Shown one piece after another: positions 1 through 64,000 of a stretch of DNA of 64,000 bases; the first letter of the stretch is position 1; each line of letters starts with the position of its first letter. The notes beneath the pieces are model-generated. The model was not told the origin of the DNA, searched no databases, and worked only from the letters and a program-made list of their open reading frames with translations. The position numbers and the translations under genes are program-made. Source of the DNA: a virus; the IMG/VR virus record IMGVR_UViG_3300023184_003179, positions 24,587 through 88,586 of that record. One strand, 5' to 3'.

Positions 1-973
1 GAATTGGACCAGTAGCGGTAACATCTGCCATCCATGCCCCATCAATTGGATTTACATCAGCATTAAATCTAACTTGAACCATCTGTGTAGAAGCATCTCG
101 TTGTGGATAAGGACGAAGATCCCAAGCAATATCTAAACTTGTTCCAGTAGTTGCATAAGTAATTCCTGTTCCTGTACTCCAGGTTGTCCAATCCCATCCA
201 GCAATAGAAATTGATGGAGCATTAGGTGTTGAATAATAGTTTGATCCTTCATTTACACCAAATGTTATTGTTGCATTTGATCCTACATAAATATTATTAT
301 ATAAAGTCTGTCCCATCAATAGATTAAATGGCAAGTTCATTCTAACTCCAGCATCATCCACATTGGCCAAAACATTTGTGCTGGTTCCAATTGTTGCCTG
401 TAATGCATTTACAGCATTTTGAGCATTGTCAATTGCTATGTTTGCTTGGGTTAGTTCTGTTTGTGCAGTTGCTTGAGCAGTAACTGCTTCTGATTTTGCT
501 GTAGTTACTTGAGATATTTCTGTCTGTGCTGCAGTTGTATTAATATTATTAATGGCAGTTTGGGCAGTTGTTATAGTTGTTTTAGCATCTTGAATAATTT
601 CAGAACTTTGATCTATTGGATTAACTGTTAAATCAATAGCATTAACTGTATTGATAGCATTTTGAACATTATTTACACTTGTTTGTGCTGTAGAAATTGT
701 AGGTGCTATTTGAGATACCGCTGTTTGAGCCTGTGATAGTTCTGTTTGTGCCTGAACTACTTCAGTAGTTACAGTTGTAGTTGCATCTATAGCCTGCTGA
801 ACCTCTGTAGTGGCTGTTCCAAGTGCTGTATTGACTGCTTGTTGAGCAGGACTTACAACAACCTGAACAACTTCATCAATAGCGTGAGCACGATCAGGTG
901 CCATAATTCCAAAAATTGTTATGCATAGCCCTACCCCAAAGCCTATTAATAGTTTACGCTTTAGGTTTTTCAA
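1..973 (-). CDS. Secreted coiled-coil surface protein, 3' end beyond window
   Basis: This is an open minus-strand frame of about 324 codons that runs off the left edge. The start is TTG at 973, preceded at 10 nt by AGGAGTT (984-990). An in-frame stop lies just upstream, so no earlier start is possible. The N-terminus is a classic signal peptide: KNLKRK, then a hydrophobic stretch (LLIGFGVGLC...), then a likely cut after AHA at residue 31. Residues about 40-195 are rich in A, Q, T, N and V and contain repeated QTA/QTE heptad-like units, as in a long coiled coil. From about residue 200 the sequence becomes rich in G, T, W and Y and looks like a beta domain. The function is unknown. An exported host-surface or virion-associated protein is likely, given that its neighbour is also exported. 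I recognise no family. Confidence 0.75.
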   Translation of the reverse strand, partial: MKNLKRKLLIGFGVGLCITIFGIMAPDRAHAIDEVVQVVVSPAQQAVNTALGTATTEVQQAIDATTTVTTEVVQAQTELSQAQTAVSQIAPTISTAQTSVNNVQNAINTVNAIDLTVNPIDQSSEIIQDAKTTITTAQTAINNINTTAAQTEISQVTTAKSEAVTAQATAQTELTQANIAIDNAQNAVNALQATIGTSTNVLANVDDAGVRMNLPFNLLMGQTLYNNIYVGSNATITFGVNEGSNYYSTPNAPSISIAGWDWTTWSTGTGITYATTGTSLDIAWDLRPYPQRDASTQMVQVRFNADVNPIDGAWMADVTATGPI

Positions 974-1009
974 TTTGGGGGCTAACTCCTATGTTTAACT
1001 ATATGGTTA

Positions 1010-1018
1010 ATTATATCA
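1010..1018 (-). promoter_or_regulatory. Extended -10 promoter for the left-edge surface gene
   Basis: Read on the minus strand the sequence is TGA-TATAAT, a perfect extended -10 box. It lies between the terminator of the preceding gene and the AGGAGTT ribosome site of the TTG-started gene. No good -35 box is visible. The predicted leader is about 30 nt. Confidence 0.6.
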
Positions 1019-1050
1019 TTTTTTATTTAATTAAACAACAAAAGTGCAAT

Positions 1051-1080
1051 AAAAAAGAGGGCAGAAATTAATCTGCCCCC
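1051..1080 (-). terminator. Intrinsic terminator of the S-layer-like gene
   Basis: On the minus strand the stem GGGCAG/CTGCCC (1073-1078 with 1059-1064) has an 8-nt loop and is followed by TCTTTTTT (1051-1058). It sits about 15 nt past the stop codon of the gene at 1096-2706, where a rho-independent terminator would be expected. Confidence 0.8.
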
Positions 1081-1095
1081 TAATTTATTAAGAAT

Positions 1096-2706
1096 TTACT
1101 TCTTTAGAAGTGCCTTCTGTAGTGCTGCAATCTGCTTGTTGATTGTTGCAATAAGTGCAACGATCATCTTTAGAATTTCAGCATTGCTTACAGTAGCAGT
1201 TGATTCTGCAACCTTGTATGAAACTACTTTAGCAGAATCTGTTGATACGTATGCAGGTAGATCAACTACTGCATTAAACGCACCAGCATTATTACCAACG
1301 GTAAACTGATAAATCTTTGATCCGTTTGTAAATGTATCTGTTGAAGTTGCTGTTCCTATTAGTGTCATTCCACCAGCAGAGATTGCTACTCCAGTTCCAA
1401 GTGTTGCTGCATCATAAACCTTTGCACCTGAAATATCAGTTGCAGAAACAGTTAACTTTGCAATTTCGCCTGGAAGGTATGATTCTTTGTCAAACTTTGC
1501 TGTGTATTTATTAACACCTTGACCGCAACGTGCATCAAACTCATTTGAGTAGATTACGCTTAGATCTGCAAGTGTATGCTTAATACGTACCTTTGTTGAA
1601 CCTGATGTAGAGGCACATGTCCATCCACCAGTTTGCACTACTGTAGCAGATGATGCTCCAGCAACAGAAACGGCAGTTACCTGTGCGTTATACTTTGCAG
1701 TATCAGCAGTTGGAGTGATTCCAGCAAGTTGATTTCCAGAAGCATCCTTGACTGCAAAGTCATATGTTCCTGTACGTGTTCCGCCTGCTTGTGCAATGTC
1801 TTCACCAGAAACTACAATAGATGCAGCCTGTCCAGTAAATGTAATTGACTTAGTTGTTAATACTGTTCCATTGTATGAAATTGTGATTGTTGTTGCAACT
1901 GGCTTGTTCTCATTAGCAGTACCCTGCTTAATGTGAAGAACACCACCTACGCCGTTCTTTGCAGCAAATGAAACTTGTGTGCTTGGAGCACCGTCCCATG
2001 CAACAACTGCTCCATTTGTAGCGGATGCTTGTAGAACACCATTAGTTGCAAGTGTAGCATCATATCCGTCTTTTGCAAGAACGTTTACATATCCTGTTCC
2101 ACCATTTACAACTGTTGTTGATCCAGTAACGTCTACGCTAGAGGCAAGAGTTCCTTGTGTTGCTGTATCTTGAACACGACCAAAACTGTTTGCTACAGAA
2201 AGAATATCTGTCTTTGCAACAGTTCCAGCATAAATTGTCTTGATATCAATAACAGAAATTGCTGCTCCAACTTTTTTCTTTTGAGTTACTGTAATTGTGC
2301 CTGAGCCATTAACAGTTAACTTTACATTTGTAGGCAATCCAACAGCACTTGATGTTGTAGCGGTAAATGTAAATGCCTTACCTAAATTGGTAAGTGTTAC
2401 CCCAGTAGGGTTTGATCCTGCTGCTGTGTAATCAGTAAATGTTGCAGGACCAGAAATTTCTAGTGAAACATTATCGTCTGCTGTAGAAGCCAAGGTATCG
2501 CTTGTTGTTAGTGCAAGAACTGCATTAACTCCAGCCTCTGCCTTAGTTGTGTCTGTCAAAACTGTTACTCCACGAGAACCTGCAGCCAACGAATCTGATA
2601 ATACATATCCGTTAGTTACTGCTGCTGATGCTTGAGGAATTGCAACAAAAAATGTGCTTGCTACTGCTGCAGCCGTAACAAGTGCGATCTTTTTAAATGA
2701 ATTCAT
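1096..2706 (-). CDS. Exported S-layer-like beta-rich surface protein
   Basis: The 536-residue product starts at ATG 2706, 4 nt after AAGGAG. A signal peptide is clear: MNSFKK, a hydrophobic AALVT/AVAST core, then ASA cut near residue 28. The mature part is Thr/Ala/Val/Gly-rich with alternating polar and hydrophobic residues, suggesting several Ig-like beta domains. Two cysteines in the C-terminal half (in GGWTCAS and DARCGQ) could form a disulfide. The last about 30 residues form an amphipathic helix (EILKMIVALIATINKQ, then LQKALLKK). From memory, I associate such a tail with cell-surface proteins of acI actinobacteria, but I have not checked this. It has its own promoter and terminator and lies downstream of the terminase. 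It may be a host-derived surface protein, a superinfection-exclusion factor or a virion decoration. Confidence 0.8.
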   Translation of the reverse strand: MNSFKKIALVTAAAVASTFFVAIPQASAAVTNGYVLSDSLAAGSRGVTVLTDTTKAEAGVNAVLALTTSDTLASTADDNVSLEISGPATFTDYTAAGSNPTGVTLTNLGKAFTFTATTSSAVGLPTNVKLTVNGSGTITVTQKKKVGAAISVIDIKTIYAGTVAKTDILSVANSFGRVQDTATQGTLASSVDVTGSTTVVNGGTGYVNVLAKDGYDATLATNGVLQASATNGAVVAWDGAPSTQVSFAAKNGVGGVLHIKQGTANENKPVATTITISYNGTVLTTKSITFTGQAASIVVSGEDIAQAGGTRTGTYDFAVKDASGNQLAGITPTADTAKYNAQVTAVSVAGASSATVVQTGGWTCASTSGSTKVRIKHTLADLSVIYSNEFDARCGQGVNKYTAKFDKESYLPGEIAKLTVSATDISGAKVYDAATLGTGVAISAGGMTLIGTATSTDTFTNGSKIYQFTVGNNAGAFNAVVDLPAYVSTDSAKVVSYKVAESTATVSNAEILKMIVALIATINKQIAALQKALLKK

Positions 2707-2723
2707 CTTTCTCCTTGTTTAGT

Positions 2724-4496
2724 TTATATTATATTTAATCTATCAAGAAAGTCTCTGATATCTTCAGGCATTTTCTTGTTATCTAATTCTACCATAGCCC
2801 TCTGCTTCTCTGCAAGTCGTGTAGAGGAAGACCAGGTATGGATATCAATCTCAAGATTGGTATCCTTTGGGGTATGTGATATTGCTCCAAAAACAGCGCC
2901 ACATACAGCGTCTGCTAAGTCTTTAGATTTTTTTCTAGGGTGATCAACACGATTACCCATCATTATTTTTAATTCTGACATTTCTTCTAACAGTAATGGA
3001 ATCATAGGGATTGCAACACGCTCTTCATAAATCATCATTGCAAGATCTTCATAATGTTTTTTAGCAACAGAAACAGTATCAGTTCTTATTCCTACTGCCT
3101 TTAATTCATTTTGAATATCAAATGATTGCCAACGGTCAAAAGATACAATGCCAATATTAAAACCTTGTCTACGTAGATTAATAATCCATTGCTTTACCTC
3201 AGATAGGTTTACTGGTCCTTCTGATTTTGGTTCCCACCATGCAACTGCATCCACTATTACGATTGGGGCTACTTGTTCATAATCTTTAATTACCTGAATA
3301 TTTACCCACTTATCTACGTGAGCAATTGCTACCGCACATTTATCGTGTTTTTGTGCAAGGTCAGCATGGATATAATAAACTTTGTCTGGGTCTGGTTTAA
3401 AGTTTTCTGAGAATCTTCTAAAACTATCAACAGGGTTTGCTAATGTCATACACTTTATTAACTTATCTTTTTGTTTAAAAAATGCATCTGAAGAGTATGT
3501 TGGTGTACAAAGAAAACGCATCATTGCATCTCCAAGGTCAGTTAAAAATGCAATTTTAAAATCATCAATCTTGCGTGTTGGGTTTACTTCCCACGTTGGA
3601 CGTTTAAGTGCTAGTATTTTTGGAATTTTATAAGAAAGAATATGGTCTTCTTCCCAAGTTATTTCAAATTCATTATCTGGACCTTTTGGTAATTCTTCAT
3701 TAATAATAAATTTATGTCTGCGCTCAATTGTTTCTTTTTCTGCAATAACAGAATCATATCTTTGAGAAATAAAGTCACCTTGATATCTTGGAAATGAAAG
3801 TAAAACAACTTTTCCAAGATCTGGAAAACGAGAATCTACGGTACCACGAAATGCTTTATAAATGTTGTCAGCAGTTTTCCCTTGTTCATTACCTGTATTA
3901 TTCTCAGATGCAAAACCAGAAATTTCGTCAAGAACTGCAAGGAACAAGTTTAAACCTTCATGCGATTCTCTTTCTGAGTGTCCAGAATAAACAGTAATTG
4001 CTTTATCAAACTCAACGGAGTCTGCTTTTGGATTATACTTTCCAGCAAACCAAGGAGACTTTTCAATCTTAGTTTTAAAACCTTTAAAGAAAACATTCTT
4101 AGCCTGTTGTGCGTTAATGGCAACGTTAATAATATCTATAGCATCTCCAGATGGTTTTCCATAGTATGACGCTGGATCTTTGAGACATAATAATTTATAT
4201 ACTACATATGCACAGGCTACTGTTGATACGAAGTCTTTACCGCTACCCTTGCCAAGTTGAAGAATAATTTCATTTTTTGTATATTTATTAAAATAATTTA
4301 ATCCTTCTACGCTTCCATAAAGTTCTTGTAAATCTTCTTTACGATAAATCTGGCTCATTGCCTCAACAATGTCATATTGAACTGAAGATAGTTGTGGCTG
4401 ACCTAAATATTCTGGAGACTCAACAAATGTTTTTGCATCAACAGGTTTTTCAACAAAGTGATTTTCTTTAAGTACTTCAAAAAAATCATTGAACAT
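2724..4496 (-). CDS. terL: Terminase large subunit
   Basis: This is the DNA-packaging motor (590 aa), which pumps DNA through the portal and cuts the concatemer. The N-terminal ATPase has a Walker A LGKGSGKD (about residues 81-88, with Asp where Ser/Thr is usual) and a Walker B LFLAVLDE. The C-terminal RNase H-like nuclease shows acidic residues in HADLAQKHD, SFDRW and KDLADAV, in the usual order. Length is typical. The start is uncertain: TTG at 4505 or ATG at 4496, both inside the end of the small-subunit gene, so translational coupling is likely. The gene lies about 35 kb from portal and capsid, unlike the compact head cluster of most siphoviruses. Confidence 0.92.
   Translation of the reverse strand: MFNDFFEVLKENHFVEKPVDAKTFVESPEYLGQPQLSSVQYDIVEAMSQIYRKEDLQELYGSVEGLNYFNKYTKNEIILQLGKGSGKDFVSTVACAYVVYKLLCLKDPASYYGKPSGDAIDIINVAINAQQAKNVFFKGFKTKIEKSPWFAGKYNPKADSVEFDKAITVYSGHSERESHEGLNLFLAVLDEISGFASENNTGNEQGKTADNIYKAFRGTVDSRFPDLGKVVLLSFPRYQGDFISQRYDSVIAEKETIERRHKFIINEELPKGPDNEFEITWEEDHILSYKIPKILALKRPTWEVNPTRKIDDFKIAFLTDLGDAMMRFLCTPTYSSDAFFKQKDKLIKCMTLANPVDSFRRFSENFKPDPDKVYYIHADLAQKHDKCAVAIAHVDKWVNIQVIKDYEQVAPIVIVDAVAWWEPKSEGPVNLSEVKQWIINLRRQGFNIGIVSFDRWQSFDIQNELKAVGIRTDTVSVAKKHYEDLAMMIYEERVAIPMIPLLLEEMSELKIMMGNRVDHPRKKSKDLADAVCGAVFGAISHTPKDTNLEIDIHTWSSSTRLAEKQRAMVELDNKKMPEDIRDFLDRLNII
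2728..2733 (-). promoter_or_regulatory. Possible -10 box for the S-layer-like gene
   Basis: TATAAT on the minus strand, 21 nt before the ATG at 2706 and upstream of the AAGGAG site. It lies inside the last codons of the terminase gene. There is no TGN extension and no convincing -35, so it is weaker than the other promoters in this window. Confidence 0.35.
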
Positions 4497-5022
4497 CGTG
4501 GACAACTGTAATCACTTCGCCCTCTTTGGCAATAGCCGAAAGTTTATGCATAATAATATCACGAACCTCTGGATGAGAAGATGCAATGTCTCTAAGTATT
4601 CCAACAAGAACTTCTTGTTTACGTTCAATCTCAATCATTTCTTCTGCAAGTTCTTTGTTTTCAAGAAGGCCAGCCTTTTGCAACATGTCCATTCTTTTAG
4701 ATTCAATATCCATAACAAGTTTTATTCCTGCTGTTTTTGCACTTAGGTTGCTTGTTAAACTTGATTCATCAATAACTTCATAGGCTTTTGTAATAAGTTT
4801 TGTATAGTGTGTGTCTGCACCGACCAGAGCCTCTTTAGCACGAGCACGTATTGCATCATTTGCAGATGCCATAACCTTCCACTCATTAATTAGTTGGACA
4901 ACACGAGTGCGTGGAATTTCAAGTTCTTTAGAAATAACTGTTGGATCATTGCCTTTTAAATATTCAGTTACAACAGTATTAACCTGGTCTAGGTGATCCA
5001 CTAAATCTTTTTCAGTTGACAT
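4486..5022 (-). CDS. terS: Terminase small subunit-like HTH protein
   Basis: The 178-residue, mostly helical protein lies directly upstream of and overlaps the large terminase gene, the classical small-subunit position. Residues about 24-50 (DPTVISKELEIPRTRVVQLI) read as a helix-turn-helix with the usual alternation of a recognition helix, consistent with binding of a packaging site. The rest is charged and helical, suited to oligomerisation. A good AAAGGA ribosome site precedes the ATG, which overlaps the stop of the gene upstream. The role rests on position plus the HTH, since small terminase subunits are too divergent to recognise by sequence alone. Confidence 0.75.
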   Translation of the reverse strand: MSTEKDLVDHLDQVNTVVTEYLKGNDPTVISKELEIPRTRVVQLINEWKVMASANDAIRARAKEALVGADTHYTKLITKAYEVIDESSLTSNLSAKTAGIKLVMDIESKRMDMLQKAGLLENKELAEEMIEIERKQEVLVGILRDIASSHPEVRDIIMHKLSAIAKEGEVITVVHDVQ

Positions 5023-5347
5023 TTTTTTCCTTTGCTATTTTAAGCAAAACTAAATATCCAATAAGGTCGTCAATGTCGTTGTCTCCAACGTACTCAGTGC
5101 CCTTCATTAATCTACTTAACTTATCATCAATTCTAACTCTAAGTTGTTCTGCTGGATCGGCTTTGCTAAAAATTCTAACAGGGTCTAGTGCAGAATCTCC
5201 ATATGCAATATTTTTTTCAATAAGCATTTGTGCTATTGCGTGACATGTTCTCCAAATTTCATTACCAGATGGTGCGCCAATGGAGTTTAGATACAGGTCT
5301 TGGCAACTAAATTCTGTAACATCTGGAAACACTGGGTTTAGTTTCAT
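5012..5347 (-). CDS. DUF1599/Nmad1-like (MazG-like) phage protein
   Basis: The 111-residue helical protein contains a characteristic block, NIAYGDSALDPVRIFSK, then RVRIDDKLSRL, then NDIDDLIGYLVLLKIA. I recognise this pattern from phage proteins grouped as DUF1599 (nucleotide modification associated domain 1), which are related in fold to MazG-like nucleotide pyrophosphohydrolases. The acidic/charged helices (RIDDKLSRL, NDIDDLIGY) would carry the metal-binding residues if it acts on nucleotides. It starts at ATG 5347 after GAGGAAG and overlaps the terminase small subunit by 11 bp. The enzymatic activity is not established. It could be nucleotide-pool housekeeping or part of DNA base modification. 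Confidence 0.65.
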   Translation of the reverse strand: MKLNPVFPDVTEFSCQDLYLNSIGAPSGNEIWRTCHAIAQMLIEKNIAYGDSALDPVRIFSKADPAEQLRVRIDDKLSRLMKGTEYVGDNDIDDLIGYLVLLKIAKEKNVN

Positions 5348-5499
5348 CGCTTAGACTTCCTCAATCCAAACTTTGCAAGGTAGACATAAACAGTCTCTAC
5401 TGTACATCCACACTCCTTTGCAATTTCTTCTGGAGTCTTTTTATCCATAACATAACGTTTACGCATAAAAATCTCTGATGTATATAGTTTAGCAGCCAT
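5344..5499 (-). CDS. Small HTH protein
   Basis: This is a 51-residue basic protein (about 11 Lys/Arg). The stretch TPEEIAKECGCTVETVYVYLAKFGL is a helix-turn-helix of the resolvase/sigma-70 region 4 type, preceded by YTSEIFMRKRYVMDKK. I chose ATG 5499 because the longer frame (from 5547) overlaps the preceding gene and adds an implausible N-terminus. At 5499 it begins right after that gene's TAA at 5504. It is probably a DNA-binding regulator of the late or packaging genes, but no target can be read from sequence. Confidence 0.65.
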   Translation of the reverse strand: MAAKLYTSEIFMRKRYVMDKKTPEEIAKECGCTVETVYVYLAKFGLRKSKR

Positions 5500-5503
5500 A
5501 AGA

Positions 5504-6148
5504 TTATTTGTCAACTTCCGCCTCAGAAATATCATAGTCATAGGCATTTGAATCTTCTAATACCCATTTATCATAACTTTCAACGTCCCATTTGTTTGTA
5601 TTAATCAGTCTTTGAATAACTAGATCTTTTTTAGTTACAAATGATGGTTCTTTTAATCTAATGCGATTATTAGGCTGTATTGCAAAATTTCCATCATCTC
5701 TTTGAATAACATGACCACATTTATGTTGCCCTGGGTTTTCTGAATATCCATCATCTAGGATATTGGTTTCAGGATTATGCCAATCTAAAGTAAATAAATA
5801 TTTTCCACCAACGTTATTTTTATTTCTATCTATATATGACATTCTCATATTATTTAAGTTTTCAAATTTTGTAACTGCTATATATGGACTAAAAGAATTC
5901 CAAAGCACAAGGTTGTAGATTGGCTCTTCTGGAACACCTGGTTTTGTACAAAATGCATTGATTGGCATTCTCCACCAAATTCCTCCATCTTCCATTAAGA
6001 AGTGAAATAAAGGACTTCTGCTTTTAATACTTGATACGCCAAAGATGACACATGGAAAATATTTATCATGACTATCTTCCTGGTCTCTTAAAAAATTACC
6101 ACGTACATAACATTCAATTGGTGGTATGTTTGCATTTAACTCTGGCAT
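5504..6148 (-). CDS. Conserved-looking phage protein, function unknown
   Basis: This is a 214-residue soluble protein with no signal peptide or membrane segment. It is rich in aromatics and Asn/Asp. The run MEDGGIWWRMPINAFCTKP, then YNLVLWNSFSPYIAV, suggests a folded beta-rich domain rather than a filler ORF. The C-terminus is strongly acidic. It starts with an ATG that overlaps the stop of the 57-residue gene upstream (TAATG) and has GAGGAG at about 10 nt. It sits between the RuvC-like gene and the terminase genes. I do not recognise the family. From memory, proteins of this type recur in aquatic phages near replication genes. Confidence 0.7.
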   Translation of the reverse strand: MPELNANIPPIECYVRGNFLRDQEDSHDKYFPCVIFGVSSIKSRSPLFHFLMEDGGIWWRMPINAFCTKPGVPEEPIYNLVLWNSFSPYIAVTKFENLNNMRMSYIDRNKNNVGGKYLFTLDWHNPETNILDDGYSENPGQHKCGHVIQRDDGNFAIQPNNRIRLKEPSFVTKKDLVIQRLINTNKWDVESYDKWVLEDSNAYDYDISEAEVDK

Positions 6149-6321
6149 TATTCTTTGCTCCTCTGGATTGTTTTAAGTTTATCCCAAAATCCTCCAGGAT
6201 TTCCTTGATAAGTTTGCCCAGTTTCACGATCTATTAATAACCATTTTTCTGGACATAACGTTTTAACTATTAACAAAACTTCTGAATCTTCTTCTTTAAA
6301 AATAAAACTGCTTCTATTCAT
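6148..6321 (-). CDS. 57-residue hypothetical protein
   Basis: This short minus-strand frame lies between the RuvC-like gene and the 214-residue gene: ATG 6319-6321, TAA 6148-6150. Its product begins MNRSSFIFKEEDSEV and contains PEKWLLIDRETGQTY then GNPGGFWDKL, which looks like a real small globular protein. It overlaps the upstream stop by 8 bp and its TAA shares a base with the next ATG, giving perfect operon packing with no gap. Removing it would leave an unusual 165-bp hole in an otherwise gapless cluster. Function unknown. Confidence 0.7.
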   Translation of the reverse strand: MNRSSFIFKEEDSEVLLIVKTLCPEKWLLIDRETGQTYQGNPGGFWDKLKTIQRSKE

Positions 6322-6889
6322 TATATCCTACTGCTTTATCCCAATTATTAATAGCCCAATGACCGATACCACAAGCGTCAGCAATGTCATTATCGTTAAT
6401 AATTTTATCATAGTTAATTTCAATTAACTTCATTGTCCTTTCTTTTCTAAACTGTCTTTCATATGTTTTATACCAAGAATCTGATTTTCCAGGATTCTTT
6501 GATCTAAGTAACAATTGTTCTTCTTTTGTTAATTTTTTATTACCAAGATAGTTTTGCCAAGTAATTGGAGAAACTTTTCCAATTGTTTTAATACCATACA
6601 TGGCAGCAGCCCCTAACAACGCTCCTTGAACTAGCGCCAAATCAGCAGCAGTTTTTGGACTATTCATAAACACAGTGTGCTCAATGACAATAGCATCTGT
6701 TTCTATTACTGCATCAAAATATGCTAATGTTTTTCTTGCTGCATCACCAATTTTTTCATAAATGTCTTTGCCTTGAAAATTAATTTTACCAAACTGTGTT
6801 AATTCTTTATCAACAAAAAGTGCATATGCAAAACTGTTAGTGCTAGCATCAATAGCACATATTCTTTGTGGCTTACCAGTCTTGTTCAT
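6314..6889 (-). CDS. ruvC: RuvC-like Holliday-junction resolvase
   Basis: This is a 191-residue RNase H-fold protein. The N-terminal strand RICAIDAST carries the first catalytic Asp. AIVIEHTVFM carries the second acidic residue, and NDIADACGIGHWA near the C-terminus carries the last Asp pair. This spacing matches RuvC-type resolvases. ALVQGALLGAAA fits the helix that follows the second motif. In phages such enzymes resolve branched concatemers before packaging, which fits its place between recombination and terminase genes. ATG 6889 is preferred, but a TTG at 6898 is closer to the AAGGAA site, so the exact start is open. Confidence 0.85.
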   Translation of the reverse strand: MNKTGKPQRICAIDASTNSFAYALFVDKELTQFGKINFQGKDIYEKIGDAARKTLAYFDAVIETDAIVIEHTVFMNSPKTAADLALVQGALLGAAAMYGIKTIGKVSPITWQNYLGNKKLTKEEQLLLRSKNPGKSDSWYKTYERQFRKERTMKLIEINYDKIINDNDIADACGIGHWAINNWDKAVGYNE

Positions 6890-7166
6890 AGTCAACAATT
6901 CCTTTTAATTGTTTTAACATCTTATCTACTTCTTTTTTACTTATATTACAATTAGAGCAAAATCCAGAGTCATTATATATTGATAGTTGCTCTCCACAAC
7001 CACCAAGACATATTCTTTTTTTACCAATCCTTCTTTGTCTGCGAGTTATTTGATATCTTTCTGCTATCTTTTCTTTTGTTGCATCATCTCTGCATGATTG
7101 TCCACAATAAATTTGATAACTTACTTTAGGCTCAAAATGATTATCGCATCGTTCACATAGTTTCAC
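6873..7166 (-). CDS. Small double zinc-finger protein
   Basis: This is a 97-residue basic protein with two four-cysteine clusters. The first is CERC (residues 4-7) with YCGQSC. The second is CLGGC (near residue 53) with FCSNC. Between them lies a very basic helix (ITRRQRRIGKKR). The first cluster resembles the treble-clef finger of phage endonuclease VII-type and HNH proteins, but no His/Asn catalytic motif follows, so a nuclease call is not justified. It overlaps both neighbours (the Cas4-like gene upstream, the RuvC-like gene downstream). It is probably a nucleic-acid-binding accessory protein of the recombination cluster. Confidence 0.7.
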   Translation of the reverse strand: MKLCERCDNHFEPKVSYQIYCGQSCRDDATKEKIAERYQITRRQRRIGKKRICLGGCGEQLSIYNDSGFCSNCNISKKEVDKMLKQLKGIVDYEQDW

Positions 7167-7968
7167 TTAACCCCTCCAGGGATTTAAGTTTAATCACTCC
7201 AGTTCCTGCATCTGCACATGCCTGTTGAATAGGACATGTTTTACAGATTTTTGAGTTTGAGCGATAATTTTTTGTAGGTAATGTGCGATCTACCCAAGCC
7301 TTGCGAACATCACGCATCCATTGAAAAGTATTATCAATCCATTGGCGATAATAGTCATCTACTTCAACTGGAAGAACTAATAATTCATGATTGTTTTTAT
7401 TTTCATAAATTAATACACCTTTTTTCTTACCAAGAATTTTCATGTAAATAAGTAATTGAATTAGGTGTCCTAATTTTGGCTTCATTGAATTTTTACGATA
7501 CTCAAAACCTTCATTAAGCATTGTTTTAATTTCTCCAACAATTTCTTCGCCTTCCCACTCAAGCATGGCATCCCCGTAACCAAATATTGGTGGATCGTCG
7601 TATCTAATTTTAAATTCTGTTGTTGGTTGATTGTCATCATCTCTGAATATTTTTGCTACTCCAGCATTCATCATTGCTGATTGAATTCTTCCGTGTGAAA
7701 GAGTACCAGCAGTCATATTTGCTGCACCATATGCGTCTGCATTATCTTCAAATGTAGCACCGTCAAACGCTAAGTACCAATATCTAGGACACTCTCCATG
7801 GCTGTATGCAATAGTTGATGGAGCAAATGTTTTCTTTGTTTGAAATTTTGGTCCACGATTAACAACATATCCAGATTTTATTTTTTCAATTAAGGCATCT
7901 GAATTAAGTATATTGTTCTTGTTAGAAACACTTTTTATCATAACGCTCTGTAGTAAATTTTTTGTCAT
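7153..7968 (-). CDS. Cas4/RecB-like PD-(D/E)XK exonuclease with Fe-S cysteines
   Basis: The 271-residue nuclease shows the RecB/Cas4 arrangement. A first cysteine lies in HGECPRYWYL (C60). The active site follows: GYGDAML (Asp) and EIVGEIKT (E-x-K). Then comes GHLIQLLIYM, the conserved QhxxY-like helix. The C-terminal set C242, C245 and C251 (CKTCPIQQAC) completes a probable 4Fe-4S cluster. In phages such enzymes resect DNA ends for recombination, which fits the nearby UvsX/RecA-like gene. No cas1, cas2 or CRISPR array is present, so a CRISPR role is unsupported. It has its own promoter (TGG-TATACT) and an AAGGGAT ribosome site. Confidence 0.87.
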   Translation of the reverse strand: MTKNLLQSVMIKSVSNKNNILNSDALIEKIKSGYVVNRGPKFQTKKTFAPSTIAYSHGECPRYWYLAFDGATFEDNADAYGAANMTAGTLSHGRIQSAMMNAGVAKIFRDDDNQPTTEFKIRYDDPPIFGYGDAMLEWEGEEIVGEIKTMLNEGFEYRKNSMKPKLGHLIQLLIYMKILGKKKGVLIYENKNNHELLVLPVEVDDYYRQWIDNTFQWMRDVRKAWVDRTLPTKNYRSNSKICKTCPIQQACADAGTGVIKLKSLEGLSETM

Positions 7969-7990
7969 TTTTATCCCTTGTTTGTATTTA

Positions 7991-7999
7991 AGTATACCA
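7991..7999 (-). promoter_or_regulatory. Extended -10 promoter before the Cas4-like gene
   Basis: Minus-strand TGG-TATACT, 22 nt upstream of the ATG at 7968, with an AAGGGAT ribosome site between. It lies just before the end of the 104-residue gene, so the nuclease and downstream genes can be transcribed independently of the replication operon. Confidence 0.5.
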
Positions 8000-8000
8000 G

Positions 8001-8315
8001 TTAGCGCATTATGTACTTGAGTGCTGATACTAGATCGTTAATTGATTGTGCTGCTGTAAAATATATATTTTTCTTTGCCCTGTCAGATTTATCAACATTT
8101 GCCATCCAAGTAGCCTTAAAAGACATCTTGGCAGCAATAGCCTGTAGTCTTACTATTTCAAGACTAGCAGCCTGCAAGGGAATATCTGGCTTAATAATAA
8201 TCTTTGCGATCATAGTTAGTGCAACGGTTAACTCTTCATCTTGCATATAGTCTGCAATTTCTGTTAAGCCATTAACCATATCAAGTGTTGTTTTTTGTGG
8301 TCCTGTGTCAGACAT
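8001..8315 (-). CDS. Hypothetical helical protein
   Basis: This is a 104-residue protein, predicted all-helical from its heptad-like Leu/Ile/Ala pattern (EELTVALTMIAKIIIK, then AASLEIVRLQAIAAKM). It has no cysteines, no signal peptide and no recognisable motif. ATG 8315 follows GAGGGGGAT, a strong ribosome site, and overlaps the end of the DxK nuclease-like gene by 8 bp. It is the last gene of the replication/recombination run before a new promoter at 7991. It may be a small accessory or scaffold protein of that run. I do not recognise its family. Confidence 0.65.
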   Translation of the reverse strand: MSDTGPQKTTLDMVNGLTEIADYMQDEELTVALTMIAKIIIKPDIPLQAASLEIVRLQAIAAKMSFKATWMANVDKSDRAKKNIYFTAAQSINDLVSALKYIMR

Positions 8316-8607
8316 TTTTATCCCCCTCTGTTAATTGTTCTAGCATGTTCATTTCAATTATAGCAAGTCTTACTTTTGTATTACCTTCTCCAAGAACAAC
8401 AACTATTGCAGGAGATTTATCTCTGCCAGCCTGTATGGAGTCTGTAACGGCTTTAGCCCATACGTCTTTGTTTAGAGTAAATGATTTATTGGCTTCTTTA
8501 AAATCAACAACAAAATTTCTCCAAGTTGCATCACCTTTTTGAGTATTACGACCAGAATTTTTGTGTTGCTTTGCACCAATTCTTTTTGATTCATTTTTTT
8601 CACTCAT
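8308..8607 (-). CDS. Small PD-(D/E)XK (Hjc-like) nuclease-like protein
   Basis: I take ATG 8607 (MSEKNES, 99 aa), which overlaps the upstream stop (ATGAGTGA) and follows AAGGA. The longer frame starting at 8700 only shadows the zinc-ribbon gene. The sequence AKQHKNSGRNTQKGDATW, FVVDFKEANKSF, then AIVVVLGEG matches the pattern of small phage endonuclease-like proteins with Asp in GDA and D-x-K in VDFK, the core of the PD-(D/E)XK fold. The basic N-terminus suits DNA binding. A junction-resolving or repair role is likely from family and context, though a RuvC-like enzyme is also encoded nearby. Confidence 0.65.
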   Translation of the reverse strand: MSEKNESKRIGAKQHKNSGRNTQKGDATWRNFVVDFKEANKSFTLNKDVWAKAVTDSIQAGRDKSPAIVVVLGEGNTKVRLAIIEMNMLEQLTEGDKNV

Positions 8608-8785
8608 CAATAAAATCCTTTTTCTTTTTCTTTTGAGGTAAAAGTCCAACTTTTGAAATATGTTTTTTTGAACACATCCATGTTGCATCCCCTGATTCAA
8701 TCCAATATCTTAAAGATGTTACTTCTTCTTGACAAGTTTTACAAGGAAACTTACCAGGGTATACAGAAAACTTTTTATCAAGCAT
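8600..8785 (-). CDS. Small zinc-ribbon protein
   Basis: A 61-residue protein with CKTC (residues 15-18) and WMCSKKH (near residue 38) giving a C-x2-C...C-x3-H type metal site, and a very basic C-terminus with a run of five lysines. It overlaps the recombinase gene upstream and the nuclease-like gene downstream, as expected for an operon member. I have seen very similar short proteins (LDKKFSVYPGKFPC start) in aquatic phage genomes without a known function. It is probably a nucleic-acid-binding accessory factor. Confidence 0.7.
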   Translation of the reverse strand: MLDKKFSVYPGKFPCKTCQEEVTSLRYWIESGDATWMCSKKHISKVGLLPQKKKKKDFIDE

Positions 8786-9791
8786 TAATTATTTTTAACT
8801 TAAGTTGTTCTTGCAACTCTAAGTCTTCCTTAACTCTATTAATAAAGCCATCACGTCCTTGCACCTTTGTACCATCATCTAGTTGATACCAAGCACCAGT
8901 TCTGTTAACAAGCCCCATTGACTCTGCAGTATCAACAAGATCGCCAATTGTATCAAGCCCAATGTCATCACCTCTGAAATAAAAGTCATATTCTCCAGAT
9001 TGGAAACCTGGTGAAGTTTTAGAGAATTGAAGTTCCCAGCGAATTTTTCTGCCAGTTTTTTCTTCAATTAATTTATCTCCAACTTTAATCTTACCTTTAA
9101 TTGCTTGATTATCTGATTCAGAAGAAAATAGTTTTATAATGCAAGATGAATAAAACTTTGTAGCCTGTCCACCAGAAGGCTGTTGACTTGTATACATTGC
9201 ATTAATATTATTGCGTGATTGAGAGATAAGCACTAACAATGTTGGCTTAACTTTATTATTAGCATAATTTAACATTTTCCAAGCATTACTAAAGTCACGA
9301 GACTCTGCACCAATTTGTTTAGTATTTTCAAGAGCCTTCATCTCATCTGAATCTTTTTCAAAATATATTGCAGGAAGCATTGATGTAATAGAGTCTACAA
9401 CAATTAAATCTACTCCAGCATTCATTAACCCAACACCAACATCAACCATATCGCTGATTGTTCTTGCTTGTGAATAAATTAATTTAGTTGGATCTACACC
9501 CAATTGTTTTGCCCAGTCTTCAGAGTAAGACATTTCTGAATCAATCCATGCACAAACTTTGCCTTCTTTTTGTGCTAATGCAATCATTTGTAGACACATT
9601 GATGATTTGGCTGAAGACTTGCTTCCCCAAATAAGAACTTGACGACCATATGGAAGTCCACCACCTAATGCACGATTCAATCCAAAACTTGGAGTTGGTT
9701 GATACTCAAAAGTAATTCCTTCTCCTGTACTTAAACGCTTACGCAATCTGGGATCTAGTTGTGCTAATACATCTTCTACGCTAACTGACAT
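8778..9791 (-). CDS. uvsX: UvsX/RecA-like recombinase
   Basis: The 337-residue RecA-fold ATPase catalyses strand exchange and recombination-dependent replication. A P-loop at residues 56-63 reads GSKSSAKS, with Ala where RecA has Gly. T4 UvsX also departs from the Gly (GPSKSFKS), so this fits the UvsX branch. Walker B is VDLIVVDSITS, with an upstream conserved CAWIDSEMSYS. The region QSRNNINAMYTSQQPSGGQATKFYSS corresponds to DNA-binding loop L2 and the following strand. The C-terminal part is specific to the phage. It starts at ATG 9791 after GGAGGATG and overlaps the polymerase end. The neighbours (polymerase, nucleases, resolvase) support the role. Confidence 0.9.
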   Translation of the reverse strand: MSVSVEDVLAQLDPRLRKRLSTGEGITFEYQPTPSFGLNRALGGGLPYGRQVLIWGSKSSAKSSMCLQMIALAQKEGKVCAWIDSEMSYSEDWAKQLGVDPTKLIYSQARTISDMVDVGVGLMNAGVDLIVVDSITSMLPAIYFEKDSDEMKALENTKQIGAESRDFSNAWKMLNYANNKVKPTLLVLISQSRNNINAMYTSQQPSGGQATKFYSSCIIKLFSSESDNQAIKGKIKVGDKLIEEKTGRKIRWELQFSKTSPGFQSGEYDFYFRGDDIGLDTIGDLVDTAESMGLVNRTGAWYQLDDGTKVQGRDGFINRVKEDLELQEQLKLKIINA

Positions 9792-12700
9792 TTACATCCT
9801 CCATTATTACTGTGCCATCTTTTGTTTTGCCAAAACTAAATCTATAAGCGTTTCCTTCTTGAATATGCATATACGCTTTTGGAAATGCAGTTGGAAATAC
9901 TGTAACAGAATGCAAATCTCTTGCAGTATCTGCTAAAGTAAGCGATGCCATTTTTTTTCCAGTTTTTGTAATTCTTGATTTAAAAGAAACAACAAACATT
10001 TCATCATCTTTGTATGGCAGTTGTTTATAGTTTAAAAATTTTACAAGAGCATCTGATGAACTTTTTAATTCATCAACTGGTATTGCAGACAAAATACGAT
10101 TATCACTTACTAAAATCAAACAAGTTTTTCCAGTTTCAATTTTTGTTTGTTCTTCGTCAAAAATTCCAACACTACCAGTCTTATCAAGTATTTCAACTCT
10201 TGACCAGCCTTTACCACGTTTAATTGATTTAACCATGCCCATAATGATAAATGATCCTTTTTCTTCAAAATCTTCAATTGGTTGAATAAAGGCATAATAG
10301 TGCGAAGGAACTGTAATATTAAATTCTGGAAGATTTAAATATTCATATAGGTTTTCTTTAATTTCATTGTCGTTACGTGGATTATCAACAAAAGTTGCTG
10401 CTCCAGTTAATCTTAATGCGCTTAGTGCTCTACTGTTTACTCCATTACCTTTAGTAAATGTAAACTCTTCAAGTTCTTTGTAAGTAGCAAATGGTCTTGC
10501 TGCAATATATTTAGATGCAATATTATCTGAAATAAATTTAATTCCAGTTAGTCCAAAACGAATTCCCTTACCTTCAATTTTAAAATCTAGATCTGAATCA
10601 TTAATGTGTGGAAGTTTAACTGAAATACCCATGCGTTTTGCTTCAATTAAATATTCTGTACGACCATCTTTATCTTTTTCATTTTTAAGAAGGGCAAACA
10701 TAAACTCTAACGGATAGTAGTATTTGAGCCACGCTGTCCAATACGAGAGAGTACTGTAAGCAACGGCATGCGATTTGTTAAACGAGTAGCCTGCATGTGC
10801 TTCAAAATCATGCCACAAATCCAAAGCGGAATTAGGAGTAATATACCTAGAGGCACCAGTAACAAACCTATCACGGAATTCATCAAATTCTTTCGCATCT
10901 TTTTTCTTTCCAATAATTTTACGAACTTTGTCAGCCTCTGCCATTGTCATTCCACCTAGATGAACGCAAGCCTGCATAACTTGTTCCTGATATAGAATAC
11001 ACCCATATGTATCGCTAGTAAAATCTTTCATAATTTGATGTATATAAGATACATTTTGCTTACCGTGTTTACGAGCAATATAGTCTTTACCAATTGTATT
11101 CATTGCTCCTGGACGCACTAGTGCATTTGAGGCTGCTAGTTCATTAAAATTCTTTACCCCCATTTTTACTAGAAGGTTTGTGTATGGAGTTGCTTCACAC
11201 TGAAACACACCCTTAGTGTATCCATCAGAAAGCATCTCATAAATCTTTGAATCTGCCATGTCAAGAGTAAGTAGGTCAACATCTACATAGTGATTTTCTT
11301 TAATCATAGATACTGCATCTTGAATAACGCTCAAAGTTTTTAGTCCAAGAGCATCAATTTTAATTAAGCCAATTTTTTCTGCTTCACTCATATCAATTCC
11401 AACAACAGGAATTCTTTCATCTGATCCTGGTGACGAACGAGTTTCTAATGGAGCATATCTAAATATTGGATCTTTACTTGTTACAACTCCTGCTGCGTGA
11501 ATTCCAGTACCACGAATTCTTCCACGTAACTGATCTCCATATATAACAACTTCTGGATATTTTTCTCTAAACCAAACAGTATTCTTGGATGTGCAAAACT
11601 CATCCCAAGTATCAACAAGTTTAAGAACTTTATTAACATCTGTTAAAGGAATATCAAGAACTCTAGAAACGTCTCTTACTACTCCTTTATCTTTAAATTC
11701 AAGGAATGTAGCAATAGATGCAACGTGTCTATACTGTCTAACTAAATAATCTTTTACATCATCACGTCTTGTGTCTTGAATATCTGTATCAATATCAGGA
11801 AAGTCATTACGCTCTGGATTAATAAATCTAAAGAAAAGAAGTCCGTGTTCTAATGGATCAATATCTGTAATTCCAAGTAGATAACAAACTAATGATCCAG
11901 CAGAAGAACCACGACCAGGACCAACCATGATGTTTTCTTTTTTAGCCCAAGAAATCATATTTTGAACTACAAGAAAATATGGTGCAAACTTTTTATCCCG
12001 AATAATTGCAAGTTCTTCGTCTAATCTTTGTTCATAAATGTCATTGCCGAGCCAATTAGAGTTAAGTCTTTTTTCTTCTAATGCAGTAAATGCTAAGTTT
12101 GCCAACTCTTGATCTGGATTTTTATATTGAACTGGAAGAAGGTTTAACCCATCTTTAATGTCATAGTCTTCTACTGTATCTGCTAATTTTAATGTATTGT
12201 TGTAAATATCTGTCCTATTAATACCCTGCGCTTCCATAGCAGACTTAATTTCTTCATATGACAACAAGTGAATATCAAATTTGTTAAAGGTAATTTGACG
12301 ATCTTCTCCATAAAGATAGTCAAGGCGAGACATCATATTTTCTTTCTTTTTAGACTTTTCATATGATGCTTCTTTATTTACTTTAGCATGTGTATTCATG
12401 AGTAATTTAAACTCTTGAATCTCTCTTTGAGATGTGTCTGAATGGTGGCAGTCTGGAGTTACAACAACATCAATTTTAAATTCATCAGCAAGTTCAATAA
12501 GATGTTTATTAATTTCTGGAGTGTTGTGTGGCATAACCTCAATGTAATAATCACTACCAAAAGTATCTTTAAACCACTGTATATGTTTCTTTGCAAGAGC
12601 AAATTCATTTTCTTCAAGCGCCTTTACAATAACGCTACTTGGACATGCAGAGGTTACAATAATTCCTTCTCTGTATTTTTTAAGAATTTCAAAGTCAAAC

Positions 12701-13068
12701 CTTGGCTTTTTAAAAAATCCGTCTGTCCATGCTATTTCACTAATTTTATTTAAATTTTCTAAACCTAATTGGTTCTTGGCTAGAAGGACTATATGGTTAT
12801 AGACAAGATCTTGTTGACCTTTTCTTTCAGACTTATCTCTGCGGTCAGAGATGTCTGCACACATATAGCCTTCTAGACCAAGTATTGGCTTAATACCCTT
12901 TTCTTTTGCAGCACGGTACATTTCTCTGTGACCAGATAGTGAACCATGATCTGTAATTGCAAGAGCGGTCATACCCAACTTGCTAGCACGGTCAACGTAC
13001 TCTTGTGGAGTCGCTACGCCGTCAAATAGGGAGTAGTGAGTATGAACATGTAAGCCTACGTAACTCAT
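9781..13068 (-). CDS. dnaE: DNA polymerase III alpha subunit (DnaE-like, C family)
   Basis: A 1095-residue C-family replicative polymerase. The N-terminal PHP domain is intact (HVHTHYSLFDG at residues 7-17, then AITDHGSLSGH, PILGLEGYM and TPDCHHSD), so it may proofread. The polymerase core has PGRGSSAGSLVCYLLG and the catalytic PDIDTDIQD. Later motifs include YQEQVMQACVHLGGM and FNKSHAVAYS. An OB-fold-like region follows near residue 960 and the end is shorter than in bacterial DnaE (about 1160). It is the phage's own replicase. No family A or B polymerase occurs in the window. It ends 10 bp inside the recombinase gene and starts 1 nt after the SSB-like gene. Confidence 0.95.
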   Translation of the reverse strand: MSYVGLHVHTHYSLFDGVATPQEYVDRASKLGMTALAITDHGSLSGHREMYRAAKEKGIKPILGLEGYMCADISDRRDKSERKGQQDLVYNHIVLLAKNQLGLENLNKISEIAWTDGFFKKPRFDFEILKKYREGIIVTSACPSSVIVKALEENEFALAKKHIQWFKDTFGSDYYIEVMPHNTPEINKHLIELADEFKIDVVVTPDCHHSDTSQREIQEFKLLMNTHAKVNKEASYEKSKKKENMMSRLDYLYGEDRQITFNKFDIHLLSYEEIKSAMEAQGINRTDIYNNTLKLADTVEDYDIKDGLNLLPVQYKNPDQELANLAFTALEEKRLNSNWLGNDIYEQRLDEELAIIRDKKFAPYFLVVQNMISWAKKENIMVGPGRGSSAGSLVCYLLGITDIDPLEHGLLFFRFINPERNDFPDIDTDIQDTRRDDVKDYLVRQYRHVASIATFLEFKDKGVVRDVSRVLDIPLTDVNKVLKLVDTWDEFCTSKNTVWFREKYPEVVIYGDQLRGRIRGTGIHAAGVVTSKDPIFRYAPLETRSSPGSDERIPVVGIDMSEAEKIGLIKIDALGLKTLSVIQDAVSMIKENHYVDVDLLTLDMADSKIYEMLSDGYTKGVFQCEATPYTNLLVKMGVKNFNELAASNALVRPGAMNTIGKDYIARKHGKQNVSYIHQIMKDFTSDTYGCILYQEQVMQACVHLGGMTMAEADKVRKIIGKKKDAKEFDEFRDRFVTGASRYITPNSALDLWHDFEAHAGYSFNKSHAVAYSTLSYWTAWLKYYYPLEFMFALLKNEKDKDGRTEYLIEAKRMGISVKLPHINDSDLDFKIEGKGIRFGLTGIKFISDNIASKYIAARPFATYKELEEFTFTKGNGVNSRALSALRLTGAATFVDNPRNDNEIKENLYEYLNLPEFNITVPSHYYAFIQPIEDFEEKGSFIIMGMVKSIKRGKGWSRVEILDKTGSVGIFDEEQTKIETGKTCLILVSDNRILSAIPVDELKSSSDALVKFLNYKQLPYKDDEMFVVSFKSRITKTGKKMASLTLADTARDLHSVTVFPTAFPKAYMHIQEGNAYRFSFGKTKDGTVIMEDVNVS

Positions 13069-13069
13069 T

Positions 13070-13726
13070 TTACCAATCTGTGTTGGTTGATGAAGTTACA
13101 GATGGAGTATCAAACCCCAAATAGAATGCTTCTTGTTCAGCATAAGGAATTTTCTTTAGTGCTAACTCAAGAGGGTATGGCTTAAGTGCTGCCCAGTCAA
13201 ACGGTTCTTTATCTGGTGCAGATGGAATTAGCGTATAACTTGTTTCAGTGCCCTGACCATTACGCTTTAACTTCCATGAAATATTTGAGATGCTTCCTGT
13301 TTCAAGAGCATATTCACGAATAGTATTAAATGCAGATTGCTTGCTTACGCCCATTGACCAAATAGCCACGTATGGCGCTTCAATTCCATCATCTACAAGT
13401 ACGTTGCAATAAAAACGAAGACGTGCTCTCCAGCCAGCCTTTGGATCTTTGCGATGCATTTCTTCAGCCCAGTCACGGCCCTCAGATTCCATAGTATCTA
13501 CAGCCTTACGCTTATAGTCTTTTGGATTTGTGTGTTCTTTAACAACCAGTGCTAATCCACGTTCTGGATTATAGTTTGCAGAGTCTTCATCAAGTTCTTC
13601 AATGAATCTGATCTTTGCAGATTGTCCATCAGCAAGTTTTAACCATCTTACCTTTGGTGAGTTTTCGTCATACTTTGGTTTATCAACTAGGGCATTAATG
13701 TTCTTGAGTCCCTTTACAATAGTCAT
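13070..13726 (-). CDS. Single-stranded DNA-binding protein-like
   Basis: A 218-residue protein with no cysteine cluster and a beta-rich centre, RARLRFYCNVLVDDG then APYVAIWSMGV, followed by a helix (KQSAFNTIREYALE) and a second beta region (ISWKLKRNG...SYTLIPS). This OB-fold-like layout, the aromatic/basic surface, and the position between primase and polymerase match phage ssDNA-binding proteins. The C-terminus ends Ser/Thr-rich with a terminal DW rather than a long acidic tail, so it is not a typical bacterial SSB. AAAGGA precedes the start ATG. The call depends on context and fold pattern and remains provisional. Confidence 0.6.
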   Translation of the reverse strand: MTIVKGLKNINALVDKPKYDENSPKVRWLKLADGQSAKIRFIEELDEDSANYNPERGLALVVKEHTNPKDYKRKAVDTMESEGRDWAEEMHRKDPKAGWRARLRFYCNVLVDDGIEAPYVAIWSMGVSKQSAFNTIREYALETGSISNISWKLKRNGQGTETSYTLIPSAPDKEPFDWAALKPYPLELALKKIPYAEQEAFYLGFDTPSVTSSTNTDW

Positions 13727-13751
13727 ATTATTTTTTCCTTTTCTGTTTTAT

Positions 13752-14675
13752 CTATCTTAACATACCAATAATAGAATTGTCAAACTGAAATTCCAGTTTT
13801 TTAATTGCATCATCATCCATGTCGCCTATATCTTTGTATTTTTTATCTATATAAACTGATGTAACTATAGATCCAAGTTTTTCAATTAACTTATCTCTCA
13901 TTATTACACCAGCATCGTCGTTATCTGCAATCAGTACAACGTTATTAAAATATTTTTCTAATAACTTTATCTGTGCTGCAGAAACATTTGCCCCTAGGGT
14001 AGCAACCGCAGGGAATCCAACTTGGTCTAGTCTAATTGCATCAAAAGATGATTCAACAACATAAACAGTGCTTGATGCTTTAATTCTATGAAGATTAAAC
14101 AATACCTTACCTTTTGGCAATCCAGGTGTATTTTTAAATTCTTTTCCCTCAACAGTTCTAGCAACAAACCCTATACACATTCCATCTGGTGAGTGTATTG
14201 GTATTGTTACTGAGTCTTGTTTTTCTGAATATCCAAGATTAAATTTATTGATAGATTCTTTTGTAATACTTCTTCCTTCAAAATATCTAACTGCCCTTGG
14301 AGACTCTAATGCTTGATTAGTTAATCTTTTAATTAGAAGTTCATCATATTGTACAAATTCTGGTTTTTCAACCAAAGCCCTGTTAACTGAATCTTCAATG
14401 TTTGTTTCTTGTTCTTTGCTTTTAATATATCTAATTGATTCAAAATATGTTCTGTTAGATGTATACATTATAAATTCAATAAGACTTTTTGTTGTTTGGC
14501 ATCCAAAACAAAAAAACGTTCCATGATCTTTTGATACTTCTCCAGCAGGAGTTCTATTGTTATTGTGATATGGACAAAAGACAATATAGTCAGTTCCATA
14601 CTCTGCTTCAATATCAATTCCAGCACCAGTTAAAACACGACGTACCTGTTCTGCCGTATATATATCTTTAACCAT
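13752..14675 (-). CDS. dnaG: DNA primase (CHC2 zinc finger plus TOPRIM)
   Basis: This 307-residue primase lays RNA primers for the DnaE-like polymerase. The CHC2 zinc finger is complete: C34, H37, C56 and C59 (CPYH and CFGC). The TOPRIM domain is visible as VYVVESSFDAIRL (catalytic Glu), GANVSAAQ and LIADNDDAG (Asp pair). The usual C-terminal helicase-interaction domain is absent: the protein stops soon after TOPRIM, about half the length of bacterial DnaG. The separate DnaB-like gene sits just upstream with one gene between. ATG 14675 overlaps the stop of the preceding gene, so translation is coupled. Confidence 0.93.
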   Translation of the reverse strand: MVKDIYTAEQVRRVLTGAGIDIEAEYGTDYIVFCPYHNNNRTPAGEVSKDHGTFFCFGCQTTKSLIEFIMYTSNRTYFESIRYIKSKEQETNIEDSVNRALVEKPEFVQYDELLIKRLTNQALESPRAVRYFEGRSITKESINKFNLGYSEKQDSVTIPIHSPDGMCIGFVARTVEGKEFKNTPGLPKGKVLFNLHRIKASSTVYVVESSFDAIRLDQVGFPAVATLGANVSAAQIKLLEKYFNNVVLIADNDDAGVIMRDKLIEKLGSIVTSVYIDKKYKDIGDMDDDAIKKLEFQFDNSIIGMLR

Positions 14676-15406
14676 TATTTATATTCTTTTCTTGTCCAAA
14701 ATTTATATTTATATGTTCTAATAAATCTTGTTTTTACTATGTTGTCAAGAATAAAATCTGTTGATGCATCCCTATCCTTTTTTTCTGAAATCCAGGACTC
14801 TCTTTTTATTGGTATTAATTGTGCTATTGGAGTTCCCTCTGGAATTATTCCAATAAAATTATCTTTTATAAAAAATGGAAGAAAAAGTTTATTTGGATAT
14901 TTATCTGTATCAACAAAAGCAGTTAATGTTGTAAATGGTAAATCATATCTTTGTGATGGATGAGTAATCCAAGTACTATACCCAGGTGGTGTTTTAATTA
15001 TCCAATCTACTGACCAGCGAAATGAAGTTGGATTGTGTCCAGTTGGGATTGGAAAATTTCCTAAAGTGCGATCATCTTGAATATCTGCTGGGTCCCATTT
15101 AATTCCCCACTCAATATATGGTGAATATCCTTCCTCTGCGCTGTTTGTAACTAAAATATCACATGGAGTAACAAATTGATATCCAGATGTGACTGAATCA
15201 ACCAATGGAACACAAAGTTTAAATGTTCCTATATCGTTATTTCCTGATTTAAATGCTTTTATCATATTGTTTTGATTATTTGAAAATAATTTTTGATTTC
15301 TATACCAAGTTGGGACATTGCTTGTTGATGGTTTTGGAATATCTAAAATAAATTTAGCAGCATCATTACCTTCTTGAAAAATAATTTTTTTATTTTTTTT
15401 AAACAT
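14675..15406 (-). CDS. Uncharacterised GYS/TPGTPI-type protein, paralogue 1 of 3
   Basis: A 243-residue protein of a family present three times here (also 54151-54876 and 60804-61535). Shared blocks, in order: VPTWYRN; CVPLVDSVTSGY then PCDI; IIKTPPGYST; a Pro/Arg segment HPSQRYDLPF; FVDTDKY; and a C-terminal block of the form IPEGTPIAQLIPIKRESW. The last block resembles the end of a cupin-like double-stranded beta helix, but I see no sure metal ligands. I believe related phage proteins are listed as DUF6065 (memory, unchecked). ATG 15406 with GAGGAT fits its paralogues' lengths better than a longer frame. It sits oddly between the helicase and primase genes. Confidence 0.8.
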   Translation of the reverse strand: MFKKNKKIIFQEGNDAAKFILDIPKPSTSNVPTWYRNQKLFSNNQNNMIKAFKSGNNDIGTFKLCVPLVDSVTSGYQFVTPCDILVTNSAEEGYSPYIEWGIKWDPADIQDDRTLGNFPIPTGHNPTSFRWSVDWIIKTPPGYSTWITHPSQRYDLPFTTLTAFVDTDKYPNKLFLPFFIKDNFIGIIPEGTPIAQLIPIKRESWISEKKDRDASTDFILDNIVKTRFIRTYKYKFWTRKEYK

Positions 15407-16625
15407 TTTTATCCTCATAATCCTTATAGCGATAGTACCCTCTATCAAAATCTACTTGAACTAAAAAGTCACCCATAAAACCATTTCTATTTTTTCTAAA
15501 TACGCATTCAATAATATCACTATTCGTAGCACGACCAAGAGCCATAACCCAGTCAGCATCGTATGCAATTTGTCTTGACCAAGCAGTCTGTCCAAGAGTT
15601 GGGGGACTAGACAAATCTTTAACATCATCTGGTGTAGCAGAAGAGATAGCCATAATTGGAACTTCTTCGCTAATAGACATAAGTTTTAATTCACGAGAAA
15701 GATTCTTCATGCGAACTGTTTCATTATCTGATTTTTGATTTGGAGACATAAGTTGTAAATAATCAACAACAACAAAGTCTGGCTTGTACTGATCAATCTT
15801 TCCACGTATAACTGAAGGAGTTACTTCTCCACCACTGTCATTAGATATGATGTGAAACTCTGGTTTACCCTGCAACTTATCAGCATGCCATTTTTTAAGC
15901 ATATCAATTTCTACTTCGCCATTGCTTAGTTTACGATGAGACCAAAGACCTTCACCCATAATTGCAAACACACGATTACGTACTTCTGTTTCAGACATTT
16001 CAAGACTTATAACAAGTGGACTGCGACCCTGTTTCCAAGCCTGTACAGCAAAATACAGAGCCAGCCAAGACTTTCCAATACCTGGATATGCAAGGAATAC
16101 TCCAAGTTGTCCTGGCATAATTCCAGATGGTAAATAATTATCAAATCCAGGAAGGCCAGTCTTGATTCCAACCTGTCCAAGGTCTTGCATTTTCTTTACA
16201 TTTTCAAAATAAGCAACTGCAGAATCAAGATCAGTTACTTCAATATCTCTAATTGCAGCAGTATTCTTTTTAAGTTCTGATGTCTTAGTAATTAAATGTT
16301 CAAGAGCATTATTGCCATTACCACTTTGAACTTCACCTGCTGCATTACGTAAAATATCTTTAAGGCTATCATTTAAATATTCTGATTGCAATTCTTCAAG
16401 GTGATGCTTTGTTGCCCCAACTCCTTCTACTGGAGCAAAATCTCTAAACTTTTCTACAACTAATGATGTTGGTGGAACTGATTGATTATTTTCTGAATAC
16501 TGTCTAATAAAATTCCAGACATCATTATGAGTTCTTAAAAGATTATCAACATTGGCTTGCAAAAGTACGTGAATCTGTTTATCGTTTAATACTGCAGTAA
16601 TTAATTTTGCTTCTGTATTATTCAC
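15399..16625 (-). CDS. dnaB: Replicative DNA helicase (DnaB-like)
   Basis: A 408-residue RecA-fold helicase. The N-terminal about 130 residues are helical, as in DnaB. A linker leads to KTGLPGFDNYLPSGIMPGQ, the conserved entry to the motor. Walker A is AYPGIGKS (residues 179-186), followed by ISLEMSETEV (H1a-type Glu), Walker B FVVVDYLQLM, and a late DnaB motif, VMALGRAT and CVFRKNRNG (arginine finger region). It is somewhat shorter than bacterial DnaB (about 470). It would load at the phage origin and work with the primase at 13752. It overlaps its upstream neighbour, a possible loader, by 8 bp. Confidence 0.93.
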   Translation of the reverse strand: MNNTEAKLITAVLNDKQIHVLLQANVDNLLRTHNDVWNFIRQYSENNQSVPPTSLVVEKFRDFAPVEGVGATKHHLEELQSEYLNDSLKDILRNAAGEVQSGNGNNALEHLITKTSELKKNTAAIRDIEVTDLDSAVAYFENVKKMQDLGQVGIKTGLPGFDNYLPSGIMPGQLGVFLAYPGIGKSWLALYFAVQAWKQGRSPLVISLEMSETEVRNRVFAIMGEGLWSHRKLSNGEVEIDMLKKWHADKLQGKPEFHIISNDSGGEVTPSVIRGKIDQYKPDFVVVDYLQLMSPNQKSDNETVRMKNLSRELKLMSISEEVPIMAISSATPDDVKDLSSPPTLGQTAWSRQIAYDADWVMALGRATNSDIIECVFRKNRNGFMGDFLVQVDFDRGYYRYKDYEDKNV

Positions 16626-16926
16626 TAATCCACTTCCTTGCTAGTTCCCTGCGTTCTTTTCTTTCTTTAATATCTTGCTCTACTTCTAGTTTACCATTAA
16701 GAATTTTTTCTGCATTGTATGCAAAATAATTCCAAGTAGGATTTTCTGCTATTTTAAAATAATAATCTAATAAATCATAACATTGAGAAATACCGTATGA
16801 TTCAACAAGAGCATCTGCAGCCCATTGTTCAACATTAAGATTCATATTAGACTTGGCTTCGTATCTTTGTAGATGTAATTTATTATATCTACTTAGCAAA
16901 GCCATACGGTCTTTGCGTTCAGCCAT
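16618..16926 (-). CDS. Hypothetical helical protein next to helicase (possible loader)
   Basis: A 102-residue charged, helical protein with aromatic-rich centre (QCYDLLDYYFKIAENPTWNYF) and a basic C-terminal helix. It has no cysteines and no membrane segment. Its ATG follows GAGGAC, and it overlaps the helicase start by 8 bp. Small helical proteins immediately upstream of phage DnaB genes are often helicase loaders, which makes that role a reasonable guess, but no loader motif can be identified. Otherwise it is unrecognised. Confidence 0.65.
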   Translation of the reverse strand: MAERKDRMALLSRYNKLHLQRYEAKSNMNLNVEQWAADALVESYGISQCYDLLDYYFKIAENPTWNYFAYNAEKILNGKLEVEQDIKERKERRELARKWISE

Positions 16927-16927
16927 A

Positions 16928-17140
16928 TTAGTCCTCTATGAGTGATTCTTTTGCGTCTTTTACCTTTTGAATAACTTGATTCTCAACAAATGTATAAACA
17001 CGATCCATTGCATCGCTAGTTGTTTCACCTTGACGCACTTGATCTACTACTCCAAGATCAACTCTTAGAGATTGAAAATTACCTAAATTTAATGTGTATC
17101 CTAATGTTGCTGATACCTTTGTGCTGTTATTTTCTTCCAT
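16928..17140 (-). CDS. Hypothetical 70-residue protein
   Basis: A small acidic protein. The first half is beta-like (VSATLGYTLNLGNFQSLRVDLG) and the second helical (SDAMDRVYTFVENQVIQK). It lies 1 nt upstream of the helicase-accessory gene and 18 nt downstream of the MerR-like gene, at the head of the replication run. From memory, very similar small proteins accompany replication genes in other phages, but I can name no function. The GTGGGG before ATG is a modest ribosome site. Confidence 0.65.
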   Translation of the reverse strand: MEENNSTKVSATLGYTLNLGNFQSLRVDLGVVDQVRQGETTSDAMDRVYTFVENQVIQKVKDAKESLIED

Positions 17141-17158
17141 ACCCCACCATTTCTTCTA

Positions 17159-17701
17159 TTAAATATTCTCTGCCCACACAGGAATAAACCTGCCATCTTC
17201 TGTCTTCGTATATGTAAGTATACCGTCTCCCATACGCCTTGTCAATTCTTGGCTTGTAGGAGTCATATTGTTTGTTATTAGTCCATCTTTTCTTGGTTGT
17301 CCAATATGTATAGTAGCCAGTATAGCACGTATGTCTCGTACCATGCTTTCTGAATAATAAGATCTTATTCTAAATCCACGTTCACCATTTAACTTTGCCC
17401 CAACTGGTGGCGGAATCATTCCAGTTTTAATTAATTTAGGCATGTATTTTCTATGACGATTAATTAATTTAGCAGTCTCTGCTACAGTATATGCACGTTC
17501 TCTATTTTTTCTAAAATCTATACGTAAACATGTTTCAAGTCTATCTTTAGTAATATTATAAACAGAAACTAAACCAGTAGATCTTGAACTGTGATGAAGT
17601 CTAACAAGATCACCATTAAGGAACCATATTTTTTGATTGCCTTTGATTACAGTTGAGTTATTGTATGTTTCGCTCTGAATAATTCCTTTGCCAGTAACCA
17701 T
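17159..17701 (-). CDS. MerR/excisionase-like winged-helix DNA-binding protein
   Basis: I chose ATG 17701 (180 aa) after AAGGCAG. The longer frame to 17761 overlaps the zinc-ribbon gene almost entirely. Residues about 70-125 read YTVAETAKLINRHRKYM, then LIKTGMIPPP, then FRIRSYYSESMVRDIR. This is the helix-turn-helix plus wing of MerR/excisionase-type proteins. The N-terminal 60 residues are beta-rich and basic. The C-terminus lacks an effector domain, so it is a simple DNA binder. Standing at the start of the replication cluster, it could regulate early genes or act in origin recognition. Confidence 0.7.
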   Translation of the reverse strand: MVTGKGIIQSETYNNSTVIKGNQKIWFLNGDLVRLHHSSRSTGLVSVYNITKDRLETCLRIDFRKNRERAYTVAETAKLINRHRKYMPKLIKTGMIPPPVGAKLNGERGFRIRSYYSESMVRDIRAILATIHIGQPRKDGLITNNMTPTSQELTRRMGDGILTYTKTEDGRFIPVWAENI

Positions 17702-17838
17702 CTGCCTTCTTCGCTTTCTGTCGGTGGATGATAAAAAATTCTTGATCCACAGACCATACAATAAATTTCCATATGTTGCAAACCACTATATTGTCTATCA
17801 ATAAATAGTCTGCCATTGCATTTTTTGCAATTAAGCAT
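17647..17838 (-). CDS. Small zinc-ribbon protein
   Basis: A 63-residue protein with two CxxC pairs, CKKC (residues 4-7) and CMVC (27-30), forming a standard four-cysteine zinc ribbon, followed by a charged helix (EGRWLLAKELFRAKH). It overlaps the MerR-like gene start by about 55 bp, an unusually long overlap for this genome. One of the two starts may therefore be wrong, but the cysteine pattern argues this frame is real. It may be a transcription-factor-like accessory protein for the downstream replication genes. Confidence 0.65.
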   Translation of the reverse strand: MLNCKKCNGRLFIDRQYSGLQHMEIYCMVCGSRIFYHPPTESEEGRWLLAKELFRAKHTITQL

Positions 17839-17853
17839 TATTAATGTTTATCC

Positions 17854-18294
17854 TTAGTTTGGAATTCCAACAATAACTAAATGTACTGCTAGTGATAAAT
17901 CTCCAGAAGTTCCAAATCTTACAACACCTTCAATTCTTGAAGTTGTTACAGTTTTTAGAATAACATTTACATTTTGTCCTGCAGGTGTTTGTCCAATATT
18001 AACTGCTGTTGCTGAAACTATTGGAGAGTATTTAAAATCACTAAAATCATATGTAAATGTTTTTTCGTTTCCAGCAGAAACGGTTGAGTTATTTGCAACC
18101 TCAACATAGCCACCAATTATTCTAGTTTCAGATGTTTTAACATTTTGTGCACCAGCACTTACTGTATCTACTGTTGTATAGTTATATGTTGCTGATGAAA
18201 CCTGTGTAGACAAATCATTTACAGCCTCAACAAGTGAATATAAATATGTAACATCAAGAGGTTGCCCTCTTTCTGGTAGTGGTACCTTAGCCAT
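17854..18294 (-). CDS. Putative virion structural (minor tail) protein
   Basis: A 146-residue beta-rich protein. After a helical N-terminus (LDVTYLYSLVEAVNDLS) come alternating V/T/S strands, including GGYVEVANNST and ISATAV-like strands, ending VHLVIVGIPN. The pattern is that of small phage tail or decoration proteins. It is the last gene of the tail run, has its own extended -10 promoter and a full AGGAGG site, and precedes the small-regulator/replication genes. It may mark the boundary between late and early blocks. No family name can be given. Confidence 0.6.
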   Translation of the reverse strand: MAKVPLPERGQPLDVTYLYSLVEAVNDLSTQVSSATYNYTTVDTVSAGAQNVKTSETRIIGGYVEVANNSTVSAGNEKTFTYDFSDFKYSPIVSATAVNIGQTPAGQNVNVILKTVTTSRIEGVVRFGTSGDLSLAVHLVIVGIPN

Positions 18295-18300
18295 TAATTT

Positions 18301-18321
18301 CCTCCTCTTTTCATTATACCA
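18301..18321 (-). promoter_or_regulatory. Extended -10 promoter and AGGAGG site
   Basis: Minus-strand TGG-TATAAT (18313-18321) is followed by AGGAGG (18301-18306), 6 nt before the ATG at 18294. It overlaps the last codons of the preceding tail gene. Confidence 0.6.
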
Positions 18322-18739
18322 ATAATTCTATTCCTGAGTCGTATATTTCAAGACTTTCGTTTAGTGTTTTTTGTGATGCCTCAACCTGAACAATAACACG
18401 AACATTTGTAGTGCCAGTATTTAAAAATGAATATGTATGTATTGGTGATGTTCCATGATATGTTGGTGATGTATTATCAAAACCAACAAATATATCATAT
18501 TTTGGTCTATTTAGTTCATCTCCCCAAACAACTGTAGTAATTGTTTGAGATATTTGTAATGCACCATTAACTGTAGTAATTGAATCATCTGCAATTATGT
18601 TTATTGGGGACCACTGAGATGTTCTGTTTTTATCTTCTGATACAACTCTGTATCTAAAAATATATCCAATATTTTCAGAATCAATTGCTGGAAGCAATGC
18701 CTTTTTAATAATTGCTTTTTTTATACCTGAGTCAGCCAT
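18314..18739 (-). CDS. Putative virion structural protein, FN3-like
   Basis: A 141-residue protein with a fibronectin-III-like pattern: FRYRVVSEDKNRTSQWSPI, followed by beta strands, KYDIFVGFDN, then a strand-rich end (VRVIVQVEASQ). The basic N-terminal segment (KKAIIKKALLPAID) may anchor it to the tail tip. Its ATG abuts the stop of the 391-residue gene upstream, consistent with coupling. It belongs to the tail-tip cluster (18-25 kb). A role in the adsorption apparatus is plausible from position only. Confidence 0.6.
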   Translation of the reverse strand: MADSGIKKAIIKKALLPAIDSENIGYIFRYRVVSEDKNRTSQWSPINIIADDSITTVNGALQISQTITTVVWGDELNRPKYDIFVGFDNTSPTYHGTSPIHTYSFLNTGTTNVRVIVQVEASQKTLNESLEIYDSGIELLV

Positions 18740-19914
18740 TACGACGTTACTCCGCCTGAAACATCCACAGAAAATCTAAATTCAATATAGTTACTAGTGT
18801 TAGGATTTTTAACAATTGTTGATGCATCTTGAGTTTGTATAATTGAATATCCAGTTAAACCATAAAGTGGATTTAATGTTGAAACATTTTCTAATCTTAA
18901 TGCATCTAGAGCAACATAATAATTTGGAGATGGAATTCCTATTGGTCCGCTTTCTTCTGCAAAAACACATGCATAAATTTTAACAACTGTAACAGCATTC
19001 CAGGTAAAGTTAGCAGAGGTATATAAGTCTTGAAGTTGTTTAGTTACTACAAAATATCTTTCTGTATCAAAATCATAAGCACCACCACTGCTGTCGTTTA
19101 CAACTTCAGCCTCAAATCTAGCATATTCTGCAGTCTCTGTTTCTGTTGATGCAAACTCAATAAGAACTCTAACTCTTTCTGGTATGTCATTAGATGTTGC
19201 ATCTTTATTAACTACAGAAAATGCTAGCCTTAATTCATCTGTTGGAGAGTTTCTTGTAAAATCAACACTAGCACCAGTTAGGTGAATATGGCTTGATCCT
19301 GGCTCTATTACAAAATGATCTTGGGCTGACCCACTTTCTTCGCTAATTGAAATATCAGCATCGTCGCCTTGAATCATTATTATATTATTTAAAAATCTTG
19401 GTCTTTCATATCTTTCAACTCTTGGAGATTTAAAAAATATTGGATTGTCTGAACTTGTTTGAAATACTGAATTTGTAACAGCAATAATATTATCGTATTC
19501 TGGTTGATCAAGTGCTGCAGAAAATGTATCAATTGCAACTGCTGCTGATGGCGTATGGTGTTGCCAATTTTCTGTTTGTGTAAAAGCAAATACTGTTTTG
19601 CTATCAAATGCACCAGCAGAAGGATTTGATCCAGCAGAGTATATTCCTACTTCAGAGATTTCATATCTTTCTTCTGTTGGTAGTTCTGCTGTTAATACAA
19701 TTTTATCTAGCCCACCTTCGTTTACAAATCCCCTTGAAGAAATTGGGACACGAAACATTTCAAAATCTAGGTTTGTTTTTGTTGAATAATCTCCAAGATT
19801 GTTTCCAGTTATAAGTGGTGTTGCACCACAACCTATGGCAATATAAGATGCATATGCTGGTGCCTGACCAAGCAGGTATTTAGCAATAATTGTCTTACCA
19901 GTATTAGTTATCAT
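18739..19914 (-). CDS. Putative minor tail/baseplate protein
   Basis: A 391-residue protein. The N-terminus (TNTGKTIIAKYLLGQ, then SYIAIGCG) resembles the start of phage baseplate or tail-tip proteins seen in several siphoviruses. The following beta-rich part contains VGIYSAGSNP and a long middle with aromatic residues. No enzymatic motif is evident. It overlaps both neighbours by 1-4 bp in the tail-tip run. It is likely part of the tail-tip complex or a carbohydrate-binding adsorption protein, but I can only support structural by context. Confidence 0.65.
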   Translation of the reverse strand: MITNTGKTIIAKYLLGQAPAYASYIAIGCGATPLITGNNLGDYSTKTNLDFEMFRVPISSRGFVNEGGLDKIVLTAELPTEERYEISEVGIYSAGSNPSAGAFDSKTVFAFTQTENWQHHTPSAAVAIDTFSAALDQPEYDNIIAVTNSVFQTSSDNPIFFKSPRVERYERPRFLNNIIMIQGDDADISISEESGSAQDHFVIEPGSSHIHLTGASVDFTRNSPTDELRLAFSVVNKDATSNDIPERVRVLIEFASTETETAEYARFEAEVVNDSSGGAYDFDTERYFVVTKQLQDLYTSANFTWNAVTVVKIYACVFAEESGPIGIPSPNYYVALDALRLENVSTLNPLYGLTGYSIIQTQDASTIVKNPNTSNYIEFRFSVDVSGGVTS

Positions 19915-20750
19915 GACGTATAGTCTCCAAGATTCGCTTCATATATTGTACCATTTACTGTTATTTGAGTTTCTATTTGTTCATCATTGTTTAAATTAAC
20001 AAACTCAATAATAAGATCTCCAGTAGTTTCATCAAAATAAACATTCTCTCCATTTAGCCCATTGCCAACTTCAGGTATTTTATCCTCTAGTTTAATTGAA
20101 AATCCAGCAAAAAACCTATTTGCAGTTTGTTGAAGTCCTAAAATATTATTTGGATTATATTGTTGTTGAATTGCTGATAGATTTTTTATTGGTTGATAAG
20201 ATATTTTTTGTCCATTGACAGTATCTGATCTAACAATACTAATTAATTCTTGACCACCAATATTTTCAAAAATAAGATCTGACATTATTTCTATTGGAAC
20301 TGCTGCATCGTCAAACAAAATAGTGTCTATTGGGGCTGCTTTAACTAGTGGCGATGTTTCAAACATTCTTGCAGAAAACATTTCTGGCTCTGGTGCTGGA
20401 GGTGTTGCTTTTAAAAATGTAACTGGTTCATTGTTTGTTGGATGAATGCCATACATTCTATTATATTTAATGTCTCCAAAGTATTCTCTTTCTTTTTTAT
20501 CTAAAATTGCAAGCATTCCTTGTGTATTTATGCTTCCATTAGAAAGTGTTACGGATGCTCTTTCATTTGCAGTTAACTGTTGATACTCAGGAACATCATT
20601 AAAATATCCTTGAGAATTTACGCCACCTCTTGCTGCTACTTGCTCTGCTCCAACAATGCTTATTGCTTCTGCTGTTTTTGCAGCATTAATATCTTTATTA
20701 ACTGTATTATTTTTTTGGCGTTCATAATTTGCCCAATCTAAAGCACCCAT
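19911..20750 (-). CDS. Putative tail-tip structural protein
   Basis: A 279-residue protein. The first 60 residues are helical and charged, the rest beta-rich with Asn/Gln (NPNNILGLQQTANRFFAG). It ends with beta strands (TQITVNGTIYEANLG) that look like a small tip domain. No signal peptide or catalytic motif. It lies immediately after the 1437-residue tail protein, separated by 1 bp, and overlaps the next gene by 4 bp. Assignment to the virion is contextual, and the family is not recognised. Confidence 0.6.
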   Translation of the reverse strand: MGALDWANYERQKNNTVNKDINAAKTAEAISIVGAEQVAARGGVNSQGYFNDVPEYQQLTANERASVTLSNGSINTQGMLAILDKKEREYFGDIKYNRMYGIHPTNNEPVTFLKATPPAPEPEMFSARMFETSPLVKAAPIDTILFDDAAVPIEIMSDLIFENIGGQELISIVRSDTVNGQKISYQPIKNLSAIQQQYNPNNILGLQQTANRFFAGFSIKLEDKIPEVGNGLNGENVYFDETTGDLIIEFVNLNNDEQIETQITVNGTIYEANLGDYTS

Positions 20751-20751
20751 A

Positions 20752-23700
20752 TTATACCTCCGCCAAATAAAGTGTCATGTCTGGACCATTTATTTTTCTT
20801 GTATAGTCAATATTATATACTACAAACTTAGAAGTATCTGAAGTTACTAAATCTACTCCATCAGAATTTTTATAGTCAATATTTATAATATCGCCTAATT
20901 GAATTATTGGATTTGCAAATATTTTTATTCCAATAGATTTTTTAGGTTCCATTAATTTATCTGTTAACCATCCCATTAAACTTTCTGCGTCATCTTGTGT
21001 TTGTATATATGGAGTTTCTAATGTAAACTCATTATTTCCATATATCATTCTACTTAATTTAATTTTATCAAATTTTTCTTTTAATACTAAACTAGATGTA
21101 ACTAATGAAGATCCAGTAAGTTCTGGGCTAGAAAGATTTCCCCTTTTCTTAAAATAATTGTCAACTGTTAATTCATGTGTTGTATCTTGTGTAAATGTTA
21201 TTCCTTGAATTCTTAAATAATTACCAGTAGTTTCATCAAGGTTTAATGCTGTATCTGTAGAATTAAATATTAAAAATTCTGCACCATAAGAATCTGCATA
21301 AAAACCAGATGTTGTGTATCCTTTTATTCTATTAAATGTTGGTGATAGTTGAGCATAAAGAGCAGGGTATGCACGGTCATACTTTATATCAAAATATGCA
21401 CACTCTCTCATGATTGATCCAAATTCTTCAAAATACATATTATATTTAGGTGGTTGCTGAGAACTAATGCCAGATAAATATGTTGATTTGATTATTCCAC
21501 TCATTCCATACTTTCTAAATGATTCATCTGCATCTATTACCTTATCTCCAAATGCAGAAGAAATTGTTTCTCCTACTGTAAATACTGTATTTTGAGAGTA
21601 GTTTTCTGAAAGAGCGTATACGTTTTCAAACATGCATCTAGATGATCCACGAACAAAAGTAGCCATATTATTATATGTTGGAAGCGGATCTGTATCATCA
21701 ACAACTTTTATTAATTTATTATTAATGTATAAATAAAACCTTCTTATTTTTCCAATGTCTTCATACTCTACTGCTAAATCATATACAGTTGGATTTTCTT
21801 CGCCAGTTGTTCTGTATTGACCAGTAAATCTTCCGTCATCAACAATAATCTTTGACAGCCCTCCCCAAAGTTTTACTGGAATTGCATTATTATTAGATGA
21901 ATCTTTTTTAATTTTATAAAATACAACATTGTTAATAGATATATCAGATTGACCTTGATTATCTAATTTTAAATAAGAGTTTATATTTTCTTCTGTTAAT
22001 GCAACAATTTCAAAATAATATCCATTATTTGTTTGTGGATTAAGAAGAACCGCCATTCCTCCAGATCCTCCACCAATGCTTACGTTTTGATCTGGCTGAA
22101 CTCCAGGAACCTGATAATAAGTTACGCTTCCAGTTGGTGTCTGGCTACGATTTTCATTGTTTTCTATTTTTCCAACAATTCTTATTCTTGTTCCAAAATG
22201 TTTATATGCGTTATCAAGTTCTTTATAAACATAAGAAACAAGATTTATTGGTGTTTCTGTTGTTGTAAAAGAAGGACCGTTTATAACCAAAGCAGAAGAT
22301 TGAATTGTTCCAGACTGTGTTGATAGATTGCTGTTTACTTCAGTTTCTGTTATGTGGCTTGACGACATAAAGTTTTTTATTGTTCCGCCTCGCGATGCTT
22401 GTCTAGCCTTTGTATCATTTATTCCAGCAGCGCCTATACTTGTTGCTGGCAAGGAAAGATTTTCTAGCAATGTTGTTGTAAATAAATATTGAGATTGCAT
22501 TTCACAACCTCTTACGTAGTCATTATTTGACCAATAAGAATTAATGCCAGCAGTGTGCTCTGCAATTTCTGTTCCAAATTGTGCACGACCATGTTCTGAT
22601 ACCGCTCCATTTTGCAAACGAGTTATTCCATCAATCGTTTCATAATAGGGAACTGTATATATCCTAATTAATCCTGTTGGATATATTTTTCCATTAAATG
22701 GAATAGATTTAAAATAATTTTGATAATCTTGATTGCTTGTAATCCAAACATTTCCAATGCCAGTAACATTAAATTCTGCTGCATCATATTTAATTATTTC
22801 ACCATTAGAATAAAAATATCCTTGGTATCGTGTAAGCCAATAAACGTTTTCACCTAAATCTATAATATTATTTATAACTGAATGATTTACAATTATTGGA
22901 GCAATTGCTGGCAGATCTGAGTTAAGTGGCATTGCACCCAAAACATACTTTCCTTGTTTTGATGCAACTTCATTTATTGTTTTTGTTGAATCAGTTCCAG
23001 AAACTTCCCATAATAATGCTGGCTTGTATATCCAAGTTTTTTCTTTATCTATCATACTTGCTTGACGTATAGATCCATAGGATCTTTGTATGTATCTAGA
23101 TGTATAATTAATCTTTCCATTATTATAAACCTTTTTATCTTCTGAGGCAATAGAAATAATATTAGGCAATGTACCAGATGTTTGATTTTCAATTATTCCG
23201 CTTTGTGATTGATTATTAGATCCAGATAAAGTCATATCTGCTTCTCTTGATGTTGGCAACATATAGTTTTTACTCATCATAACAAAATTATTATATTCAT
23301 CAAAAAACATTGCACTTTGTGTTGATACAGCCAACTGATTTAAAACTTCTGCAACAGTTTGATCTGGAGCAATAAAGAAAAATGGAATAATTGGTTCTGG
23401 TTCATTTTCTTCTCTATAAAAAATATAATTACTAAAACCAATATAGTCAAGCAATAAACTAATTGCATAACTAAGAGATGTTTCTGTTGTAAGAATTCTT
23501 GGTGCAGGCATTGATTCTAAGAAAAAATAAAAATCTCTTAATTGTAATTGTAGCGTTCCAGCAGTTACATCTGCTTGTGGAAAGCCATCTGAGTATAAAG
23601 TTTTAATAGGAACCCAATAGTCAAATCCTTCTACGTTTAATATCTTTTCATAAAAATTAAATTTAATATTTTTACGAATATAATCTTTTACAATACTTGT

Positions 23701-25065
23701 GGAATTATTATTGTTAAATGCTTGATCATCATCAAATAAAGATAGTGAGCCAGTTGATGCAAGTAGTTGTCCTACTGGTAATGCAGAATTTCCAAGATCT
23801 GAAAGAATTTTTTTAACATTATATTCAATAACTTTATCTGATATATCTACTACTAGTCTTGGAGACATTTCAATTAAATCAAACGTAGACTCAAACTTAT
23901 TCATTCTTTCTACTGCTACTCTTATTCCACGAATATTTTGAAACTCTCTATACACTACATTTCCATTTATACCTTCTTTAAAATATGCAGGATTTGTAAG
24001 TTCTTTTACAAAGGTTGTTTTATTATCTATTTCTTCATTTCCAAGTATCCAGCCATAGGCAGGGACAAAGTTTTCATACTCATTAGTTGTTCCGTTCCAA
24101 ATATAAAAAGTTCCAACATCTTCATTATTTTCAATTACTAAATAAGAATATCCAGTTATTGAAACTGTTGGAAGCAAAGTACTAGAAGACAGCGTTTCTG
24201 CAAAAACAAATGAATCTTTAAAGTTATCTGGGATGTTTGTTAATCCATATTGCAATTCAACATATCCATCATTTTTAACTATTTGACTTCCGTCTTCACG
24301 CAAATCATTTTCATTAAATACATATGCATCTGTCCAGTTATCTCCATTTAAATACTGAACTCTCCATCTTGTTGGAGTTGTTTTGTTGTTGTCTCCATAA
24401 AATGGATCTGCAAATGTTTTTGAAATATCTGTAAAAGTACCAAGATCAATATCCCCAACATTAGTTTGCATTTTAACAATAATTCTATTTGCTGGAACGT
24501 TTTCTTTATAAACTACAAATGGAACTGCATCATCTATGTAGTAATTACCATTGACTGTTATGTTTGCAATGCCACGCTCTGTACCAGATTCAGTTCTAAA
24601 AGATGTCCAGTATTTAAATTGATCATCTCTGGATGGCATGTAATATCTTGGTCGTCTTGCAAGATTGCTGCCAGAATTTGATAAATACTTTCCATTAAAA
24701 AATGTTGCTTTATTAATACCAGATCTTGGTCTAAATGGTTTAACGCAGTCTTCTAGTGAGTATAAAAGTTTAAGTTTTTCTTTTTTTGATGTAAATGCTT
24801 TGGGGGTTCCATTATTTTCAAAACCACCATCAACAATAACATCTGCATCTGTTGCTGCTGTATAAAAATTTCCAGTATCAGCATTATCAAATGTATTAAA
24901 AAGTGTTAAGAACTGAGAGTTTTGTTCTTGTGGTCTATATCTGTAGTTACCAAGTTTATAAATATTATCTGGCATATTCATATTCCACTCAGCAAGAACT
25001 AATGACTGAGTTTGAATTGTTGCTGATGTTTCAAAGTGATTTTTTAATTCTGTACTTTCAAACAT
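20752..25065 (-). CDS. Large minor tail protein (tail tip/central fibre)
   Basis: The 1437-residue protein lies directly downstream of the distal-tail-like gene and the tape measure, where phages put their tail-tip/baseplate hub or central fibre. It is beta-rich, with dense Asn/Tyr/Ser and no signal peptide. Strand-rich portions (such as NITVNGNYYIDDAVPF and GYSYLVIENNEDV) suggest several jelly-roll or carbohydrate-binding-like domains. The C-terminal region GDIINIDYKNSDG then KFVVYNIDYTRKING ends in a compact domain typical of tail-tip proteins. I cannot identify a lytic or depolymerase motif. It may also contact the receptor. The length is normal for actinophage tip proteins. Confidence 0.75.
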   Translation of the reverse strand: MFESTELKNHFETSATIQTQSLVLAEWNMNMPDNIYKLGNYRYRPQEQNSQFLTLFNTFDNADTGNFYTAATDADVIVDGGFENNGTPKAFTSKKEKLKLLYSLEDCVKPFRPRSGINKATFFNGKYLSNSGSNLARRPRYYMPSRDDQFKYWTSFRTESGTERGIANITVNGNYYIDDAVPFVVYKENVPANRIIVKMQTNVGDIDLGTFTDISKTFADPFYGDNNKTTPTRWRVQYLNGDNWTDAYVFNENDLREDGSQIVKNDGYVELQYGLTNIPDNFKDSFVFAETLSSSTLLPTVSITGYSYLVIENNEDVGTFYIWNGTTNEYENFVPAYGWILGNEEIDNKTTFVKELTNPAYFKEGINGNVVYREFQNIRGIRVAVERMNKFESTFDLIEMSPRLVVDISDKVIEYNVKKILSDLGNSALPVGQLLASTGSLSLFDDDQAFNNNNSTSIVKDYIRKNIKFNFYEKILNVEGFDYWVPIKTLYSDGFPQADVTAGTLQLQLRDFYFFLESMPAPRILTTETSLSYAISLLLDYIGFSNYIFYREENEPEPIIPFFFIAPDQTVAEVLNQLAVSTQSAMFFDEYNNFVMMSKNYMLPTSREADMTLSGSNNQSQSGIIENQTSGTLPNIISIASEDKKVYNNGKINYTSRYIQRSYGSIRQASMIDKEKTWIYKPALLWEVSGTDSTKTINEVASKQGKYVLGAMPLNSDLPAIAPIIVNHSVINNIIDLGENVYWLTRYQGYFYSNGEIIKYDAAEFNVTGIGNVWITSNQDYQNYFKSIPFNGKIYPTGLIRIYTVPYYETIDGITRLQNGAVSEHGRAQFGTEIAEHTAGINSYWSNNDYVRGCEMQSQYLFTTTLLENLSLPATSIGAAGINDTKARQASRGGTIKNFMSSSHITETEVNSNLSTQSGTIQSSALVINGPSFTTTETPINLVSYVYKELDNAYKHFGTRIRIVGKIENNENRSQTPTGSVTYYQVPGVQPDQNVSIGGGSGGMAVLLNPQTNNGYYFEIVALTEENINSYLKLDNQGQSDISINNVVFYKIKKDSSNNNAIPVKLWGGLSKIIVDDGRFTGQYRTTGEENPTVYDLAVEYEDIGKIRRFYLYINNKLIKVVDDTDPLPTYNNMATFVRGSSRCMFENVYALSENYSQNTVFTVGETISSAFGDKVIDADESFRKYGMSGIIKSTYLSGISSQQPPKYNMYFEEFGSIMRECAYFDIKYDRAYPALYAQLSPTFNRIKGYTTSGFYADSYGAEFLIFNSTDTALNLDETTGNYLRIQGITFTQDTTHELTVDNYFKKRGNLSSPELTGSSLVTSSLVLKEKFDKIKLSRMIYGNNEFTLETPYIQTQDDAESLMGWLTDKLMEPKKSIGIKIFANPIIQLGDIINIDYKNSDGVDLVTSDTSKFVVYNIDYTRKINGPDMTLYLAEV

Positions 25066-25701
25066 TTATACTTCTTCCAGCGTTACCGATATATTCCAAA
25101 GATCGTGATTATTTGCTCCACGCTTTACAACAGAATAGTTAAAGTCTGCAAAATAAACTTGAATTATTTGATTATATCTGTTTAAAGCATTATATTGATA
25201 ATTTTGTCCTTCAAGATTTTTATATTTATCATATGCTAAATACATCCAGAATGGTCCTTGATGATTTTCATACCAATCAAGAAGTTCTCCTCCACCTGCT
25301 CCACCATCTGCAGTATACTCATCTGTTGTTCTTATATTTGGGGATAATCCTGTTGTTTCGCTATACCCTGGCAAACCAGAATATCCTCTTGATGGAAGCA
25401 TATTCCAAGATACTGACATATTTAGTTTATCTGCAATATGATAAGAGCGCATGCGACCGTTAATTGTTCTTTGGCGCTCTTCAATTCTTTGATTATTAAA
25501 CTGCATCTCTCCTCTATTATGGTCAGATAATATAATGAATTGGTCTAATAGGTCTGTGTCAGTTTCTTCAGTTGTTGCTCCAACCTCTATGCCATTAGGT
25601 ACGTATAAGCCATTGGAGAGGGTTCCAGCGTTGTTTGCCCATAGAATGCTCTGTGGTCTAGAGTATCTTTTTCTACCCGTTAAATATGCGCTTGTGGCCA
25701 T
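25066..25701 (-). CDS. Putative distal tail protein
   Basis: A 211-residue protein between tape measure and the large tip protein, the classical Dit position. It has an aromatic, Asn-rich sequence (LNMSVSWNMLPSRGYSG; PFWMYLAYDKYKNLEG) and ends in strands (DLWNISVTLEEV) typical of the beta-sandwich tail-adaptor ring. It begins one base before the tape-measure stop, so it is translationally coupled. No motif assigns it to Dit beyond position and size. It could equally be a tail-tip protein with a different ring role. Confidence 0.65.
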   Translation of the reverse strand: MATSAYLTGRKRYSRPQSILWANNAGTLSNGLYVPNGIEVGATTEETDTDLLDQFIILSDHNRGEMQFNNQRIEERQRTINGRMRSYHIADKLNMSVSWNMLPSRGYSGLPGYSETTGLSPNIRTTDEYTADGGAGGGELLDWYENHQGPFWMYLAYDKYKNLEGQNYQYNALNRYNQIIQVYFADFNYSVVKRGANNHDLWNISVTLEEV

Positions 25702-28700
25702 TATCTACGTTGCCCCCTAATTCTTTGTGCATCAACATTTTTAATTTGTGTCATAACTGCTCTAGCAATGTCATTAGCATTTGAACTATTTCCATTAATG
25801 TTAAAGCCTAAACTATAATTATACACTGCTGTAGAGTTATCACTTACTGAACTAGATACATTATTTATTGGGGCACCGTAACCTGAACTTCCTGCTCCAA
25901 TCATTGATGGATATTTAGATTCATTAAGTGATTTAAGTAATGGACCAAATCTCTTAGATGCTGCTTTATTTACAACAAATTCTCCAGGGGTTAACATTGT
26001 AGGAACTGAGTCAGATCCTATTCTTCCACCACTTGCAAAATATTCAGGAACCATTCCACCCATAGACATTGCTTTTATTTTTCCACCGTACATTCTGTCA
26101 TTAATTCTAAATCCAGTAAATGGACTATCTGTCGTTGTTGATGCTTTAGTTGTTGAAGCAGTAGGAGCAGTTGGTGCTGTACCAGTAACATAGTTTGTTG
26201 TAATTGTAATTACTTTGTTATTTATTTGTTTCCATGCTGCAAGTATTCCTTCGGCTGCAGTTTTTGCTTCTTTTATATTTTCCTTTGTAAATTCAAGTTG
26301 TGCATTTGCAGCCTCTATTTTAATTCTATTTGCTTCCCATTTATCAGCAGTTTCACCAAGGTATGTAACGCTCTCAACAATCTTATCTGTATATGCGTTA
26401 TAATCCTTAAGTGTTTGTGATGTACTATCAACTATTTTTTGATTTGGAATTAATGAATTTTGTTTAACTGTATAGATCTGCTGCTCAATTGCATAGTTCT
26501 TATCTTGAATAACTGTAATCTGATCTTGTAAAACTTTTTTCTGTTGTTCAAGTAAAAATGTTTGTTGTCCAATTTGATATGTACGTGCTTCAATTTGATC
26601 TTTAGTCATACCACCAGCAGTTAATCCAGTAAGTGCTGCTTGGCGTGATGCTTCCATAGATTTTTGCTGTTGATCTATTCTTGCTGCTGCTGATGCTGCA
26701 CGTGCTTCTTGTACTGCTACTGCTGCTGCAGAAATATCTCCAGACGTTAATGCATCTGCAATTGTAAGTCTTGATTTTTCCTGTGCTGCAAGTTCTTGAT
26801 TAAGTGATGATATTTTTTCAAGAGCATCAATTTGTGCATCATACTGTTTGTTAATACTGTCTTCTTGTTTACGAATAATGTCAAGATTATTATTTAATAT
26901 TGTTGACTCATCTTGTAACTTTTGAATTGGTCTATCATAGTTAAGTTCAATTTTGCGATTTAATAAATCTGCTTCATGATTATTTGCATCAATTAGTTCT
27001 TGCTTAGCGTCAATTTCTTTTTGTGCAGCATCTACTGCTTTTTGAGCATTGTCAATTTTTGACTGTAATAGATCTGCTTCTGACTTTCTTTGACGTCTAA
27101 TCAATGCTTCTTGTGAATCAAAGAAGTTTTTAATAATTGCATAGGCCTTATTGTATTTTTCTATATTTGTTATTTTTTCAGTGGAAGTTCCTGCATTTTT
27201 TGCTGCGGTTGCCATTTGCTCTAAAAACTTAGTTGCTAAATTGATTTGTGGATTAAGTTCATTTTTTACTCTTCCTGCAGTACGTTGTGTTGCTCCATCC
27301 CATTTTCCAGTTTCTGTAGAAGCAGCAGCAAGTGCATTAATCATACTTTCTGTTACTGTAATTCCAAGGGAAGCAGCCTTTAAAATAAGTATTTGATCTG
27401 CAACATTTTTAATTTTTACTGCTGCTTTTGCAAGTTCTGAAGGTAAAGATTTCATTAAATTTGACATTAAAAATAGTGCTTCAGGCTTTGGCATTGCTTT
27501 GATACTTGCAGATATTCCATCAAATGATTGACTAAATTGTTCTGCATTAATAGTACCAGATCGTAGTTGTGTGTCAAGGCTCATAAACGTATTTTGAAGT
27601 ACATTTGAAACTGTTGCTAAATTCTTTTTTAGGTCTTTGCTTAAAACTTCTACTTCTTTTACTACTCCTCCACCACGACCTGACCCTACATAAATTTTAG
27701 TTTTTGCGTATCCTTTATTAAACGCAGATTGATAATCTTTTAGCAATGTATCTACAGAACTTTGTAGTCCAGCCCGTCCTTCTTTTGTATTTAAATCAAT
27801 ACTCTTTAAATCAAATTTAACATCAGTTCTTCCTGCTTCTTGCTGTAGTGTATAAATAAAATTATTTATTGCTTCTTTTGTTGCTCCTTGTCCAGCAAGT
27901 CTTAGTGCTAATGATTTAAATACAATATCTGTAGTTTTTTTATCTGTAACAAAGTTATTGTTTTTATCTTTAGCACCCAATGTTTTAACTTGTGCTTTAA
28001 ATTCTTTATCTGTTTGTAGCAATTTTCTTGTTTCTTCAACTTGTTTACTTTGTTGTGGAGTGAGACCAGATACTGCTGGTTTAGCCAATTCTAAATTACT
28101 TTTAAGTGGAGTAAAGTTTAGTATTCCTCCAAGTTTTTCAATTTGTCCAGAAGATAAATTAGCAGCCTTGCCAAGACCTTCAATTGATTGACGTTCTTTT
28201 TCTCTAAGGGCGTTAGTTATTTTTATAATTCCATACATTCCTGCCAAACCACCAGCAACCAATTTAAGTGGACCTGGAAGCATCATGATTGCTTGTGCAG
28301 CAAATGCAATACCTGAAGCCTGTCCAGCAATGTTTCCTGCTGTTCCTGGAAGCATAGATGCAGCCATTCCTACACCCATCATTCCCATGCTAGCCTTCAT
28401 TGGATTAACATTTTTTAATCTTCCAAGTACGCTTGGCTTTTGTGTTGTTCCACCCATCATTCCCATTACCTTTGGACCTATAGCCATTTCTTGTTCAAGG
28501 TTTTTATATTTTAATTGTTTCTCTAATTGTCTACGGATAGACTTTGTAACAGGATCAATTCCACCTGTTGTTCCATACAAATTTGTTTTTGAAAGTGTTG
28601 CAATATCTGCAATTTTTGCTGCTTCAGTTTGTAGAGGTGTTTCTCCTTGTTTTAATCCAGTAAGAAGTCCACCAATAATATTTTTTCCAAGTCGCATAGT

Positions 28701-31700
28701 ACGTTTTGAATCGGAATGAGTTTCTGCTTTTTTTTCTAATGCAGAAAGCATTTCTTCCATTCCTGCAACACCTTGCAATTTAAGTTTTTTTACAAAACTA
28801 GATTGTCCTCTATATGTTGCTAATGCAAGATTTCTTTTAGCCAATGCTAATTCTTGTGGAGTTCTAGAACCAACACCTGGGCTTGCAGGTCCCATTGCAG
28901 CACGAGCACCTGCTGCTGCTAATGCGCCTTTTGCTGTTGTTGCAAGTCCTGCAGACGTTGTTTTCATAAGGGCAGTATCTGCAAGCATTTCTTTTAATAC
29001 TTTTGCTTGTATCTGTAATTCATCTTCAGTTAATGCAAGATTTTTTGTAATTTTTTCTTGAAGAACATTTTTTTCTTGATCTGTTGCATCTACTTTAGAT
29101 AATGCAGTTAGATATGCTTTTTGATTTCTTTCATATGTAAGAGATTGGCTTAATTCATTTTCAGCGTGGGTTTGAACAACAAATGCATTTTCTTGCCATG
29201 CTTCACCATATCTTTTTTCTGCATTTACAATTTCAATAACATGTGCTCTGTCAATTTGAAGTGCCTCATTTAGTTTGCTGCCAGTAATACCAAGGTTTTG
29301 ATATTCTTTATATACTGCTTCTGCTGCAGCATTTGCTCTTGCTACTTCTTCTGCACCTGCAGCGCCACGGCTTGCCATTTGTTCTGGAATACTTGCTGTA
29401 ATTCCAGCCTTTTTTGCACTATATTTTCTTGCTCCAACAACTGATTCTTTTAATTGTACATTTTCTAAAGAATGAGTTACAATATCTAATTCTTTTATAA
29501 ATGATCTAAAACTAACTTTAGAATCATCTGCAACTCTAACTAATGTTTCTGCAACTATACCTTCTGCATCGGTTAACTCTGTTCCTCCAGACAAAATTTT
29601 ATTAATTACTGATTGTATTTGTCCAAGCGCTCCAGCAGAATTAAAATTCATTTCAACTGCTTTTCCACCTACATTTAATGTACCTTTTGCATATCTACTT
29701 GCAACCTTGCCAGAAAATAATGATGCAAGTAATCCCATATTTTCTTTAGCAATACCTTTTGGAACAACCACTTCTCCAGGTGTAAGCATTGCTGGAACTG
29801 TGTCTCCATTTCCAGATCCTGGAACAACACCACCCTTTGCAAACTTTTTACGTCCCTTGATTGGCATCATCATTCCTGGATTTGCCATTGCAAAACTTGA
29901 TGAAGCCTTAATAGCGGATTCATAAGCAAGAACAAGTTGTTTAACTGCTGATGTTTCTGCTGTAAATGTTTGTGTTAAATTAGCATGTGTTTGATTAAGA
30001 GAGTGTGCTGCTGCTGCAGCATCTAACTGTTCCATAGTCATGTACTGTGTTTGTTCACCAAGAACTTGTGTTTGACCAGTTAATCTTAGATATCCACCAC
30101 GAAGAGTTAAAAATAATTTTATAATGTTTGCAAGACCATTAGCAAGCAAGCCAAATGTCATAAGAAGTATTGGTCCTGCAGCACCTATTCCTACTGTTAG
30201 CAGGGTAATTACTTTTTTTGTTCCGTCTGAAAGTTTGCCAAATTTTTCAAGAATATTTCCAACAAATTCAACTATTGGAGTTGCTGCTTGTAAAAATGCC
30301 TGGCCAACTGGAACAAGGGCTACCTTTAAATCTTCAACGCTCTTTTTAAATTTATTCATTGCAGAGTCAGCAGTCATTCCTAATTCTTTTTCAGATAATG
30401 CTGAAAGTTGCTCAACAGAAGCATTTGCTAAATCAAGAACACGAGATGCTTGATTTCCATCTTTTGCTACGTTAGCAAATAATGTTGATAGACGAGCAAA
30501 CTGAAATTTACCAAACATTTGTTCAATTGCTCTTGCTCTTGCCAGTGGATCTAATTTATTTAATGCTTCTGCAAAGCCAATAACTGTTGCTTTAAGATCA
30601 CCTTTATTGTTATCAACAATAGCCTTTGCATTAATTCCATATGATGCAAGCATATCTGATGCTTTTTTAGTTGGATTGATTAAAGATGCAAGACCAGATT
30701 TAAGTGCGTTAGCGCCTTCTGATGCATTTATTCCACCTTCTTTCATTGCTGTTAAGAAGAATGCAAGATCTTTTACGTTACCACCTAATTGTTGAATTAC
30801 TGGAGCAACTTTTGGAATTGCTGTTGTAATATCATCAAGAGATGTTACAGTTTGGTTTTCTACAGCGTTTAAAAAATCAATATTAGATGCAAGATCTTGT
30901 GATGAAATACTAAAAGCATTTTGTAATGCAATAGTTGTTTGAAGAGCCTGTTGCTGATCAATTTGACCAAGAACAGCAAGCCTTGTTGCTTCTTTAGTTT
31001 GTGCTTGTAAATCTAATCCTTGAAAACCTGCTGCTGCTGCATCTGCTGCAAGTCCTACCGTTTGAGATGCTGCAACACCATATTTTGTAAATGAGTTGGC
31101 AAGTTCTTTAACTCCAGCAAGTGCTTCGTTACTTTGTGCTGGAGTTGTAAATAAATCTCCATAAACTTTTCTAAATTTTAATGCTTGAGTTTCCATATCC
31201 ATAAAGGCTTTTGATGCAGTGCTTCCAAATGCAACTAATGGAAGAGTAAAACCAACCATCAACTGACGACCAGCCCACTGTGTATTTTTACCAAAATTTA
31301 AAAGATTGGTAGATCCTTGTTTCATTAATTGATTAAATAATGCTTGTTTTTGTGCTGTTAATTGAACCTGTGTTCCATAATCATCCATATTAAGTTGAGT
31401 TGGCATAATAGCCATTGCTTTCATTGTGCCGTTTGTATCACGGCCCATTTTAATATATTGTGTTTGTAGTCTTTTTACACGTTCTTCTGCTACTTTGCCA
31501 ATTGTGTCAAACTCTGTTTTAAACAGACGACCAAATGTTTTTGTTGATGCTCCCGCATAACGGAAGTATTCTCGCATTGAAAATTTGTTTGACTCTAATG
31601 CATGCGTAAATGATTCTGCAGATGTTTTAACTGTTCGCATCTCGGCTGAAAAAGCACCGATAGAATTTATACTACTTAAAAGATTTTTTTGTAAACTTTT

Positions 31701-31838
31701 TTGTGCAAGTGCTGCCGTTTCACTTGATTTGGCTATTGAGGTATGGAACTGTGCAATCTGTCGTTGGAGAGATTTTAACTGTGCTAATGCAGCAGATGAA
31801 TCAATATTAATGTCAATATTTGCATTAACATCAGCCAT
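25701..31838 (-). CDS. Tape measure protein
   Basis: The 2045-residue protein fixes tail length. At about 0.15 nm per residue the tail would be roughly 300 nm, long for a siphovirus. Helical coiled-coil segments are rich in Ala/Lys/Gln/Leu (for example AALAQLKSLQRQIAQ near the start). Two long hydrophobic stretches (KVITLLTVGIGAAGPILLM and MGMMGVGMAASMLPG) fit membrane insertion at infection. Two copies of a tape-measure motif, VPAMLTPGEVVV and VPTMLTPGEFVV, occur near residue 700 and near the C-terminus, each flanked by Gly/Lys-rich loops. No peptidoglycan hydrolase motif is obvious. It overlaps the distal-tail gene by one base. Confidence 0.95.
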   Translation of the reverse strand: MADVNANIDINIDSSAALAQLKSLQRQIAQFHTSIAKSSETAALAQKSLQKNLLSSINSIGAFSAEMRTVKTSAESFTHALESNKFSMREYFRYAGASTKTFGRLFKTEFDTIGKVAEERVKRLQTQYIKMGRDTNGTMKAMAIMPTQLNMDDYGTQVQLTAQKQALFNQLMKQGSTNLLNFGKNTQWAGRQLMVGFTLPLVAFGSTASKAFMDMETQALKFRKVYGDLFTTPAQSNEALAGVKELANSFTKYGVAASQTVGLAADAAAAGFQGLDLQAQTKEATRLAVLGQIDQQQALQTTIALQNAFSISSQDLASNIDFLNAVENQTVTSLDDITTAIPKVAPVIQQLGGNVKDLAFFLTAMKEGGINASEGANALKSGLASLINPTKKASDMLASYGINAKAIVDNNKGDLKATVIGFAEALNKLDPLARARAIEQMFGKFQFARLSTLFANVAKDGNQASRVLDLANASVEQLSALSEKELGMTADSAMNKFKKSVEDLKVALVPVGQAFLQAATPIVEFVGNILEKFGKLSDGTKKVITLLTVGIGAAGPILLMTFGLLANGLANIIKLFLTLRGGYLRLTGQTQVLGEQTQYMTMEQLDAAAAAHSLNQTHANLTQTFTAETSAVKQLVLAYESAIKASSSFAMANPGMMMPIKGRKKFAKGGVVPGSGNGDTVPAMLTPGEVVVPKGIAKENMGLLASLFSGKVASRYAKGTLNVGGKAVEMNFNSAGALGQIQSVINKILSGGTELTDAEGIVAETLVRVADDSKVSFRSFIKELDIVTHSLENVQLKESVVGARKYSAKKAGITASIPEQMASRGAAGAEEVARANAAAEAVYKEYQNLGITGSKLNEALQIDRAHVIEIVNAEKRYGEAWQENAFVVQTHAENELSQSLTYERNQKAYLTALSKVDATDQEKNVLQEKITKNLALTEDELQIQAKVLKEMLADTALMKTTSAGLATTAKGALAAAGARAAMGPASPGVGSRTPQELALAKRNLALATYRGQSSFVKKLKLQGVAGMEEMLSALEKKAETHSDSKRTMRLGKNIIGGLLTGLKQGETPLQTEAAKIADIATLSKTNLYGTTGGIDPVTKSIRRQLEKQLKYKNLEQEMAIGPKVMGMMGGTTQKPSVLGRLKNVNPMKASMGMMGVGMAASMLPGTAGNIAGQASGIAFAAQAIMMLPGPLKLVAGGLAGMYGIIKITNALREKERQSIEGLGKAANLSSGQIEKLGGILNFTPLKSNLELAKPAVSGLTPQQSKQVEETRKLLQTDKEFKAQVKTLGAKDKNNNFVTDKKTTDIVFKSLALRLAGQGATKEAINNFIYTLQQEAGRTDVKFDLKSIDLNTKEGRAGLQSSVDTLLKDYQSAFNKGYAKTKIYVGSGRGGGVVKEVEVLSKDLKKNLATVSNVLQNTFMSLDTQLRSGTINAEQFSQSFDGISASIKAMPKPEALFLMSNLMKSLPSELAKAAVKIKNVADQILILKAASLGITVTESMINALAAASTETGKWDGATQRTAGRVKNELNPQINLATKFLEQMATAAKNAGTSTEKITNIEKYNKAYAIIKNFFDSQEALIRRQRKSEADLLQSKIDNAQKAVDAAQKEIDAKQELIDANNHEADLLNRKIELNYDRPIQKLQDESTILNNNLDIIRKQEDSINKQYDAQIDALEKISSLNQELAAQEKSRLTIADALTSGDISAAAVAVQEARAASAAARIDQQQKSMEASRQAALTGLTAGGMTKDQIEARTYQIGQQTFLLEQQKKVLQDQITVIQDKNYAIEQQIYTVKQNSLIPNQKIVDSTSQTLKDYNAYTDKIVESVTYLGETADKWEANRIKIEAANAQLEFTKENIKEAKTAAEGILAAWKQINNKVITITTNYVTGTAPTAPTASTTKASTTTDSPFTGFRINDRMYGGKIKAMSMGGMVPEYFASGGRIGSDSVPTMLTPGEFVVNKAASKRFGPLLKSLNESKYPSMIGAGSSGYGAPINNVSSSVSDNSTAVYNYSLGFNINGNSSNANDIARAVMTQIKNVDAQRIRGQRR

Positions 31839-31859
31839 TTAGTTCCATACCTCTTTAAA

Positions 31860-32189
31860 TTATTCAGCCATAGTTACGCCAAGAACGTCTGAAACTTCAG
31901 CAAGTTTTACACCTGATGCTGCTTCAACAATCTTGTAAACAGTTGGAAGATCAACAATCTCTTCTAACTTTGAAACGTCTTCTGAGAGTTCTGGCTTATA
32001 TTGTTTCATTGCAATCTGAACACATTCCATAAGAATGTCCATAGATTTTTCATTGTTATCCGCCACTGCTCCCACACCCTCAAACTTCTTCATAAATGGA
32101 CGAAGTAGAGAGATTTTTAGAGGACGTACTGTAACCTTTGTGCCATCAATTAGCGTAAGAATTTGTTCCTCATGCGTAGTTGTTGCCAT
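31860..32189 (-). CDS. Tail-assembly chaperone, short form
   Basis: A 109-residue protein immediately upstream of the tape measure, the position of lambda gpG. It aligns by eye over its full length with the N-terminal part of the 231-residue protein at 32232-32927: both have LIDG, PLKI, LRPFM/LREFM, ECV-IAMKQY-PE, PT-YKI and ASG-K. In most phages the short and long chaperones come from one gene by a programmed frameshift. Here they are separate genes. The start has a TGC-TATAAT box and AGGAGG. Its job is to keep tape-measure monomers ready for tube assembly. Confidence 0.75.
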   Translation of the reverse strand: MATTTHEEQILTLIDGTKVTVRPLKISLLRPFMKKFEGVGAVADNNEKSMDILMECVQIAMKQYKPELSEDVSKLEEIVDLPTVYKIVEAASGVKLAEVSDVLGVTMAE

Positions 32190-32194
32190 TATTT

Positions 32195-32223
32195 CCTCCT
32201 ATAGGTTAATAGCAATTATAGCA
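32195..32223 (-). promoter_or_regulatory. Promoter and AGGAGG before short tail chaperone
   Basis: Minus-strand TGC-TATAAT (32215-32223) followed by AGGAGG (32195-32200), 5 nt before the ATG at 32189. It allows the short chaperone to be expressed independently of, and more strongly than, the long form. Confidence 0.6.
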
Positions 32224-32231
32224 TAGAAACG

Positions 32232-32927
32232 CTATTTTCTAAGGTCTTCATAATCAAGACCCATACCAATTCCAAACCCTGCTTGCCTTGCATTTTGTCC
32301 TTGAAGTGCTAAGATATCATTGCTATCATTTGTTGCACCTTTACTGAATACTCTTGCCTTTAAATCTTCCCATTCTTTTTGTCCCCTGCTAGATCCAGCC
32401 TCTTTATCTAAATCTACACCCTGAATTGCTGCAAGAAATTTTTTCTCTTCATAATCAAGTTCTCTACGACTTGATAGAGTTGCCATTAGTTCTGGCATAG
32501 ATAATGATTCTTCTAATTCTTTATAATCTTTCCAAATACCCAATAAAAAAACCTCAGATTCTATTTTTGCAAGATCCAAGTCTGACCATGTTGCTCCACT
32601 ATCTGTTGCTTGATCCTTTACAGGCTCTTCTGATTTTTGATTAATTTTAATTCCAGCAGAAACATCTAATATTTTATAAATTGTTGGCATATCAAAACTA
32701 TCTTCTACGGCTTCTTTTGTTTTTGATATTTCTGGATAGTATTGTTTCATTGCTATTCTTACACACTCAACCAAATTCTCTATGGCTTCGTCATCATTTT
32801 TTGTTAATTTAACATCTTCAAACGCCTCCATAAATTCACGTAAATATTTTATTTTTAATGGAGTTATTTCTAATTCTGAACCATCAATTAGATTTATTAT
32901 TTTACTTTGATAAACAGTTGTTGCCAT
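32232..32927 (-). CDS. Tail-assembly chaperone, long form (gpGT-like)
   Basis: A 231-residue protein whose first about 110 residues parallel the short chaperone downstream and whose C-terminal about 120 residues (DLDLAKIESEVFLLGIW onward) are unique, rich in charged residues and a glutamine/Gly-rich end (GQNARQAGFGIGMG). This is the layout of the frameshift product gpGT, here encoded as one uninterrupted gene. The C-terminal extension would recruit tube protein. The start has TGA-TAGAAT 9 nt before ATG and no ribosome site, so a leaderless mRNA is possible. It follows the major tail gene. Confidence 0.75.
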   Translation of the reverse strand: MATTVYQSKIINLIDGSELEITPLKIKYLREFMEAFEDVKLTKNDDEAIENLVECVRIAMKQYYPEISKTKEAVEDSFDMPTIYKILDVSAGIKINQKSEEPVKDQATDSGATWSDLDLAKIESEVFLLGIWKDYKELEESLSMPELMATLSSRRELDYEEKKFLAAIQGVDLDKEAGSSRGQKEWEDLKARVFSKGATNDSNDILALQGQNARQAGFGIGMGLDYEDLRK

Positions 32928-32936
32928 AATCTTTCT

Positions 32937-32945
32937 ATTCTATCA
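32937..32945 (-). promoter_or_regulatory. Putative leaderless promoter, long tail chaperone
   Basis: Minus-strand TGA-TAGAAT ends 9 nt before the ATG at 32927, with no Shine-Dalgarno between. The predicted transcript would start 2-3 nt before the start codon. It lies just after the upstream gene's terminator. Confidence 0.5.
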
Positions 32946-32950
32946 TAAAC

Positions 32951-32982
32951 AAAACAAAAAACCCACCTCGTTAGAAGTGGGT
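32951..32982 (-). terminator. Intrinsic terminator of the major tail gene
   Basis: Minus-strand stem ACCCAC/GTGGGT (32977-32982 with 32961-32966), 10-nt loop, followed by TTTTTTGTTTT (32951-32960 region). It lies 22-30 nt past the stop of the major tail protein gene and separates it from the chaperone promoter. Confidence 0.8.
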
Positions 32983-33004
32983 CTTTAGTTAATCTAAAGT
33001 TAGA

Positions 33005-33637
33005 TTATGACTGTCCCCAAGTACGATCTACGATCTTACCATAGGATCCAGATGTGTCTTCAGGAAGAAGACGGAATGAAACTTCAAACATTGACGCTTC
33101 GTCACGTTTAGCAGATACTGTTACATTTTCAATTGAAAGTGCACGGTATGCTGTGTAAACACGCTCAATAGAGTCAGATGCATCACAGTCTCCAGTTCCT
33201 GGTCCAACTGCAACAATTCCTCGTTCTACTGGACATTCTCCAAGTTCACCTGCAGATAGATTAAGTGTCTGACCTGTAGATGCTGCCTTGTTTCCTGTAA
33301 GTTGTGTATCTTTGAATGCTAGTGCAAGAAGCAAGTTTTCTAGTGTTGCTTCAGCAAAAGCGGTAGCAAGATTAACCTGCATACCTTGCTTATATAGTTT
33401 TGCAACGTCAAGAATCTGATCAACTGCAACCTCACCGAAATCAGGTTGGAATTGTAGTTCAAGACCGTTCATGGTGTAACCTACGTTGGTGTAATCTGCT
33501 TGTGCTGAAAGCGTAGTCTTAAAAGACTCGCTTGAATCAAAACCTTCCAGTGTACCTGGAGTAAGTGTTGTATCCGCAACAAAAAGTGCTGCTGCACCAA
33601 CGATAATGTTATTTGACGTACCACGGCTATATGGCAT
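33005..33637 (-). CDS. Major tail (tube) protein
   Basis: A 210-residue protein forming the tail tube. It has a beta-sandwich-like composition rich in Thr/Ser/Gly and short strands (GAAALFVADTTL; LELQFQPDFGEV) and a conserved-looking C-terminal strand (MFEVSFRLLPED). Two cysteines occur near residues 130-155. The gene has its own promoter and terminator, as expected for a highly expressed structural gene, with AGAGGTG before ATG. Position upstream of tail chaperones and tape measure fits the tube protein in the standard order. No sequence family name can be verified. Confidence 0.8.
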   Translation of the reverse strand: MPYSRGTSNNIIVGAAALFVADTTLTPGTLEGFDSSESFKTTLSAQADYTNVGYTMNGLELQFQPDFGEVAVDQILDVAKLYKQGMQVNLATAFAEATLENLLLALAFKDTQLTGNKAASTGQTLNLSAGELGECPVERGIVAVGPGTGDCDASDSIERVYTAYRALSIENVTVSAKRDEASMFEVSFRLLPEDTSGSYGKIVDRTWGQS

Positions 33638-33696
33638 ATTTGTTCACCTCTTTCATAAAGTATTATTAAGTTGTTTGGCGTGTTTCCTCAAAACTA

Positions 33697-33702
33697 ATTA
33701 TA
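33697..33702 (-). promoter_or_regulatory. -10 box of the major tail gene
   Basis: Minus-strand TATAAT, about 60 nt upstream of the ATG at 33637 and preceded by CAG rather than TGN. A leader of about 50 nt with an AGAGGTG site follows. No convincing -35 box. Confidence 0.45.
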
Positions 33703-33709
33703 CTGCCTT

Positions 33710-34279
33710 TTATGTATATCTAGAATCGGCCTCTGTTTTTATATGGTAGTCATACTCAACAATAATCTTATTGACAAAAAGGGTTCTTGCTGAGGCTAAC
33801 TCTGCAACGTCTCTACTTTCATCTGCTTGATAGACCCTAGTGTTGTGAAAGAAGATGTTGTATGGAATTGTATCCCCTTGAGAGTTTAGGACTGGATTTG
33901 CAATAGCCCAGGAGTTGATATCTTGCGCTGATGAATCTTCACGATCAAGGGCATTAGATATTACACGAACAGAGTCTATCAATTTTCCAACATCTGTTGA
34001 ATACAAGAAATATATTAATTGTTCTCTTTTACGAGCATAGAATGGCGTTGGCCTAAACCTCATAAGTCTGTCATACACAACCAACAGTGGACTTTCTGTT
34101 TGTCTTATTACAATGTTGTCATTGTATAAATCTTCAATGTTTGTTGGAAACTGTGCTGGAACCATTGGGCTTGGATTAAGTAGGTCTGCTTCAGCAATTA
34201 AATTATAATGAGCCAATTCTGAAAGAATGTATCCATTTAAAAATGTTGGTGGAAATCCAGTATCTGTTAATATAGTCAT
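33710..34279 (-). CDS. Putative tail terminator / tail completion protein
   Basis: A 189-residue alpha/beta protein. The segment ESPLLVVYDRLMRFRPTPFY followed by KREQLIYFLYSTDVGKL resembles the structural core of phage tail-terminator proteins. It lies directly upstream of the tube gene, where such a protein would be expected. Later, FFHNTRVYQADESRDVAELAS and a long strand NKIIVEYDYHI end the protein. It has no cysteines and no signal. Assignment as terminator rather than head-tail connector is by position; both are small ring-forming proteins and sequence cannot separate them. Confidence 0.6.
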   Translation of the reverse strand: MTILTDTGFPPTFLNGYILSELAHYNLIAEADLLNPSPMVPAQFPTNIEDLYNDNIVIRQTESPLLVVYDRLMRFRPTPFYARKREQLIYFLYSTDVGKLIDSVRVISNALDREDSSAQDINSWAIANPVLNSQGDTIPYNIFFHNTRVYQADESRDVAELASARTLFVNKIIVEYDYHIKTEADSRYT

Positions 34280-34283
34280 AGGT

Positions 34284-34961
34284 CTATTCTACTCCAATTG
34301 TTGCATTGGCAATCCATTTAAATCCAGTTTCAATACCTTTGCTTCTTCCCATTCTTGATCCAGATTTTAGATTCTTTTTATATAATGTTGGTTTTTTAAT
34401 ATATTCATAAAGTCCAGATGCTTTTAAAAATGATTGTTTAAAATATCTTGAAATAAAAATATCAACTGTTGATTCAAAACTGCCAAATACTGCATCTCCT
34501 CCTGGAGAATCAACTTTAATTGGTTTCTTAGTAAAAACATCTCCATTTGGACCACTAAATTTTAAAACTTGTGATCTAGTAGGTGAAATTGTAACTGGAA
34601 TTCCATTTTCCATAATCTTGGCTTTATTATAAAAAGGCACTGTCATGTTTTCTGATACACTTCTTGATTGTCTAAATGTAGAGTTAATTGATAGTCCAAG
34701 ATTGCTAACTGTATAATTAAGATCAAACAACCTAGATGTAGGGCTTCCAGTTTGATTCCATTCATAAACGTGATGTAATGCTTTTGGATTAGATCTTGCC
34801 TCAACATCAACGTATTGAGCAAGGGCCTGTATTACACCTTTGCCAAGTTTATCAAGAAATATTTTTTTACCTTTTTGAACTCCTTCTAAAAAACCAAAGG
34901 AATAATTAACTATGTTATTCATTTGCATTTCAAAACTTTTAGAGTTCATTGTGACTATCAT
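34284..34961 (-). CDS. Putative head-tail joining (HK97 gp10-like) protein
   Basis: A 225-residue basic protein. A helical start (FEMQMNNIVNYSFGFLEGV, then KGVIQALAQYVDVEARS) is followed by a strand-rich C-terminus (PTRSQVLKFSGPNGDVF). The YDVE/KxxxxQ pattern resembles the neck proteins annotated as HK97 gp10-like. It is the fourth gene after the capsid-associated genes in the head-to-tail order. The start ATG overlaps the stop of the preceding gene (TAATG). It is a neck component by context, though the exact ring is not determined. Confidence 0.6.
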   Translation of the reverse strand: MIVTMNSKSFEMQMNNIVNYSFGFLEGVQKGKKIFLDKLGKGVIQALAQYVDVEARSNPKALHHVYEWNQTGSPTSRLFDLNYTVSNLGLSINSTFRQSRSVSENMTVPFYNKAKIMENGIPVTISPTRSQVLKFSGPNGDVFTKKPIKVDSPGGDAVFGSFESTVDIFISRYFKQSFLKASGLYEYIKKPTLYKKNLKSGSRMGRSKGIETGFKWIANATIGVE

Positions 34962-35410
34962 TAGTCGCCTACCGTTTGATTCTCAGTTCTGCGCCAGAGC
35001 ATTTTATAATATTCTATATTTCCAAATGGCCCAGTAAAAGGCTCTACAGTTGCTATTTCATAAATAGTTCCTCTACCAGATCTAGCGCCTGCAGTTTCTT
35101 TATATATAACCAAATCATTTGCGGTTCTGATGTTTGTAATCAGTATGTTCGTTATTGCATTGTATGAACCATTAGATGATAGTCTTGGATCATTACTTGT
35201 TCGTGCAATTAGTTTATTTTCATATTGCAAAAATGCTTCTGGCTTTATATCTTCAGTTCCTGCTCCCCCTACTGGTGTTGCATTACATATAATTGTTCTG
35301 TCGTATACCCAGTCTTTTTTAGGTTGTCCATAGTCGCCTTGGGCAAGGATTGGAAAATATATATCTGCCTTCATTGGATACATGAAATCTGTAATTTCAC
35401 ATACAGTCAT
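34961..35410 (-). CDS. Putative head-closure / neck protein
   Basis: A 149-residue beta-rich protein (IYFPILAQGDYGQPKKDWVYDRTI, split here only as a description of its mixed strands; later AITNILITNIRTAND and IYKETAGARSGRG). It is a small beta-barrel-like protein in the position of head-tail stoppers such as SPP1 gp16. It begins with ATG coupled to the stop of the upstream adaptor gene (sharing position 35410). No catalytic motif. The family is recognised only by order among neck genes, so the specific role is tentative. Confidence 0.55.
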   Translation of the reverse strand: MTVCEITDFMYPMKADIYFPILAQGDYGQPKKDWVYDRTIICNATPVGGAGTEDIKPEAFLQYENKLIARTSNDPRLSSNGSYNAITNILITNIRTANDLVIYKETAGARSGRGTIYEIATVEPFTGPFGNIEYYKMLWRRTENQTVGD

Positions 35411-36396
35411 TACAACACTCCAGGACGAACAATATTATTAACATATTTAGACAAAATCTTGTCTACAATAATATTTCCAGTACCCTCAATCATTCTCTTA
35501 TCATATTCAATCTTAAATTGATCAGTACTATAATTCTTTACATATCTTTTATAGTAATCTAATTTCCCACACTTAATATCATCAATTAACAGTTTAGTTG
35601 CATCTTGAATATCAATGGGTACAACTTTATATCCAGTTTCAAGTAAGAAAATATAGTCTGTACCTTGTTGGAATCCTACACCAGGGGTAATTGTCTGTGT
35701 GTTTCCGCTGTCTCCTGTATCAAATAATGCGTATGAGTCAGAGACTGCCAAAGGAATTCTTGATGGGCGTCTTTCTGCTCTATTTAATGAGTCTGTTGCT
35801 TGAACAGGATCTTTTGTAATTGCTGTTTTATCTTTTGTGATAATATAATTAAAGTCTCCAAGTGCTGGACCATCTGCGTCACTTGTATCATATACTAGTT
35901 CTGCATTTTCATATGCCTTTAAAATTTTATGTGTTCTATCCCAAAGAGGAATATAGTCTGTTTCTTGTCCTACAACTTCTAGGTAATTACGTCTATAATA
36001 AAATCCATTAACTATTGAATCAATAATTGCTCTAGCCAAAAATTCGTGTTGTTTATATTCTGCTATTTCTGTTGCTGTTGTTCCTAAAGTATTTGGATCA
36101 ACATATGGACGTTCAATCTGTAGATTGTCTTCAATAACAATATCTCCACGTTCGCCATCAATGTCTTCATATACTGTTACAGAATAAGACTTATCATATT
36201 TTACAAAGTCTCCAGACAGGGTGTATGTTATGGTTCCTTCTGATGAAGATGTTTGTCCAGACTCTCCACTGACAAACACTTCAAGTTCTGTTTGCTCTGG
36301 TACGTCTTCAATAACAAGTATGTAATCTGCTGACTCATCTGGAACTGTATAGGTTACAGAAAGCGGGTATGGTGGAATGCGAAGAATGACTGACAT
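35410..36396 (-). CDS. Head-tail adaptor with N-terminal Ig-like domain
   Basis: A 328-residue protein in two parts. Residues 1-90 are strand-rich (YPLSVTYTVPDESADYILV; GTITYTLSGDFVKYD) and look like an Ig- or FN3-like decoration domain. The remainder is mostly helical (IAEYKQHEFLARAIIDSIV; KILKAYENAEL) and fits the gp6-like connector that plugs beneath the portal. An N-terminal extra domain on an adaptor is uncommon. If correct, it would stick out around the neck. The gene follows the small SAP-like gene and overlaps the next by one base. Confidence 0.6.
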   Translation of the reverse strand: MSVILRIPPYPLSVTYTVPDESADYILVIEDVPEQTELEVFVSGESGQTSSSEGTITYTLSGDFVKYDKSYSVTVYEDIDGERGDIVIEDNLQIERPYVDPNTLGTTATEIAEYKQHEFLARAIIDSIVNGFYYRRNYLEVVGQETDYIPLWDRTHKILKAYENAELVYDTSDADGPALGDFNYIITKDKTAITKDPVQATDSLNRAERRPSRIPLAVSDSYALFDTGDSGNTQTITPGVGFQQGTDYIFLLETGYKVVPIDIQDATKLLIDDIKCGKLDYYKRYVKNYSTDQFKIEYDKRMIEGTGNIIVDKILSKYVNNIVRPGVL

Positions 36397-36398
36397 TA

Positions 36399-36734
36399 TT
36401 ATTTACCGTAGTATGAGGCTACTTCTTCAGGCTGTGCAATTCTGACTGCCTTACGAGTAATCCACTTTTCCGATGCCTCCTTTGAGACGATGTTATATCC
36501 CACTTTTACTTCTCCAACCCCATCCCAATAGATGTTTCTATCTGAATAAAGTGCTACCTTTTCAATTGGTGCTTTTTGTTCTGTAACGACTTCTGTTTGT
36601 CCGTTTGGAATAAAACTTGCAATTACTTCTAAAATTTCTAATTTAGTAGATACCCCAAATAGATCAATGTTATTTTTCTTAGCATAAGATTTTAGTTCCA
36701 TTACGGTCTTTTTTGCTAATTCTTCAATTGTCAT
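36399..36734 (-). CDS. Small head protein with Rho-N/SAP-like N-terminal domain
   Basis: A 111-residue protein. Residues 1-40 (IEELAKKTVMELKSYAKKN, then TKLEILEVIASFIP) form the helix-extended-helix of Rho-N/SAP/LEM-type DNA-binding modules, often found on small phage head proteins. The C-terminal part is beta-rich. I prefer ATG 36734 because GGGAG lies 5-6 nt before it. The longer start at 36752 would be 5 nt from the -10 box. It sits between the capsid and the adaptor. A role in neck or capsid DNA contact is plausible. Confidence 0.65.
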   Translation of the reverse strand: MTIEELAKKTVMELKSYAKKNNIDLFGVSTKLEILEVIASFIPNGQTEVVTEQKAPIEKVALYSDRNIYWDGVGEVKVGYNIVSKEASEKWITRKAVRIAQPEEVASYYGK

Positions 36735-36757
36735 ATAATCTCCCATACTCATTTGTA

Positions 36758-36766
36758 ATTATACCA
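36758..36766 (-). promoter_or_regulatory. Extended -10 promoter of the neck/tail operon
   Basis: Minus-strand TGG-TATAAT in the gap between the capsid gene terminator and the small head gene. Transcription would start near 36751, giving a 17-nt leader to ATG 36734 with GGGAG. Confidence 0.6.
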
Positions 36767-36778
36767 GAATATGACTAA

Positions 36779-36806
36779 GGGAGGACAGAAATTAATCCAT
36801 CCTCCC
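36779..36806 (-). terminator. Terminator-like hairpin after the capsid gene
   Basis: Minus-strand GGGAGGA (36800-36806) pairs with TCCTCCC (36779-36785) around a 14-nt loop, about 20 nt past the capsid stop codon. The downstream U-run is poor (TTAGTCAT), so it may attenuate rather than fully terminate, or protect the capsid mRNA 3' end. Confidence 0.55.
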
Positions 36807-36826
36807 TCAATCTGGGTGGTCAATGA

Positions 36827-37981
36827 TTACGAATCAGTTGCATCTGCATCTGCATAAGATACAGCGTCTAGTTCTTCCCATTGAATACCAAAACGGACGA
36901 ATACTGTGTATTCAATTGTGTCCTTCTTTGGCTTGTATTCACGGTTTACAGTGATGTCTCTCTGGAATCCCCATACACGGTTTGCTGGGAATGTAAGATC
37001 TACATAACCTGCAGGGTAGTAAGGAACTTCAAGAACATCTACACCTAGTACACGAGTTGTGCGTGAGTTACCAAGTGTTTGTGCATTTCCATCAAGATAA
37101 TCTTGACGGTTTGCTGGTGTTCCTGCTGTACGAGTAGCGAATGCTTCTGCTACTGCATCTGCAAGTGTACCGTTATTCTTAACGATACCTTGGAATGCAT
37201 CTGTACCTGCATAGAACTTAAGATTGCTCTTAATTGCACGATACTTACGTGGCATGGCCAAGATAATGCTTTGCATTGTGGCTGTTGTCCACTCGTTGTT
37301 TGCTACAGTAACTGCTGCTTCGTGAGCATCATTTGCTGCAACTTGGTTTACCTGAGCAACGAAGCCAGGCATAATTGAAAGGAATGCGTCTGCGCCAGTT
37401 CCAGTTCCATTAATCGCAAGATCTTCAATATCGTTAGCAAAAGCATTTGTCATCAAACGAACTAGATGATCTTCAAGTGCTGCACCTTCAATATTGTCTT
37501 CAAGTGATTCTGTAGAAACTTCCCAGTCCAAACGAATCTTCTTTGTTGTGAGTTCTACCTTAGAAAATGTAGCACCAACGTTTGTGTAATCTGGTGCACC
37601 CTGTGCTGCTGCACGGATAACACGCTCTCCAACGTTGACTTTCTCAATTTCCATTGTATTTGCTCGCATAGTGACCTTACGGCCATCTTTGGCGAGAACA
37701 GTTGCATCCCACACGTAGTCAATAAAACGACGTGCTTGTTCAGGTGCTAGAATACCACCAGAGACTCCTGTAGGATTTACGGCATTTGCTCCTGTTGTAG
37801 AACCAAATGCTGCTGTTGCTGTGTTACCAAGTTGTGCTGCTGGACTTACGTTACCGTCAGCATTACGTCCTGTTGCACCACCAACACCACCAGATACTAA
37901 TGCGCCTTGGGAGTTAATTTCTGCTCCTGAGCCACCTGAACCTGGATAGTTTTTTTCTATATTTGTATTTTGTTCCGACAT
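36827..37981 (-). CDS. Major capsid protein (HK97-fold)
   Basis: The 384-residue shell protein starts at ATG 37981 after AGGAGG (8-nt spacing). The first about 75 residues are Gly/Ala/Asn-rich and disordered-looking, replacing a classical delta domain. Then comes the HK97 body: an N-arm (ILAPEQARRFIDYVWDATVL), an E-loop region (TNVGATFSKVELTTKKIRLDWEVS), a spine helix (GAALEDHLVRLMTNAFANDIED), and the P/A-domain end (KPKKDTIEYTVFVRFGIQW). It is immediately downstream of the protease-scaffold gene. The Gly-rich N-arm may be trimmed by the protease. Confidence 0.9.
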   Translation of the reverse strand: MSEQNTNIEKNYPGSGGSGAEINSQGALVSGGVGGATGRNADGNVSPAAQLGNTATAAFGSTTGANAVNPTGVSGGILAPEQARRFIDYVWDATVLAKDGRKVTMRANTMEIEKVNVGERVIRAAAQGAPDYTNVGATFSKVELTTKKIRLDWEVSTESLEDNIEGAALEDHLVRLMTNAFANDIEDLAINGTGTGADAFLSIMPGFVAQVNQVAANDAHEAAVTVANNEWTTATMQSIILAMPRKYRAIKSNLKFYAGTDAFQGIVKNNGTLADAVAEAFATRTAGTPANRQDYLDGNAQTLGNSRTTRVLGVDVLEVPYYPAGYVDLTFPANRVWGFQRDITVNREYKPKKDTIEYTVFVRFGIQWEELDAVSYADADATDS

Positions 37982-38008
37982 ATTGTTCACCTCCTAGTGA
38001 TATATACC

Positions 38009-38560
38009 TTAGTTAAATAGGTCGGTATTTGTGAGGAAACGACCGCCCCATAGGGATTTTTGAACCACTTGTGGTGATTCCTGTACGATCTCGCCTAGAT
38101 CGCCAGACTTGCGGAAAGCGGTGTCTTGTTCTACAAGATCTACTCGCTTGCCAAACTCGTTAAAGTTACTCTTAATGCCATTAACATCAGATGTTACTGT
38201 ATCAAGAGACTTTGTTACTGCTGCTACCTGCTCATTAAGAGACTTAATAGTTGCAGCAAGATCGCCAAAGGCATTAGTAAGAGAAGCATTAATTTCTGAA
38301 ACTGCTTTAGCAACTTCTTCTTTAACTTCTGAAACGGCGTCAACCACTGCTTCTTCTGCTTTCTCTACTTCTACTGCTGCTTCTTCAGCAACAGGAGAAT
38401 CTGCACCGCCGTCAACTGCTTCTGCTGCAGGTGCTTCAATAGCAACTGCAACTTCTTCAGCAACTGCAGGAGTCTCTACAACTTCTGCTGGTTGTGCCTC
38501 TGGAGCAACCTCTGCATTTTCAACTACAGCGTCTACGGCTGCTTCTGTTGATTCTGTCAT
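38009..38560 (-). CDS. Nested scaffold protein from internal start
   Basis: Inside the protease gene, in frame, an ATG at 38558-38560 (residue 254, MTESTEAAVDAV) is preceded at 8 nt by AAGGAGG (38569-38575), a near-perfect ribosome site rarely found inside genes. Independent initiation would give a 183-residue, Ala/Glu-rich coiled-coil scaffold with no protease domain. This is the arrangement of lambda C/Nu3 (established for lambda). It would supply excess scaffold over protease. What is seen is the frame and the site; use of the site is inferred. Confidence 0.6.
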   Translation of the reverse strand: MTESTEAAVDAVVENAEVAPEAQPAEVVETPAVAEEVAVAIEAPAAEAVDGGADSPVAEEAAVEVEKAEEAVVDAVSEVKEEVAKAVSEINASLTNAFGDLAATIKSLNEQVAAVTKSLDTVTSDVNGIKSNFNEFGKRVDLVEQDTAFRKSGDLGEIVQESPQVVQKSLWGGRFLTNTDLFN

Positions 38561-39319
38561 GGGATTTACCTCCTTAGTAATCTTAATTGTACTAATGCCT
38601 TTAGCACTATCAACTAAGAATTTTATCATTTCTGTATTTTCTTTATCATTTTTTTCTACAAAACCTATGTTCTGCATCTTATTACCATTGGTTGGGCTTA
38701 CTGCTGATTCAGCATCTGATACCATTACAATACCGCTTTCTGAATCCCAAAATACATTTTCAACTTCTGCTTTTGATAAATATCCACTAACAACATTTTG
38801 TCCATTTACTTTTTCAATAGATACAATGTTGGCAAATTGGTTTGCTGGATTATCTACCAAAGAAAGTTCATGTAGTTCATAATTCTTAATTACACGGATT
38901 GATTTATCTATTTTTTCATCATAGGCATCGTCCCATGTCTTAATATTTCCACCGATTGAAAAACCAGTATAGGTTCCATCCAGAACCTTTTCCCATGCAT
39001 CTTGTGCACCCTTTGAAACGTATGCAGATACATAGACTCCGCTGTAAAACTTCTTATCGTTTGGATCAAAATATTTATCTTCTTTAAATGAAACAATTTT
39101 TCCAACGGCTGATGGTTGGTGCATTTCACGAAGGTTTCCACGGAAGTTTTTAAATGCTTCAACGCTGGATTCTGTTGTTACAATATCGCCCTGCTTATCA
39201 ACGTTATCAAGCGTTGCAAATCCTGACACCATACGGCGTTCAACGTCTATTTTTCCAATGGGCATTGAGAGACGAACATTGTCACCTTCAGTTACCCAAT
39301 GAGCCTTGTTTGTTAACAT
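38009..39319 (-). CDS. Prohead protease with C-terminal scaffold region
   Basis: The 436-residue product joins an HK97-like prohead protease to a scaffold. Residues 1-170 hold the S78-type fold. The catalytic His is in LREMHQPSAVGK and the Ser in TYTGFSIGGNIK, followed by NYELHELSLVDNPAN. Residues about 250-436 are an Ala/Glu/Val-rich coiled coil with a compact end, as in phage scaffolds. The start, ATG 39319, has TGC-TATAAT 9 nt upstream and no ribosome site. An internal start (separate entry) could yield scaffold alone. It lies between the portal and capsid genes. Confidence 0.85.
   Translation of the reverse strand: MLTNKAHWVTEGDNVRLSMPIGKIDVERRMVSGFATLDNVDKQGDIVTTESSVEAFKNFRGNLREMHQPSAVGKIVSFKEDKYFDPNDKKFYSGVYVSAYVSKGAQDAWEKVLDGTYTGFSIGGNIKTWDDAYDEKIDKSIRVIKNYELHELSLVDNPANQFANIVSIEKVNGQNVVSGYLSKAEVENVFWDSESGIVMVSDAESAVSPTNGNKMQNIGFVEKNDKENTEMIKFLVDSAKGISTIKITKEVNPMTESTEAAVDAVVENAEVAPEAQPAEVVETPAVAEEVAVAIEAPAAEAVDGGADSPVAEEAAVEVEKAEEAVVDAVSEVKEEVAKAVSEINASLTNAFGDLAATIKSLNEQVAAVTKSLDTVTSDVNGIKSNFNEFGKRVDLVEQDTAFRKSGDLGEIVQESPQVVQKSLWGGRFLTNTDLFN
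38569..38575 (-). promoter_or_regulatory. Internal Shine-Dalgarno for nested scaffold
   Basis: Minus-strand AAGGAGG inside the protease gene, 8 nt before an in-frame ATG (38560). It matches the best start sites in this genome, such as those of the capsid and lysozyme genes. Confidence 0.6.
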
Positions 39320-39328
39320 AACGCTTCT

Positions 39329-39337
39329 ATTATAGCA
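39329..39337 (-). promoter_or_regulatory. Extended -10 promoter, possibly leaderless, of protease gene
   Basis: Minus-strand TGC-TATAAT, 9 nt before the ATG at 39319, in the 40-bp gap after the portal gene. No ribosome site lies between. The expected transcript starts 2-3 nt before the start codon. Confidence 0.55.
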
Positions 39338-39359
39338 TTTGTTTATAAGTTTTTCTCAA

Positions 39360-40964
39360 CTATTGAGACGCTCTACCTTCACCTTGTGGATTACGTCCAG
39401 ACACTGTAGTTGTTGAATCAGAATTGTTATTTGTTCGTTGTGCATCTCTTTGACGTGTACCCGCTAAATTTGCTCTAGCGTCAGTTGCTTGTCTTGGAGA
39501 CATAATAAATGGCTCATCGCCATCTGCTCTTTGTGGCAAATCTAACTTTTCACGAGCCTCATTTGGAGTCATAACCTGTGTCTTTACATATCTTTCAAGA
39601 ATCTGAGATTGTGCAATTTCGTCAGTTAAGGTTAATTCGTTAAACTTGAGTTCAAGAATATCTGTCTTTTCTTTAATAATTTTGTTGACAATTTTCTCAA
39701 GGTGTCTCTGTGCTGGACGAGATACCTGTTCTTTAAATGTACGATCTTGTGACAGTGCTGCTGCAACACCTCCAGAATCTGCGCCACCAAGTTTAGACAT
39801 TGGAACTTGATGAGCAATTAAAATATCATCACGGTTTTGCTTGCGATACTCTTTAAATGAACCATCCTGAATACCATTTTCAATTGGCTCCATTTTAAAC
39901 TCAACTTTGTTGGTATCAGTATCGCCTGGAAGTGGTATGTATAGAGTTCTGTGTGACTGAGCCTTTAGTCCAGTCTGCAGGAATCTAAACATTTTATCTT
40001 CTGCATCCCCTGAAAGTTTTGCCCCTTTAAGTGTTACAACATATCTTGGAACAGCCTTGTTTTCAAAGTAATCAATATTATACTGAGATGCAAGTTGATC
40101 TCCAACTAGAGATGGCATTGCTGCAATAATGTCTGGAATTCCATAAAATGTATTTAATGGAGAATATTCTTTAAGATGAATAATCTCGTTTGGACGTGGA
40201 TCTGTTCCCATTGGATTTGGGTTCTTTGCAGCAAAGTTTCTAAAGTAAACAACTTTTTGTCCAATAATTTGAACAAATCCATCACGAAGACGACGAACAC
40301 GAACAGTAGTTGCTGGAATATGACCAACATATCCAATTTCTCCAGTTACAGTTCTTCCTACTTCAATAAATCCATTGCCAGTAGCCTGAAGATCTGTGTA
40401 AACCTTTTCCATTGTTTTTGTAAAACTATCGTCATCATTAAGATTTTCTAGCCAGTCACGTAGTTCAATTTTCATTCTTTCAATGCGACGACGTGCACGA
40501 TCAACTGCTGCTTGGTCATCGTTGTTTTCAAAACGCAGCATAGTTCTATCTGTAACATCAAAGCGATATCCAAGACCAACAACATTTTCTACCTTGGCAT
40601 CAATTGCAGCATGGTTAGCAAAAGATGTGTCATAGAAGTTAGCCAACTCATACATATTATATGGTGGAGTAATTACATCAAATAGACCATATCCATTGCG
40701 ATATACAGTTCCAGGATTAATCTGTTTTGATCCAGAATCAACTCCTGATGGGGTTACATTTGCAGCATTTAAATATGCTTCATTACCTTCTGGGTTAACA
40801 TACTTTGACATGTTGCGAGTTGTTCTGCGACGGAAGTTTTGATCAAGACCAGCATAGTCTTTTAAATTTTCCCAAGATTTGTTAAATGGATCTTGTGATT
40901 TAAAAATATTTTCATCACGCTCTTGCGTGTTTAACCCTGCACGTACGTATTCTTGATCAGCCAT
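39360..40964 (-). CDS. Portal protein
   Basis: A 534-residue portal, the DNA gate of the head. The order is typical: a helical N-terminus, a beta wing (ATGNGFIEVGRTVTGEIGYV; GFVQIIGQKVVYF), a conserved EIIHLKEYSPLNTFYG-type motif with GIPDI, a crown segment ILIAHQVPMSKLGG, and C-terminal helices ending in a disordered Thr/Asn/Arg tail. The length and motif order fit the SPP1/HK97-type portal family. I use ATG 40964 (MADQEYV), though a start at 40985 is possible. It overlaps the upstream gene and lies before the protease, as in classical head modules. Confidence 0.92.
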   Translation of the reverse strand: MADQEYVRAGLNTQERDENIFKSQDPFNKSWENLKDYAGLDQNFRRRTTRNMSKYVNPEGNEAYLNAANVTPSGVDSGSKQINPGTVYRNGYGLFDVITPPYNMYELANFYDTSFANHAAIDAKVENVVGLGYRFDVTDRTMLRFENNDDQAAVDRARRRIERMKIELRDWLENLNDDDSFTKTMEKVYTDLQATGNGFIEVGRTVTGEIGYVGHIPATTVRVRRLRDGFVQIIGQKVVYFRNFAAKNPNPMGTDPRPNEIIHLKEYSPLNTFYGIPDIIAAMPSLVGDQLASQYNIDYFENKAVPRYVVTLKGAKLSGDAEDKMFRFLQTGLKAQSHRTLYIPLPGDTDTNKVEFKMEPIENGIQDGSFKEYRKQNRDDILIAHQVPMSKLGGADSGGVAAALSQDRTFKEQVSRPAQRHLEKIVNKIIKEKTDILELKFNELTLTDEIAQSQILERYVKTQVMTPNEAREKLDLPQRADGDEPFIMSPRQATDARANLAGTRQRDAQRTNNNSDSTTTVSGRNPQGEGRASQ

Positions 40965-41361
40965 TTTCGTATGAATCTCTTCCATGTTTGTCTAGTGTTT
41001 GTTGCGCTGCATGCCAGGCACCAAGGTCATTCATTGAAGGAATTAATCCAGCCTTTAGTCTTTCTTTTTGTTCTGAATATTCTTCTTCACTAATTCTATG
41101 TAGCCCTGGAACAAAAACCGCTTTACCTTCTCCATCATCACCATGCAATATTGCTGCGCTTCTAAGTTCAGAAATCTTTGAAAGATCTCCACGTTCAGCA
41201 GGGATGTTTAAAATTGAGCCTTCATCATCTGTAAACCACTTGCCGTTTGACTTCTTGTAAACATAAAGACCCCAGTCATAGTGCTTTTCAATAACCTTAC
41301 GACGAACATTTTTAACATACGGTTTACCAGTTTTTGGGTTTATTAGCGATTCCATAGCCAT
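40957..41361 (-). CDS. Hypothetical head-region protein
   Basis: A 134-residue basic protein with compact beta-like start (KPYVKNVRRKVIEKHYDWGLYVYKK in two pieces) and charged helices near the end (EEYSEQKERLKAG). It occupies the position just upstream of the portal gene, overlapping its start by a few bases. No cysteine cluster or signal peptide. A TGC-TATACT box lies 1 nt before ATG 41361 and 7 nt before ATG 41355, which favours 41355 as the start. Its family is unknown. A head or packaging accessory role is a guess from context. Confidence 0.65.
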   Translation of the reverse strand: MAMESLINPKTGKPYVKNVRRKVIEKHYDWGLYVYKKSNGKWFTDDEGSILNIPAERGDLSKISELRSAAILHGDDGEGKAVFVPGLHRISEEEYSEQKERLKAGLIPSMNDLGAWHAAQQTLDKHGRDSYENG

Positions 41362-41362
41362 A

Positions 41363-41378
41363 AGTATAGCAGATTATA
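41363..41378 (-). promoter_or_regulatory. Promoter(s) at head operon start
   Basis: Two boxes on the minus strand: TGC-TATACT (41363-41371) and TATAAT (41373-41378). The first is 7 nt before ATG 41355 with no ribosome site, consistent with a leaderless mRNA. It marks the start of the portal-protease-capsid run. Confidence 0.45.
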
Positions 41379-44300
41379 CTGGTGTAGAGACAGTGGTTGA
41401 CCACTCTATCTCTGTATATACCTTTAATTTTTCAGGCTGATACGCTAACCCTTCTCCATCATCAACAATAATCTTGTTTGTTCCAATATATGTTTTATAT
41501 ATGTCTGTTGGATTAATCCCATAAAACTGAGATGATCCAATAACAAGCATCCCATCCCAGGTAAAGTTATTAAACCAAAACTGCCAGTCAAAGACCGTTA
41601 CTCCGTCTGTCAAAACCTTAAACCAAGGTCTGATTGTTCTACTTTCAACTTCCTGTAAACTACTTGCTTGATAGTAAGCAATATTATTAAAAATGGCTGG
41701 ACCAGTAATATTAATACTACCAAGATATGAATCAAAGTTTAGTGGAGTTAAAAATGAAATACCAATAGTTGACCATTCTTTTATAGATAATACTGGTTCT
41801 CTTACTAGGTTTCCATTTAAATAAAATGAAAGACCATTATACTCAAGTCCATTTTCATTTAATGCAAATATTTTTCCTCTATCTCCTATAGAACTATTAG
41901 CCTGTAAATAAAATTTTATTGACCCATTTTTATGGTTAATTTCAAATAGTTCTGTTGGTATTTGTGGAAAAGTGTCTTGATCGTATTTAGTCCATAATTG
42001 CATAGCACTTACTCTATAAGATGTTGATAGTTCTTTATTGATTGGTAAAGATAAACCACGGTTTTCTAATATATTTAATTCTCCACGAATCTCTATTCCA
42101 GAGTTTTTAGTTAAATATAAATATGGTGTACTTTCTTTATAAATGCTAAATGGATTTTTAGATTTATAACTATAATATATTCCATTTTTCTTATATGGAA
42201 CTAGATCTACTCCAAATCTTGTTCCAATTGTATTTAAAGAATTATCGTTTAATGCTTGAGATGCTAATTGTAGTCTATTTAATAAAATTGGTTTTGTTAG
42301 TATTCCACGACTATTAAACTCAAGGCTATAGACAATGGCAAGTTCATTAAAATCTACAGTTTTAATTGGATAAATTAAACTATTATTTAATACCTCAAAC
42401 CTTGTTGTTTCCCAATTTTCGTAATTAGACACATCAATAATTTTATATTCATTTGGTGTTTCTTGATTTACAAAATCAGTTGGTATATTTGCTCCATTAA
42501 TAAGATATTGAAATGTAACATAACTTTTTATTTGTGCGCCAGTTGTATCATAATACATTTGCATAGATCCAGAATCTTCCAACAATTCTGACGTAGTTGG
42601 ATATCCTAGATTAAATTGCAAAAAGTCTAGGTCGTAAAACTTTTCTCCCTGAGCATTTTCTACAAACTGCCCAAAATATGAAAGTGGCAAGTAGTCTTGC
42701 CAATATCCAGATACACCTATGTCAAGAAAATATTTTTGATATGCTTCTGATGGAAGCAGTGTATAACTTGCTGTGTGATCAATTAATTCTTGACCATTAT
42801 CAATTAATACTATTCCACTTGAGTTAAAATTATTTAAAATTTTAGAAGAGTTTAGTGCTGTTGATAAACCAAAAGAATATAACCTTCCTGTAAAACTATA
42901 GTCTCCAGACTCATCTCCAGCAACATACATTTTTAGAATATTTTGATTTCCAAAAAATGCAGGAACATTATTTCCAAAATTATCAATTAACGTTTTTATA
43001 TTAAAACCTATAGAAAAAAGAGTATTTGATGAAATTGGATCAGATGTAAATAGAAGTTCAGAAGTTCCGTTATAAGTAAGTGAATATTTAATTTCATCAG
43101 CATCTTTAACTATTGTAAAGTAATCACTATTTAGTGGATTATATATTTTTACTAAAATTTCTTCTGATGATAAATTATGTGAACTAAATACAGCATAAAA
43201 ACTTTCAACCTGGCTAGACAGTATATTGAGTCTTGGGAAATTAATATATGAATCTACTGAATTCCAAGTGTTGTTTGGTCTAAATGATAAAAATTTATTA
43301 TCAATAACTGGTCCAGACTCGTTATCTTGTATTAGTTGATTATCATCATACAGTTCTTTTAATGTTTTTGTTCCAATAAATATTTCTGGTAATGAGTATT
43401 CTGGAGTTCTTAAACTTGTTTGAGTAGTTGATAGATTATCAAAACTTCCTTGATCCCATTTTGCAAAATCTGGATAGTTATAATTTGCTGTATAGTTTGC
43501 AAAAGGATAGTCTATAAATGCTGTTGTTCCACTATATGCAGAGTTGATTCCTTCTGGAGAAATAACACCTTGTCCATATACCCACCTACGTTTTGCTACG
43601 GTCACTGGAACATGATAAGAATAAATGGCTACACAGTCAAGTTCAAATGGATAGATATTTGCATAAGCATAAAAACCTAACCAGTCTTGATTGTCTCCAA
43701 AAGCATCAAGTTCGTCTGGTAAATTTAGATTAGCAGTATTTAGTGATAAAGAAAAAACTTCTTCGCCATTTACTAATAGTGAGGCTGAATTTCTAATTAA
43801 ACGAATATGGATAAGCATTGGCCTAAACCATTCACCAACAAAATGAGATGCAAATTGATCTCCAATAACTAATGTTAAAAATCCAGATTCAATATATAAA
43901 CCATCATCAGAAGATATAGGTCCAAAAATTTTTAATGGCATTGATGTATTTGCATTTATTCTTGCCCAAAACTCTATCGTGTAGTCGTTATACTGTCCTT
44001 TTTTATTTAAGAATCCTTTACCTGGAATTATTAATGATGCCCCTTGATTTGGCTCCAACTTAGTTACTCCACTAGCCCCATAAACTAATGGAATGCCAGA
44101 ATTTTTACACTTAAGTCCATTATTAGCAATGTAATAAGCAGTATCTTCTGCTATGCCATATGCTTGTGCTTCTACTGCACTTGAACCACCATATAAACTT
44201 ACAGACCCTGGAACTGTTATTGGCATAATTCCTAAAGAAGATGTATTAAACTCTTCATTTAGTTGCCCTATAGTTATTCCATTAAAATAAAACTCATTAT

Positions 44301-44838
44301 CTTCTATTCCATTAGATCCTTCAATAATTTTTATTTTTATAAGTATTCTTAATTGTGCATTAATATTAGGTATCTCAAAAGTTTCAGAAATAAATCCCCA
44401 GTTTTGATATAAAGAGTTAGTAAAAGTTTTTAAATTTTGAACAACTTCAGATGTATCTGGATCTGTATATTCATAGCCAATAGAAACTGTTTGTAAAAAT
44501 ATACTATTAGAATAAAAATATGTTCCAACGCAAAAAGTTCCAAGTTCTTGTTTTAAGTCTTGGAAGTTTATTAAGTCTGGACTCCAAAGAGAAATTTCTG
44601 AAGATGGACCAATTGGCACATCGCCATAGATTAATGTAGTATAACTGTTTTGAAATGGTGCATCGGCTGGTGTTGCCATTGGAGTACTTCCTCCATTGGT
44701 GCCGTTCCACAACAAACCAATATTTCTTTGTTCTTCAGTTATTAAACTTTTATAGTCAACTTTATCGTCTAATGCCCATAGAACAACTGGGTGTTCTGAA
44801 TATATCTTTTCTGCATATAAATTTGATGGATTAGACAT
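41374..44838 (-). CDS. Large LamG-like structural protein
   Basis: A 1154-residue, beta-rich protein of the type seen as minor tail or decoration proteins in actinophages. The block YTIEFWARINANTSMP then RPMLIHIRLIRNSASLLVNG is a LamG/concanavalin-like lectin fold. A similar element recurs at the C-terminal part (GIEIRGELNILENRG; KFYLQANSSIGDRG). It contains many Asn/Ser/Tyr residues, no signal peptide and no enzymatic motif. Such domains often bind glycans on the host surface. Its place between ribonucleotide reductase and portal is unusual. It has its own TGC-TATAAT promoter and an AGGAGA ribosome site. Confidence 0.75.
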   Translation of the reverse strand: MSNPSNLYAEKIYSEHPVVLWALDDKVDYKSLITEEQRNIGLLWNGTNGGSTPMATPADAPFQNSYTTLIYGDVPIGPSSEISLWSPDLINFQDLKQELGTFCVGTYFYSNSIFLQTVSIGYEYTDPDTSEVVQNLKTFTNSLYQNWGFISETFEIPNINAQLRILIKIKIIEGSNGIEDNEFYFNGITIGQLNEEFNTSSLGIMPITVPGSVSLYGGSSAVEAQAYGIAEDTAYYIANNGLKCKNSGIPLVYGASGVTKLEPNQGASLIIPGKGFLNKKGQYNDYTIEFWARINANTSMPLKIFGPISSDDGLYIESGFLTLVIGDQFASHFVGEWFRPMLIHIRLIRNSASLLVNGEEVFSLSLNTANLNLPDELDAFGDNQDWLGFYAYANIYPFELDCVAIYSYHVPVTVAKRRWVYGQGVISPEGINSAYSGTTAFIDYPFANYTANYNYPDFAKWDQGSFDNLSTTQTSLRTPEYSLPEIFIGTKTLKELYDDNQLIQDNESGPVIDNKFLSFRPNNTWNSVDSYINFPRLNILSSQVESFYAVFSSHNLSSEEILVKIYNPLNSDYFTIVKDADEIKYSLTYNGTSELLFTSDPISSNTLFSIGFNIKTLIDNFGNNVPAFFGNQNILKMYVAGDESGDYSFTGRLYSFGLSTALNSSKILNNFNSSGIVLIDNGQELIDHTASYTLLPSEAYQKYFLDIGVSGYWQDYLPLSYFGQFVENAQGEKFYDLDFLQFNLGYPTTSELLEDSGSMQMYYDTTGAQIKSYVTFQYLINGANIPTDFVNQETPNEYKIIDVSNYENWETTRFEVLNNSLIYPIKTVDFNELAIVYSLEFNSRGILTKPILLNRLQLASQALNDNSLNTIGTRFGVDLVPYKKNGIYYSYKSKNPFSIYKESTPYLYLTKNSGIEIRGELNILENRGLSLPINKELSTSYRVSAMQLWTKYDQDTFPQIPTELFEINHKNGSIKFYLQANSSIGDRGKIFALNENGLEYNGLSFYLNGNLVREPVLSIKEWSTIGISFLTPLNFDSYLGSINITGPAIFNNIAYYQASSLQEVESRTIRPWFKVLTDGVTVFDWQFWFNNFTWDGMLVIGSSQFYGINPTDIYKTYIGTNKIIVDDGEGLAYQPEKLKVYTEIEWSTTVSTPV

Positions 44839-44841
44839 TTT

Positions 44842-44864
44842 TCTCCTATTCCCCTATTATAGCA
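44842..44864 (-). promoter_or_regulatory. Promoter and ribosome site of the LamG-like gene
   Basis: Minus-strand TGC-TATAAT (44856-44864), then AGGAGA (44842-44847), just before ATG 44838. It lies in the 35-bp gap that follows the ribonucleotide reductase gene, so the LamG-like protein has its own transcription start. Confidence 0.6.
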
Positions 44865-44873
44865 GGGTAAGGA

Positions 44874-46907
44874 TTAATAAAGTTTAATCTCACAAGCATC
44901 TGTAGAGCAATACTTTTCAGATTCTGCGTCTAAATTATCTTTACCATCGTATATTGCAGACCAGTCAATCTTACCAATTGTTCCAACATAGGCGTTATAT
45001 TCTTCTCTTGTGATCTCTGTATATGGCTGTTGAGGATATGTTTTATTTCCCATTGGAAGAAATGATACTGCCTTTAACTGACCTTCATACATATTAAGTG
45101 CTGGAGCAACAAACTTTGTTTCCTCTTCCTTGTCAAATGATAATGTTACGGAAACACCATTATCTGACCAGTACTTCTGAGCAGTTGCTGCCAAACCAAT
45201 TTTTTCAAATAGACTTACTTGTTTTTCAGAACGCTTATGTCCTGATGCAACTGGGAAATAAACTACTGATGTATTTGCTGATACTAGGTCATCTTCAATT
45301 TTATACCCTGCTGCTTTAAATAAATGAAGCATTGGATCTGTATTGCCAAAACGAATAGCACGAAGATAAAACTCTCCTCCAGGTCCCCAGTGAACTCCAG
45401 GAGTTGCACCAGAAAGAAGTGACACAGAACCTGATGGCTTAACAGTAGTTACACGAACTGATTCACGAACACAAAGCCATTCTGAATATGAATGATCATA
45501 TTTACGAATTGTATTATATCCTTCGTCCATCCATTCACGAATAACTGGAAGACCATGTTCATCTGCAAATGCTGCAATGCCTGTAAGAGATGTTCCAATA
45601 CGACGATTGCGTTGCATAATTCCATTTGTCTGTTGCCAGTGTGTTGGCATTAAAGTTACAGTCTTTCCATATAGATATGCAAACTTTAATGTCTTTAAAA
45701 AATCTTCTTTTGATTCATGACGGTTAAGGTGTACTTCAACTAACGTACATAATTCGTATGATTCTAATGGTTGTTCTGCACAAGGATTAAATCCCATAAT
45801 GCGTGAGTCTTTGTAATCTGGAGCATCTGCAAGACGACCATAACTACGAGCAACATCTAACCAGATAAATCCTGGCTCTCCGTTATCTGCAATTAAATCT
45901 ACATAATCTTCATACTTAGTTCCAACCTCAGCAGAAATAGAGTTGTTAGACATCCATGCCCAACCTGGTTTTTCTGGATCGTATGAGTTACGTTCTGGAA
46001 ATACTTCTGGATTTTTTAAGTTAATAAATGTTTCATCACCTGGTGCTCCAAGAGCAAGAGTGGCAGAACGACGAACATTTCCAGAAACAACACATGTGCC
46101 AATAAGATTAACAATATCTACAATTGCACGAGAGTCAAGTGTTTCTCCTGCTCTAGAACCAATGACATTACGAATTCGTATATGGAGATCCATAAGTGGC
46201 TGTAGACCGCTTGCAACACCTCCAAACCCCTTAATTGGGGCACCTAGAGGTCTGATTAAACTATAGTCAAACTCTTGAATAGATTGATTTTGACGTAAAA
46301 ATGAGTTTAGAAGATATCTAACAGATTCAACCCATCCTTCACGAGTATCTGGAATTTCATAAGTAATTGATGGCTCAGTAGGTGCATAAATAGGTAAATT
46401 TTTATCATTTCCAACGGTATCAAACCCAACACCAATACCCAACATTAATGCATCCATTACCCATGCAAATAAAGCACCTGGATCATTACGATCAATGTCA
46501 CGAGTAGATACCATTGCACAATTTTGAAGGGATGCTGAATTGCGCTTTTCCATAGTCATGGGTGTACCAAATGCCCAAAGACCACGACCTGGTGGAGTCC
46601 ACTTTAGTTCAAACATTCTTTGAAAGGCTTCTTGTGCAGACTTTTGAGCCTTATTATCATTCCATGGTAGACGATTATCTTTAGCATGATTTTTTTGTAC
46701 TGAATACATACCTTCAATTACACGACGACAAACTTCGTGCCAGCGTTCTTTTGTTCCATTTTCTTTTATACGAGAATATGTGCGAATAAACGTAATCTCT
46801 CCCAAAGAGTTAGATCCTGCATCAGAAAAACCAAATGGGGCAGGAACTCCTGAATATTTTGTTACAAAATCTTCTGATAAACGAAAAGAAAAAACACTGT
46901 CAGACAT
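44874..46907 (-). CDS. nrdJ: Adenosylcobalamin-dependent ribonucleotide reductase (class II, monomeric)
   Basis: This 677-residue enzyme makes deoxynucleotides using B12 instead of a separate radical subunit. All expected cysteines are visible: C130 (LQNCAMVST), the thiyl C376 with E378 (NPCAEQ), C387 (YELCTL), and the C-terminal redox pair C667/C672 (CSTDAC). Numbering uses ATG 46907, which has GAGAGG 12 nt upstream; a TTG at 46919 is less likely. It needs neither nrdB nor nrdG, and none is seen. No B12 riboswitch motif is evident. Instead the leader has an inverted repeat at its 5' end. It is placed oddly among structural genes. Confidence 0.95.
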   Translation of the reverse strand: MSDSVFSFRLSEDFVTKYSGVPAPFGFSDAGSNSLGEITFIRTYSRIKENGTKERWHEVCRRVIEGMYSVQKNHAKDNRLPWNDNKAQKSAQEAFQRMFELKWTPPGRGLWAFGTPMTMEKRNSASLQNCAMVSTRDIDRNDPGALFAWVMDALMLGIGVGFDTVGNDKNLPIYAPTEPSITYEIPDTREGWVESVRYLLNSFLRQNQSIQEFDYSLIRPLGAPIKGFGGVASGLQPLMDLHIRIRNVIGSRAGETLDSRAIVDIVNLIGTCVVSGNVRRSATLALGAPGDETFINLKNPEVFPERNSYDPEKPGWAWMSNNSISAEVGTKYEDYVDLIADNGEPGFIWLDVARSYGRLADAPDYKDSRIMGFNPCAEQPLESYELCTLVEVHLNRHESKEDFLKTLKFAYLYGKTVTLMPTHWQQTNGIMQRNRRIGTSLTGIAAFADEHGLPVIREWMDEGYNTIRKYDHSYSEWLCVRESVRVTTVKPSGSVSLLSGATPGVHWGPGGEFYLRAIRFGNTDPMLHLFKAAGYKIEDDLVSANTSVVYFPVASGHKRSEKQVSLFEKIGLAATAQKYWSDNGVSVTLSFDKEEETKFVAPALNMYEGQLKAVSFLPMGNKTYPQQPYTEITREEYNAYVGTIGKIDWSAIYDGKDNLDAESEKYCSTDACEIKLY

Positions 46908-46940
46908 AGAATTTAACAACCTCTCAAATAAAAATAATGA

Positions 46941-46965
46941 AGTACTTTATGTTTTGCAAAGTACT
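46941..46965 (-). promoter_or_regulatory. 5'-terminal inverted repeat in reductase leader
   Basis: AGTACTTT (46941-46948) and AAAGTACT (46958-46965) form a perfect 8-bp inverted repeat with a 9-nt loop. It begins about where transcription would start from the TGC-TACAAT box. Another AAGTACTTTT lies at 47047-47056. It could be a transcript-stabilising 5' hairpin or an operator. Confidence 0.5.
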
Positions 46966-46970
46966 GTCTT

Positions 46971-46979
46971 ATTGTAGCA
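46971..46979 (-). promoter_or_regulatory. Extended -10 box of the ribonucleotide reductase gene
   Basis: Minus-strand TGC-TACAAT, one mismatch from TATAAT, about 64 nt upstream of ATG 46907. The predicted start of transcription is near 46964, at the edge of the inverted repeat. Confidence 0.5.
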
Positions 46980-47012
46980 CAAAATTTTTAAATAAAAAAA
47001 GTCATAATAAGC

Positions 47013-47041
47013 ACAAAACACCAACTATAAATGTATAGTTG
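47013..47041 (-). terminator. Terminator after the long tail fibre gene
   Basis: Minus-strand CAACTATA/TATAGTTG (47034-47041 with 47022-47029), 4-nt loop, followed by GTGTTTTG. It lies about 32 nt past the stop of the 973-residue fibre gene. AT-rich stem but perfect; moderately strong. Confidence 0.6.
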
Positions 47042-47072
47042 ATGTTAAGTACTTTTGTTTTATAAAAGTTAT

Positions 47073-49994
47073 TTATGCACCAATTAGCATGAACTCGCTA
47101 AATGCTGCTCCACCTGATGCAGCAGTTGCCCATTGAACACCAGTTCCAGTTGATTGCAAAACTTGACCAGATGTTCCTACTGAAGAATTTGCAGTAAGTG
47201 TTCCAGTAAGTGTAAGACCAGAAATTGTTGGGCTTGTTGCAAGAACATTAGATCCAGTACCAGTTATGGCATTAAATCCAACATATTCTGCATCCCAAGA
47301 AGCAGCAGTTGTTCCAGAAGAAAGTATTGAAGTAACCTTGATACTTGTTCCAGAAGGAATAGTAGCAATTGTATTAAGACCAGAAGACTGGACTGTTACT
47401 AGACCTGTGCTATTATTTTCAATAATATATCTAGTTCCAAGTGTCATTGTACTGGCAACTGGCATTACTACTGTTTGAGTAGTTGTACCAGTAAAGAGTT
47501 GTTGATTGTTGCTAGAGTTAGTAAGAGTAGTTGTACCAGCAGCAGTTGCTGTGGTTGTATATCCTAATTTAAAGTTATCAATTACTGGAAGAGATAGTGT
47601 AGGAGAAGTTGCAAACACTAATGATCCAGTACCAGTTTCATCAGATATAACTCCTGCAAGTTCTGAAGAAGAAGTTGCTGCAAATACTGAAAGTTTATCT
47701 GTTGTTACAGTTAAAGTTTTGCTTGTAGGAATAGTAGTTGAGTTAATAGTTAATCCAGCAATATTTGTAACTGTTGATCCAGATTCTATTGATGTTGAAC
47801 CAAGTGTTGGTGCTGAATATCCTGAAACTGTACCCCAAGAAAGAGTTCCAGATCCATCTGTTGTAAGATATTTTCCTGAGTTAGTTGCTTGTGCTGGAAG
47901 AAGTGCTGCTGCTGCTGTTGAGGCAGTAGTTGCTCCAGTACCACCATTTGCAATTGCAATAGTTGTACCAGTCCATGTACCAGAAGTAATTGTTCCTAAA
48001 GATGTAAGTGAAGATCCTGTAACTCCAGAACCAAGGGTTGATCCTGAAAGTACTGTTGTTCCATTAATCTCATAAACTTTGCCAGTTAGAAGATTCATAT
48101 TTTCTGATGAAGTCCAAGCATCTGTAGCATCTACCCAATTAAGAGTTTTATCAGTTGCACCCTTTAATGTTATACCGCCACCATCTGCTGTTACGTCTGT
48201 TGGTGATTCAATGTCTCCAAGTACAACATTCTTATCATCTACTGAAAGAGTAGTTGAGTTAATTGTTGTTGTAGTTCCATTTACTGTCAAATCTCCAGAA
48301 AGTGTAAGTGCTGCTGCTGAAACCGTACCAGTAAATGTTGGTGAGGCAATTGGAGCATAAGTTGTTGCAGCAGTTGCTGAAGCAAGTTTAGCATCTAGTG
48401 CTGTCTGTGTAGCAGTTGAAATAGGTTTTGCTGAATCTGCAGTATTATCTACTGATCCAAGGCCAACCATAGATTTAGTAACACCTGAAACTGTGCCAGT
48501 AAACGTAGGTGATGCTGTTGGTGCTTTAGCATCTATCTGAGTCTGAATTGCAGATGTTACTCCATCTAAATATCCAATTTCAGTATCTGAAACTCCAGTT
48601 ACTCTTAGTTGAATATTTGTTGTGTCTACTGTAATTGTATTGGTAGCGTCATTATATGTTAATCCAGTGCCTAACATTCCTCCAACTGCATCTTGTGCTG
48701 CTTCTGTAAAATCTGAAATTGTTGAGGCTGTTTGTGAGCCTGTGTGGTTTGCACGAGCAAGTGGGTCTGTTGCTAACTTAGATAAAGCAATTGCTGCTGA
48801 TGCATTAATGTCTTCATTCAAGATAGTTCCATTAGCAATCTTAGCAGAAGTAATTGCTGAATCTGCAATATCTGCTGTAGCAATAGTTCCATCTAGAATC
48901 ATTGTAGATGTAACAGTTCCTGATGGTAGTGTTACAGTACCTGTAAATGTTGGGGAAGCAAGAGGAGCCTTAAGGTCAAGGGCAGTTTGTGTTGCAGTAG
49001 ATACTGGCTTGTTGGCATCAGTTGTATTATCAACATTTGCTAAACCAACATCAGATTTTGTAATTCCAGTTGGTGTATTAATTACTGGAGACGTTAAAGT
49101 TTTATTTGTAAGGGTTTGTGTGTTTGTAGTTCCTACAACTGCACCTGTTGCTCCATGGGCCTCTGTAAGATTTCCATGTGTTGTAACATCTGATGTTAGT
49201 GCTACTGTTCCAGTTGTATCAGGGAATGTAATTGTTCTATCTGCAGTTGGATCAACTACAGTAAGTGTAGTTTCAAATGCATCAGCAGTAGTGCCTTCAA
49301 AAATTATTTGATTATTAACATTAATTGCATTACTATTAACTGTTGTTGTTGTTCCATTTACTGTTAAATTTCCAGAAAGTGTTAGATCTGCTGCATTTAC
49401 TGTACCTGTAAATGTAGGGGATGCAAGTGGTGCGTAAGTTGTAGATGCTGTTGAAGAAGCAAGTTTGGTATCAATTTGTGTTTGAATTGATGAAGTTACA
49501 CCATTTAGGTATCCAATTTCAGTATCTGAAACATCTGTAACACGAGCCTGAATTGCTGTTGTATCTACTGCTAAAGTTAATGTATTTGCTGCATCATTAT
49601 AAGTTTTTGTTATACCAGTTCCTGCAGTTAATGCATCATTAATTGCATCTTGTGATAGTTCTGCAATATCAGATGTTAAAGCAATTGTACCAGTAGCATT
49701 TGGAAGGGTGATTGTTCTGTCTGCAGTTGGATCTGTTACCTGAAGTGTAGTTTCATAAGAGTCTGCGGTAGCGCCTTCAAAAACAATGCTTGTACCAAAA
49801 GAAGGATTAACTGTAGAATTAGCATCAATAAAGTAGTCAAGGTCTATCCAGTGATTTGTACCATCACCAATCTTAAATTTATTAGTGTCTGACTCAAAAC
49901 CAATTTCACCAGCACTAAGAATTGGGCCACTGCCAGAGTTAGTAGATATCCACTGACTAGCAGTACCTCTACGCTGTTGCATTCTTGTTGCCAT
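47073..49994 (-). CDS. Long repeat-rich tail fibre
   Basis: A 973-residue fibre. Residues 1-60 (TRMQQRRGTASQW; ILSAGEIGFESDTNKFKIGDG) match the N-terminal module of major tropism determinant-type fibres, which attach to the tail. The long shaft is built of recurring modules: TADxxETTL...DPTADRTITLP...ALTSD, THGATGAV...NKTLTSP, and a LTVNGTTTTINST block, each found more than once here and again in the fibre at 50517. The C-terminus ends FMLIGA. It would trimerise and bind the host. Promoter (TGA-TATAAT at 50023-50031) and GAGGAG precede it. No reverse transcriptase of a diversity-generating element is visible. Confidence 0.85.
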   Translation of the reverse strand: MATRMQQRRGTASQWISTNSGSGPILSAGEIGFESDTNKFKIGDGTNHWIDLDYFIDANSTVNPSFGTSIVFEGATADSYETTLQVTDPTADRTITLPNATGTIALTSDIAELSQDAINDALTAGTGITKTYNDAANTLTLAVDTTAIQARVTDVSDTEIGYLNGVTSSIQTQIDTKLASSTASTTYAPLASPTFTGTVNAADLTLSGNLTVNGTTTTVNSNAINVNNQIIFEGTTADAFETTLTVVDPTADRTITFPDTTGTVALTSDVTTHGNLTEAHGATGAVVGTTNTQTLTNKTLTSPVINTPTGITKSDVGLANVDNTTDANKPVSTATQTALDLKAPLASPTFTGTVTLPSGTVTSTMILDGTIATADIADSAITSAKIANGTILNEDINASAAIALSKLATDPLARANHTGSQTASTISDFTEAAQDAVGGMLGTGLTYNDATNTITVDTTNIQLRVTGVSDTEIGYLDGVTSAIQTQIDAKAPTASPTFTGTVSGVTKSMVGLGSVDNTADSAKPISTATQTALDAKLASATAATTYAPIASPTFTGTVSAAALTLSGDLTVNGTTTTINSTTLSVDDKNVVLGDIESPTDVTADGGGITLKGATDKTLNWVDATDAWTSSENMNLLTGKVYEINGTTVLSGSTLGSGVTGSSLTSLGTITSGTWTGTTIAIANGGTGATTASTAAAALLPAQATNSGKYLTTDGSGTLSWGTVSGYSAPTLGSTSIESGSTVTNIAGLTINSTTIPTSKTLTVTTDKLSVFAATSSSELAGVISDETGTGSLVFATSPTLSLPVIDNFKLGYTTTATAAGTTTLTNSSNNQQLFTGTTTQTVVMPVASTMTLGTRYIIENNSTGLVTVQSSGLNTIATIPSGTSIKVTSILSSGTTAASWDAEYVGFNAITGTGSNVLATSPTISGLTLTGTLTANSSVGTSGQVLQSTGTGVQWATAASGGAAFSEFMLIGA
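49192..49310 (-). repeat. Fibre module A, copy 2 (long fibre)
   Basis: Encodes TTADAFETTL...DPTADRTITFP...ALTSD, a diverged copy of module A in the middle of the long fibre. Amino acids are better conserved than bases, so it is an old duplication. Confidence 0.65.
49668..49787 (-). repeat. Fibre module A, copy 1 (long fibre)
   Basis: Encodes a FEGATADSYETTL...DPTADRTITLP...ALTSD unit near the N-terminus of the long fibre. Equivalent units lie near 49192-49310 in the same gene and near 51466-51578 and 51925-52045 in the second fibre gene (approximate limits). Confidence 0.7.
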
Positions 49995-50001
49995 TTATAG
50001 T

Positions 50002-50031
50002 CTCCTCTTAGGTTTTAATAACATTATATCA
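50002..50031 (-). promoter_or_regulatory. Promoter and GAGGAG site of the long fibre gene
   Basis: Minus-strand TGA-TATAAT (50023-50031) then GAGGAG (50002-50007), 7 nt before ATG 49994. It lies in the short gap below the 153-residue fibre-related gene. Confidence 0.6.
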
Positions 50032-50036
50032 GGTAA

Positions 50037-50498
50037 TTAGTTAAAATTATCTATTGCTACTCCACCATTCCAGGTCATAGCCCATGAATTGAAATCATAG
50101 TAGCCTGCGTCCTGATCTGATGTAAACTGTGTATCATAAAATCCACCATCTTGATAAACACTAACAACTATTCCAGTTCCATCAATTGCTGTATCATGGA
50201 TATGTTGTTTTATGTCATATGAATCTGTTAATGTTGCAAATTCAACCCACGCTGAATTTATATAAATATTTAATCTGCCTGTGTCTGAATCTACATATGA
50301 TTGTCCTGCAACAGGAGATGCTGGAGCACTAGATGATGTAGAAAACTTGAAATTACTTAATGAAGTATCTACATATAATTTTGTTGTTGCATGTGTGTCT
50401 TGAGTAGGAGTGGCAACTGTAACAGTTCCTCCAAAAGTACCGCCTTGGGTTACATCTAGCCCATGCTTTACTTTAAAATCTCTGTTAGTAGTTGCCAC
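50037..50498 (-). CDS. Short tail-fibre-related protein
   Basis: A 153-residue protein starting at GTG 50498 after GAGGTCGGAAG. It begins TTNRDFKVKHGLDVTQGG, parallel to the start of the next fibre (TVTKDFRVKSGLVVEG), so the two share an N-terminal attachment segment. Later it has AGQSYVDSDTGRLNIYIN (a chaperone-/pilus-like beta motif common in fibres) and an aromatic C-terminus (YYDFNSWAMTWNGG). It may be a small companion tip or a duplicated fragment of the 593-residue fibre. It lies between the two large fibre genes. Confidence 0.65.
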   Translation of the reverse strand: MATTNRDFKVKHGLDVTQGGTFGGTVTVATPTQDTHATTKLYVDTSLSNFKFSTSSSAPASPVAGQSYVDSDTGRLNIYINSAWVEFATLTDSYDIKQHIHDTAIDGTGIVVSVYQDGGFYDTQFTSDQDAGYYDFNSWAMTWNGGVAIDNFN

Positions 50499-50516
50499 TT
50501 CCGACCTCTATTCTAA

Positions 50517-52298
50517 TTATGCTTCAATATAAATTTTGTGTACTTTAACAGCGGTATCTGCTGATGCACCAGTTACTTGAAGAAGAACATTTCCACCGCT
50601 GTAAACAGCGTTAGTTGTTCCTAGTTCAGCATTGCTGATTACATCTGCATATTCTGTTAAGTAAACGTTGTTTGCTCCATCAACTGTAACAAGTAACTCA
50701 ATTACTTCAATATCCCCACCTTTTTTCATTTGTACGATATATTTAGCGCTTGAGTATGTTGCTACTGCCCATGTATCAATTGTTGTTGCTGAAGTTGATG
50801 CTGTTGCTGTAGCAGTTCCAAGTAATGCATCTGCAAGTGTAATAGATCCACTAAGTTCAAGGCTTGAACCTGTTGCTGCTCCAATATTTGGAGTAACAAG
50901 AGTTGGTGTATTAGCAAATACTAGAGCACCAGTTCCTGTTTCATCAGATATGACTCCTGCTAGTTCTGAAGATGATGTTGCAGCAAGTGCTGAAATCTTA
51001 CTTGTTGTATAAACACCATTTGTTACTGTTGCAGCATTTCCTGTGTATTGTGTTGCTGATAGAACTTGTGTTCCATTAACTTTTAATACCTTACCAGAAG
51101 CAAGATCTAAGTGCTCAGAAGATGTCCATGAATCAGTTGCATCTATCCATGAAAATGTCTTGTCTGTAGTACCCTTAAGTGTAAGACCACCACCATCTGC
51201 GCCTGCATCTGTTGGAGTTGCTACTGAACCAAGTGTAAGGTTCTTGTCATCAACTGTGATTTCTGTTGAGTTAATTGTAGTTGTTGTACCGTTAACTGTT
51301 AGGTCCCCTGAAAGAACCAAAGATGTACCAGTTGCAGCACCAATGTTTGGTGTTACAAGTGTTGGGGTATCAGCAAAAACAAGTCCGCCAGTACCAGTCT
51401 CATCAGAGATTACTGTGCGAAGTTCTGCTGAAGATGTTGCTGCAAAAACATCCAACTTATTATTTGTAAGAGCAACAGTACCTGTAGCGTCTGGCAAAGT
51501 AATTGTACGATCAGCAGTAGGATTTGTTACTGTAAGAGTTGTCTCATTAGCATCTGCAGATGAACCTTCAAAAACAACGCTTGAGTCATTAAGTGTAAGA
51601 CCAGTTACTACTGGGCTTGTAAGTGTCTTATTTGTAAGTGTTTGAGTATTTGTTGTTCCAACTACAGCACCTGTTGCACCGTGTGTTTCTGTAAGACCTG
51701 CGTGTGTTGATACATATCCTGAAGCAGTTGATTCTGCTGCAGATTGTGCTGAAGATGCTGCACCATATGCATCATATGTGTTTGCAGTTACAGAAATTGC
51801 ACCTGTTGTATCGTTATATGAAAGACCAGTTCCAACTGAATTTCCAATTGCATCCTGTGCTCTTTCATCTGTAAAATATTTATTTGTTGAACCTTCTGAT
51901 AATCCATCTGTTGATGAAGGAATATCTGAAGTAAGTGCTACTGTACCAGTTGCGTTTGGAAGTGTTATTGTGCGATCTGCTGTTGGGTCAGTTACTGCAA
52001 GAGTTGTTTCGTATGCATCGGCTGTTGCACCTTCAAATACAATGCTTTCTCCAAATACACCAACTGCTTGTGGGGCAGCCCATTCAATGCCATTTGTTGC
52101 GCTTGAGTTTGCAGTAAGAATATATCCATTTGTTCCTGCTGCTAAACGAGTAACTGCATCATCTGCGCTACCTACAATTAAATCACCTTTAGCGTCTACA
52201 ACGCCTGCTGTGATTACGTTCTTTCCTGCAACGGTTGCTGTTGATCCTTCAACAACTAATCCCGATTTGACTCTAAAGTCTTTTGTTACTGTTGCCAT
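50517..52298 (-). CDS. Second repeat-rich tail fibre
   Basis: A 593-residue paralogue of the long fibre. It shares the modules ETTLAVTDPTADRTITLP, HGATGAVVGTTNTQTLTN and GDLTVNGTTTTINST with it, but its N-terminus (ATVTKDFRVKSGLVV) is different and resembles the 153-residue protein downstream. The order of repeated units differs between the two, as expected for modules that recombine. The C-terminus ends in strands (VKVHKIYIEA) rather than the FMLIGA end. The start, ATG 52298, has AAGGAGAT. Two related fibres suggest alternative or combined receptor binding. Confidence 0.82.
   Translation of the reverse strand: MATVTKDFRVKSGLVVEGSTATVAGKNVITAGVVDAKGDLIVGSADDAVTRLAAGTNGYILTANSSATNGIEWAAPQAVGVFGESIVFEGATADAYETTLAVTDPTADRTITLPNATGTVALTSDIPSSTDGLSEGSTNKYFTDERAQDAIGNSVGTGLSYNDTTGAISVTANTYDAYGAASSAQSAAESTASGYVSTHAGLTETHGATGAVVGTTNTQTLTNKTLTSPVVTGLTLNDSSVVFEGSSADANETTLTVTNPTADRTITLPDATGTVALTNNKLDVFAATSSAELRTVISDETGTGGLVFADTPTLVTPNIGAATGTSLVLSGDLTVNGTTTTINSTEITVDDKNLTLGSVATPTDAGADGGGLTLKGTTDKTFSWIDATDSWTSSEHLDLASGKVLKVNGTQVLSATQYTGNAATVTNGVYTTSKISALAATSSSELAGVISDETGTGALVFANTPTLVTPNIGAATGSSLELSGSITLADALLGTATATASTSATTIDTWAVATYSSAKYIVQMKKGGDIEVIELLVTVDGANNVYLTEYADVISNAELGTTNAVYSGGNVLLQVTGASADTAVKVHKIYIEA
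51105..51320 (-). repeat. Fibre module C copy in second fibre, pairs with 48090-48310
   Basis: Encodes LTVNGTTTTINST, DDKNLTLG, ADGGGLTLKG, WIDATDSWTSSE. The same order of blocks is encoded near 48090-48310 in the long fibre. It is the longest conserved stretch shared by the two fibre genes. Limits are approximate. Confidence 0.65.
51466..51578 (-). repeat. Fibre module A, copy 4 (second fibre)
   Basis: Encodes EGSSADANETTL...NPTADRTITLP...ALTNN in the second fibre. It is followed in protein order by a NKLDVFAATSSAEL unit that also appears in the long fibre. Confidence 0.6.
51925..52045 (-). repeat. Fibre module A, copy 3 (second fibre)
   Basis: Encodes EGATADAYETTL...DPTADRTITLP...ALTSD close to the start of the second fibre, nearly identical in protein to copy 1 of the long fibre. 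A natural spot for recombination between the fibres. Confidence 0.65.
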
Positions 52299-52313
52299 CT
52301 TATATCTCCTTGG

Positions 52314-52760
52314 TTAGGCCTTTAACCCCATACGCATGTAGCGTAGAGTTATAGGTGTGATTCCCCCTACTGGAACAACAGTTAGTGAAACTGTATCTCC
52401 AGCCCTTGAAACAGAGATGGTGCCAATATTCCCATCGTTTTCAACTATTCCATACTGACTAACAGATACACCTGTACCGTCAATCAGAATACTAATTTCT
52501 GTAGAGGAGTACTTGTTTGCACCACCTGCTACATATTTAATGGAAACCATATATTTCATTGATCTCCACTCACTTGCTAGAAAGTTATCAAAAACCGTTG
52601 AATTTTCAATTCCATTAATTGTTGATTCATTATTTCCATCTGATCCAAGATCGGTAGACCTAGCAGAAGTACTATCAATTAAGTCTTCATAATTTTCTTG
52701 CGATGGTCTATCGCCTGTTTGAAATAAGGCTTTTACGTTAGTGGTTGATATCTTTGCCAT
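52314..52760 (-). CDS. Putative fibre/baseplate accessory protein
   Basis: A 148-residue protein. The N-terminal NVKALFQTGDRPSQENYEDLID is a motif I know from fibre or tail-knob proteins of several phages (a clamp-like start). The rest is a beta barrel (MKYMVSIKYVAGG; TEISILIDGTGVSV) ending in RYMRMG. A TGA-TATAAT box is only 6 nt before ATG 52760 with no ribosome site, so its mRNA is probably leaderless. It is the gene before the second fibre. A fibre-linking or tip role is likely from context. Confidence 0.65.
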   Translation of the reverse strand: MAKISTTNVKALFQTGDRPSQENYEDLIDSTSARSTDLGSDGNNESTINGIENSTVFDNFLASEWRSMKYMVSIKYVAGGANKYSSTEISILIDGTGVSVSQYGIVENDGNIGTISVSRAGDTVSLTVVPVGGITPITLRYMRMGLKA

Positions 52761-52766
52761 GGTCTT

Positions 52767-52775
52767 ATTATATCA
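52767..52775 (-). promoter_or_regulatory. Leaderless-type promoter TGA-TATAAT
   Basis: Minus-strand extended -10 box, 6 nt before ATG 52760. The expected first transcribed base is at or next to the start codon. No Shine-Dalgarno is present. Confidence 0.6.
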
Positions 52776-52780
52776 TTATT

Positions 52781-53002
52781 TTAAAGTATATAGTTACTGA
52801 TTCCAATAACTTGAAGTCCAATTCCAGGAACATTGGAGTATGCACTTGGTATTCCAATGTTTGTAAGTTTTATTCTAAATGGAAGAACTTCATTTATCTT
52901 GGTTAGTCTTACAGAATGTAAAACCTTTGTTTTTGGATAATCTATTGTTGATACTGATCTTACTTTATTGCTAGAACCATTTATTATTGCAACTGAAGCC
53001 AT
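52781..53002 (-). CDS. Small hypothetical virion-module protein
   Basis: A 73-residue beta-rich protein (ATSVAIING-like start, RFRIKLTNIGIPS-like strands, end LQVIGISNYIL). It shares a base with the stop of the upstream RGDTA protein gene, so translation is coupled. It resembles a small head- or tail-fibre-associated barrel. No cysteine, no signal. Its family is not recognised. Because it lies between two fibre-type genes it is likely a virion accessory. Confidence 0.55.
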   Translation of the reverse strand: MASVAIINGSSNKVRSVSTIDYPKTKVLHSVRLTKINEVLPFRIKLTNIGIPSAYSNVPGIGLQVIGISNYIL

Positions 53003-53412
53003 TATGACTCACTGTTGGTTACATCTTCAATAATATTCATTGTTCCTCTGGCTACCGTCCAAACACGACTTTCATCGCTTAATTCAATATCAAATATATC
53101 GCCAGTTTCTAATATTGTTGACTGCCCAGATGTTAATGAAACTGTAAACTCACCACTACCATCGCCAGTTGCTGGGGCTGGTGCTAAAGTGGTAATTAAC
53201 TCTGCATCATCTGTAAAATCACCAGGCTTTGTGTTTGGGCGTTTAATCTCCATATCAATTGTCCAGTCTGCAATTATTAATGGATCTTTGTTATCATCGG
53301 TTACGTATACTCTAAAAGCGGCTGTATCGCCTCTTACAACTGTCCAAACCACATTTGGAGGGGTAGATCCAACAGAATAAGAACTAAGTGCTTGATCTCT
53401 AAATGTAGCCAT
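53002..53412 (-). CDS. RGDTA/BppU-like baseplate protein, paralogue 1
   Basis: A 136-residue beta protein containing VVWTVVRGDTAAFRVYV, the RGDTA signature shared with genes at 58864 and 60073. Further elements are ADWTIDMEIKRP, then a strand-rich end (TGDIFDIELSD and VARGTMNI). The family resembles the N-terminal domain of upper baseplate proteins (BppU type), which link fibres to the tail. I prefer ATG 53412 because TGG-TATAAT lies 9 nt upstream; ATG 53418 would be 3 nt from that box. It is one of three independent copies, each opening a decoration cassette. Confidence 0.65.
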   Translation of the reverse strand: MATFRDQALSSYSVGSTPPNVVWTVVRGDTAAFRVYVTDDNKDPLIIADWTIDMEIKRPNTKPGDFTDDAELITTLAPAPATGDGSGEFTVSLTSGQSTILETGDIFDIELSDESRVWTVARGTMNIIEDVTNSES

Positions 53413-53421
53413 AATCATATC

Positions 53422-53430
53422 ATTATACCA
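53422..53430 (-). promoter_or_regulatory. Leaderless-type promoter TGG-TATAAT
   Basis: Minus-strand extended -10 box 9 nt before ATG 53412 and only 3 nt before ATG 53418. It drives the leftward fibre cassette. Back-to-back with the rightward lysozyme promoter at 53478. Confidence 0.55.
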
Positions 53431-53477
53431 CTAACTAAATAAATATTTAAAAATATTTTTAATTTTATTGCTCAAAG

Positions 53478-53507
53478 TTGACTCAATTGGCAAATTCATG
53501 TTATAAT
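53478..53507 (+). promoter_or_regulatory. Strong consensus promoter of the lysozyme gene
   Basis: TTGACT (53478-53483), 18-nt spacer, TATAAT (53502-53507) with TG one base upstream of it, so both -35 and extended -10 are present. It is the best sigma-70-type promoter in the window and serves a single plus-strand gene. Confidence 0.8.
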
Positions 53508-53513
53508 TAATAC

Positions 53514-53533
53514 ATGCTACCTATTGGTAGCAT
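53514..53533 (+). promoter_or_regulatory. 5'-terminal hairpin in lysozyme leader
   Basis: ATGCTACC/GGTAGCAT, a perfect 8-bp stem with TATT loop, begins about 7 nt after the -10 box, so it would form at the very 5' end of the mRNA. It lies before AGGAGGT (53543-53549) and would protect the mRNA or help regulate it. Confidence 0.6.
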
Positions 53534-53557
53534 TTGTTCTCTAGGAGGTATTTTACA

Positions 53558-54106
53558 ATGAGAGAAGCAAAGGTTTGGCTAGGGGTGTTGGTTTTGGTTA
53601 TTTGTAGTGCCGTTTTTTCTGGCTCTGCAAAGGCTGCAAACCAAAATAATTTACTAACTAAAAAGTCTTTAGACGTCTCTGCCACTCAACAGGTGGCTTT
53701 TTTGGTTTCTAAAGAGAAAAAACTTGAAAGATATGGAAATGCTCATAACTTGACTGATGAGCAACTAGTTGATATGTTAAAGGCTGTAGGATTTAAGGGA
53801 AAGGCTTTAAGGTCTGCTTGTGCTGTTGCAAAGGCAGAGTCTAATGGTCGTCCCCTTGCTTTTAACGGCAACATAAAGACTGGAGATAGTTCATATGGAG
53901 TATTTCAAATTAATATGCTTGGAGAACTAGGGTCAGATCGTAGAGAGAAATTTGAACTAGATTCAAATGCTGAATTGCTTAACCCAGTGGTTAATGCACA
54001 GATCGCTCTTCACATGACTAAGGGTGGATCAGATTGGTCTTCATGGAGTTCCATCAACGGAAAGCGGTATCAGGAATGGTACAGCAAATATCCATGTAAG
54101 CAATAA
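53558..54106 (+). CDS. Secreted lysozyme/lytic transglycosylase (endolysin candidate)
   Basis: A 182-residue protein from ATG 53558, 8 nt after AGGAGGT; a longer frame to 53534 has no ribosome site. The N-terminus is a signal peptide (VWLGVLVLVICSAVF, cut near AKA at residue 26), so it is exported. The C-terminal domain has ACAVAKAESNGRPLA (catalytic Glu94 as in SLT-type lysozyme folds), then SSYGVFQINM and NAQIALHM. C88 and C180 may pair. It probably cuts peptidoglycan for lysis. A signal-carrying endolysin can work without a classical holin. It is a monocistronic plus-strand unit inside a minus-strand region. Confidence 0.8.
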   Translation: MREAKVWLGVLVLVICSAVFSGSAKAANQNNLLTKKSLDVSATQQVAFLVSKEKKLERYGNAHNLTDEQLVDMLKAVGFKGKALRSACAVAKAESNGRPLAFNGNIKTGDSSYGVFQINMLGELGSDRREKFELDSNAELLNPVVNAQIALHMTKGGSDWSSWSSINGKRYQEWYSKYPCKQ

Positions 54107-54120
54107 AAATTAAAGTAGAG

Positions 54121-54152
54121 ATACCCCATCATTAATTTGGTGGGGTATTTTT
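54121..54152 (+). terminator. Intrinsic terminator of lysozyme gene
   Basis: ATACCCCA/TGGGGTAT (54121-54128 with 54141-54148), 12-nt loop, then TTTTAT. It lies 14 nt past the lysozyme stop codon. The stem also faces the end of the convergent minus-strand gene, so it could work weakly in both directions. Confidence 0.8.
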
Positions 54153-54876
54153 ATTTATATTCTTTTTTTTGTCTATATAAAGTTTTATATGAATCAAAAA
54201 ACTTTGTACGTAAAAGTGAAAAAATTTTATTTTGATTAAGCATGTCTTCTTCGCTTCCTAACTCCATTTCCCAAGAATCTCTTTTAAATGGTATGGCTTG
54301 CACAATTGGTGTTCCAGCGGGTATTAAACCTTTGAATTCTATATTTTTTAAAACAAATGGAAAGTTTACTGGAGCAGTGTATTTATCAGTATCAACAACT
54401 CCTGGAAGTATTGAAAAAACAGACTCTCTATGTAAAGGTTCTATAAAAAGTGTTGAATATCCTGGTGGTGTTTTTATTGACCATGGATTTATCCATTTAG
54501 GATAAGTAATTTCATGCCCTGAGTTATTTGGATGATTTGGTGCTTGTTCAACTGGATGAAATTGAATAATACCAAAACTTGACCATTCATATGTTGGTTG
54601 TGTTATTTTTGGATTTTCTGGATTCACTGGAACTCTTCCTATCCAAACATCGCATGGTGATGGAATAATATATCCAGCATTTATAGAATCAAAAACTGGC
54701 ATACATTTTTTTATTGTTGCAGTTGTATTTCCATTTCCATCTGGTTTTTTTTCTCCATCTATGTAGGAGTTTAACTCTTTATACCACTCTGGAACATATT
54801 TTGATGCTGGCTTAGGATAATATTCTTCTGGAATACCAAGCATGTTTGTAAATTTTATTTTAACGTTATCATCCAT
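54151..54876 (-). CDS. Uncharacterised GYS/TPGTPI-type protein, paralogue 2 of 3
   Basis: A 241-residue member of the same family as 14675-15406 and 60804-61535. Shared elements: VPEWYKE; KCMPVFDSINAGY then PCDVW; WSIKTPPGYSTLF; then VVDTDKY, FPFVLKN, and GLIPAGTPIVQAIPFKRDSW. Compared with the others, the Pro/Arg segment reads EPLHR, so a His moves by two positions. TATACT ends 6 nt before ATG, with no ribosome site, again leaderless-like. It is followed by the methyltransferase-like gene upstream (12-bp gap). Function unknown. Confidence 0.8.
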   Translation of the reverse strand: MDDNVKIKFTNMLGIPEEYYPKPASKYVPEWYKELNSYIDGEKKPDGNGNTTATIKKCMPVFDSINAGYIIPSPCDVWIGRVPVNPENPKITQPTYEWSSFGIIQFHPVEQAPNHPNNSGHEITYPKWINPWSIKTPPGYSTLFIEPLHRESVFSILPGVVDTDKYTAPVNFPFVLKNIEFKGLIPAGTPIVQAIPFKRDSWEMELGSEEDMLNQNKIFSLLRTKFFDSYKTLYRQKKEYK

Positions 54877-54882
54877 ACTTTA

Positions 54883-54888
54883 AGTATA
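54883..54888 (-). promoter_or_regulatory. Possible leaderless promoter of paralogue 2
   Basis: Minus-strand TATACT, 6 nt before ATG 54876, no ribosome site. No TGN extension, so it is the weakest of this group. Confidence 0.4.
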
Positions 54889-55608
54889 CTATACACTTTC
54901 TTGTTTAAGATATACGTATTTTGAATTTAAAAAATTAATGTACGTATAAATATATTCATTTACCTTTTCATTTGTTAAGTCTGGAAGTGTTTTTATTTTA
55001 ACAATATTATCTTTAAAATTTTTCCATTCTTCTGAAAAATCTTCTTGATTATTTTCAAATCTAGGATTCTGCCAAGCAAAATTCCTATCCTCATAGCAAG
55101 AAATAAAGTAAAGTTCTTCCATGGACCAAATCCATAAAAGATCATGATTTGGAATATTTTTTGCAATATTATTCATACTTCTAATTTTCCAAAACTCTGG
55201 AGATTTTTCATAATGATCTAATAAAATACAATCATATTTTTCATCTGTCTTGTAGTCTTCAATATCTGCAACCTCTATTGTTACTTTATCTGGAAGAGTA
55301 TTGTTTTCTAAAAAAATATCAACAATATCTTGAGATATTTCTATTATTTTTATAGACTCTACTTCTGGCTTATTTGCAAGCCATAGAGTTAATGTTCCAA
55401 AACCTAAACCACTTTTTAATATTTTTCCATATGCAAGATCATAACTTGAATATAATTCTTTGGCTTCTTTATTATTTTTTATATTAAAAGAATTTTCCTG
55501 TTTTCCTTGCCTATACAAGACATAACTTGTTCCAAGTTTAACAATGTCTATATCATTTTTAAAAGTTTCTTTTATTTTAATTTTAGGAATTGTTTTTCTA
55601 TCGTACAT
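54889..55608 (-). CDS. SAM-dependent methyltransferase-like protein
   Basis: A 239-residue Rossmann-like protein. KILKSGLGFGTLTLWL matches motif I (Gly-rich loop), SIKIIEISQDIV has the acidic residue that binds SAM ribose, TIEVADIEDY is motif II-like, and YDCILLDHYEK is the motif IV-like strand. The layout resembles spermidine-synthase-type methyltransferases. It sits 12 bp upstream of paralogue 2 of the uncharacterised family, so the two may work together. The start codon ATG 55608 is one base from a run of eight G (minus strand). The substrate is unknown. Confidence 0.65.
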   Translation of the reverse strand: MYDRKTIPKIKIKETFKNDIDIVKLGTSYVLYRQGKQENSFNIKNNKEAKELYSSYDLAYGKILKSGLGFGTLTLWLANKPEVESIKIIEISQDIVDIFLENNTLPDKVTIEVADIEDYKTDEKYDCILLDHYEKSPEFWKIRSMNNIAKNIPNHDLLWIWSMEELYFISCYEDRNFAWQNPRFENNQEDFSEEWKNFKDNIVKIKTLPDLTNEKVNEYIYTYINFLNSKYVYLKQESV

Positions 55609-55609
55609 T

Positions 55610-55617
55610 CCCCCCCC
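55610..55617 (-). promoter_or_regulatory. G8 homopolymer in ribosome site of methyltransferase-like gene
   Basis: Eight consecutive G (minus strand), one base before ATG 55608, replace the usual GGAGG. The tract length could vary by slippage and change translation. Confidence 0.5.
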
Positions 55618-55624
55618 TTTTTTA

Positions 55625-55882
55625 TTATTCTTCTACTATTGACTCTTCTTCTGGACTTGGGACAAATTCCCATCTTTTTAGTTCTTCATTCCATTCCCAA
55701 ATTTTATCATCAATTGGTTCTGGCGCTCTCCAAGAATCACCTGTTCTAATCCATCCAATTCCAATAAATCCATCATCTTCAACAATTTCTTTGCCTGGAT
55801 AAACAGTATAAACTTGTTCTTTTGGATCTGCAATTAAACTATCAATAATAATGTCGTTTTCAACTATATGCCAAGTTTTCAT
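55625..55882 (-). CDS. Tail-fibre-associated small acidic protein
   Basis: An 85-residue acidic protein (pI clearly low) with IGIGWIRTGDSW and a long acidic tail (SPEEESIVEE). It resembles small proteins found next to glycine-rich adhesins, which may help assembly, but I cannot recognise a family. ATG 55882 follows GAGGAATG, and it lies 15 nt after the adhesin gene in reading order. It may chaperone the adhesin or be the fibre tip. Confidence 0.6.
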   Translation of the reverse strand: MKTWHIVENDIIIDSLIADPKEQVYTVYPGKEIVEDDGFIGIGWIRTGDSWRAPEPIDDKIWEWNEELKRWEFVPSPEEESIVEE

Positions 55883-55897
55883 AATTTCATTCCTCTG

Positions 55898-57010
55898 CTA
55901 CTGAAGTCCATAAACATAAACTGCGCCACCAGTTCCTGCGCCACCCGCTCCACCAGAGCCAGATCTTGCTCCACCGCCACCGCCACCGCCTGTGCCTTTT
56001 AGTGTTCCAACACCACCTGCTGAACCAGGAGAATTTCCACCTGCACCACCAGATCCGCCACCAATATTGCTGATTCCACCACTGCCGCTTGGCCATGTAC
56101 CATTATAGTCTGTAGATCCACCGCCACCGCCACCGCCATTAGATTGATTTAATGTAGTTACGCCAAGGCCTGTTAATGTAAAGGAAACGCTATTTGGTGT
56201 ATTATTTACATCTCCAGATGAGTTTTGACCAGAGTTTACAGAAGGTTGTCCTGAACCTCCACCAGTTCCTGGACCATTTCCACCATTCCATCTATTGGTT
56301 AATGTAGTTGCATTTGTTGCTGTTGTTGGTGTTACTCCACTTGAATTTACTGTGTTGCCTACTACGCTTAATAAATTTCCAAAAGCAGTTGTTCCTCCAG
56401 AAGATCCTGCATTTCCACCTGCTCCAATATTTACAACATAAGTTTGTCCAGGCGTTACAGTATAATCTGTAAAACCAGATATTGCAGAACTGTTTGCACC
56501 ATTTCCGCCACCACCAGTGTAGTTGTGACCACCTCTTGCAGAATATGAAGTTCCAGAACTACCTCCAGAAGAACCGCCACTGCCTCCTCCTGTTGCAAAA
56601 ACTGTAATTTTTGAAACACCAGCAGGAATTGTATATGTTTCAGATGCTGTAATTGTTCTTAAAAGGGTATATGCACTATTAGTTGTTGTTGATGCACTTG
56701 CTGGACTACTTGGTCCAACTCCAACATTTCCAGTGCCAGCAGCAGAAAATGTATATGACGTGTTTGGTGTAAGTCCACTTACTGTTATAGGGCTTGTATT
56801 TCCACTAGCAGTCAAACTTCCTGGGCTTGATGTAACTGTATAGGTATTTGCAGTTGCTCCAATAGTTGGAAAAGTTAATGCAACATCTATTGCTGTTCCA
56901 GTGCTTGCAGCAGTTGTGCCAGTAATTACTGGGTTAGTTGGAACTGCAACGCTTGTATTATCTGCTGAAAGGTTATTAATTGTTCCCTTTTTTAAACTTC
57001 TGATTGTCAT
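55898..57010 (-). CDS. Glycine-rich fibre adhesin with FN3-like domains
   Basis: A 370-residue protein. The first 60 residues are Thr/Val/Ala-rich, then ITVSGLTPNTSYTFS reads as a fibronectin III domain. From about residue 130 the chain is extremely Gly/Ser/Ala-rich, with several GGGG runs, up to GGGGGGG near residues 290 and 345. In T4-like phages, glycine-rich (polyglycine II) adhesins are the receptor-binding tips (established for gp38-type tips). Here the order suggests an N-terminal attachment part and a C-terminal polyglycine sandwich. It is one of several candidates for host recognition in this block. Confidence 0.7.
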   Translation of the reverse strand: MTIRSLKKGTINNLSADNTSVAVPTNPVITGTTAASTGTAIDVALTFPTIGATANTYTVTSSPGSLTASGNTSPITVSGLTPNTSYTFSAAGTGNVGVGPSSPASASTTTNSAYTLLRTITASETYTIPAGVSKITVFATGGGSGGSSGGSSGTSYSARGGHNYTGGGGNGANSSAISGFTDYTVTPGQTYVVNIGAGGNAGSSGGTTAFGNLLSVVGNTVNSSGVTPTTATNATTLTNRWNGGNGPGTGGGSGQPSVNSGQNSSGDVNNTPNSVSFTLTGLGVTTLNQSNGGGGGGGSTDYNGTWPSGSGGISNIGGGSGGAGGNSPGSAGGVGTLKGTGGGGGGGARSGSGGAGGAGTGGAVYVYGLQ

Positions 57011-57339
57011 TATGAAATCTCTGATCCGTAAGCATTGAACGACATTGTAGCGCTTGATGCATAAACAGTTATAACATCTGTTGTTGCAAGCGTAATTCCA
57101 AGAGTAAGCGTTAAAGTGTCAACCGATGCAATTGTTGTATCGTATGCAATATAGTGTTTGTTTGCAATTGCCTCTCCTGCTGGCCGTATTGCTACTCTAA
57201 ATGTTCCTGCTGATGCTCCTAAGTTTGCAACTGTAATTGTTGATACAACTGCTGAAGTTGCTGCTGGAACTGTATATAAAGACGTGTTTGTGGTTGCTGC
57301 TGGGTTAGATTGCCCAAGCACTTTGTATGCTGTTGCCAT
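57010..57339 (-). CDS. Small beta-barrel virion protein
   Basis: A 109-residue protein rich in Thr/Ala/Val with the pattern of a single beta barrel (TNTSLYTVPAATSAVVSTIT; AGTFRVAIRPAGEA; DVITVYASSATMSF). I know this family as a frequent small structural protein in aquatic phage genomes (VxG-type head/tail fibre proteins), but without a fixed name. It lies directly upstream of the adhesin and shares a base with it, so the two are coupled. It likely decorates the virion or forms a fibre base. Confidence 0.6.
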   Translation of the reverse strand: MATAYKVLGQSNPAATTNTSLYTVPAATSAVVSTITVANLGASAGTFRVAIRPAGEAIANKHYIAYDTTIASVDTLTLTLGITLATTDVITVYASSATMSFNAYGSEIS

Positions 57340-57342
57340 ATT

Positions 57343-57774
57343 TTATCCTCCCATTAACATAAAATTAACTACATATGGATCTGGCAGTGTCTGCCATGAT
57401 GTAATTATACCATCTGTTTGCAAAAATTTACTTGCATTATCAGTTTGACTTGGTATAAAAGCAACCCATGCTGAACCACTATAATACTGAAGTTGGTTTA
57501 TAGTGTTTCCTGAGCCATCTTGTCTTATTACACAGATTGATCCAGCAACTGGAGAGGTAATTGATGCATCTCTTGCTGTTGGGTTAAGGTAATTATTTAT
57601 ACCCTTCTTTCCTATAAGGTGGTCAATAATTGTAACAGTTGATAGATTTGTATGTGGTCCAGCCCATTCAAAAGTTCCAGATGTGTCTGTTTTGCCAGAT
57701 AGTTCATACCAGGTATCATCTGCTGCATTATAGATATACCCTGGCTTTCCATCGTAATTAAATGATGTTGGCAT
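57343..57774 (-). CDS. Fibre-type protein ending in FMLMGG
   Basis: A 143-residue protein starting at ATG 57774 that overlaps the upstream stop (TGATG). It contains SPVAGSICVIRQDGSG and QLQYYSGSAWVAFIP, a fibre-like beta motif also seen in the other fibre genes. The C-terminus, PYVVNFMLMGG, parallels the SEFMLIGA end of the 973-residue fibre. A common end suggests a common tip or partner. Without a catalytic motif it is taken as a tail-fibre component. Confidence 0.6.
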   Translation of the reverse strand: MPTSFNYDGKPGYIYNAADDTWYELSGKTDTSGTFEWAGPHTNLSTVTIIDHLIGKKGINNYLNPTARDASITSPVAGSICVIRQDGSGNTINQLQYYSGSAWVAFIPSQTDNASKFLQTDGIITSWQTLPDPYVVNFMLMGG

Positions 57775-58253
57775 CAAATCACCTGATTAAAAGTGCTAGT
57801 GTCTGCGTTATATACATACATCTCTAGTGGAACTGAACCCTTTTTTATCCATATAACTCCATTTGCCAAACCAGTTGATGGCTGTGTTGTTGTATAAATA
57901 GATGTTGCGGATAAATATCCTACTGGAGCAGCAGCATCTTTGTCCACCCAAATATATCCATTTGGAATTGTTGCAGAAAATGCCGTAAAGTTTGCTGCAA
58001 CGGGTGCAGAGTTTTGCGCTGAAGATATATTTCTTGCTGCCAACTCCAACGCAACTTGATCATCTATTTGCTCTTGCAAATCATTTATAGTATAAGCAAT
58101 TGATGGATTTAATAATTCTGCTGTATCGGTTTCTGCTGTATCAAAATCATATGACCCATAATGATATGCCCTTAAAGCATCCTGAATGTTAGCATCGTCA
58201 ATCAATGCTGGAATTTTAGTTGGTACTAAACTTCCTATATCTTCTACAGCCAT
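57774..58253 (-). CDS. Putative tail-fibre/baseplate protein
   Basis: A 159-residue protein. The first half is helical (IQDALRAYHYGSYDF; YTINDLQEQIDDQVALEL), the second beta-rich with aromatic residues (IPNGYIWVDKDAA, VIWIKKGSVPLEMYVYN). Proteins with this N-terminal helical hairpin and C-terminal barrel occur in many actinophage tail clusters. It overlaps the next gene by one base and has a TGG-TATAAT promoter and AGAGGTG upstream. It is a structural accessory by context. Confidence 0.6.
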   Translation of the reverse strand: MAVEDIGSLVPTKIPALIDDANIQDALRAYHYGSYDFDTAETDTAELLNPSIAYTINDLQEQIDDQVALELAARNISSAQNSAPVAANFTAFSATIPNGYIWVDKDAAAPVGYLSATSIYTTTQPSTGLANGVIWIKKGSVPLEMYVYNADTSTFNQVI

Positions 58254-58260
58254 TGGGTCT

Positions 58261-58282
58261 CACCTCTTTTAAGATTATACCA
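58261..58282 (-). promoter_or_regulatory. Promoter and ribosome site TGG-TATAAT / AGAGGTG
   Basis: Minus-strand TGG-TATAAT (58274-58282), then AGAGGTG (58261-58267), 7 nt before ATG 58253. It starts transcription of the adhesin run independently of the genes to the right. Confidence 0.6.
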
Positions 58283-58288
58283 TTTTTA

Positions 58289-58864
58289 TCAAACTATAGA
58301 GATAAAAATATGTACCGTTTTATTTCCAGTAAGTGCTGACCAACTTGAACCACTGTATTGTGATCCATGTAGGTTTATTACTAGGTTTGTGCCTGCTCCA
58401 ACAAGTGCTGGTACTTCTAGTGAAGATGCAATTGGGTTTGCTCCTTCAATTTGATATTGTATATTAAAATTAGATGCCGTTAGTGGTGATCCAGTAACTG
58501 AAACAATATTTGAGATTGGAATAGTAATAGATCCATTACCAGATGTAAATGGAATTACTTCAACTGCAGAATATATTGCTGGATTCATATGCAAAACTTC
58601 TATCCAAGTATTTCCTCCTGGCTGAGATACATACTGATATAAGTATCCATAGTTTTCTCCAGGAGAAACATTTATATACATATCATTTAATATAAGTGTT
58701 TGACCAAGTAGAACTCCGCTTGATGTTTGTGAATTTGGTTCTCCAGAACCTACAATAAATTTTGTTCCACGAGTTCCTTGTGGACCTATGTCAACTAAAA
58801 CATCAATTGTTTCTGGTGGCCCTAAAACAACAACATCTTCTGTATTTAATAATACGTCTACCAT
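58289..58864 (-). CDS. Putative baseplate/decoration protein
   Basis: A 191-residue beta-rich protein beginning with an extended acidic-hydrophobic segment (MVDVLLNTEDVVVLG), then a Gly-Pro stretch (IGPQGTRGTKF, two collagen-like triplets only) and a barrel (MYINVSPGENYGYLYQYVS). The end is strand-rich (HIFISIV). It is coupled to the upstream RGDTA gene, sharing position 58864. It may be a fibre joined to the RGDTA protein. Family unknown. Confidence 0.55.
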   Translation of the reverse strand: MVDVLLNTEDVVVLGPPETIDVLVDIGPQGTRGTKFIVGSGEPNSQTSSGVLLGQTLILNDMYINVSPGENYGYLYQYVSQPGGNTWIEVLHMNPAIYSAVEVIPFTSGNGSITIPISNIVSVTGSPLTASNFNIQYQIEGANPIASSLEVPALVGAGTNLVINLHGSQYSGSSWSALTGNKTVHIFISIV

Positions 58865-59217
58865 TATGATTCATCTGCTCCAGTAATATCATTTGTTACT
58901 GTAATTGTTCCTGTTAAAATTGTATAAATTTCAGTTGGTCCATTATCTATTTGCACATCATATACATATGTACCAGCAGCAAGGTCTCTTCCAACACCTG
59001 GCAAAATTGTACATGTTACTGTGTCTGCACTGCCATCAACAACTGCTTGTGCTTCATAAGATTGTGTTGGTGCTGGACCTCTTGTATTGGCAATAAAAAA
59101 ATCTGCTGTAAACCCTGTTAAATCAAATGCTGAGCCATTTGCTGTTTTTGGACGTATCACAAATTCAGCGGTATCACCACGATAGTAATTAAAATTATAT
59201 GAGCCTGGAAATGCCAT
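58864..59217 (-). CDS. RGDTA/BppU-like baseplate protein, paralogue 2
   Basis: A 117-residue beta protein with FNYYRGDTAEFVIRP and AGTYVYDVQID, then TGTITVTNDITG. It parallels the RGDTA proteins at 53002 and 60073 (shared RGDTA, shared late strand G-T-I/M). It has TGG-TATAAT and AGGAGGA, thus a regular ribosome site, unlike its two leaderless-type relatives. It opens a cassette with the 191-residue protein. It probably anchors fibres on the tail tip. Confidence 0.65.
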   Translation of the reverse strand: MAFPGSYNFNYYRGDTAEFVIRPKTANGSAFDLTGFTADFFIANTRGPAPTQSYEAQAVVDGSADTVTCTILPGVGRDLAAGTYVYDVQIDNGPTEIYTILTGTITVTNDITGADES

Positions 59218-59220
59218 TAG

Positions 59221-59241
59221 TCCTCCTGCTTAATTATACCA
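59221..59241 (-). promoter_or_regulatory. Promoter TGG-TATAAT with AGGAGGA
   Basis: Minus-strand TGG-TATAAT (59233-59241), then AGGAGGA (59221-59227), 3 nt before ATG 59217. It lies just after the collagen-like gene. Confidence 0.6.
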
Positions 59242-59970
59242 TTAAGAAACTGATATATATATACCTTTTAGTATAACAGCACCTTCATTATCTGATCTGA
59301 TTTGTGGTATACCTCCAAAAACCTTAATAGCCCTATCTTCTATAAAGATAGTTTGATAAAAAGAAAGGTCGTATAAGTATTGATATTTTAGGTTTCCAAG
59401 ATACCCAGTAACTGAGTTTTCATCATCTACAGAGAATGTTCTAATCCATAATTCTGTATTATTATTATATGTCTCTATCTCTAGATCATATCTAACATTA
59501 ACTATTGCACCAGGTTGTAATGTTTTAAAATTAATTCTTTTTGCAACTTGATTTAATAATGATACAGATTTATTTGGAAGATATTTCTCAATACTTTGTT
59601 CTTGATCTACATCTAAAAATATTGATACCCACCCATCGTCTCCTCTTTCTGGACCAATTTTTGTTTTATTTTGATTTGCGTTTTTATAATATGCCCATCC
59701 TTGATATTGACCAGAAGCACTTTCATATGATTGCCCACAACCCTTACCTGGATCTCCTTTAGGACCTTGTGGACCTACTTTGCCATCTTTTCCATCTTTA
59801 CCTGGTATTCCTCTTTCACCTTGTGGTCCTTGTAAACCTTGTGGTCCTTGTGGACCTATATCCCCTTTTTCTCCTTGGATTCCTGGAACAGCAATATACT
59901 CAATTAATTTTTCTTCTTGAACGGTTTCTGAATATTTTTTCTTTTTAGGAAAGTCCATGCTTTTAGTCAT
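59242..59970 (-). CDS. Collagen-like fibre protein
   Basis: A 242-residue protein. After a basic N-terminus, a run of about 16 Gly-X-Y triplets ([15 protein letters not shown] onward, ending GPKGDPGKG) forms a collagen-type triple helix, a common trimeric shaft in phage fibres. The C-terminal 150 residues are a beta-rich head ([39 protein letters not shown]), the likely trimerising and receptor-binding part. I take ATG 59970 because AGGA lies 6 nt before it; another ATG occurs at 59976. It lies below the third RGDTA gene. Confidence 0.75.
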
Positions 59971-59983
59971 GACCATTCCTAAA

Positions 59984-60073
59984 CTACTTTATTTTTGTCT
60001 TAAATATTTTTTTACCAATTTTAATAACTGGCGGTATGAGCGGTGTTGGTGTTGAAACCTTAATTACTGTCAT
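59984..60073 (-). CDS. 29-residue basic mini-protein
   Basis: ATG 60071-60073 shares a base with the stop of the gene above (TAATG) and follows AGGA at 5 nt. The frame gives a 29-residue peptide starting MTVIKVSTPTP, then IPPVIKIGKKIFKTKIK, carrying 7 Lys and no acidic residue. It fills an otherwise empty gap in the operon. Whether it is translated is unproven, but coupling and composition argue for it. It could be a small nucleic-acid or membrane-binding peptide. Confidence 0.4.
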   Translation of the reverse strand: MTVIKVSTPTPLIPPVIKIGKKIFKTKIK

Positions 60074-60471
60074 TATAGTCCTGGTGTTATGTCACTAAGG
60101 ACGCAGATAGTTCCAAGCACTGGAGTCCAGACCATATCTGCATCTGCTCCACTTCCACCCTCTATAGTTACCTGTAGGTCAAATTTTAACTCTGCAGCAA
60201 CTTGTTTATAGGCTGTACCCCAGTTTGAAGTAACTGATGCTGGCGCTGTGATTGTTGCTGTATGTCCGCTTACCTCTACCGCTAGGTCGTCTAGAAGATC
60301 TCCAACTGGATCATACGCTGTTGCTGTATATGTCCAGTCACTTGTATCAAAACCTGTAACTTCATCATCTTCTAGAAATTCTACAAGAAGTGTTGCTGTG
60401 TCTCCACGGACTACTGTCCATTGAATATTGGCTGGTGTAGCACCAAATTTTTCTATTATAGGAGCGCACAT
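60073..60471 (-). CDS. RGDTA/BppU-like baseplate protein, paralogue 3
   Basis: A 132-residue beta protein with NIQWTVVRGDTATLLVEF, DWTYTATAYDP and a late MVWTPVLGTICVL. Like the two other RGDTA proteins it has the VVRGDTA strand near residue 25 and another conserved strand near the end. It is the first gene of the leftward operon at the right side of the window. TGG-TATAAT lies 8 nt before ATG 60471 with no ribosome site, pointing to a leaderless mRNA. It may be a baseplate linker. Confidence 0.65.
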   Translation of the reverse strand: MCAPIIEKFGATPANIQWTVVRGDTATLLVEFLEDDEVTGFDTSDWTYTATAYDPVGDLLDDLAVEVSGHTATITAPASVTSNWGTAYKQVAAELKFDLQVTIEGGSGADADMVWTPVLGTICVLSDITPGL

Positions 60472-60479
60472 AATAATTG

Positions 60480-60488
60480 ATTATACCA
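60480..60488 (-). promoter_or_regulatory. Leaderless-type promoter of the leftward fibre block
   Basis: Minus-strand TGG-TATAAT, 8 nt before ATG 60471, no ribosome site. The -35 region falls within the base of the stem at 60500-60547, so the hairpin may compete with RNA polymerase. Confidence 0.6.
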
Positions 60489-60547
60489 TTAAATAAAAGG
60501 CTGAACACCTAGACGCAGTGGGGTGGGGGTAGAATCTAGGTGCCAGC
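60488..60547 (-). terminator. Long stem-loop with leftward U-tract
   Basis: CACCTAGA (60506-60513) pairs with TCTAGGTG (60535-60542), extended by GCTG (60500-60503) with CAGC (60544-60547) after a small bulge. The loop is 21 nt and G-rich (GTGGGGTGGGGGTAG). Read leftward, the stem is followed by CCTTTTATTT, like a terminator, though no gene lies immediately upstream. It could end an unseen leftward transcript or be an operator or origin element. Confidence 0.5.
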
Positions 60548-60803
60548 ATAAAAATTATAACATTATATTATAAATAGTATAAATAGGTATAAAAAGGACA
60601 TTTAGTATATTACGACCAGTGTATAAAAGTTTACCTAATTGTTACAATCCGATATGTCCGTTTTGTATTGTTTTATTACAAATGTCCAGGGTAGCGATAG
60701 TGTATACTTAAAATATATAAAGAAAAGAATAACTAGCAAGTTAATTTTAAATATTATCTTAATATATAGTATATAGTGTATAATTTAAATTGGGGTGATA
60801 TAA
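60548..60803 (+). other. Divergent intergenic region with repeated GGACAT motifs
   Basis: No gene of significance is visible in this AT-rich 256-bp stretch. It holds GGACATTT (60596-60603), ATGTCC (60654-60659) and AAATGTCC (60680-60687), that is, three copies of one motif in two orientations. A weak TATAAT (60779-60784) precedes the plus-strand operon, with GGGGTGAT at 60792-60799 as ribosome site. Together with the stem-loop to its left, it looks like a regulatory or origin region. Confidence 0.45.
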
Positions 60804-61535
60804 ATGTTTAAAAATGTAGATAAAAATATTGTCTTTTATCCAGTAAACGATACTGTCCCAAAATTTATTGATCCACCATACCCTTCATCAAAACATAATA
60901 TTCCACAGTGGTACAAAGATATTCCTAAGTATACAAATGGAGATAAAAGTTTTAAATTTTTAAATGGTCATAACTTAACAGTAAAATCATGTTTGCCAGT
61001 AGTTGATTCTTTAACTGCTGGTTATACTTTTGTTTTACATTGTGACGTTCAAGTTCATAGAGATGATCTTGGAAATGCTTTTTTTACATGGGCTTTAAAT
61101 CATCAAGGAATACCAGACATTGTTATAAAAAGAACAAAAGAAGAAAATTGTGCTTGGGATAATATAGAAGGATATGATAGTCTTGATTTTAATTGGTTTC
61201 CGTCTTGGAATATAAAAACTCCAAAAGGATATAGTTCAATTCTTGCTCATCCAATTAATCGCATTGATCTTCCATTTTATACTCTAGGAGGCATATTAGA
61301 TACAGATCGCTGGGGAGAGGCTGGAAATCATCCATTTTTATTAAAAAAAGGCTGGGAAGGAATTATTCCAAAAAATACACCAATAGTTCAAATAATTCCT
61401 TTTAAAAGAGATAGTTGGAAAAGTATAGTAGATCCAACAATGTTTAATGAAAATAGTAAAAATATGGTAATGCGTGATTCATACTTAAAAGATTATTATA
61501 AAAAATATATTTGGAGTAGTAAAAATTATAAATAA
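60804..61535 (+). CDS. Uncharacterised GYS/TPGTPI-type protein, paralogue 3 of 3, halogenase partner
   Basis: A 243-residue protein of the family seen also at 14675 and 54151. It has IPQWYKD (33-39), CLPVVDSLTAGY (63-74), NIKTPKGYSS (136-145), LDTD (165-168) and IPKNTPIVQIIPFKRDSW (188-205). The last block has the look of the final strands of a cupin-like barrel. It lies 27 bp upstream of the halogenase in the same direction, so co-transcription is nearly sure. It may supply a substrate, act on the halogenated product or guard it. I recognise no motif for a flavin reductase. Confidence 0.8.
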   Translation: MFKNVDKNIVFYPVNDTVPKFIDPPYPSSKHNIPQWYKDIPKYTNGDKSFKFLNGHNLTVKSCLPVVDSLTAGYTFVLHCDVQVHRDDLGNAFFTWALNHQGIPDIVIKRTKEENCAWDNIEGYDSLDFNWFPSWNIKTPKGYSSILAHPINRIDLPFYTLGGILDTDRWGEAGNHPFLLKKGWEGIIPKNTPIVQIIPFKRDSWKSIVDPTMFNENSKNMVMRDSYLKDYYKKYIWSSKNYK

Positions 61536-61562
61536 CTATTTGTTTTATAGAATTGGACTAAA

Positions 61563-63155
61563 ATGATAAATATAAATAAAATTGTAATAGTTGGTGCAGG
61601 ATCTGCTGGCTGGATGTCTGCTGCAACAATGGTAAAAGCATTCCCAGACAAAGAAATTGTTGTTATTGAATCTCCAGATTATCCAATTGTAGGTGTTGGA
61701 GAATCAACACTAGGTGCAATTACTGGATGGGCTGATTGGATTGGCATTGATGAAAAAGACTTTATGCCAGAAACAGATGCCGTATATAAAATGTCTATTA
61801 AGTTTACAGATTTTTATAAAAAAGATTCTGGATCATTTCATTATCCGTTTGGAAATGTATTTTTAAATGGCACGGTAAATGGCTTAAATGATTGGTATGT
61901 TAAAAAAGCAAAATTTCCAGATCTAGATGTCGCAGACTATGCTCGTACATTTTTTCCTGCATTAACTTTGGCAGAAAATAATAAACTTTCTTGGAATAAA
62001 AATGGAAAACTTGGCAACTTTAATTTTAAAAGAGATGTTGCATATCATTTTGATGCTACTAAATTTGGTTTGTGGTTAAAAAATAATTATTGTATTCCTC
62101 GTGGAGTAACAGTTATTTCAAAAACAGTTGAATCAATAAAAGTTAATAACAATGGTATTGAGTCTCTTGTTTTAAACGATGGATTACAACTTAGTGCAGA
62201 TTTATTTATTGATTGTACAGGTTTTAAGTCTATGCTTCTTGAAGGCGCTTTAAAAGAGCCATGGAAAGACTTTTCAGACATTCTTCCAAATAATAGCGCT
62301 TGGGCTACAAGGATTCCTTATATAGATAAAGAAATAGAAATGGAACCCTACACTAACTGCACTGCCATTAACAATGGATGGGTTTGGAATATTCCATCTT
62401 GGGAAAGAATTGGAACTGGATATGTATTTAGTGATAAATATGTAACTCCAGAAGAAGCGCTAAAAGAATTTAAAGAACATCTTTTGTCAGATAAAATGAC
62501 AATTTGTGACACAGATCGTGATGTAGAATCTTTTGAGTATAAATTAATTAAATTTAGAACTGGAATACACGAACGCACTTTTGTAAAAAATGTTGTTGCT
62601 ATTGGATTTGCAGCGGGATTTATTGAACCCCTTGAATCTAATGGGCTTTTTACTGTACATGAATTTTTAGATAAATTAGTAAAAACATTAAGTCGCAATA
62701 CAATAACACAATGGGATCGTGATGCCTACAATGTAAGCACTCATCTTCAGTATCTAACATTTTTAGAATTTGTTGCTCAGCATTATGCACTTTCAAATAG
62801 GGAAGATACAAAATATTGGCAAGACATTAGTAATAAAGTTTTTAACGAAGATTTTATAAAACTAGACACACCAAAGGTTTTTGGTTTCCATGATCTTTCT
62901 GATATACAACTTAATCGTCAAAGACATGAGGCACTTGGTGGCATACACTGCATTGCAACAGGACTTAACTATTTTCCAGTAAACAAAGATACAGTACAGC
63001 GCTGGGAACACCATCACGGAATTGATTACTATGAGCGTTGTCAAAAAACATGGGACACATGGAAAATATTTAGAAAGATTTGGCAAGAAGAATCAGATAA
63101 ATCTCCAACAATGTACCAGTGGCTAAAAGAAAACTATTATAGTGATAACCCATAG
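61563..63155 (+). CDS. Flavin-dependent tryptophan halogenase-type enzyme
   Basis: The 530-residue protein matches the length and motif order of PrnA/RebH-type halogenases. GAGSAG (11-16) begins the FAD-binding fold. GVGEST (44-49) is the second conserved flavin motif. K76 (VYKMSIKF) corresponds to catalytic Lys79 of PrnA. WVWNIP (273-278) is the WxWxIP signature that blocks monooxygenation. FIEPLES (353-359) holds the Glu (E355) equivalent to PrnA E346. So the enzyme appears intact. It would chlorinate or brominate Trp or an indole-containing molecule using reduced FAD. A flavin reductase is not encoded here. Upstream lies the family-3 paralogue. Confidence 0.9.
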   Translation: MININKIVIVGAGSAGWMSAATMVKAFPDKEIVVIESPDYPIVGVGESTLGAITGWADWIGIDEKDFMPETDAVYKMSIKFTDFYKKDSGSFHYPFGNVFLNGTVNGLNDWYVKKAKFPDLDVADYARTFFPALTLAENNKLSWNKNGKLGNFNFKRDVAYHFDATKFGLWLKNNYCIPRGVTVISKTVESIKVNNNGIESLVLNDGLQLSADLFIDCTGFKSMLLEGALKEPWKDFSDILPNNSAWATRIPYIDKEIEMEPYTNCTAINNGWVWNIPSWERIGTGYVFSDKYVTPEEALKEFKEHLLSDKMTICDTDRDVESFEYKLIKFRTGIHERTFVKNVVAIGFAAGFIEPLESNGLFTVHEFLDKLVKTLSRNTITQWDRDAYNVSTHLQYLTFLEFVAQHYALSNREDTKYWQDISNKVFNEDFIKLDTPKVFGFHDLSDIQLNRQRHEALGGIHCIATGLNYFPVNKDTVQRWEHHHGIDYYERCQKTWDTWKIFRKIWQEESDKSPTMYQWLKENYYSDNP

Positions 63156-63429
63156 AGATATTTGGAAAATAACCAAAAGGCTATTTGAAAAAAAATATTG
63201 GACAAAGACAAATACTATAGAATTTTGTGCATTTTCAACAAAACTAATGATTATTTTCCCAGGTCTGATATTTGGTATACAGTTCTGGTGGTTTTATTTA
63301 TTTGCATTGGCTTCAAGTCTTGCTTTAATTTTTACATCAACAGTAAAAACACTTCCAACTATTATTTACTTTAATATTGGATGGTGTATTTTAGCAACAG
63401 TAGCAATATCAAAACATTTTATTATTTAG
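63142..63429 (+). CDS. Small membrane protein downstream of halogenase
   Basis: A 95-residue protein starting with GTG 63142 that overlaps the halogenase stop (63155) by 14 bp. It has two to three hydrophobic segments: LMIIFPGLIFGIQFWWFYLF with ALASSLALIF, and IIYFNIGWCILATVAI. The N-terminus is basic (KITKRLFEKKYW). Overlap suggests translational coupling with the halogenase. It could be a transporter, a membrane anchor or a self-protection protein. It also resembles host membrane proteins of unknown function. It ends 8 bp inside a convergent minus-strand gene. Confidence 0.65.
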   Translation: MITHRDIWKITKRLFEKKYWTKTNTIEFCAFSTKLMIIFPGLIFGIQFWWFYLFALASSLALIFTSTVKTLPTIIYFNIGWCILATVAISKHFII

Positions 63430-63706
63430 AACGAGCAACGTAATCTAACAATACTTCATACATATGATCTAGTTTATCGCTAGTTGCTTTGCGAAGTTGT
63501 TTTGCGTCTTCTTGTTCTTTTTTAATCGCTCTAATTTCGTCACGCATTGAGGTTCCGCCGTTTGTTTTAGTTTCGGATCTAATGTCCTCTACGGCTTCGC
63601 GGATAGGTTTAATTTGAACTTTCACATACCACCGAATTCCACTAAGTACAATCGCTCCAATTGAGAGTAAAGTTAAAACAAAACCAGCCCATTCGGATGC
63701 AGTCAT
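63422..63706 (-). CDS. DUF2746-like membrane protein, holin candidate
   Basis: A 94-residue protein. Residues 6-24 (WAGFVLTLLSIGAIVLSGI) form one membrane helix, then a long charged coiled coil (REAVEDIRSETKTNGG onward to LDHMYEVLLDYVARS). Such proteins are common next to actinophage lysis genes and are listed as DUF2746 or putative holins. TGA-TATAAT ends 9 nt before ATG 63706 with no ribosome site. It lies far from the lysozyme gene at 53558, so a shared lysis cassette is not present. A spanin-like or membrane scaffolding role is possible. Confidence 0.65.
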   Translation of the reverse strand: MTASEWAGFVLTLLSIGAIVLSGIRWYVKVQIKPIREAVEDIRSETKTNGGTSMRDEIRAIKKEQEDAKQLRKATSDKLDHMYEVLLDYVARSK

Positions 63707-63715
63707 AATAAGATT

Positions 63716-63724
63716 ATTATATCA
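63716..63724 (-). promoter_or_regulatory. Leaderless-type promoter TGA-TATAAT
   Basis: Minus-strand extended -10 box 9 nt before ATG 63706, no ribosome site. It drives the DUF2746-like gene. Confidence 0.6.
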
Positions 63725-63734
63725 TTGTATGAGA

Positions 63735-63812
63735 TTAAATTTTTGCGGGAATTAGTAAAGCCGAAAATAGAGATACCAAACCAACATATGACATAATACT
63801 AATGCTACGCAT
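63735..63812 (-). CDS. 25-residue hydrophobic mini-ORF
   Basis: ATG 63810-63812 to TAA 63735-63737 encodes MRSISIMSYVGLV then SLFSALLIPAKI, which is one membrane-spanning stretch. No ribosome site is seen and it lies between two promoter regions, directly upstream of the DUF2746-like gene. It might be a small membrane toxin or pinholin-like peptide, or just a chance frame in AT-rich DNA. Confidence 0.25.
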   Translation of the reverse strand: MRSISIMSYVGLVSLFSALLIPAKI

Positions 63813-63846
63813 TTAAATAATGTCTAACTGGATGTAATATCTATGT

Positions 63847-63875
63847 TTGCTTACATTCCCGATATGGGTTATAAT
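63847..63875 (+). promoter_or_regulatory. Promoter TTGCTT-N17-TATAAT, leaderless GTG gene
   Basis: TTGCTT (63847-63852), 17-nt spacer, TATAAT (63870-63875). The start GTG at 63881 is 5 nt after the -10 box, so transcription would begin at about the start codon. The spacer contains TTACATTCCCGATATG, also seen with one C fewer at 60642-60656. Confidence 0.7.
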
Positions 63876-63880
63876 GGAGT

Positions 63881-64000
63881 GTGCTAGAAGCAATTAAACA
63901 AACCCTTACATCTGGTTTGATAGAAAAATTAAAGATACATCATAGTGTCTATAGACTTCCATGCACAAGTGAATTTCTAGAAGAATTAATTTCTAACACC
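63881..64000 (+). CDS. Start of a plus-strand gene, runs off the window
   Basis: GTG 63881 opens a frame of 40 codons to the right edge: LEAIKQTLTSGLIEK, LKIHHSVYRLPC, TSEFLEELISN. It is placed 5 nt after a very good promoter, consistent with a leaderless mRNA. The competing ATG at 63874 stops after a few codons. The family cannot be told from 40 residues. It begins another rightward block. Confidence 0.6.
   Translation, partial: MLEAIKQTLTSGLIEKLKIHHSVYRLPCTSEFLEELISNT

Follow-up and report, generated by a model that had tools for sequence, protein, structure and literature searches.

The window analysed here, the right-hand 64 kb (positions 24587–88586) of an 88,586-bp viral record, carries three plus-strand genes that may well form a phage halogenation module, in which a flavin-dependent halogenase is combined with a small membrane protein (MEM) and with a frequent, non-exclusive protein of predicted dUTPase-like fold, beside tail-fibre genes. 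As far as the sequence allows us to judge, a module of these three parts, one of them a dedicated membrane protein confined to viruses, would be new. The first gene (60804–61535) encodes a 243-aa phrog_7084/DUF6065-like protein, the second (61563–63155) a 530-aa halogenase of the VirX1 type, assigned by family profiles, motifs and alignment, and the third (63142–63429, with a GTG start) the 95-aa MEM; the halogenase and MEM genes overlap by 14 nt. All three genes had been proposed in an earlier note on this DNA, and each was found in its place. The same gene order was observed in eight other loci from at least three lineages. A scan for promoters and terminators returned no more sites than were found in shuffled sequences. 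A tail-fibre-type module on the minus strand (55898–60471), encoding Gly-rich (370 aa), collagen-like (244 aa) and Ig-like (132 aa) proteins, lies next to the operon and is divergent from it. A Trp-rich open reading frame at 55887–56096 was rejected, since it reads the Gly-rich fibre gene in another frame.

The phage setting that had been claimed for the operon is confirmed by the terminase, portal, tail (tape measure and minor tail) and replication (DNA polymerase and DnaB helicase) genes of the record, which also encodes a head protease. Because the large terminase subunit is 53% identical to those of Streptomyces phages and a WhiB regulator is encoded, the host is probably an actinobacterium. 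A lake actinophage with WhiB also carries a halogenase gene (PMC10611076), and such genes are present in 20 of 153 cyanophage genomes (PMC10452541). Halogenases are already known from phages, ocean viruses among them, and the enzyme itself is therefore ordinary. Elsewhere in the window, a ribonucleotide reductase gene (44874–46919, minus strand) lies within the structural region, flanked by a tail-fibre-like gene and by a gene whose 1154-aa product has no match in PHROGs. A row of genes at the record's left end (locus L003, 663–7001, plus strand) encodes glycosyltransferases, a GDP-mannose-dehydratase-like epimerase and methyltransferases, which suggests glycan modification by the phage.

The halogenase matched the Trp_halogenase profile PF04820 with an E-value of 2.6e-101 (340 bits against a cut-off of 21; model positions 1–403 of 458) and phrog_2928 with an E-value of 1.9e-147, and both profile and motifs place it among the flavin-dependent halogenases, variant A. 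The GxGxxG motif (GAGSAG, residues 11–16), K76 (in YKMSIKF) and the WxWxIP motif (WVWNIP, W273–P278) are intact, as the earlier note had it, and so is the FxxPxxSxG motif (FIEPLESNG, F353–G361). The residue proposed there as the catalytic glutamate, E355 (GFIE355P), is indeed intact, but the alignment register places the catalytic Glu three residues further on, at E358 (PLE358S359N360G361), the equivalent of E346 in PrnA and E357 in RebH. Loss of the lysine or the glutamate, which would have spoken against a halogenase, is not seen in the alignment, where K76 and E358 are both retained. These intact residues argue for activity, and the phage enzyme is probably active. If the enzyme follows the mechanism of its family, FADH2 from the host, O2 and a halide would yield HOX at the flavin, and K76 would hand the halogen to an electron-rich aromatic substrate, with E358 activating. 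Supply of reduced flavin by the host, also anticipated, is supported by nine phage records (this one and eight related), in which no flavin reductase of family PF01613 was detected.

One position departs from the characterised enzymes: N360, after ES, stands at the position of PrnA T348, where the aligned characterised enzymes have Thr. The T to N change would fit a flavoenzyme of the Trp_halogenase superfamily that does not halogenate, such as a monooxygenase or a LodB/QhpG-type maturase acting on protein Trp, and NCBIfam similarity to LodB and QhpG was found, weak and far under the cut-offs. We consider this reading very unlikely, as K76, E358 and the WxWxIP and FxxPxxSxG motifs are all intact, and WxWxIP is thought to block monooxygenation (PMC8407142). 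Furthermore, ESNG is as frequent as ESTG among 80 phage relatives (36 vs. 29), so within this sample of sequences ESNG is a common phage variant.

Among proteins of solved structure, the closest relative is cyanophage Syn10 VirX1 (PDB 6QGM), with which the window enzyme aligns over residues 1–527 (E 1.7e-99), including the C-terminal region; both are phage-encoded and share the Lys, WxWxIP and PLES motifs, whereas VirX1 has ESTG in place of ESNG. The best Syn10 place is ∼37% identical to the window halogenase at 92% coverage; Syn10 belongs to another phage lineage than the window record with its Streptomyces-phage-like terminase. To our knowledge, the chemistry of VirX1 is established and no natural substrate is known for it. 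Two reviews describe VirX1 as an experimentally proven broad-specificity halogenase with an open active site and a preference for iodide (PMC6864650; PMC8407142). The tryptophan halogenases PrnA, RebH, PyrH and Thal share the FAD fold, the catalytic Lys and Glu and WxWxIP, but they align with the window enzyme only over residues ∼4–425, and their tryptophan-binding part is not recognisable in it. In contrast to these enzymes, the window halogenase lies outside any biosynthetic gene cluster.

These comparisons bear on the specificity for free tryptophan that had been considered earlier. An enzyme of that kind might deplete or poison host tryptophan or yield a halogenated indole signal, and the Pfam and PHROG family names and the homology to PrnA, RebH and PyrH (residues 4–425) speak for it. 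It is nevertheless hardly probable here: of the features expected of a free-tryptophan halogenase (H101, F103 and the C-terminal Tyr-Tyr/Glu/Trp part), the C-terminal part cannot be aligned and the PrnA H101 position is occupied by a tyrosine (Y94), whereas alignment from end to end is obtained only with the broad-specificity VirX1.

A recent bacterial origin of the gene was not borne out. The nearest relatives are viral genes, 67–81% identical, and in the halogenase tree the window enzyme groups among viral halogenases. No halogenase relative was found among 27 candidates out of 84,980 prokaryote genomes. The idea that the halogenase or MEM has bacterial relatives was rejected, as the genome-contig scan for each gave none.

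The 243-aa protein, earlier described as an uncharacterised partner, can now be given a predicted dUTPase-like fold and is multicopy: it belongs to phrog_7084, of which the record carries four copies. One paralogue (54151–54876, minus strand; phrog_7084 E 2.6e-55) lies in the tail-fibre region and adjoins a methyltransferase-like gene (54889–55608), and another (14675–15448, minus strand) is located between primase and DnaB-like helicase genes. The AlphaFold2 model (pLDDT 94.5) has the predicted fold of the dUTPase superfamily; all 50 PDB matches listed by Foldseek are dUTPase or dCTP deaminase entries, the top ones being dUTPases (probability ∼1.0, E 3e-3 to 3e-2). The protein itself gave no significant sequence match to the dUTPase superfamily; among 101 relatives, 58 weakly match DUF6065 (PF19541) and four match dUTPase. 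GxxDxD and GTPxxQ are near-invariant in the family, like dUTPase motifs 3 and 4, but the motif-3 Tyr is not conserved, the RSS and glycine-rich C-terminal motifs were not recognisable by eye, and the protein is ∼100 residues longer. The nucleotide-type fold suggests, from the model, that the protein binds a ligand rather than halogenates. A 30%-identical halovirus relative adjoins thymidylate synthase, which fits a nucleotide-related ancestry of the family, and the dUTPase-like fold may explain this gene position. In tailed viruses of haloarchaea, such relatives, HSTV-2 gp40 among them, are hypothetical proteins whose genes lie close to those for thymidylate synthase and DNA polymerase. A literature search for DUF6065 gave no paper.

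Genes for relatives of the 243-aa protein were found in at least 587 viral stretches. Among the best 80 phrog_7084 loci, a halogenase was found within ∼6 kb in six and a 2OG oxygenase in 35; the family was therefore rejected as a dedicated halogenase partner (74 of the 80 loci are without a halogenase nearby). In the loci examined, a sample biased by locus choice, it directly adjoins 83 of 222 halogenase instances. Assignment of phrog_7084 as a 2OG oxygenase was likewise rejected, since HxD...H is not conserved and the predicted fold is dUTPase-like.

The 95-residue membrane protein noted earlier is upheld as a prediction, but as the most informative part of the locus rather than a mere accessory. 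Hydropathy and a structure model of low confidence (pLDDT 68) predict three membrane helices, which are preceded by a basic N-terminal helix, and 28 residues are invariant across 64 sequences. About 500 stretches in IMG/VR encode MEM. It has no meaningful match in Pfam, NCBIfam or PHROGs, and was detected neither in isolated phages (at E 0.01) nor, by a pattern-based scan, in 84,980 prokaryote genomes. A literature search found no account of a membrane partner of viral halogenases. By these sequence searches, MEM appears to be a new, common, virus-only family of membrane proteins, absent from the family libraries searched.

The association of MEM with halogenases was analyzed in two sets of viral loci, the 80 closest to the window's MEM and 80 seeded with divergent members. 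A halogenase was located within 4 kb of MEM in 125 of the 160 loci (66 of the nearest and 59 of the distant set); since IMG/VR contains redundant and fragmentary contigs, and MEM was sampled by best score rather than at random, this and the other linkage figures are strong indications rather than calibrated probabilities. After de-replication at 90%, a halogenase remained near MEM in 63 of 80. A halogenase is present in every one of the 18 MEM-bearing contigs that measure 100 kb or more, and the MEM contigs in which none was found are all ≤91 kb and possibly fragments. By comparison, none of five control contigs of at least 100 kb picked for phrog_7084 contains a halogenase. When 12 large contigs were chosen for phrog_7084 alone, a halogenase occurred in two; exactly these two also carry MEM (Fisher exact, 1 in 66), 15 bp from the halogenase, and MEM was not found in the ten halogenase-free ones. 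Judged by co-presence, whatever the gene order, MEM is a halogenase-specific family.

Such linkage could arise by hitch-hiking, if MEM and the halogenase merely shared a variable cargo region of related phages without a functional link; both genes do lie in variable regions near fibre genes, and the MEM samples were drawn from related phages. This is very unlikely, for several reasons. Three relative arrangements were observed in 64 pairs (halogenase upstream of MEM in 50, MEM upstream of the halogenase in seven, opposite strands in seven), and in four of the large contigs (128–156 kb) the halogenase lies elsewhere, far from MEM. The ten halogenase-free phages mentioned above carry the same cargo family, phrog_7084, without MEM. 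Finally, MEM adjacency is spread over several halogenase clades and needs 10 changes on the halogenase tree, at least six of them forced by well-supported branches.

MEM is not required for halogenation itself, because many halogenase phages are without it: it was found neither in cyanophages Syn10 and Sf-CH11, both with a halogenase, nor in three IMG/VR records, each of which gave one to five halogenase matches. The window phage's second halogenase also has no adjoining MEM. This 533-aa enzyme, one of two in the 88.6-kb record, is encoded outside the window (record positions 8832–10433, minus strand) amid clustered sugar-nucleotide and glycosyltransferase genes. Its row includes a nucleotidyltransferase/HAD fusion, glycosyltransferase 61, a cupin-like gene and WhiB; four other loci share much of this row, followed there by sulfotransferase-like and 2OG oxygenase genes. 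Five loci are dense cassettes of three or four halogenases, three phrog_7084 copies and several 2OG oxygenases; MEM was not found in two records with such cassettes. A 232-aa family, phrog_17480 (locus L003, 18608–19306, minus strand), recurs beside halogenases and phrog_7084 in five other loci.

In the 64 pairs, identity was 57–100% (mean 68) for MEM vs. 21–100% (mean 42) for the halogenase, and MEM was the more conserved partner in 57. Even beside halogenases of 21–30% identity, MEM keeps 57–80%. This pattern weighs on the possibility that MEM is an anchor or scaffold that keeps the halogenase at the membrane to modify a host envelope component (a lipid, quinone, glycolipid or membrane protein). 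The overlapping genes suggest coupled translation, and the basic helix ahead of the membrane helices would suit such a role. We hold an anchor to be possible but rather doubtful: a docking partner is expected to co-diverge with its enzyme, and in the four genomes of at least 128 kb MEM is encoded far from the halogenase.

As MEM changes far less than the halogenases do, its partner would be something constant and not mainly the enzyme surface. MEM might thus serve, at the cytoplasmic membrane, a requirement that very different halogenases share, and the constant element could be halide, a substrate or product that the enzymes have in common, or a component of the host membrane. Of the possible roles, letting a small molecule (halide, substrate or product) through the membrane would be the likeliest, as near-constancy beside halogenases this divergent is odd for a docking partner. 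Halide supply through MEM would be the favoured specific version, halide being, besides oxygen and flavin, the sole small molecule common to all these enzymes. MEM could then act as a small three-helix channel or a SemiSWEET-like carrier. A SemiSWEET-like topology had been guessed from the third helix before a Foldseek search returned SemiSWEET (PDB 5UHS and 4RNG) on top, with TM 0.60/0.68 and a probability of 0.41 at a non-significant E-value of 4.8 for a low-confidence model. Both proteins are ∼95 aa long, with three membrane helices, the third of which contains a P.II..N motif, but the MEM profile matched no PDB sequence even at E 10. The modelled topology fits a transporter, although the match is not significant. 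Only tentatively do we propose MEM as a membrane transport component dedicated to flavin-dependent halogenases, the first of its kind, swapped between phages as a module with differing enzymes.

The neighbourhood of the operon allows a different proposal, in which the halogenase, together with any 2OG oxygenases that the phage encodes, would act on aromatic residues in tail fibres or in other structural proteins and thereby alter host binding or virion stability. The operon adjoins collagen-like, Ig-like and Gly-rich fibre genes, relatives lie between 2OG oxygenases and structural genes (e.g., in Synechococcus phage Sf-CH11), halogenases form cassettes with 2OG oxygenases and phrog_7084 in related loci, and VirX1 has an open active site (PMC8407142). 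Such tailoring is conceivable rather than probable, since fibre regions double as general cargo sites and the conserved membrane companion is left unexplained. The usual order in distant loci is 2OG oxygenase, halogenase, phrog_7084, (2OG oxygenases) and MEM. In many of these loci, MEM is immediately followed by genes for collagen-like fibres, and the 2OG oxygenases of these cassettes could hydroxylate such fibres.

These data assign, by model, a dUTPase-like fold to the very common phage family phrog_7084/DUF6065, and they touch on the open question of why phages carry halogenases. That MEM accompanies such halogenases across many uncultured viruses suggests that the enzyme is one part of a system linked to the membrane, and the presence of MEM across several halogenase clades hints at the probable site of the reaction or of its product. 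MEM thereby provides a concrete handle on phage halogenases.
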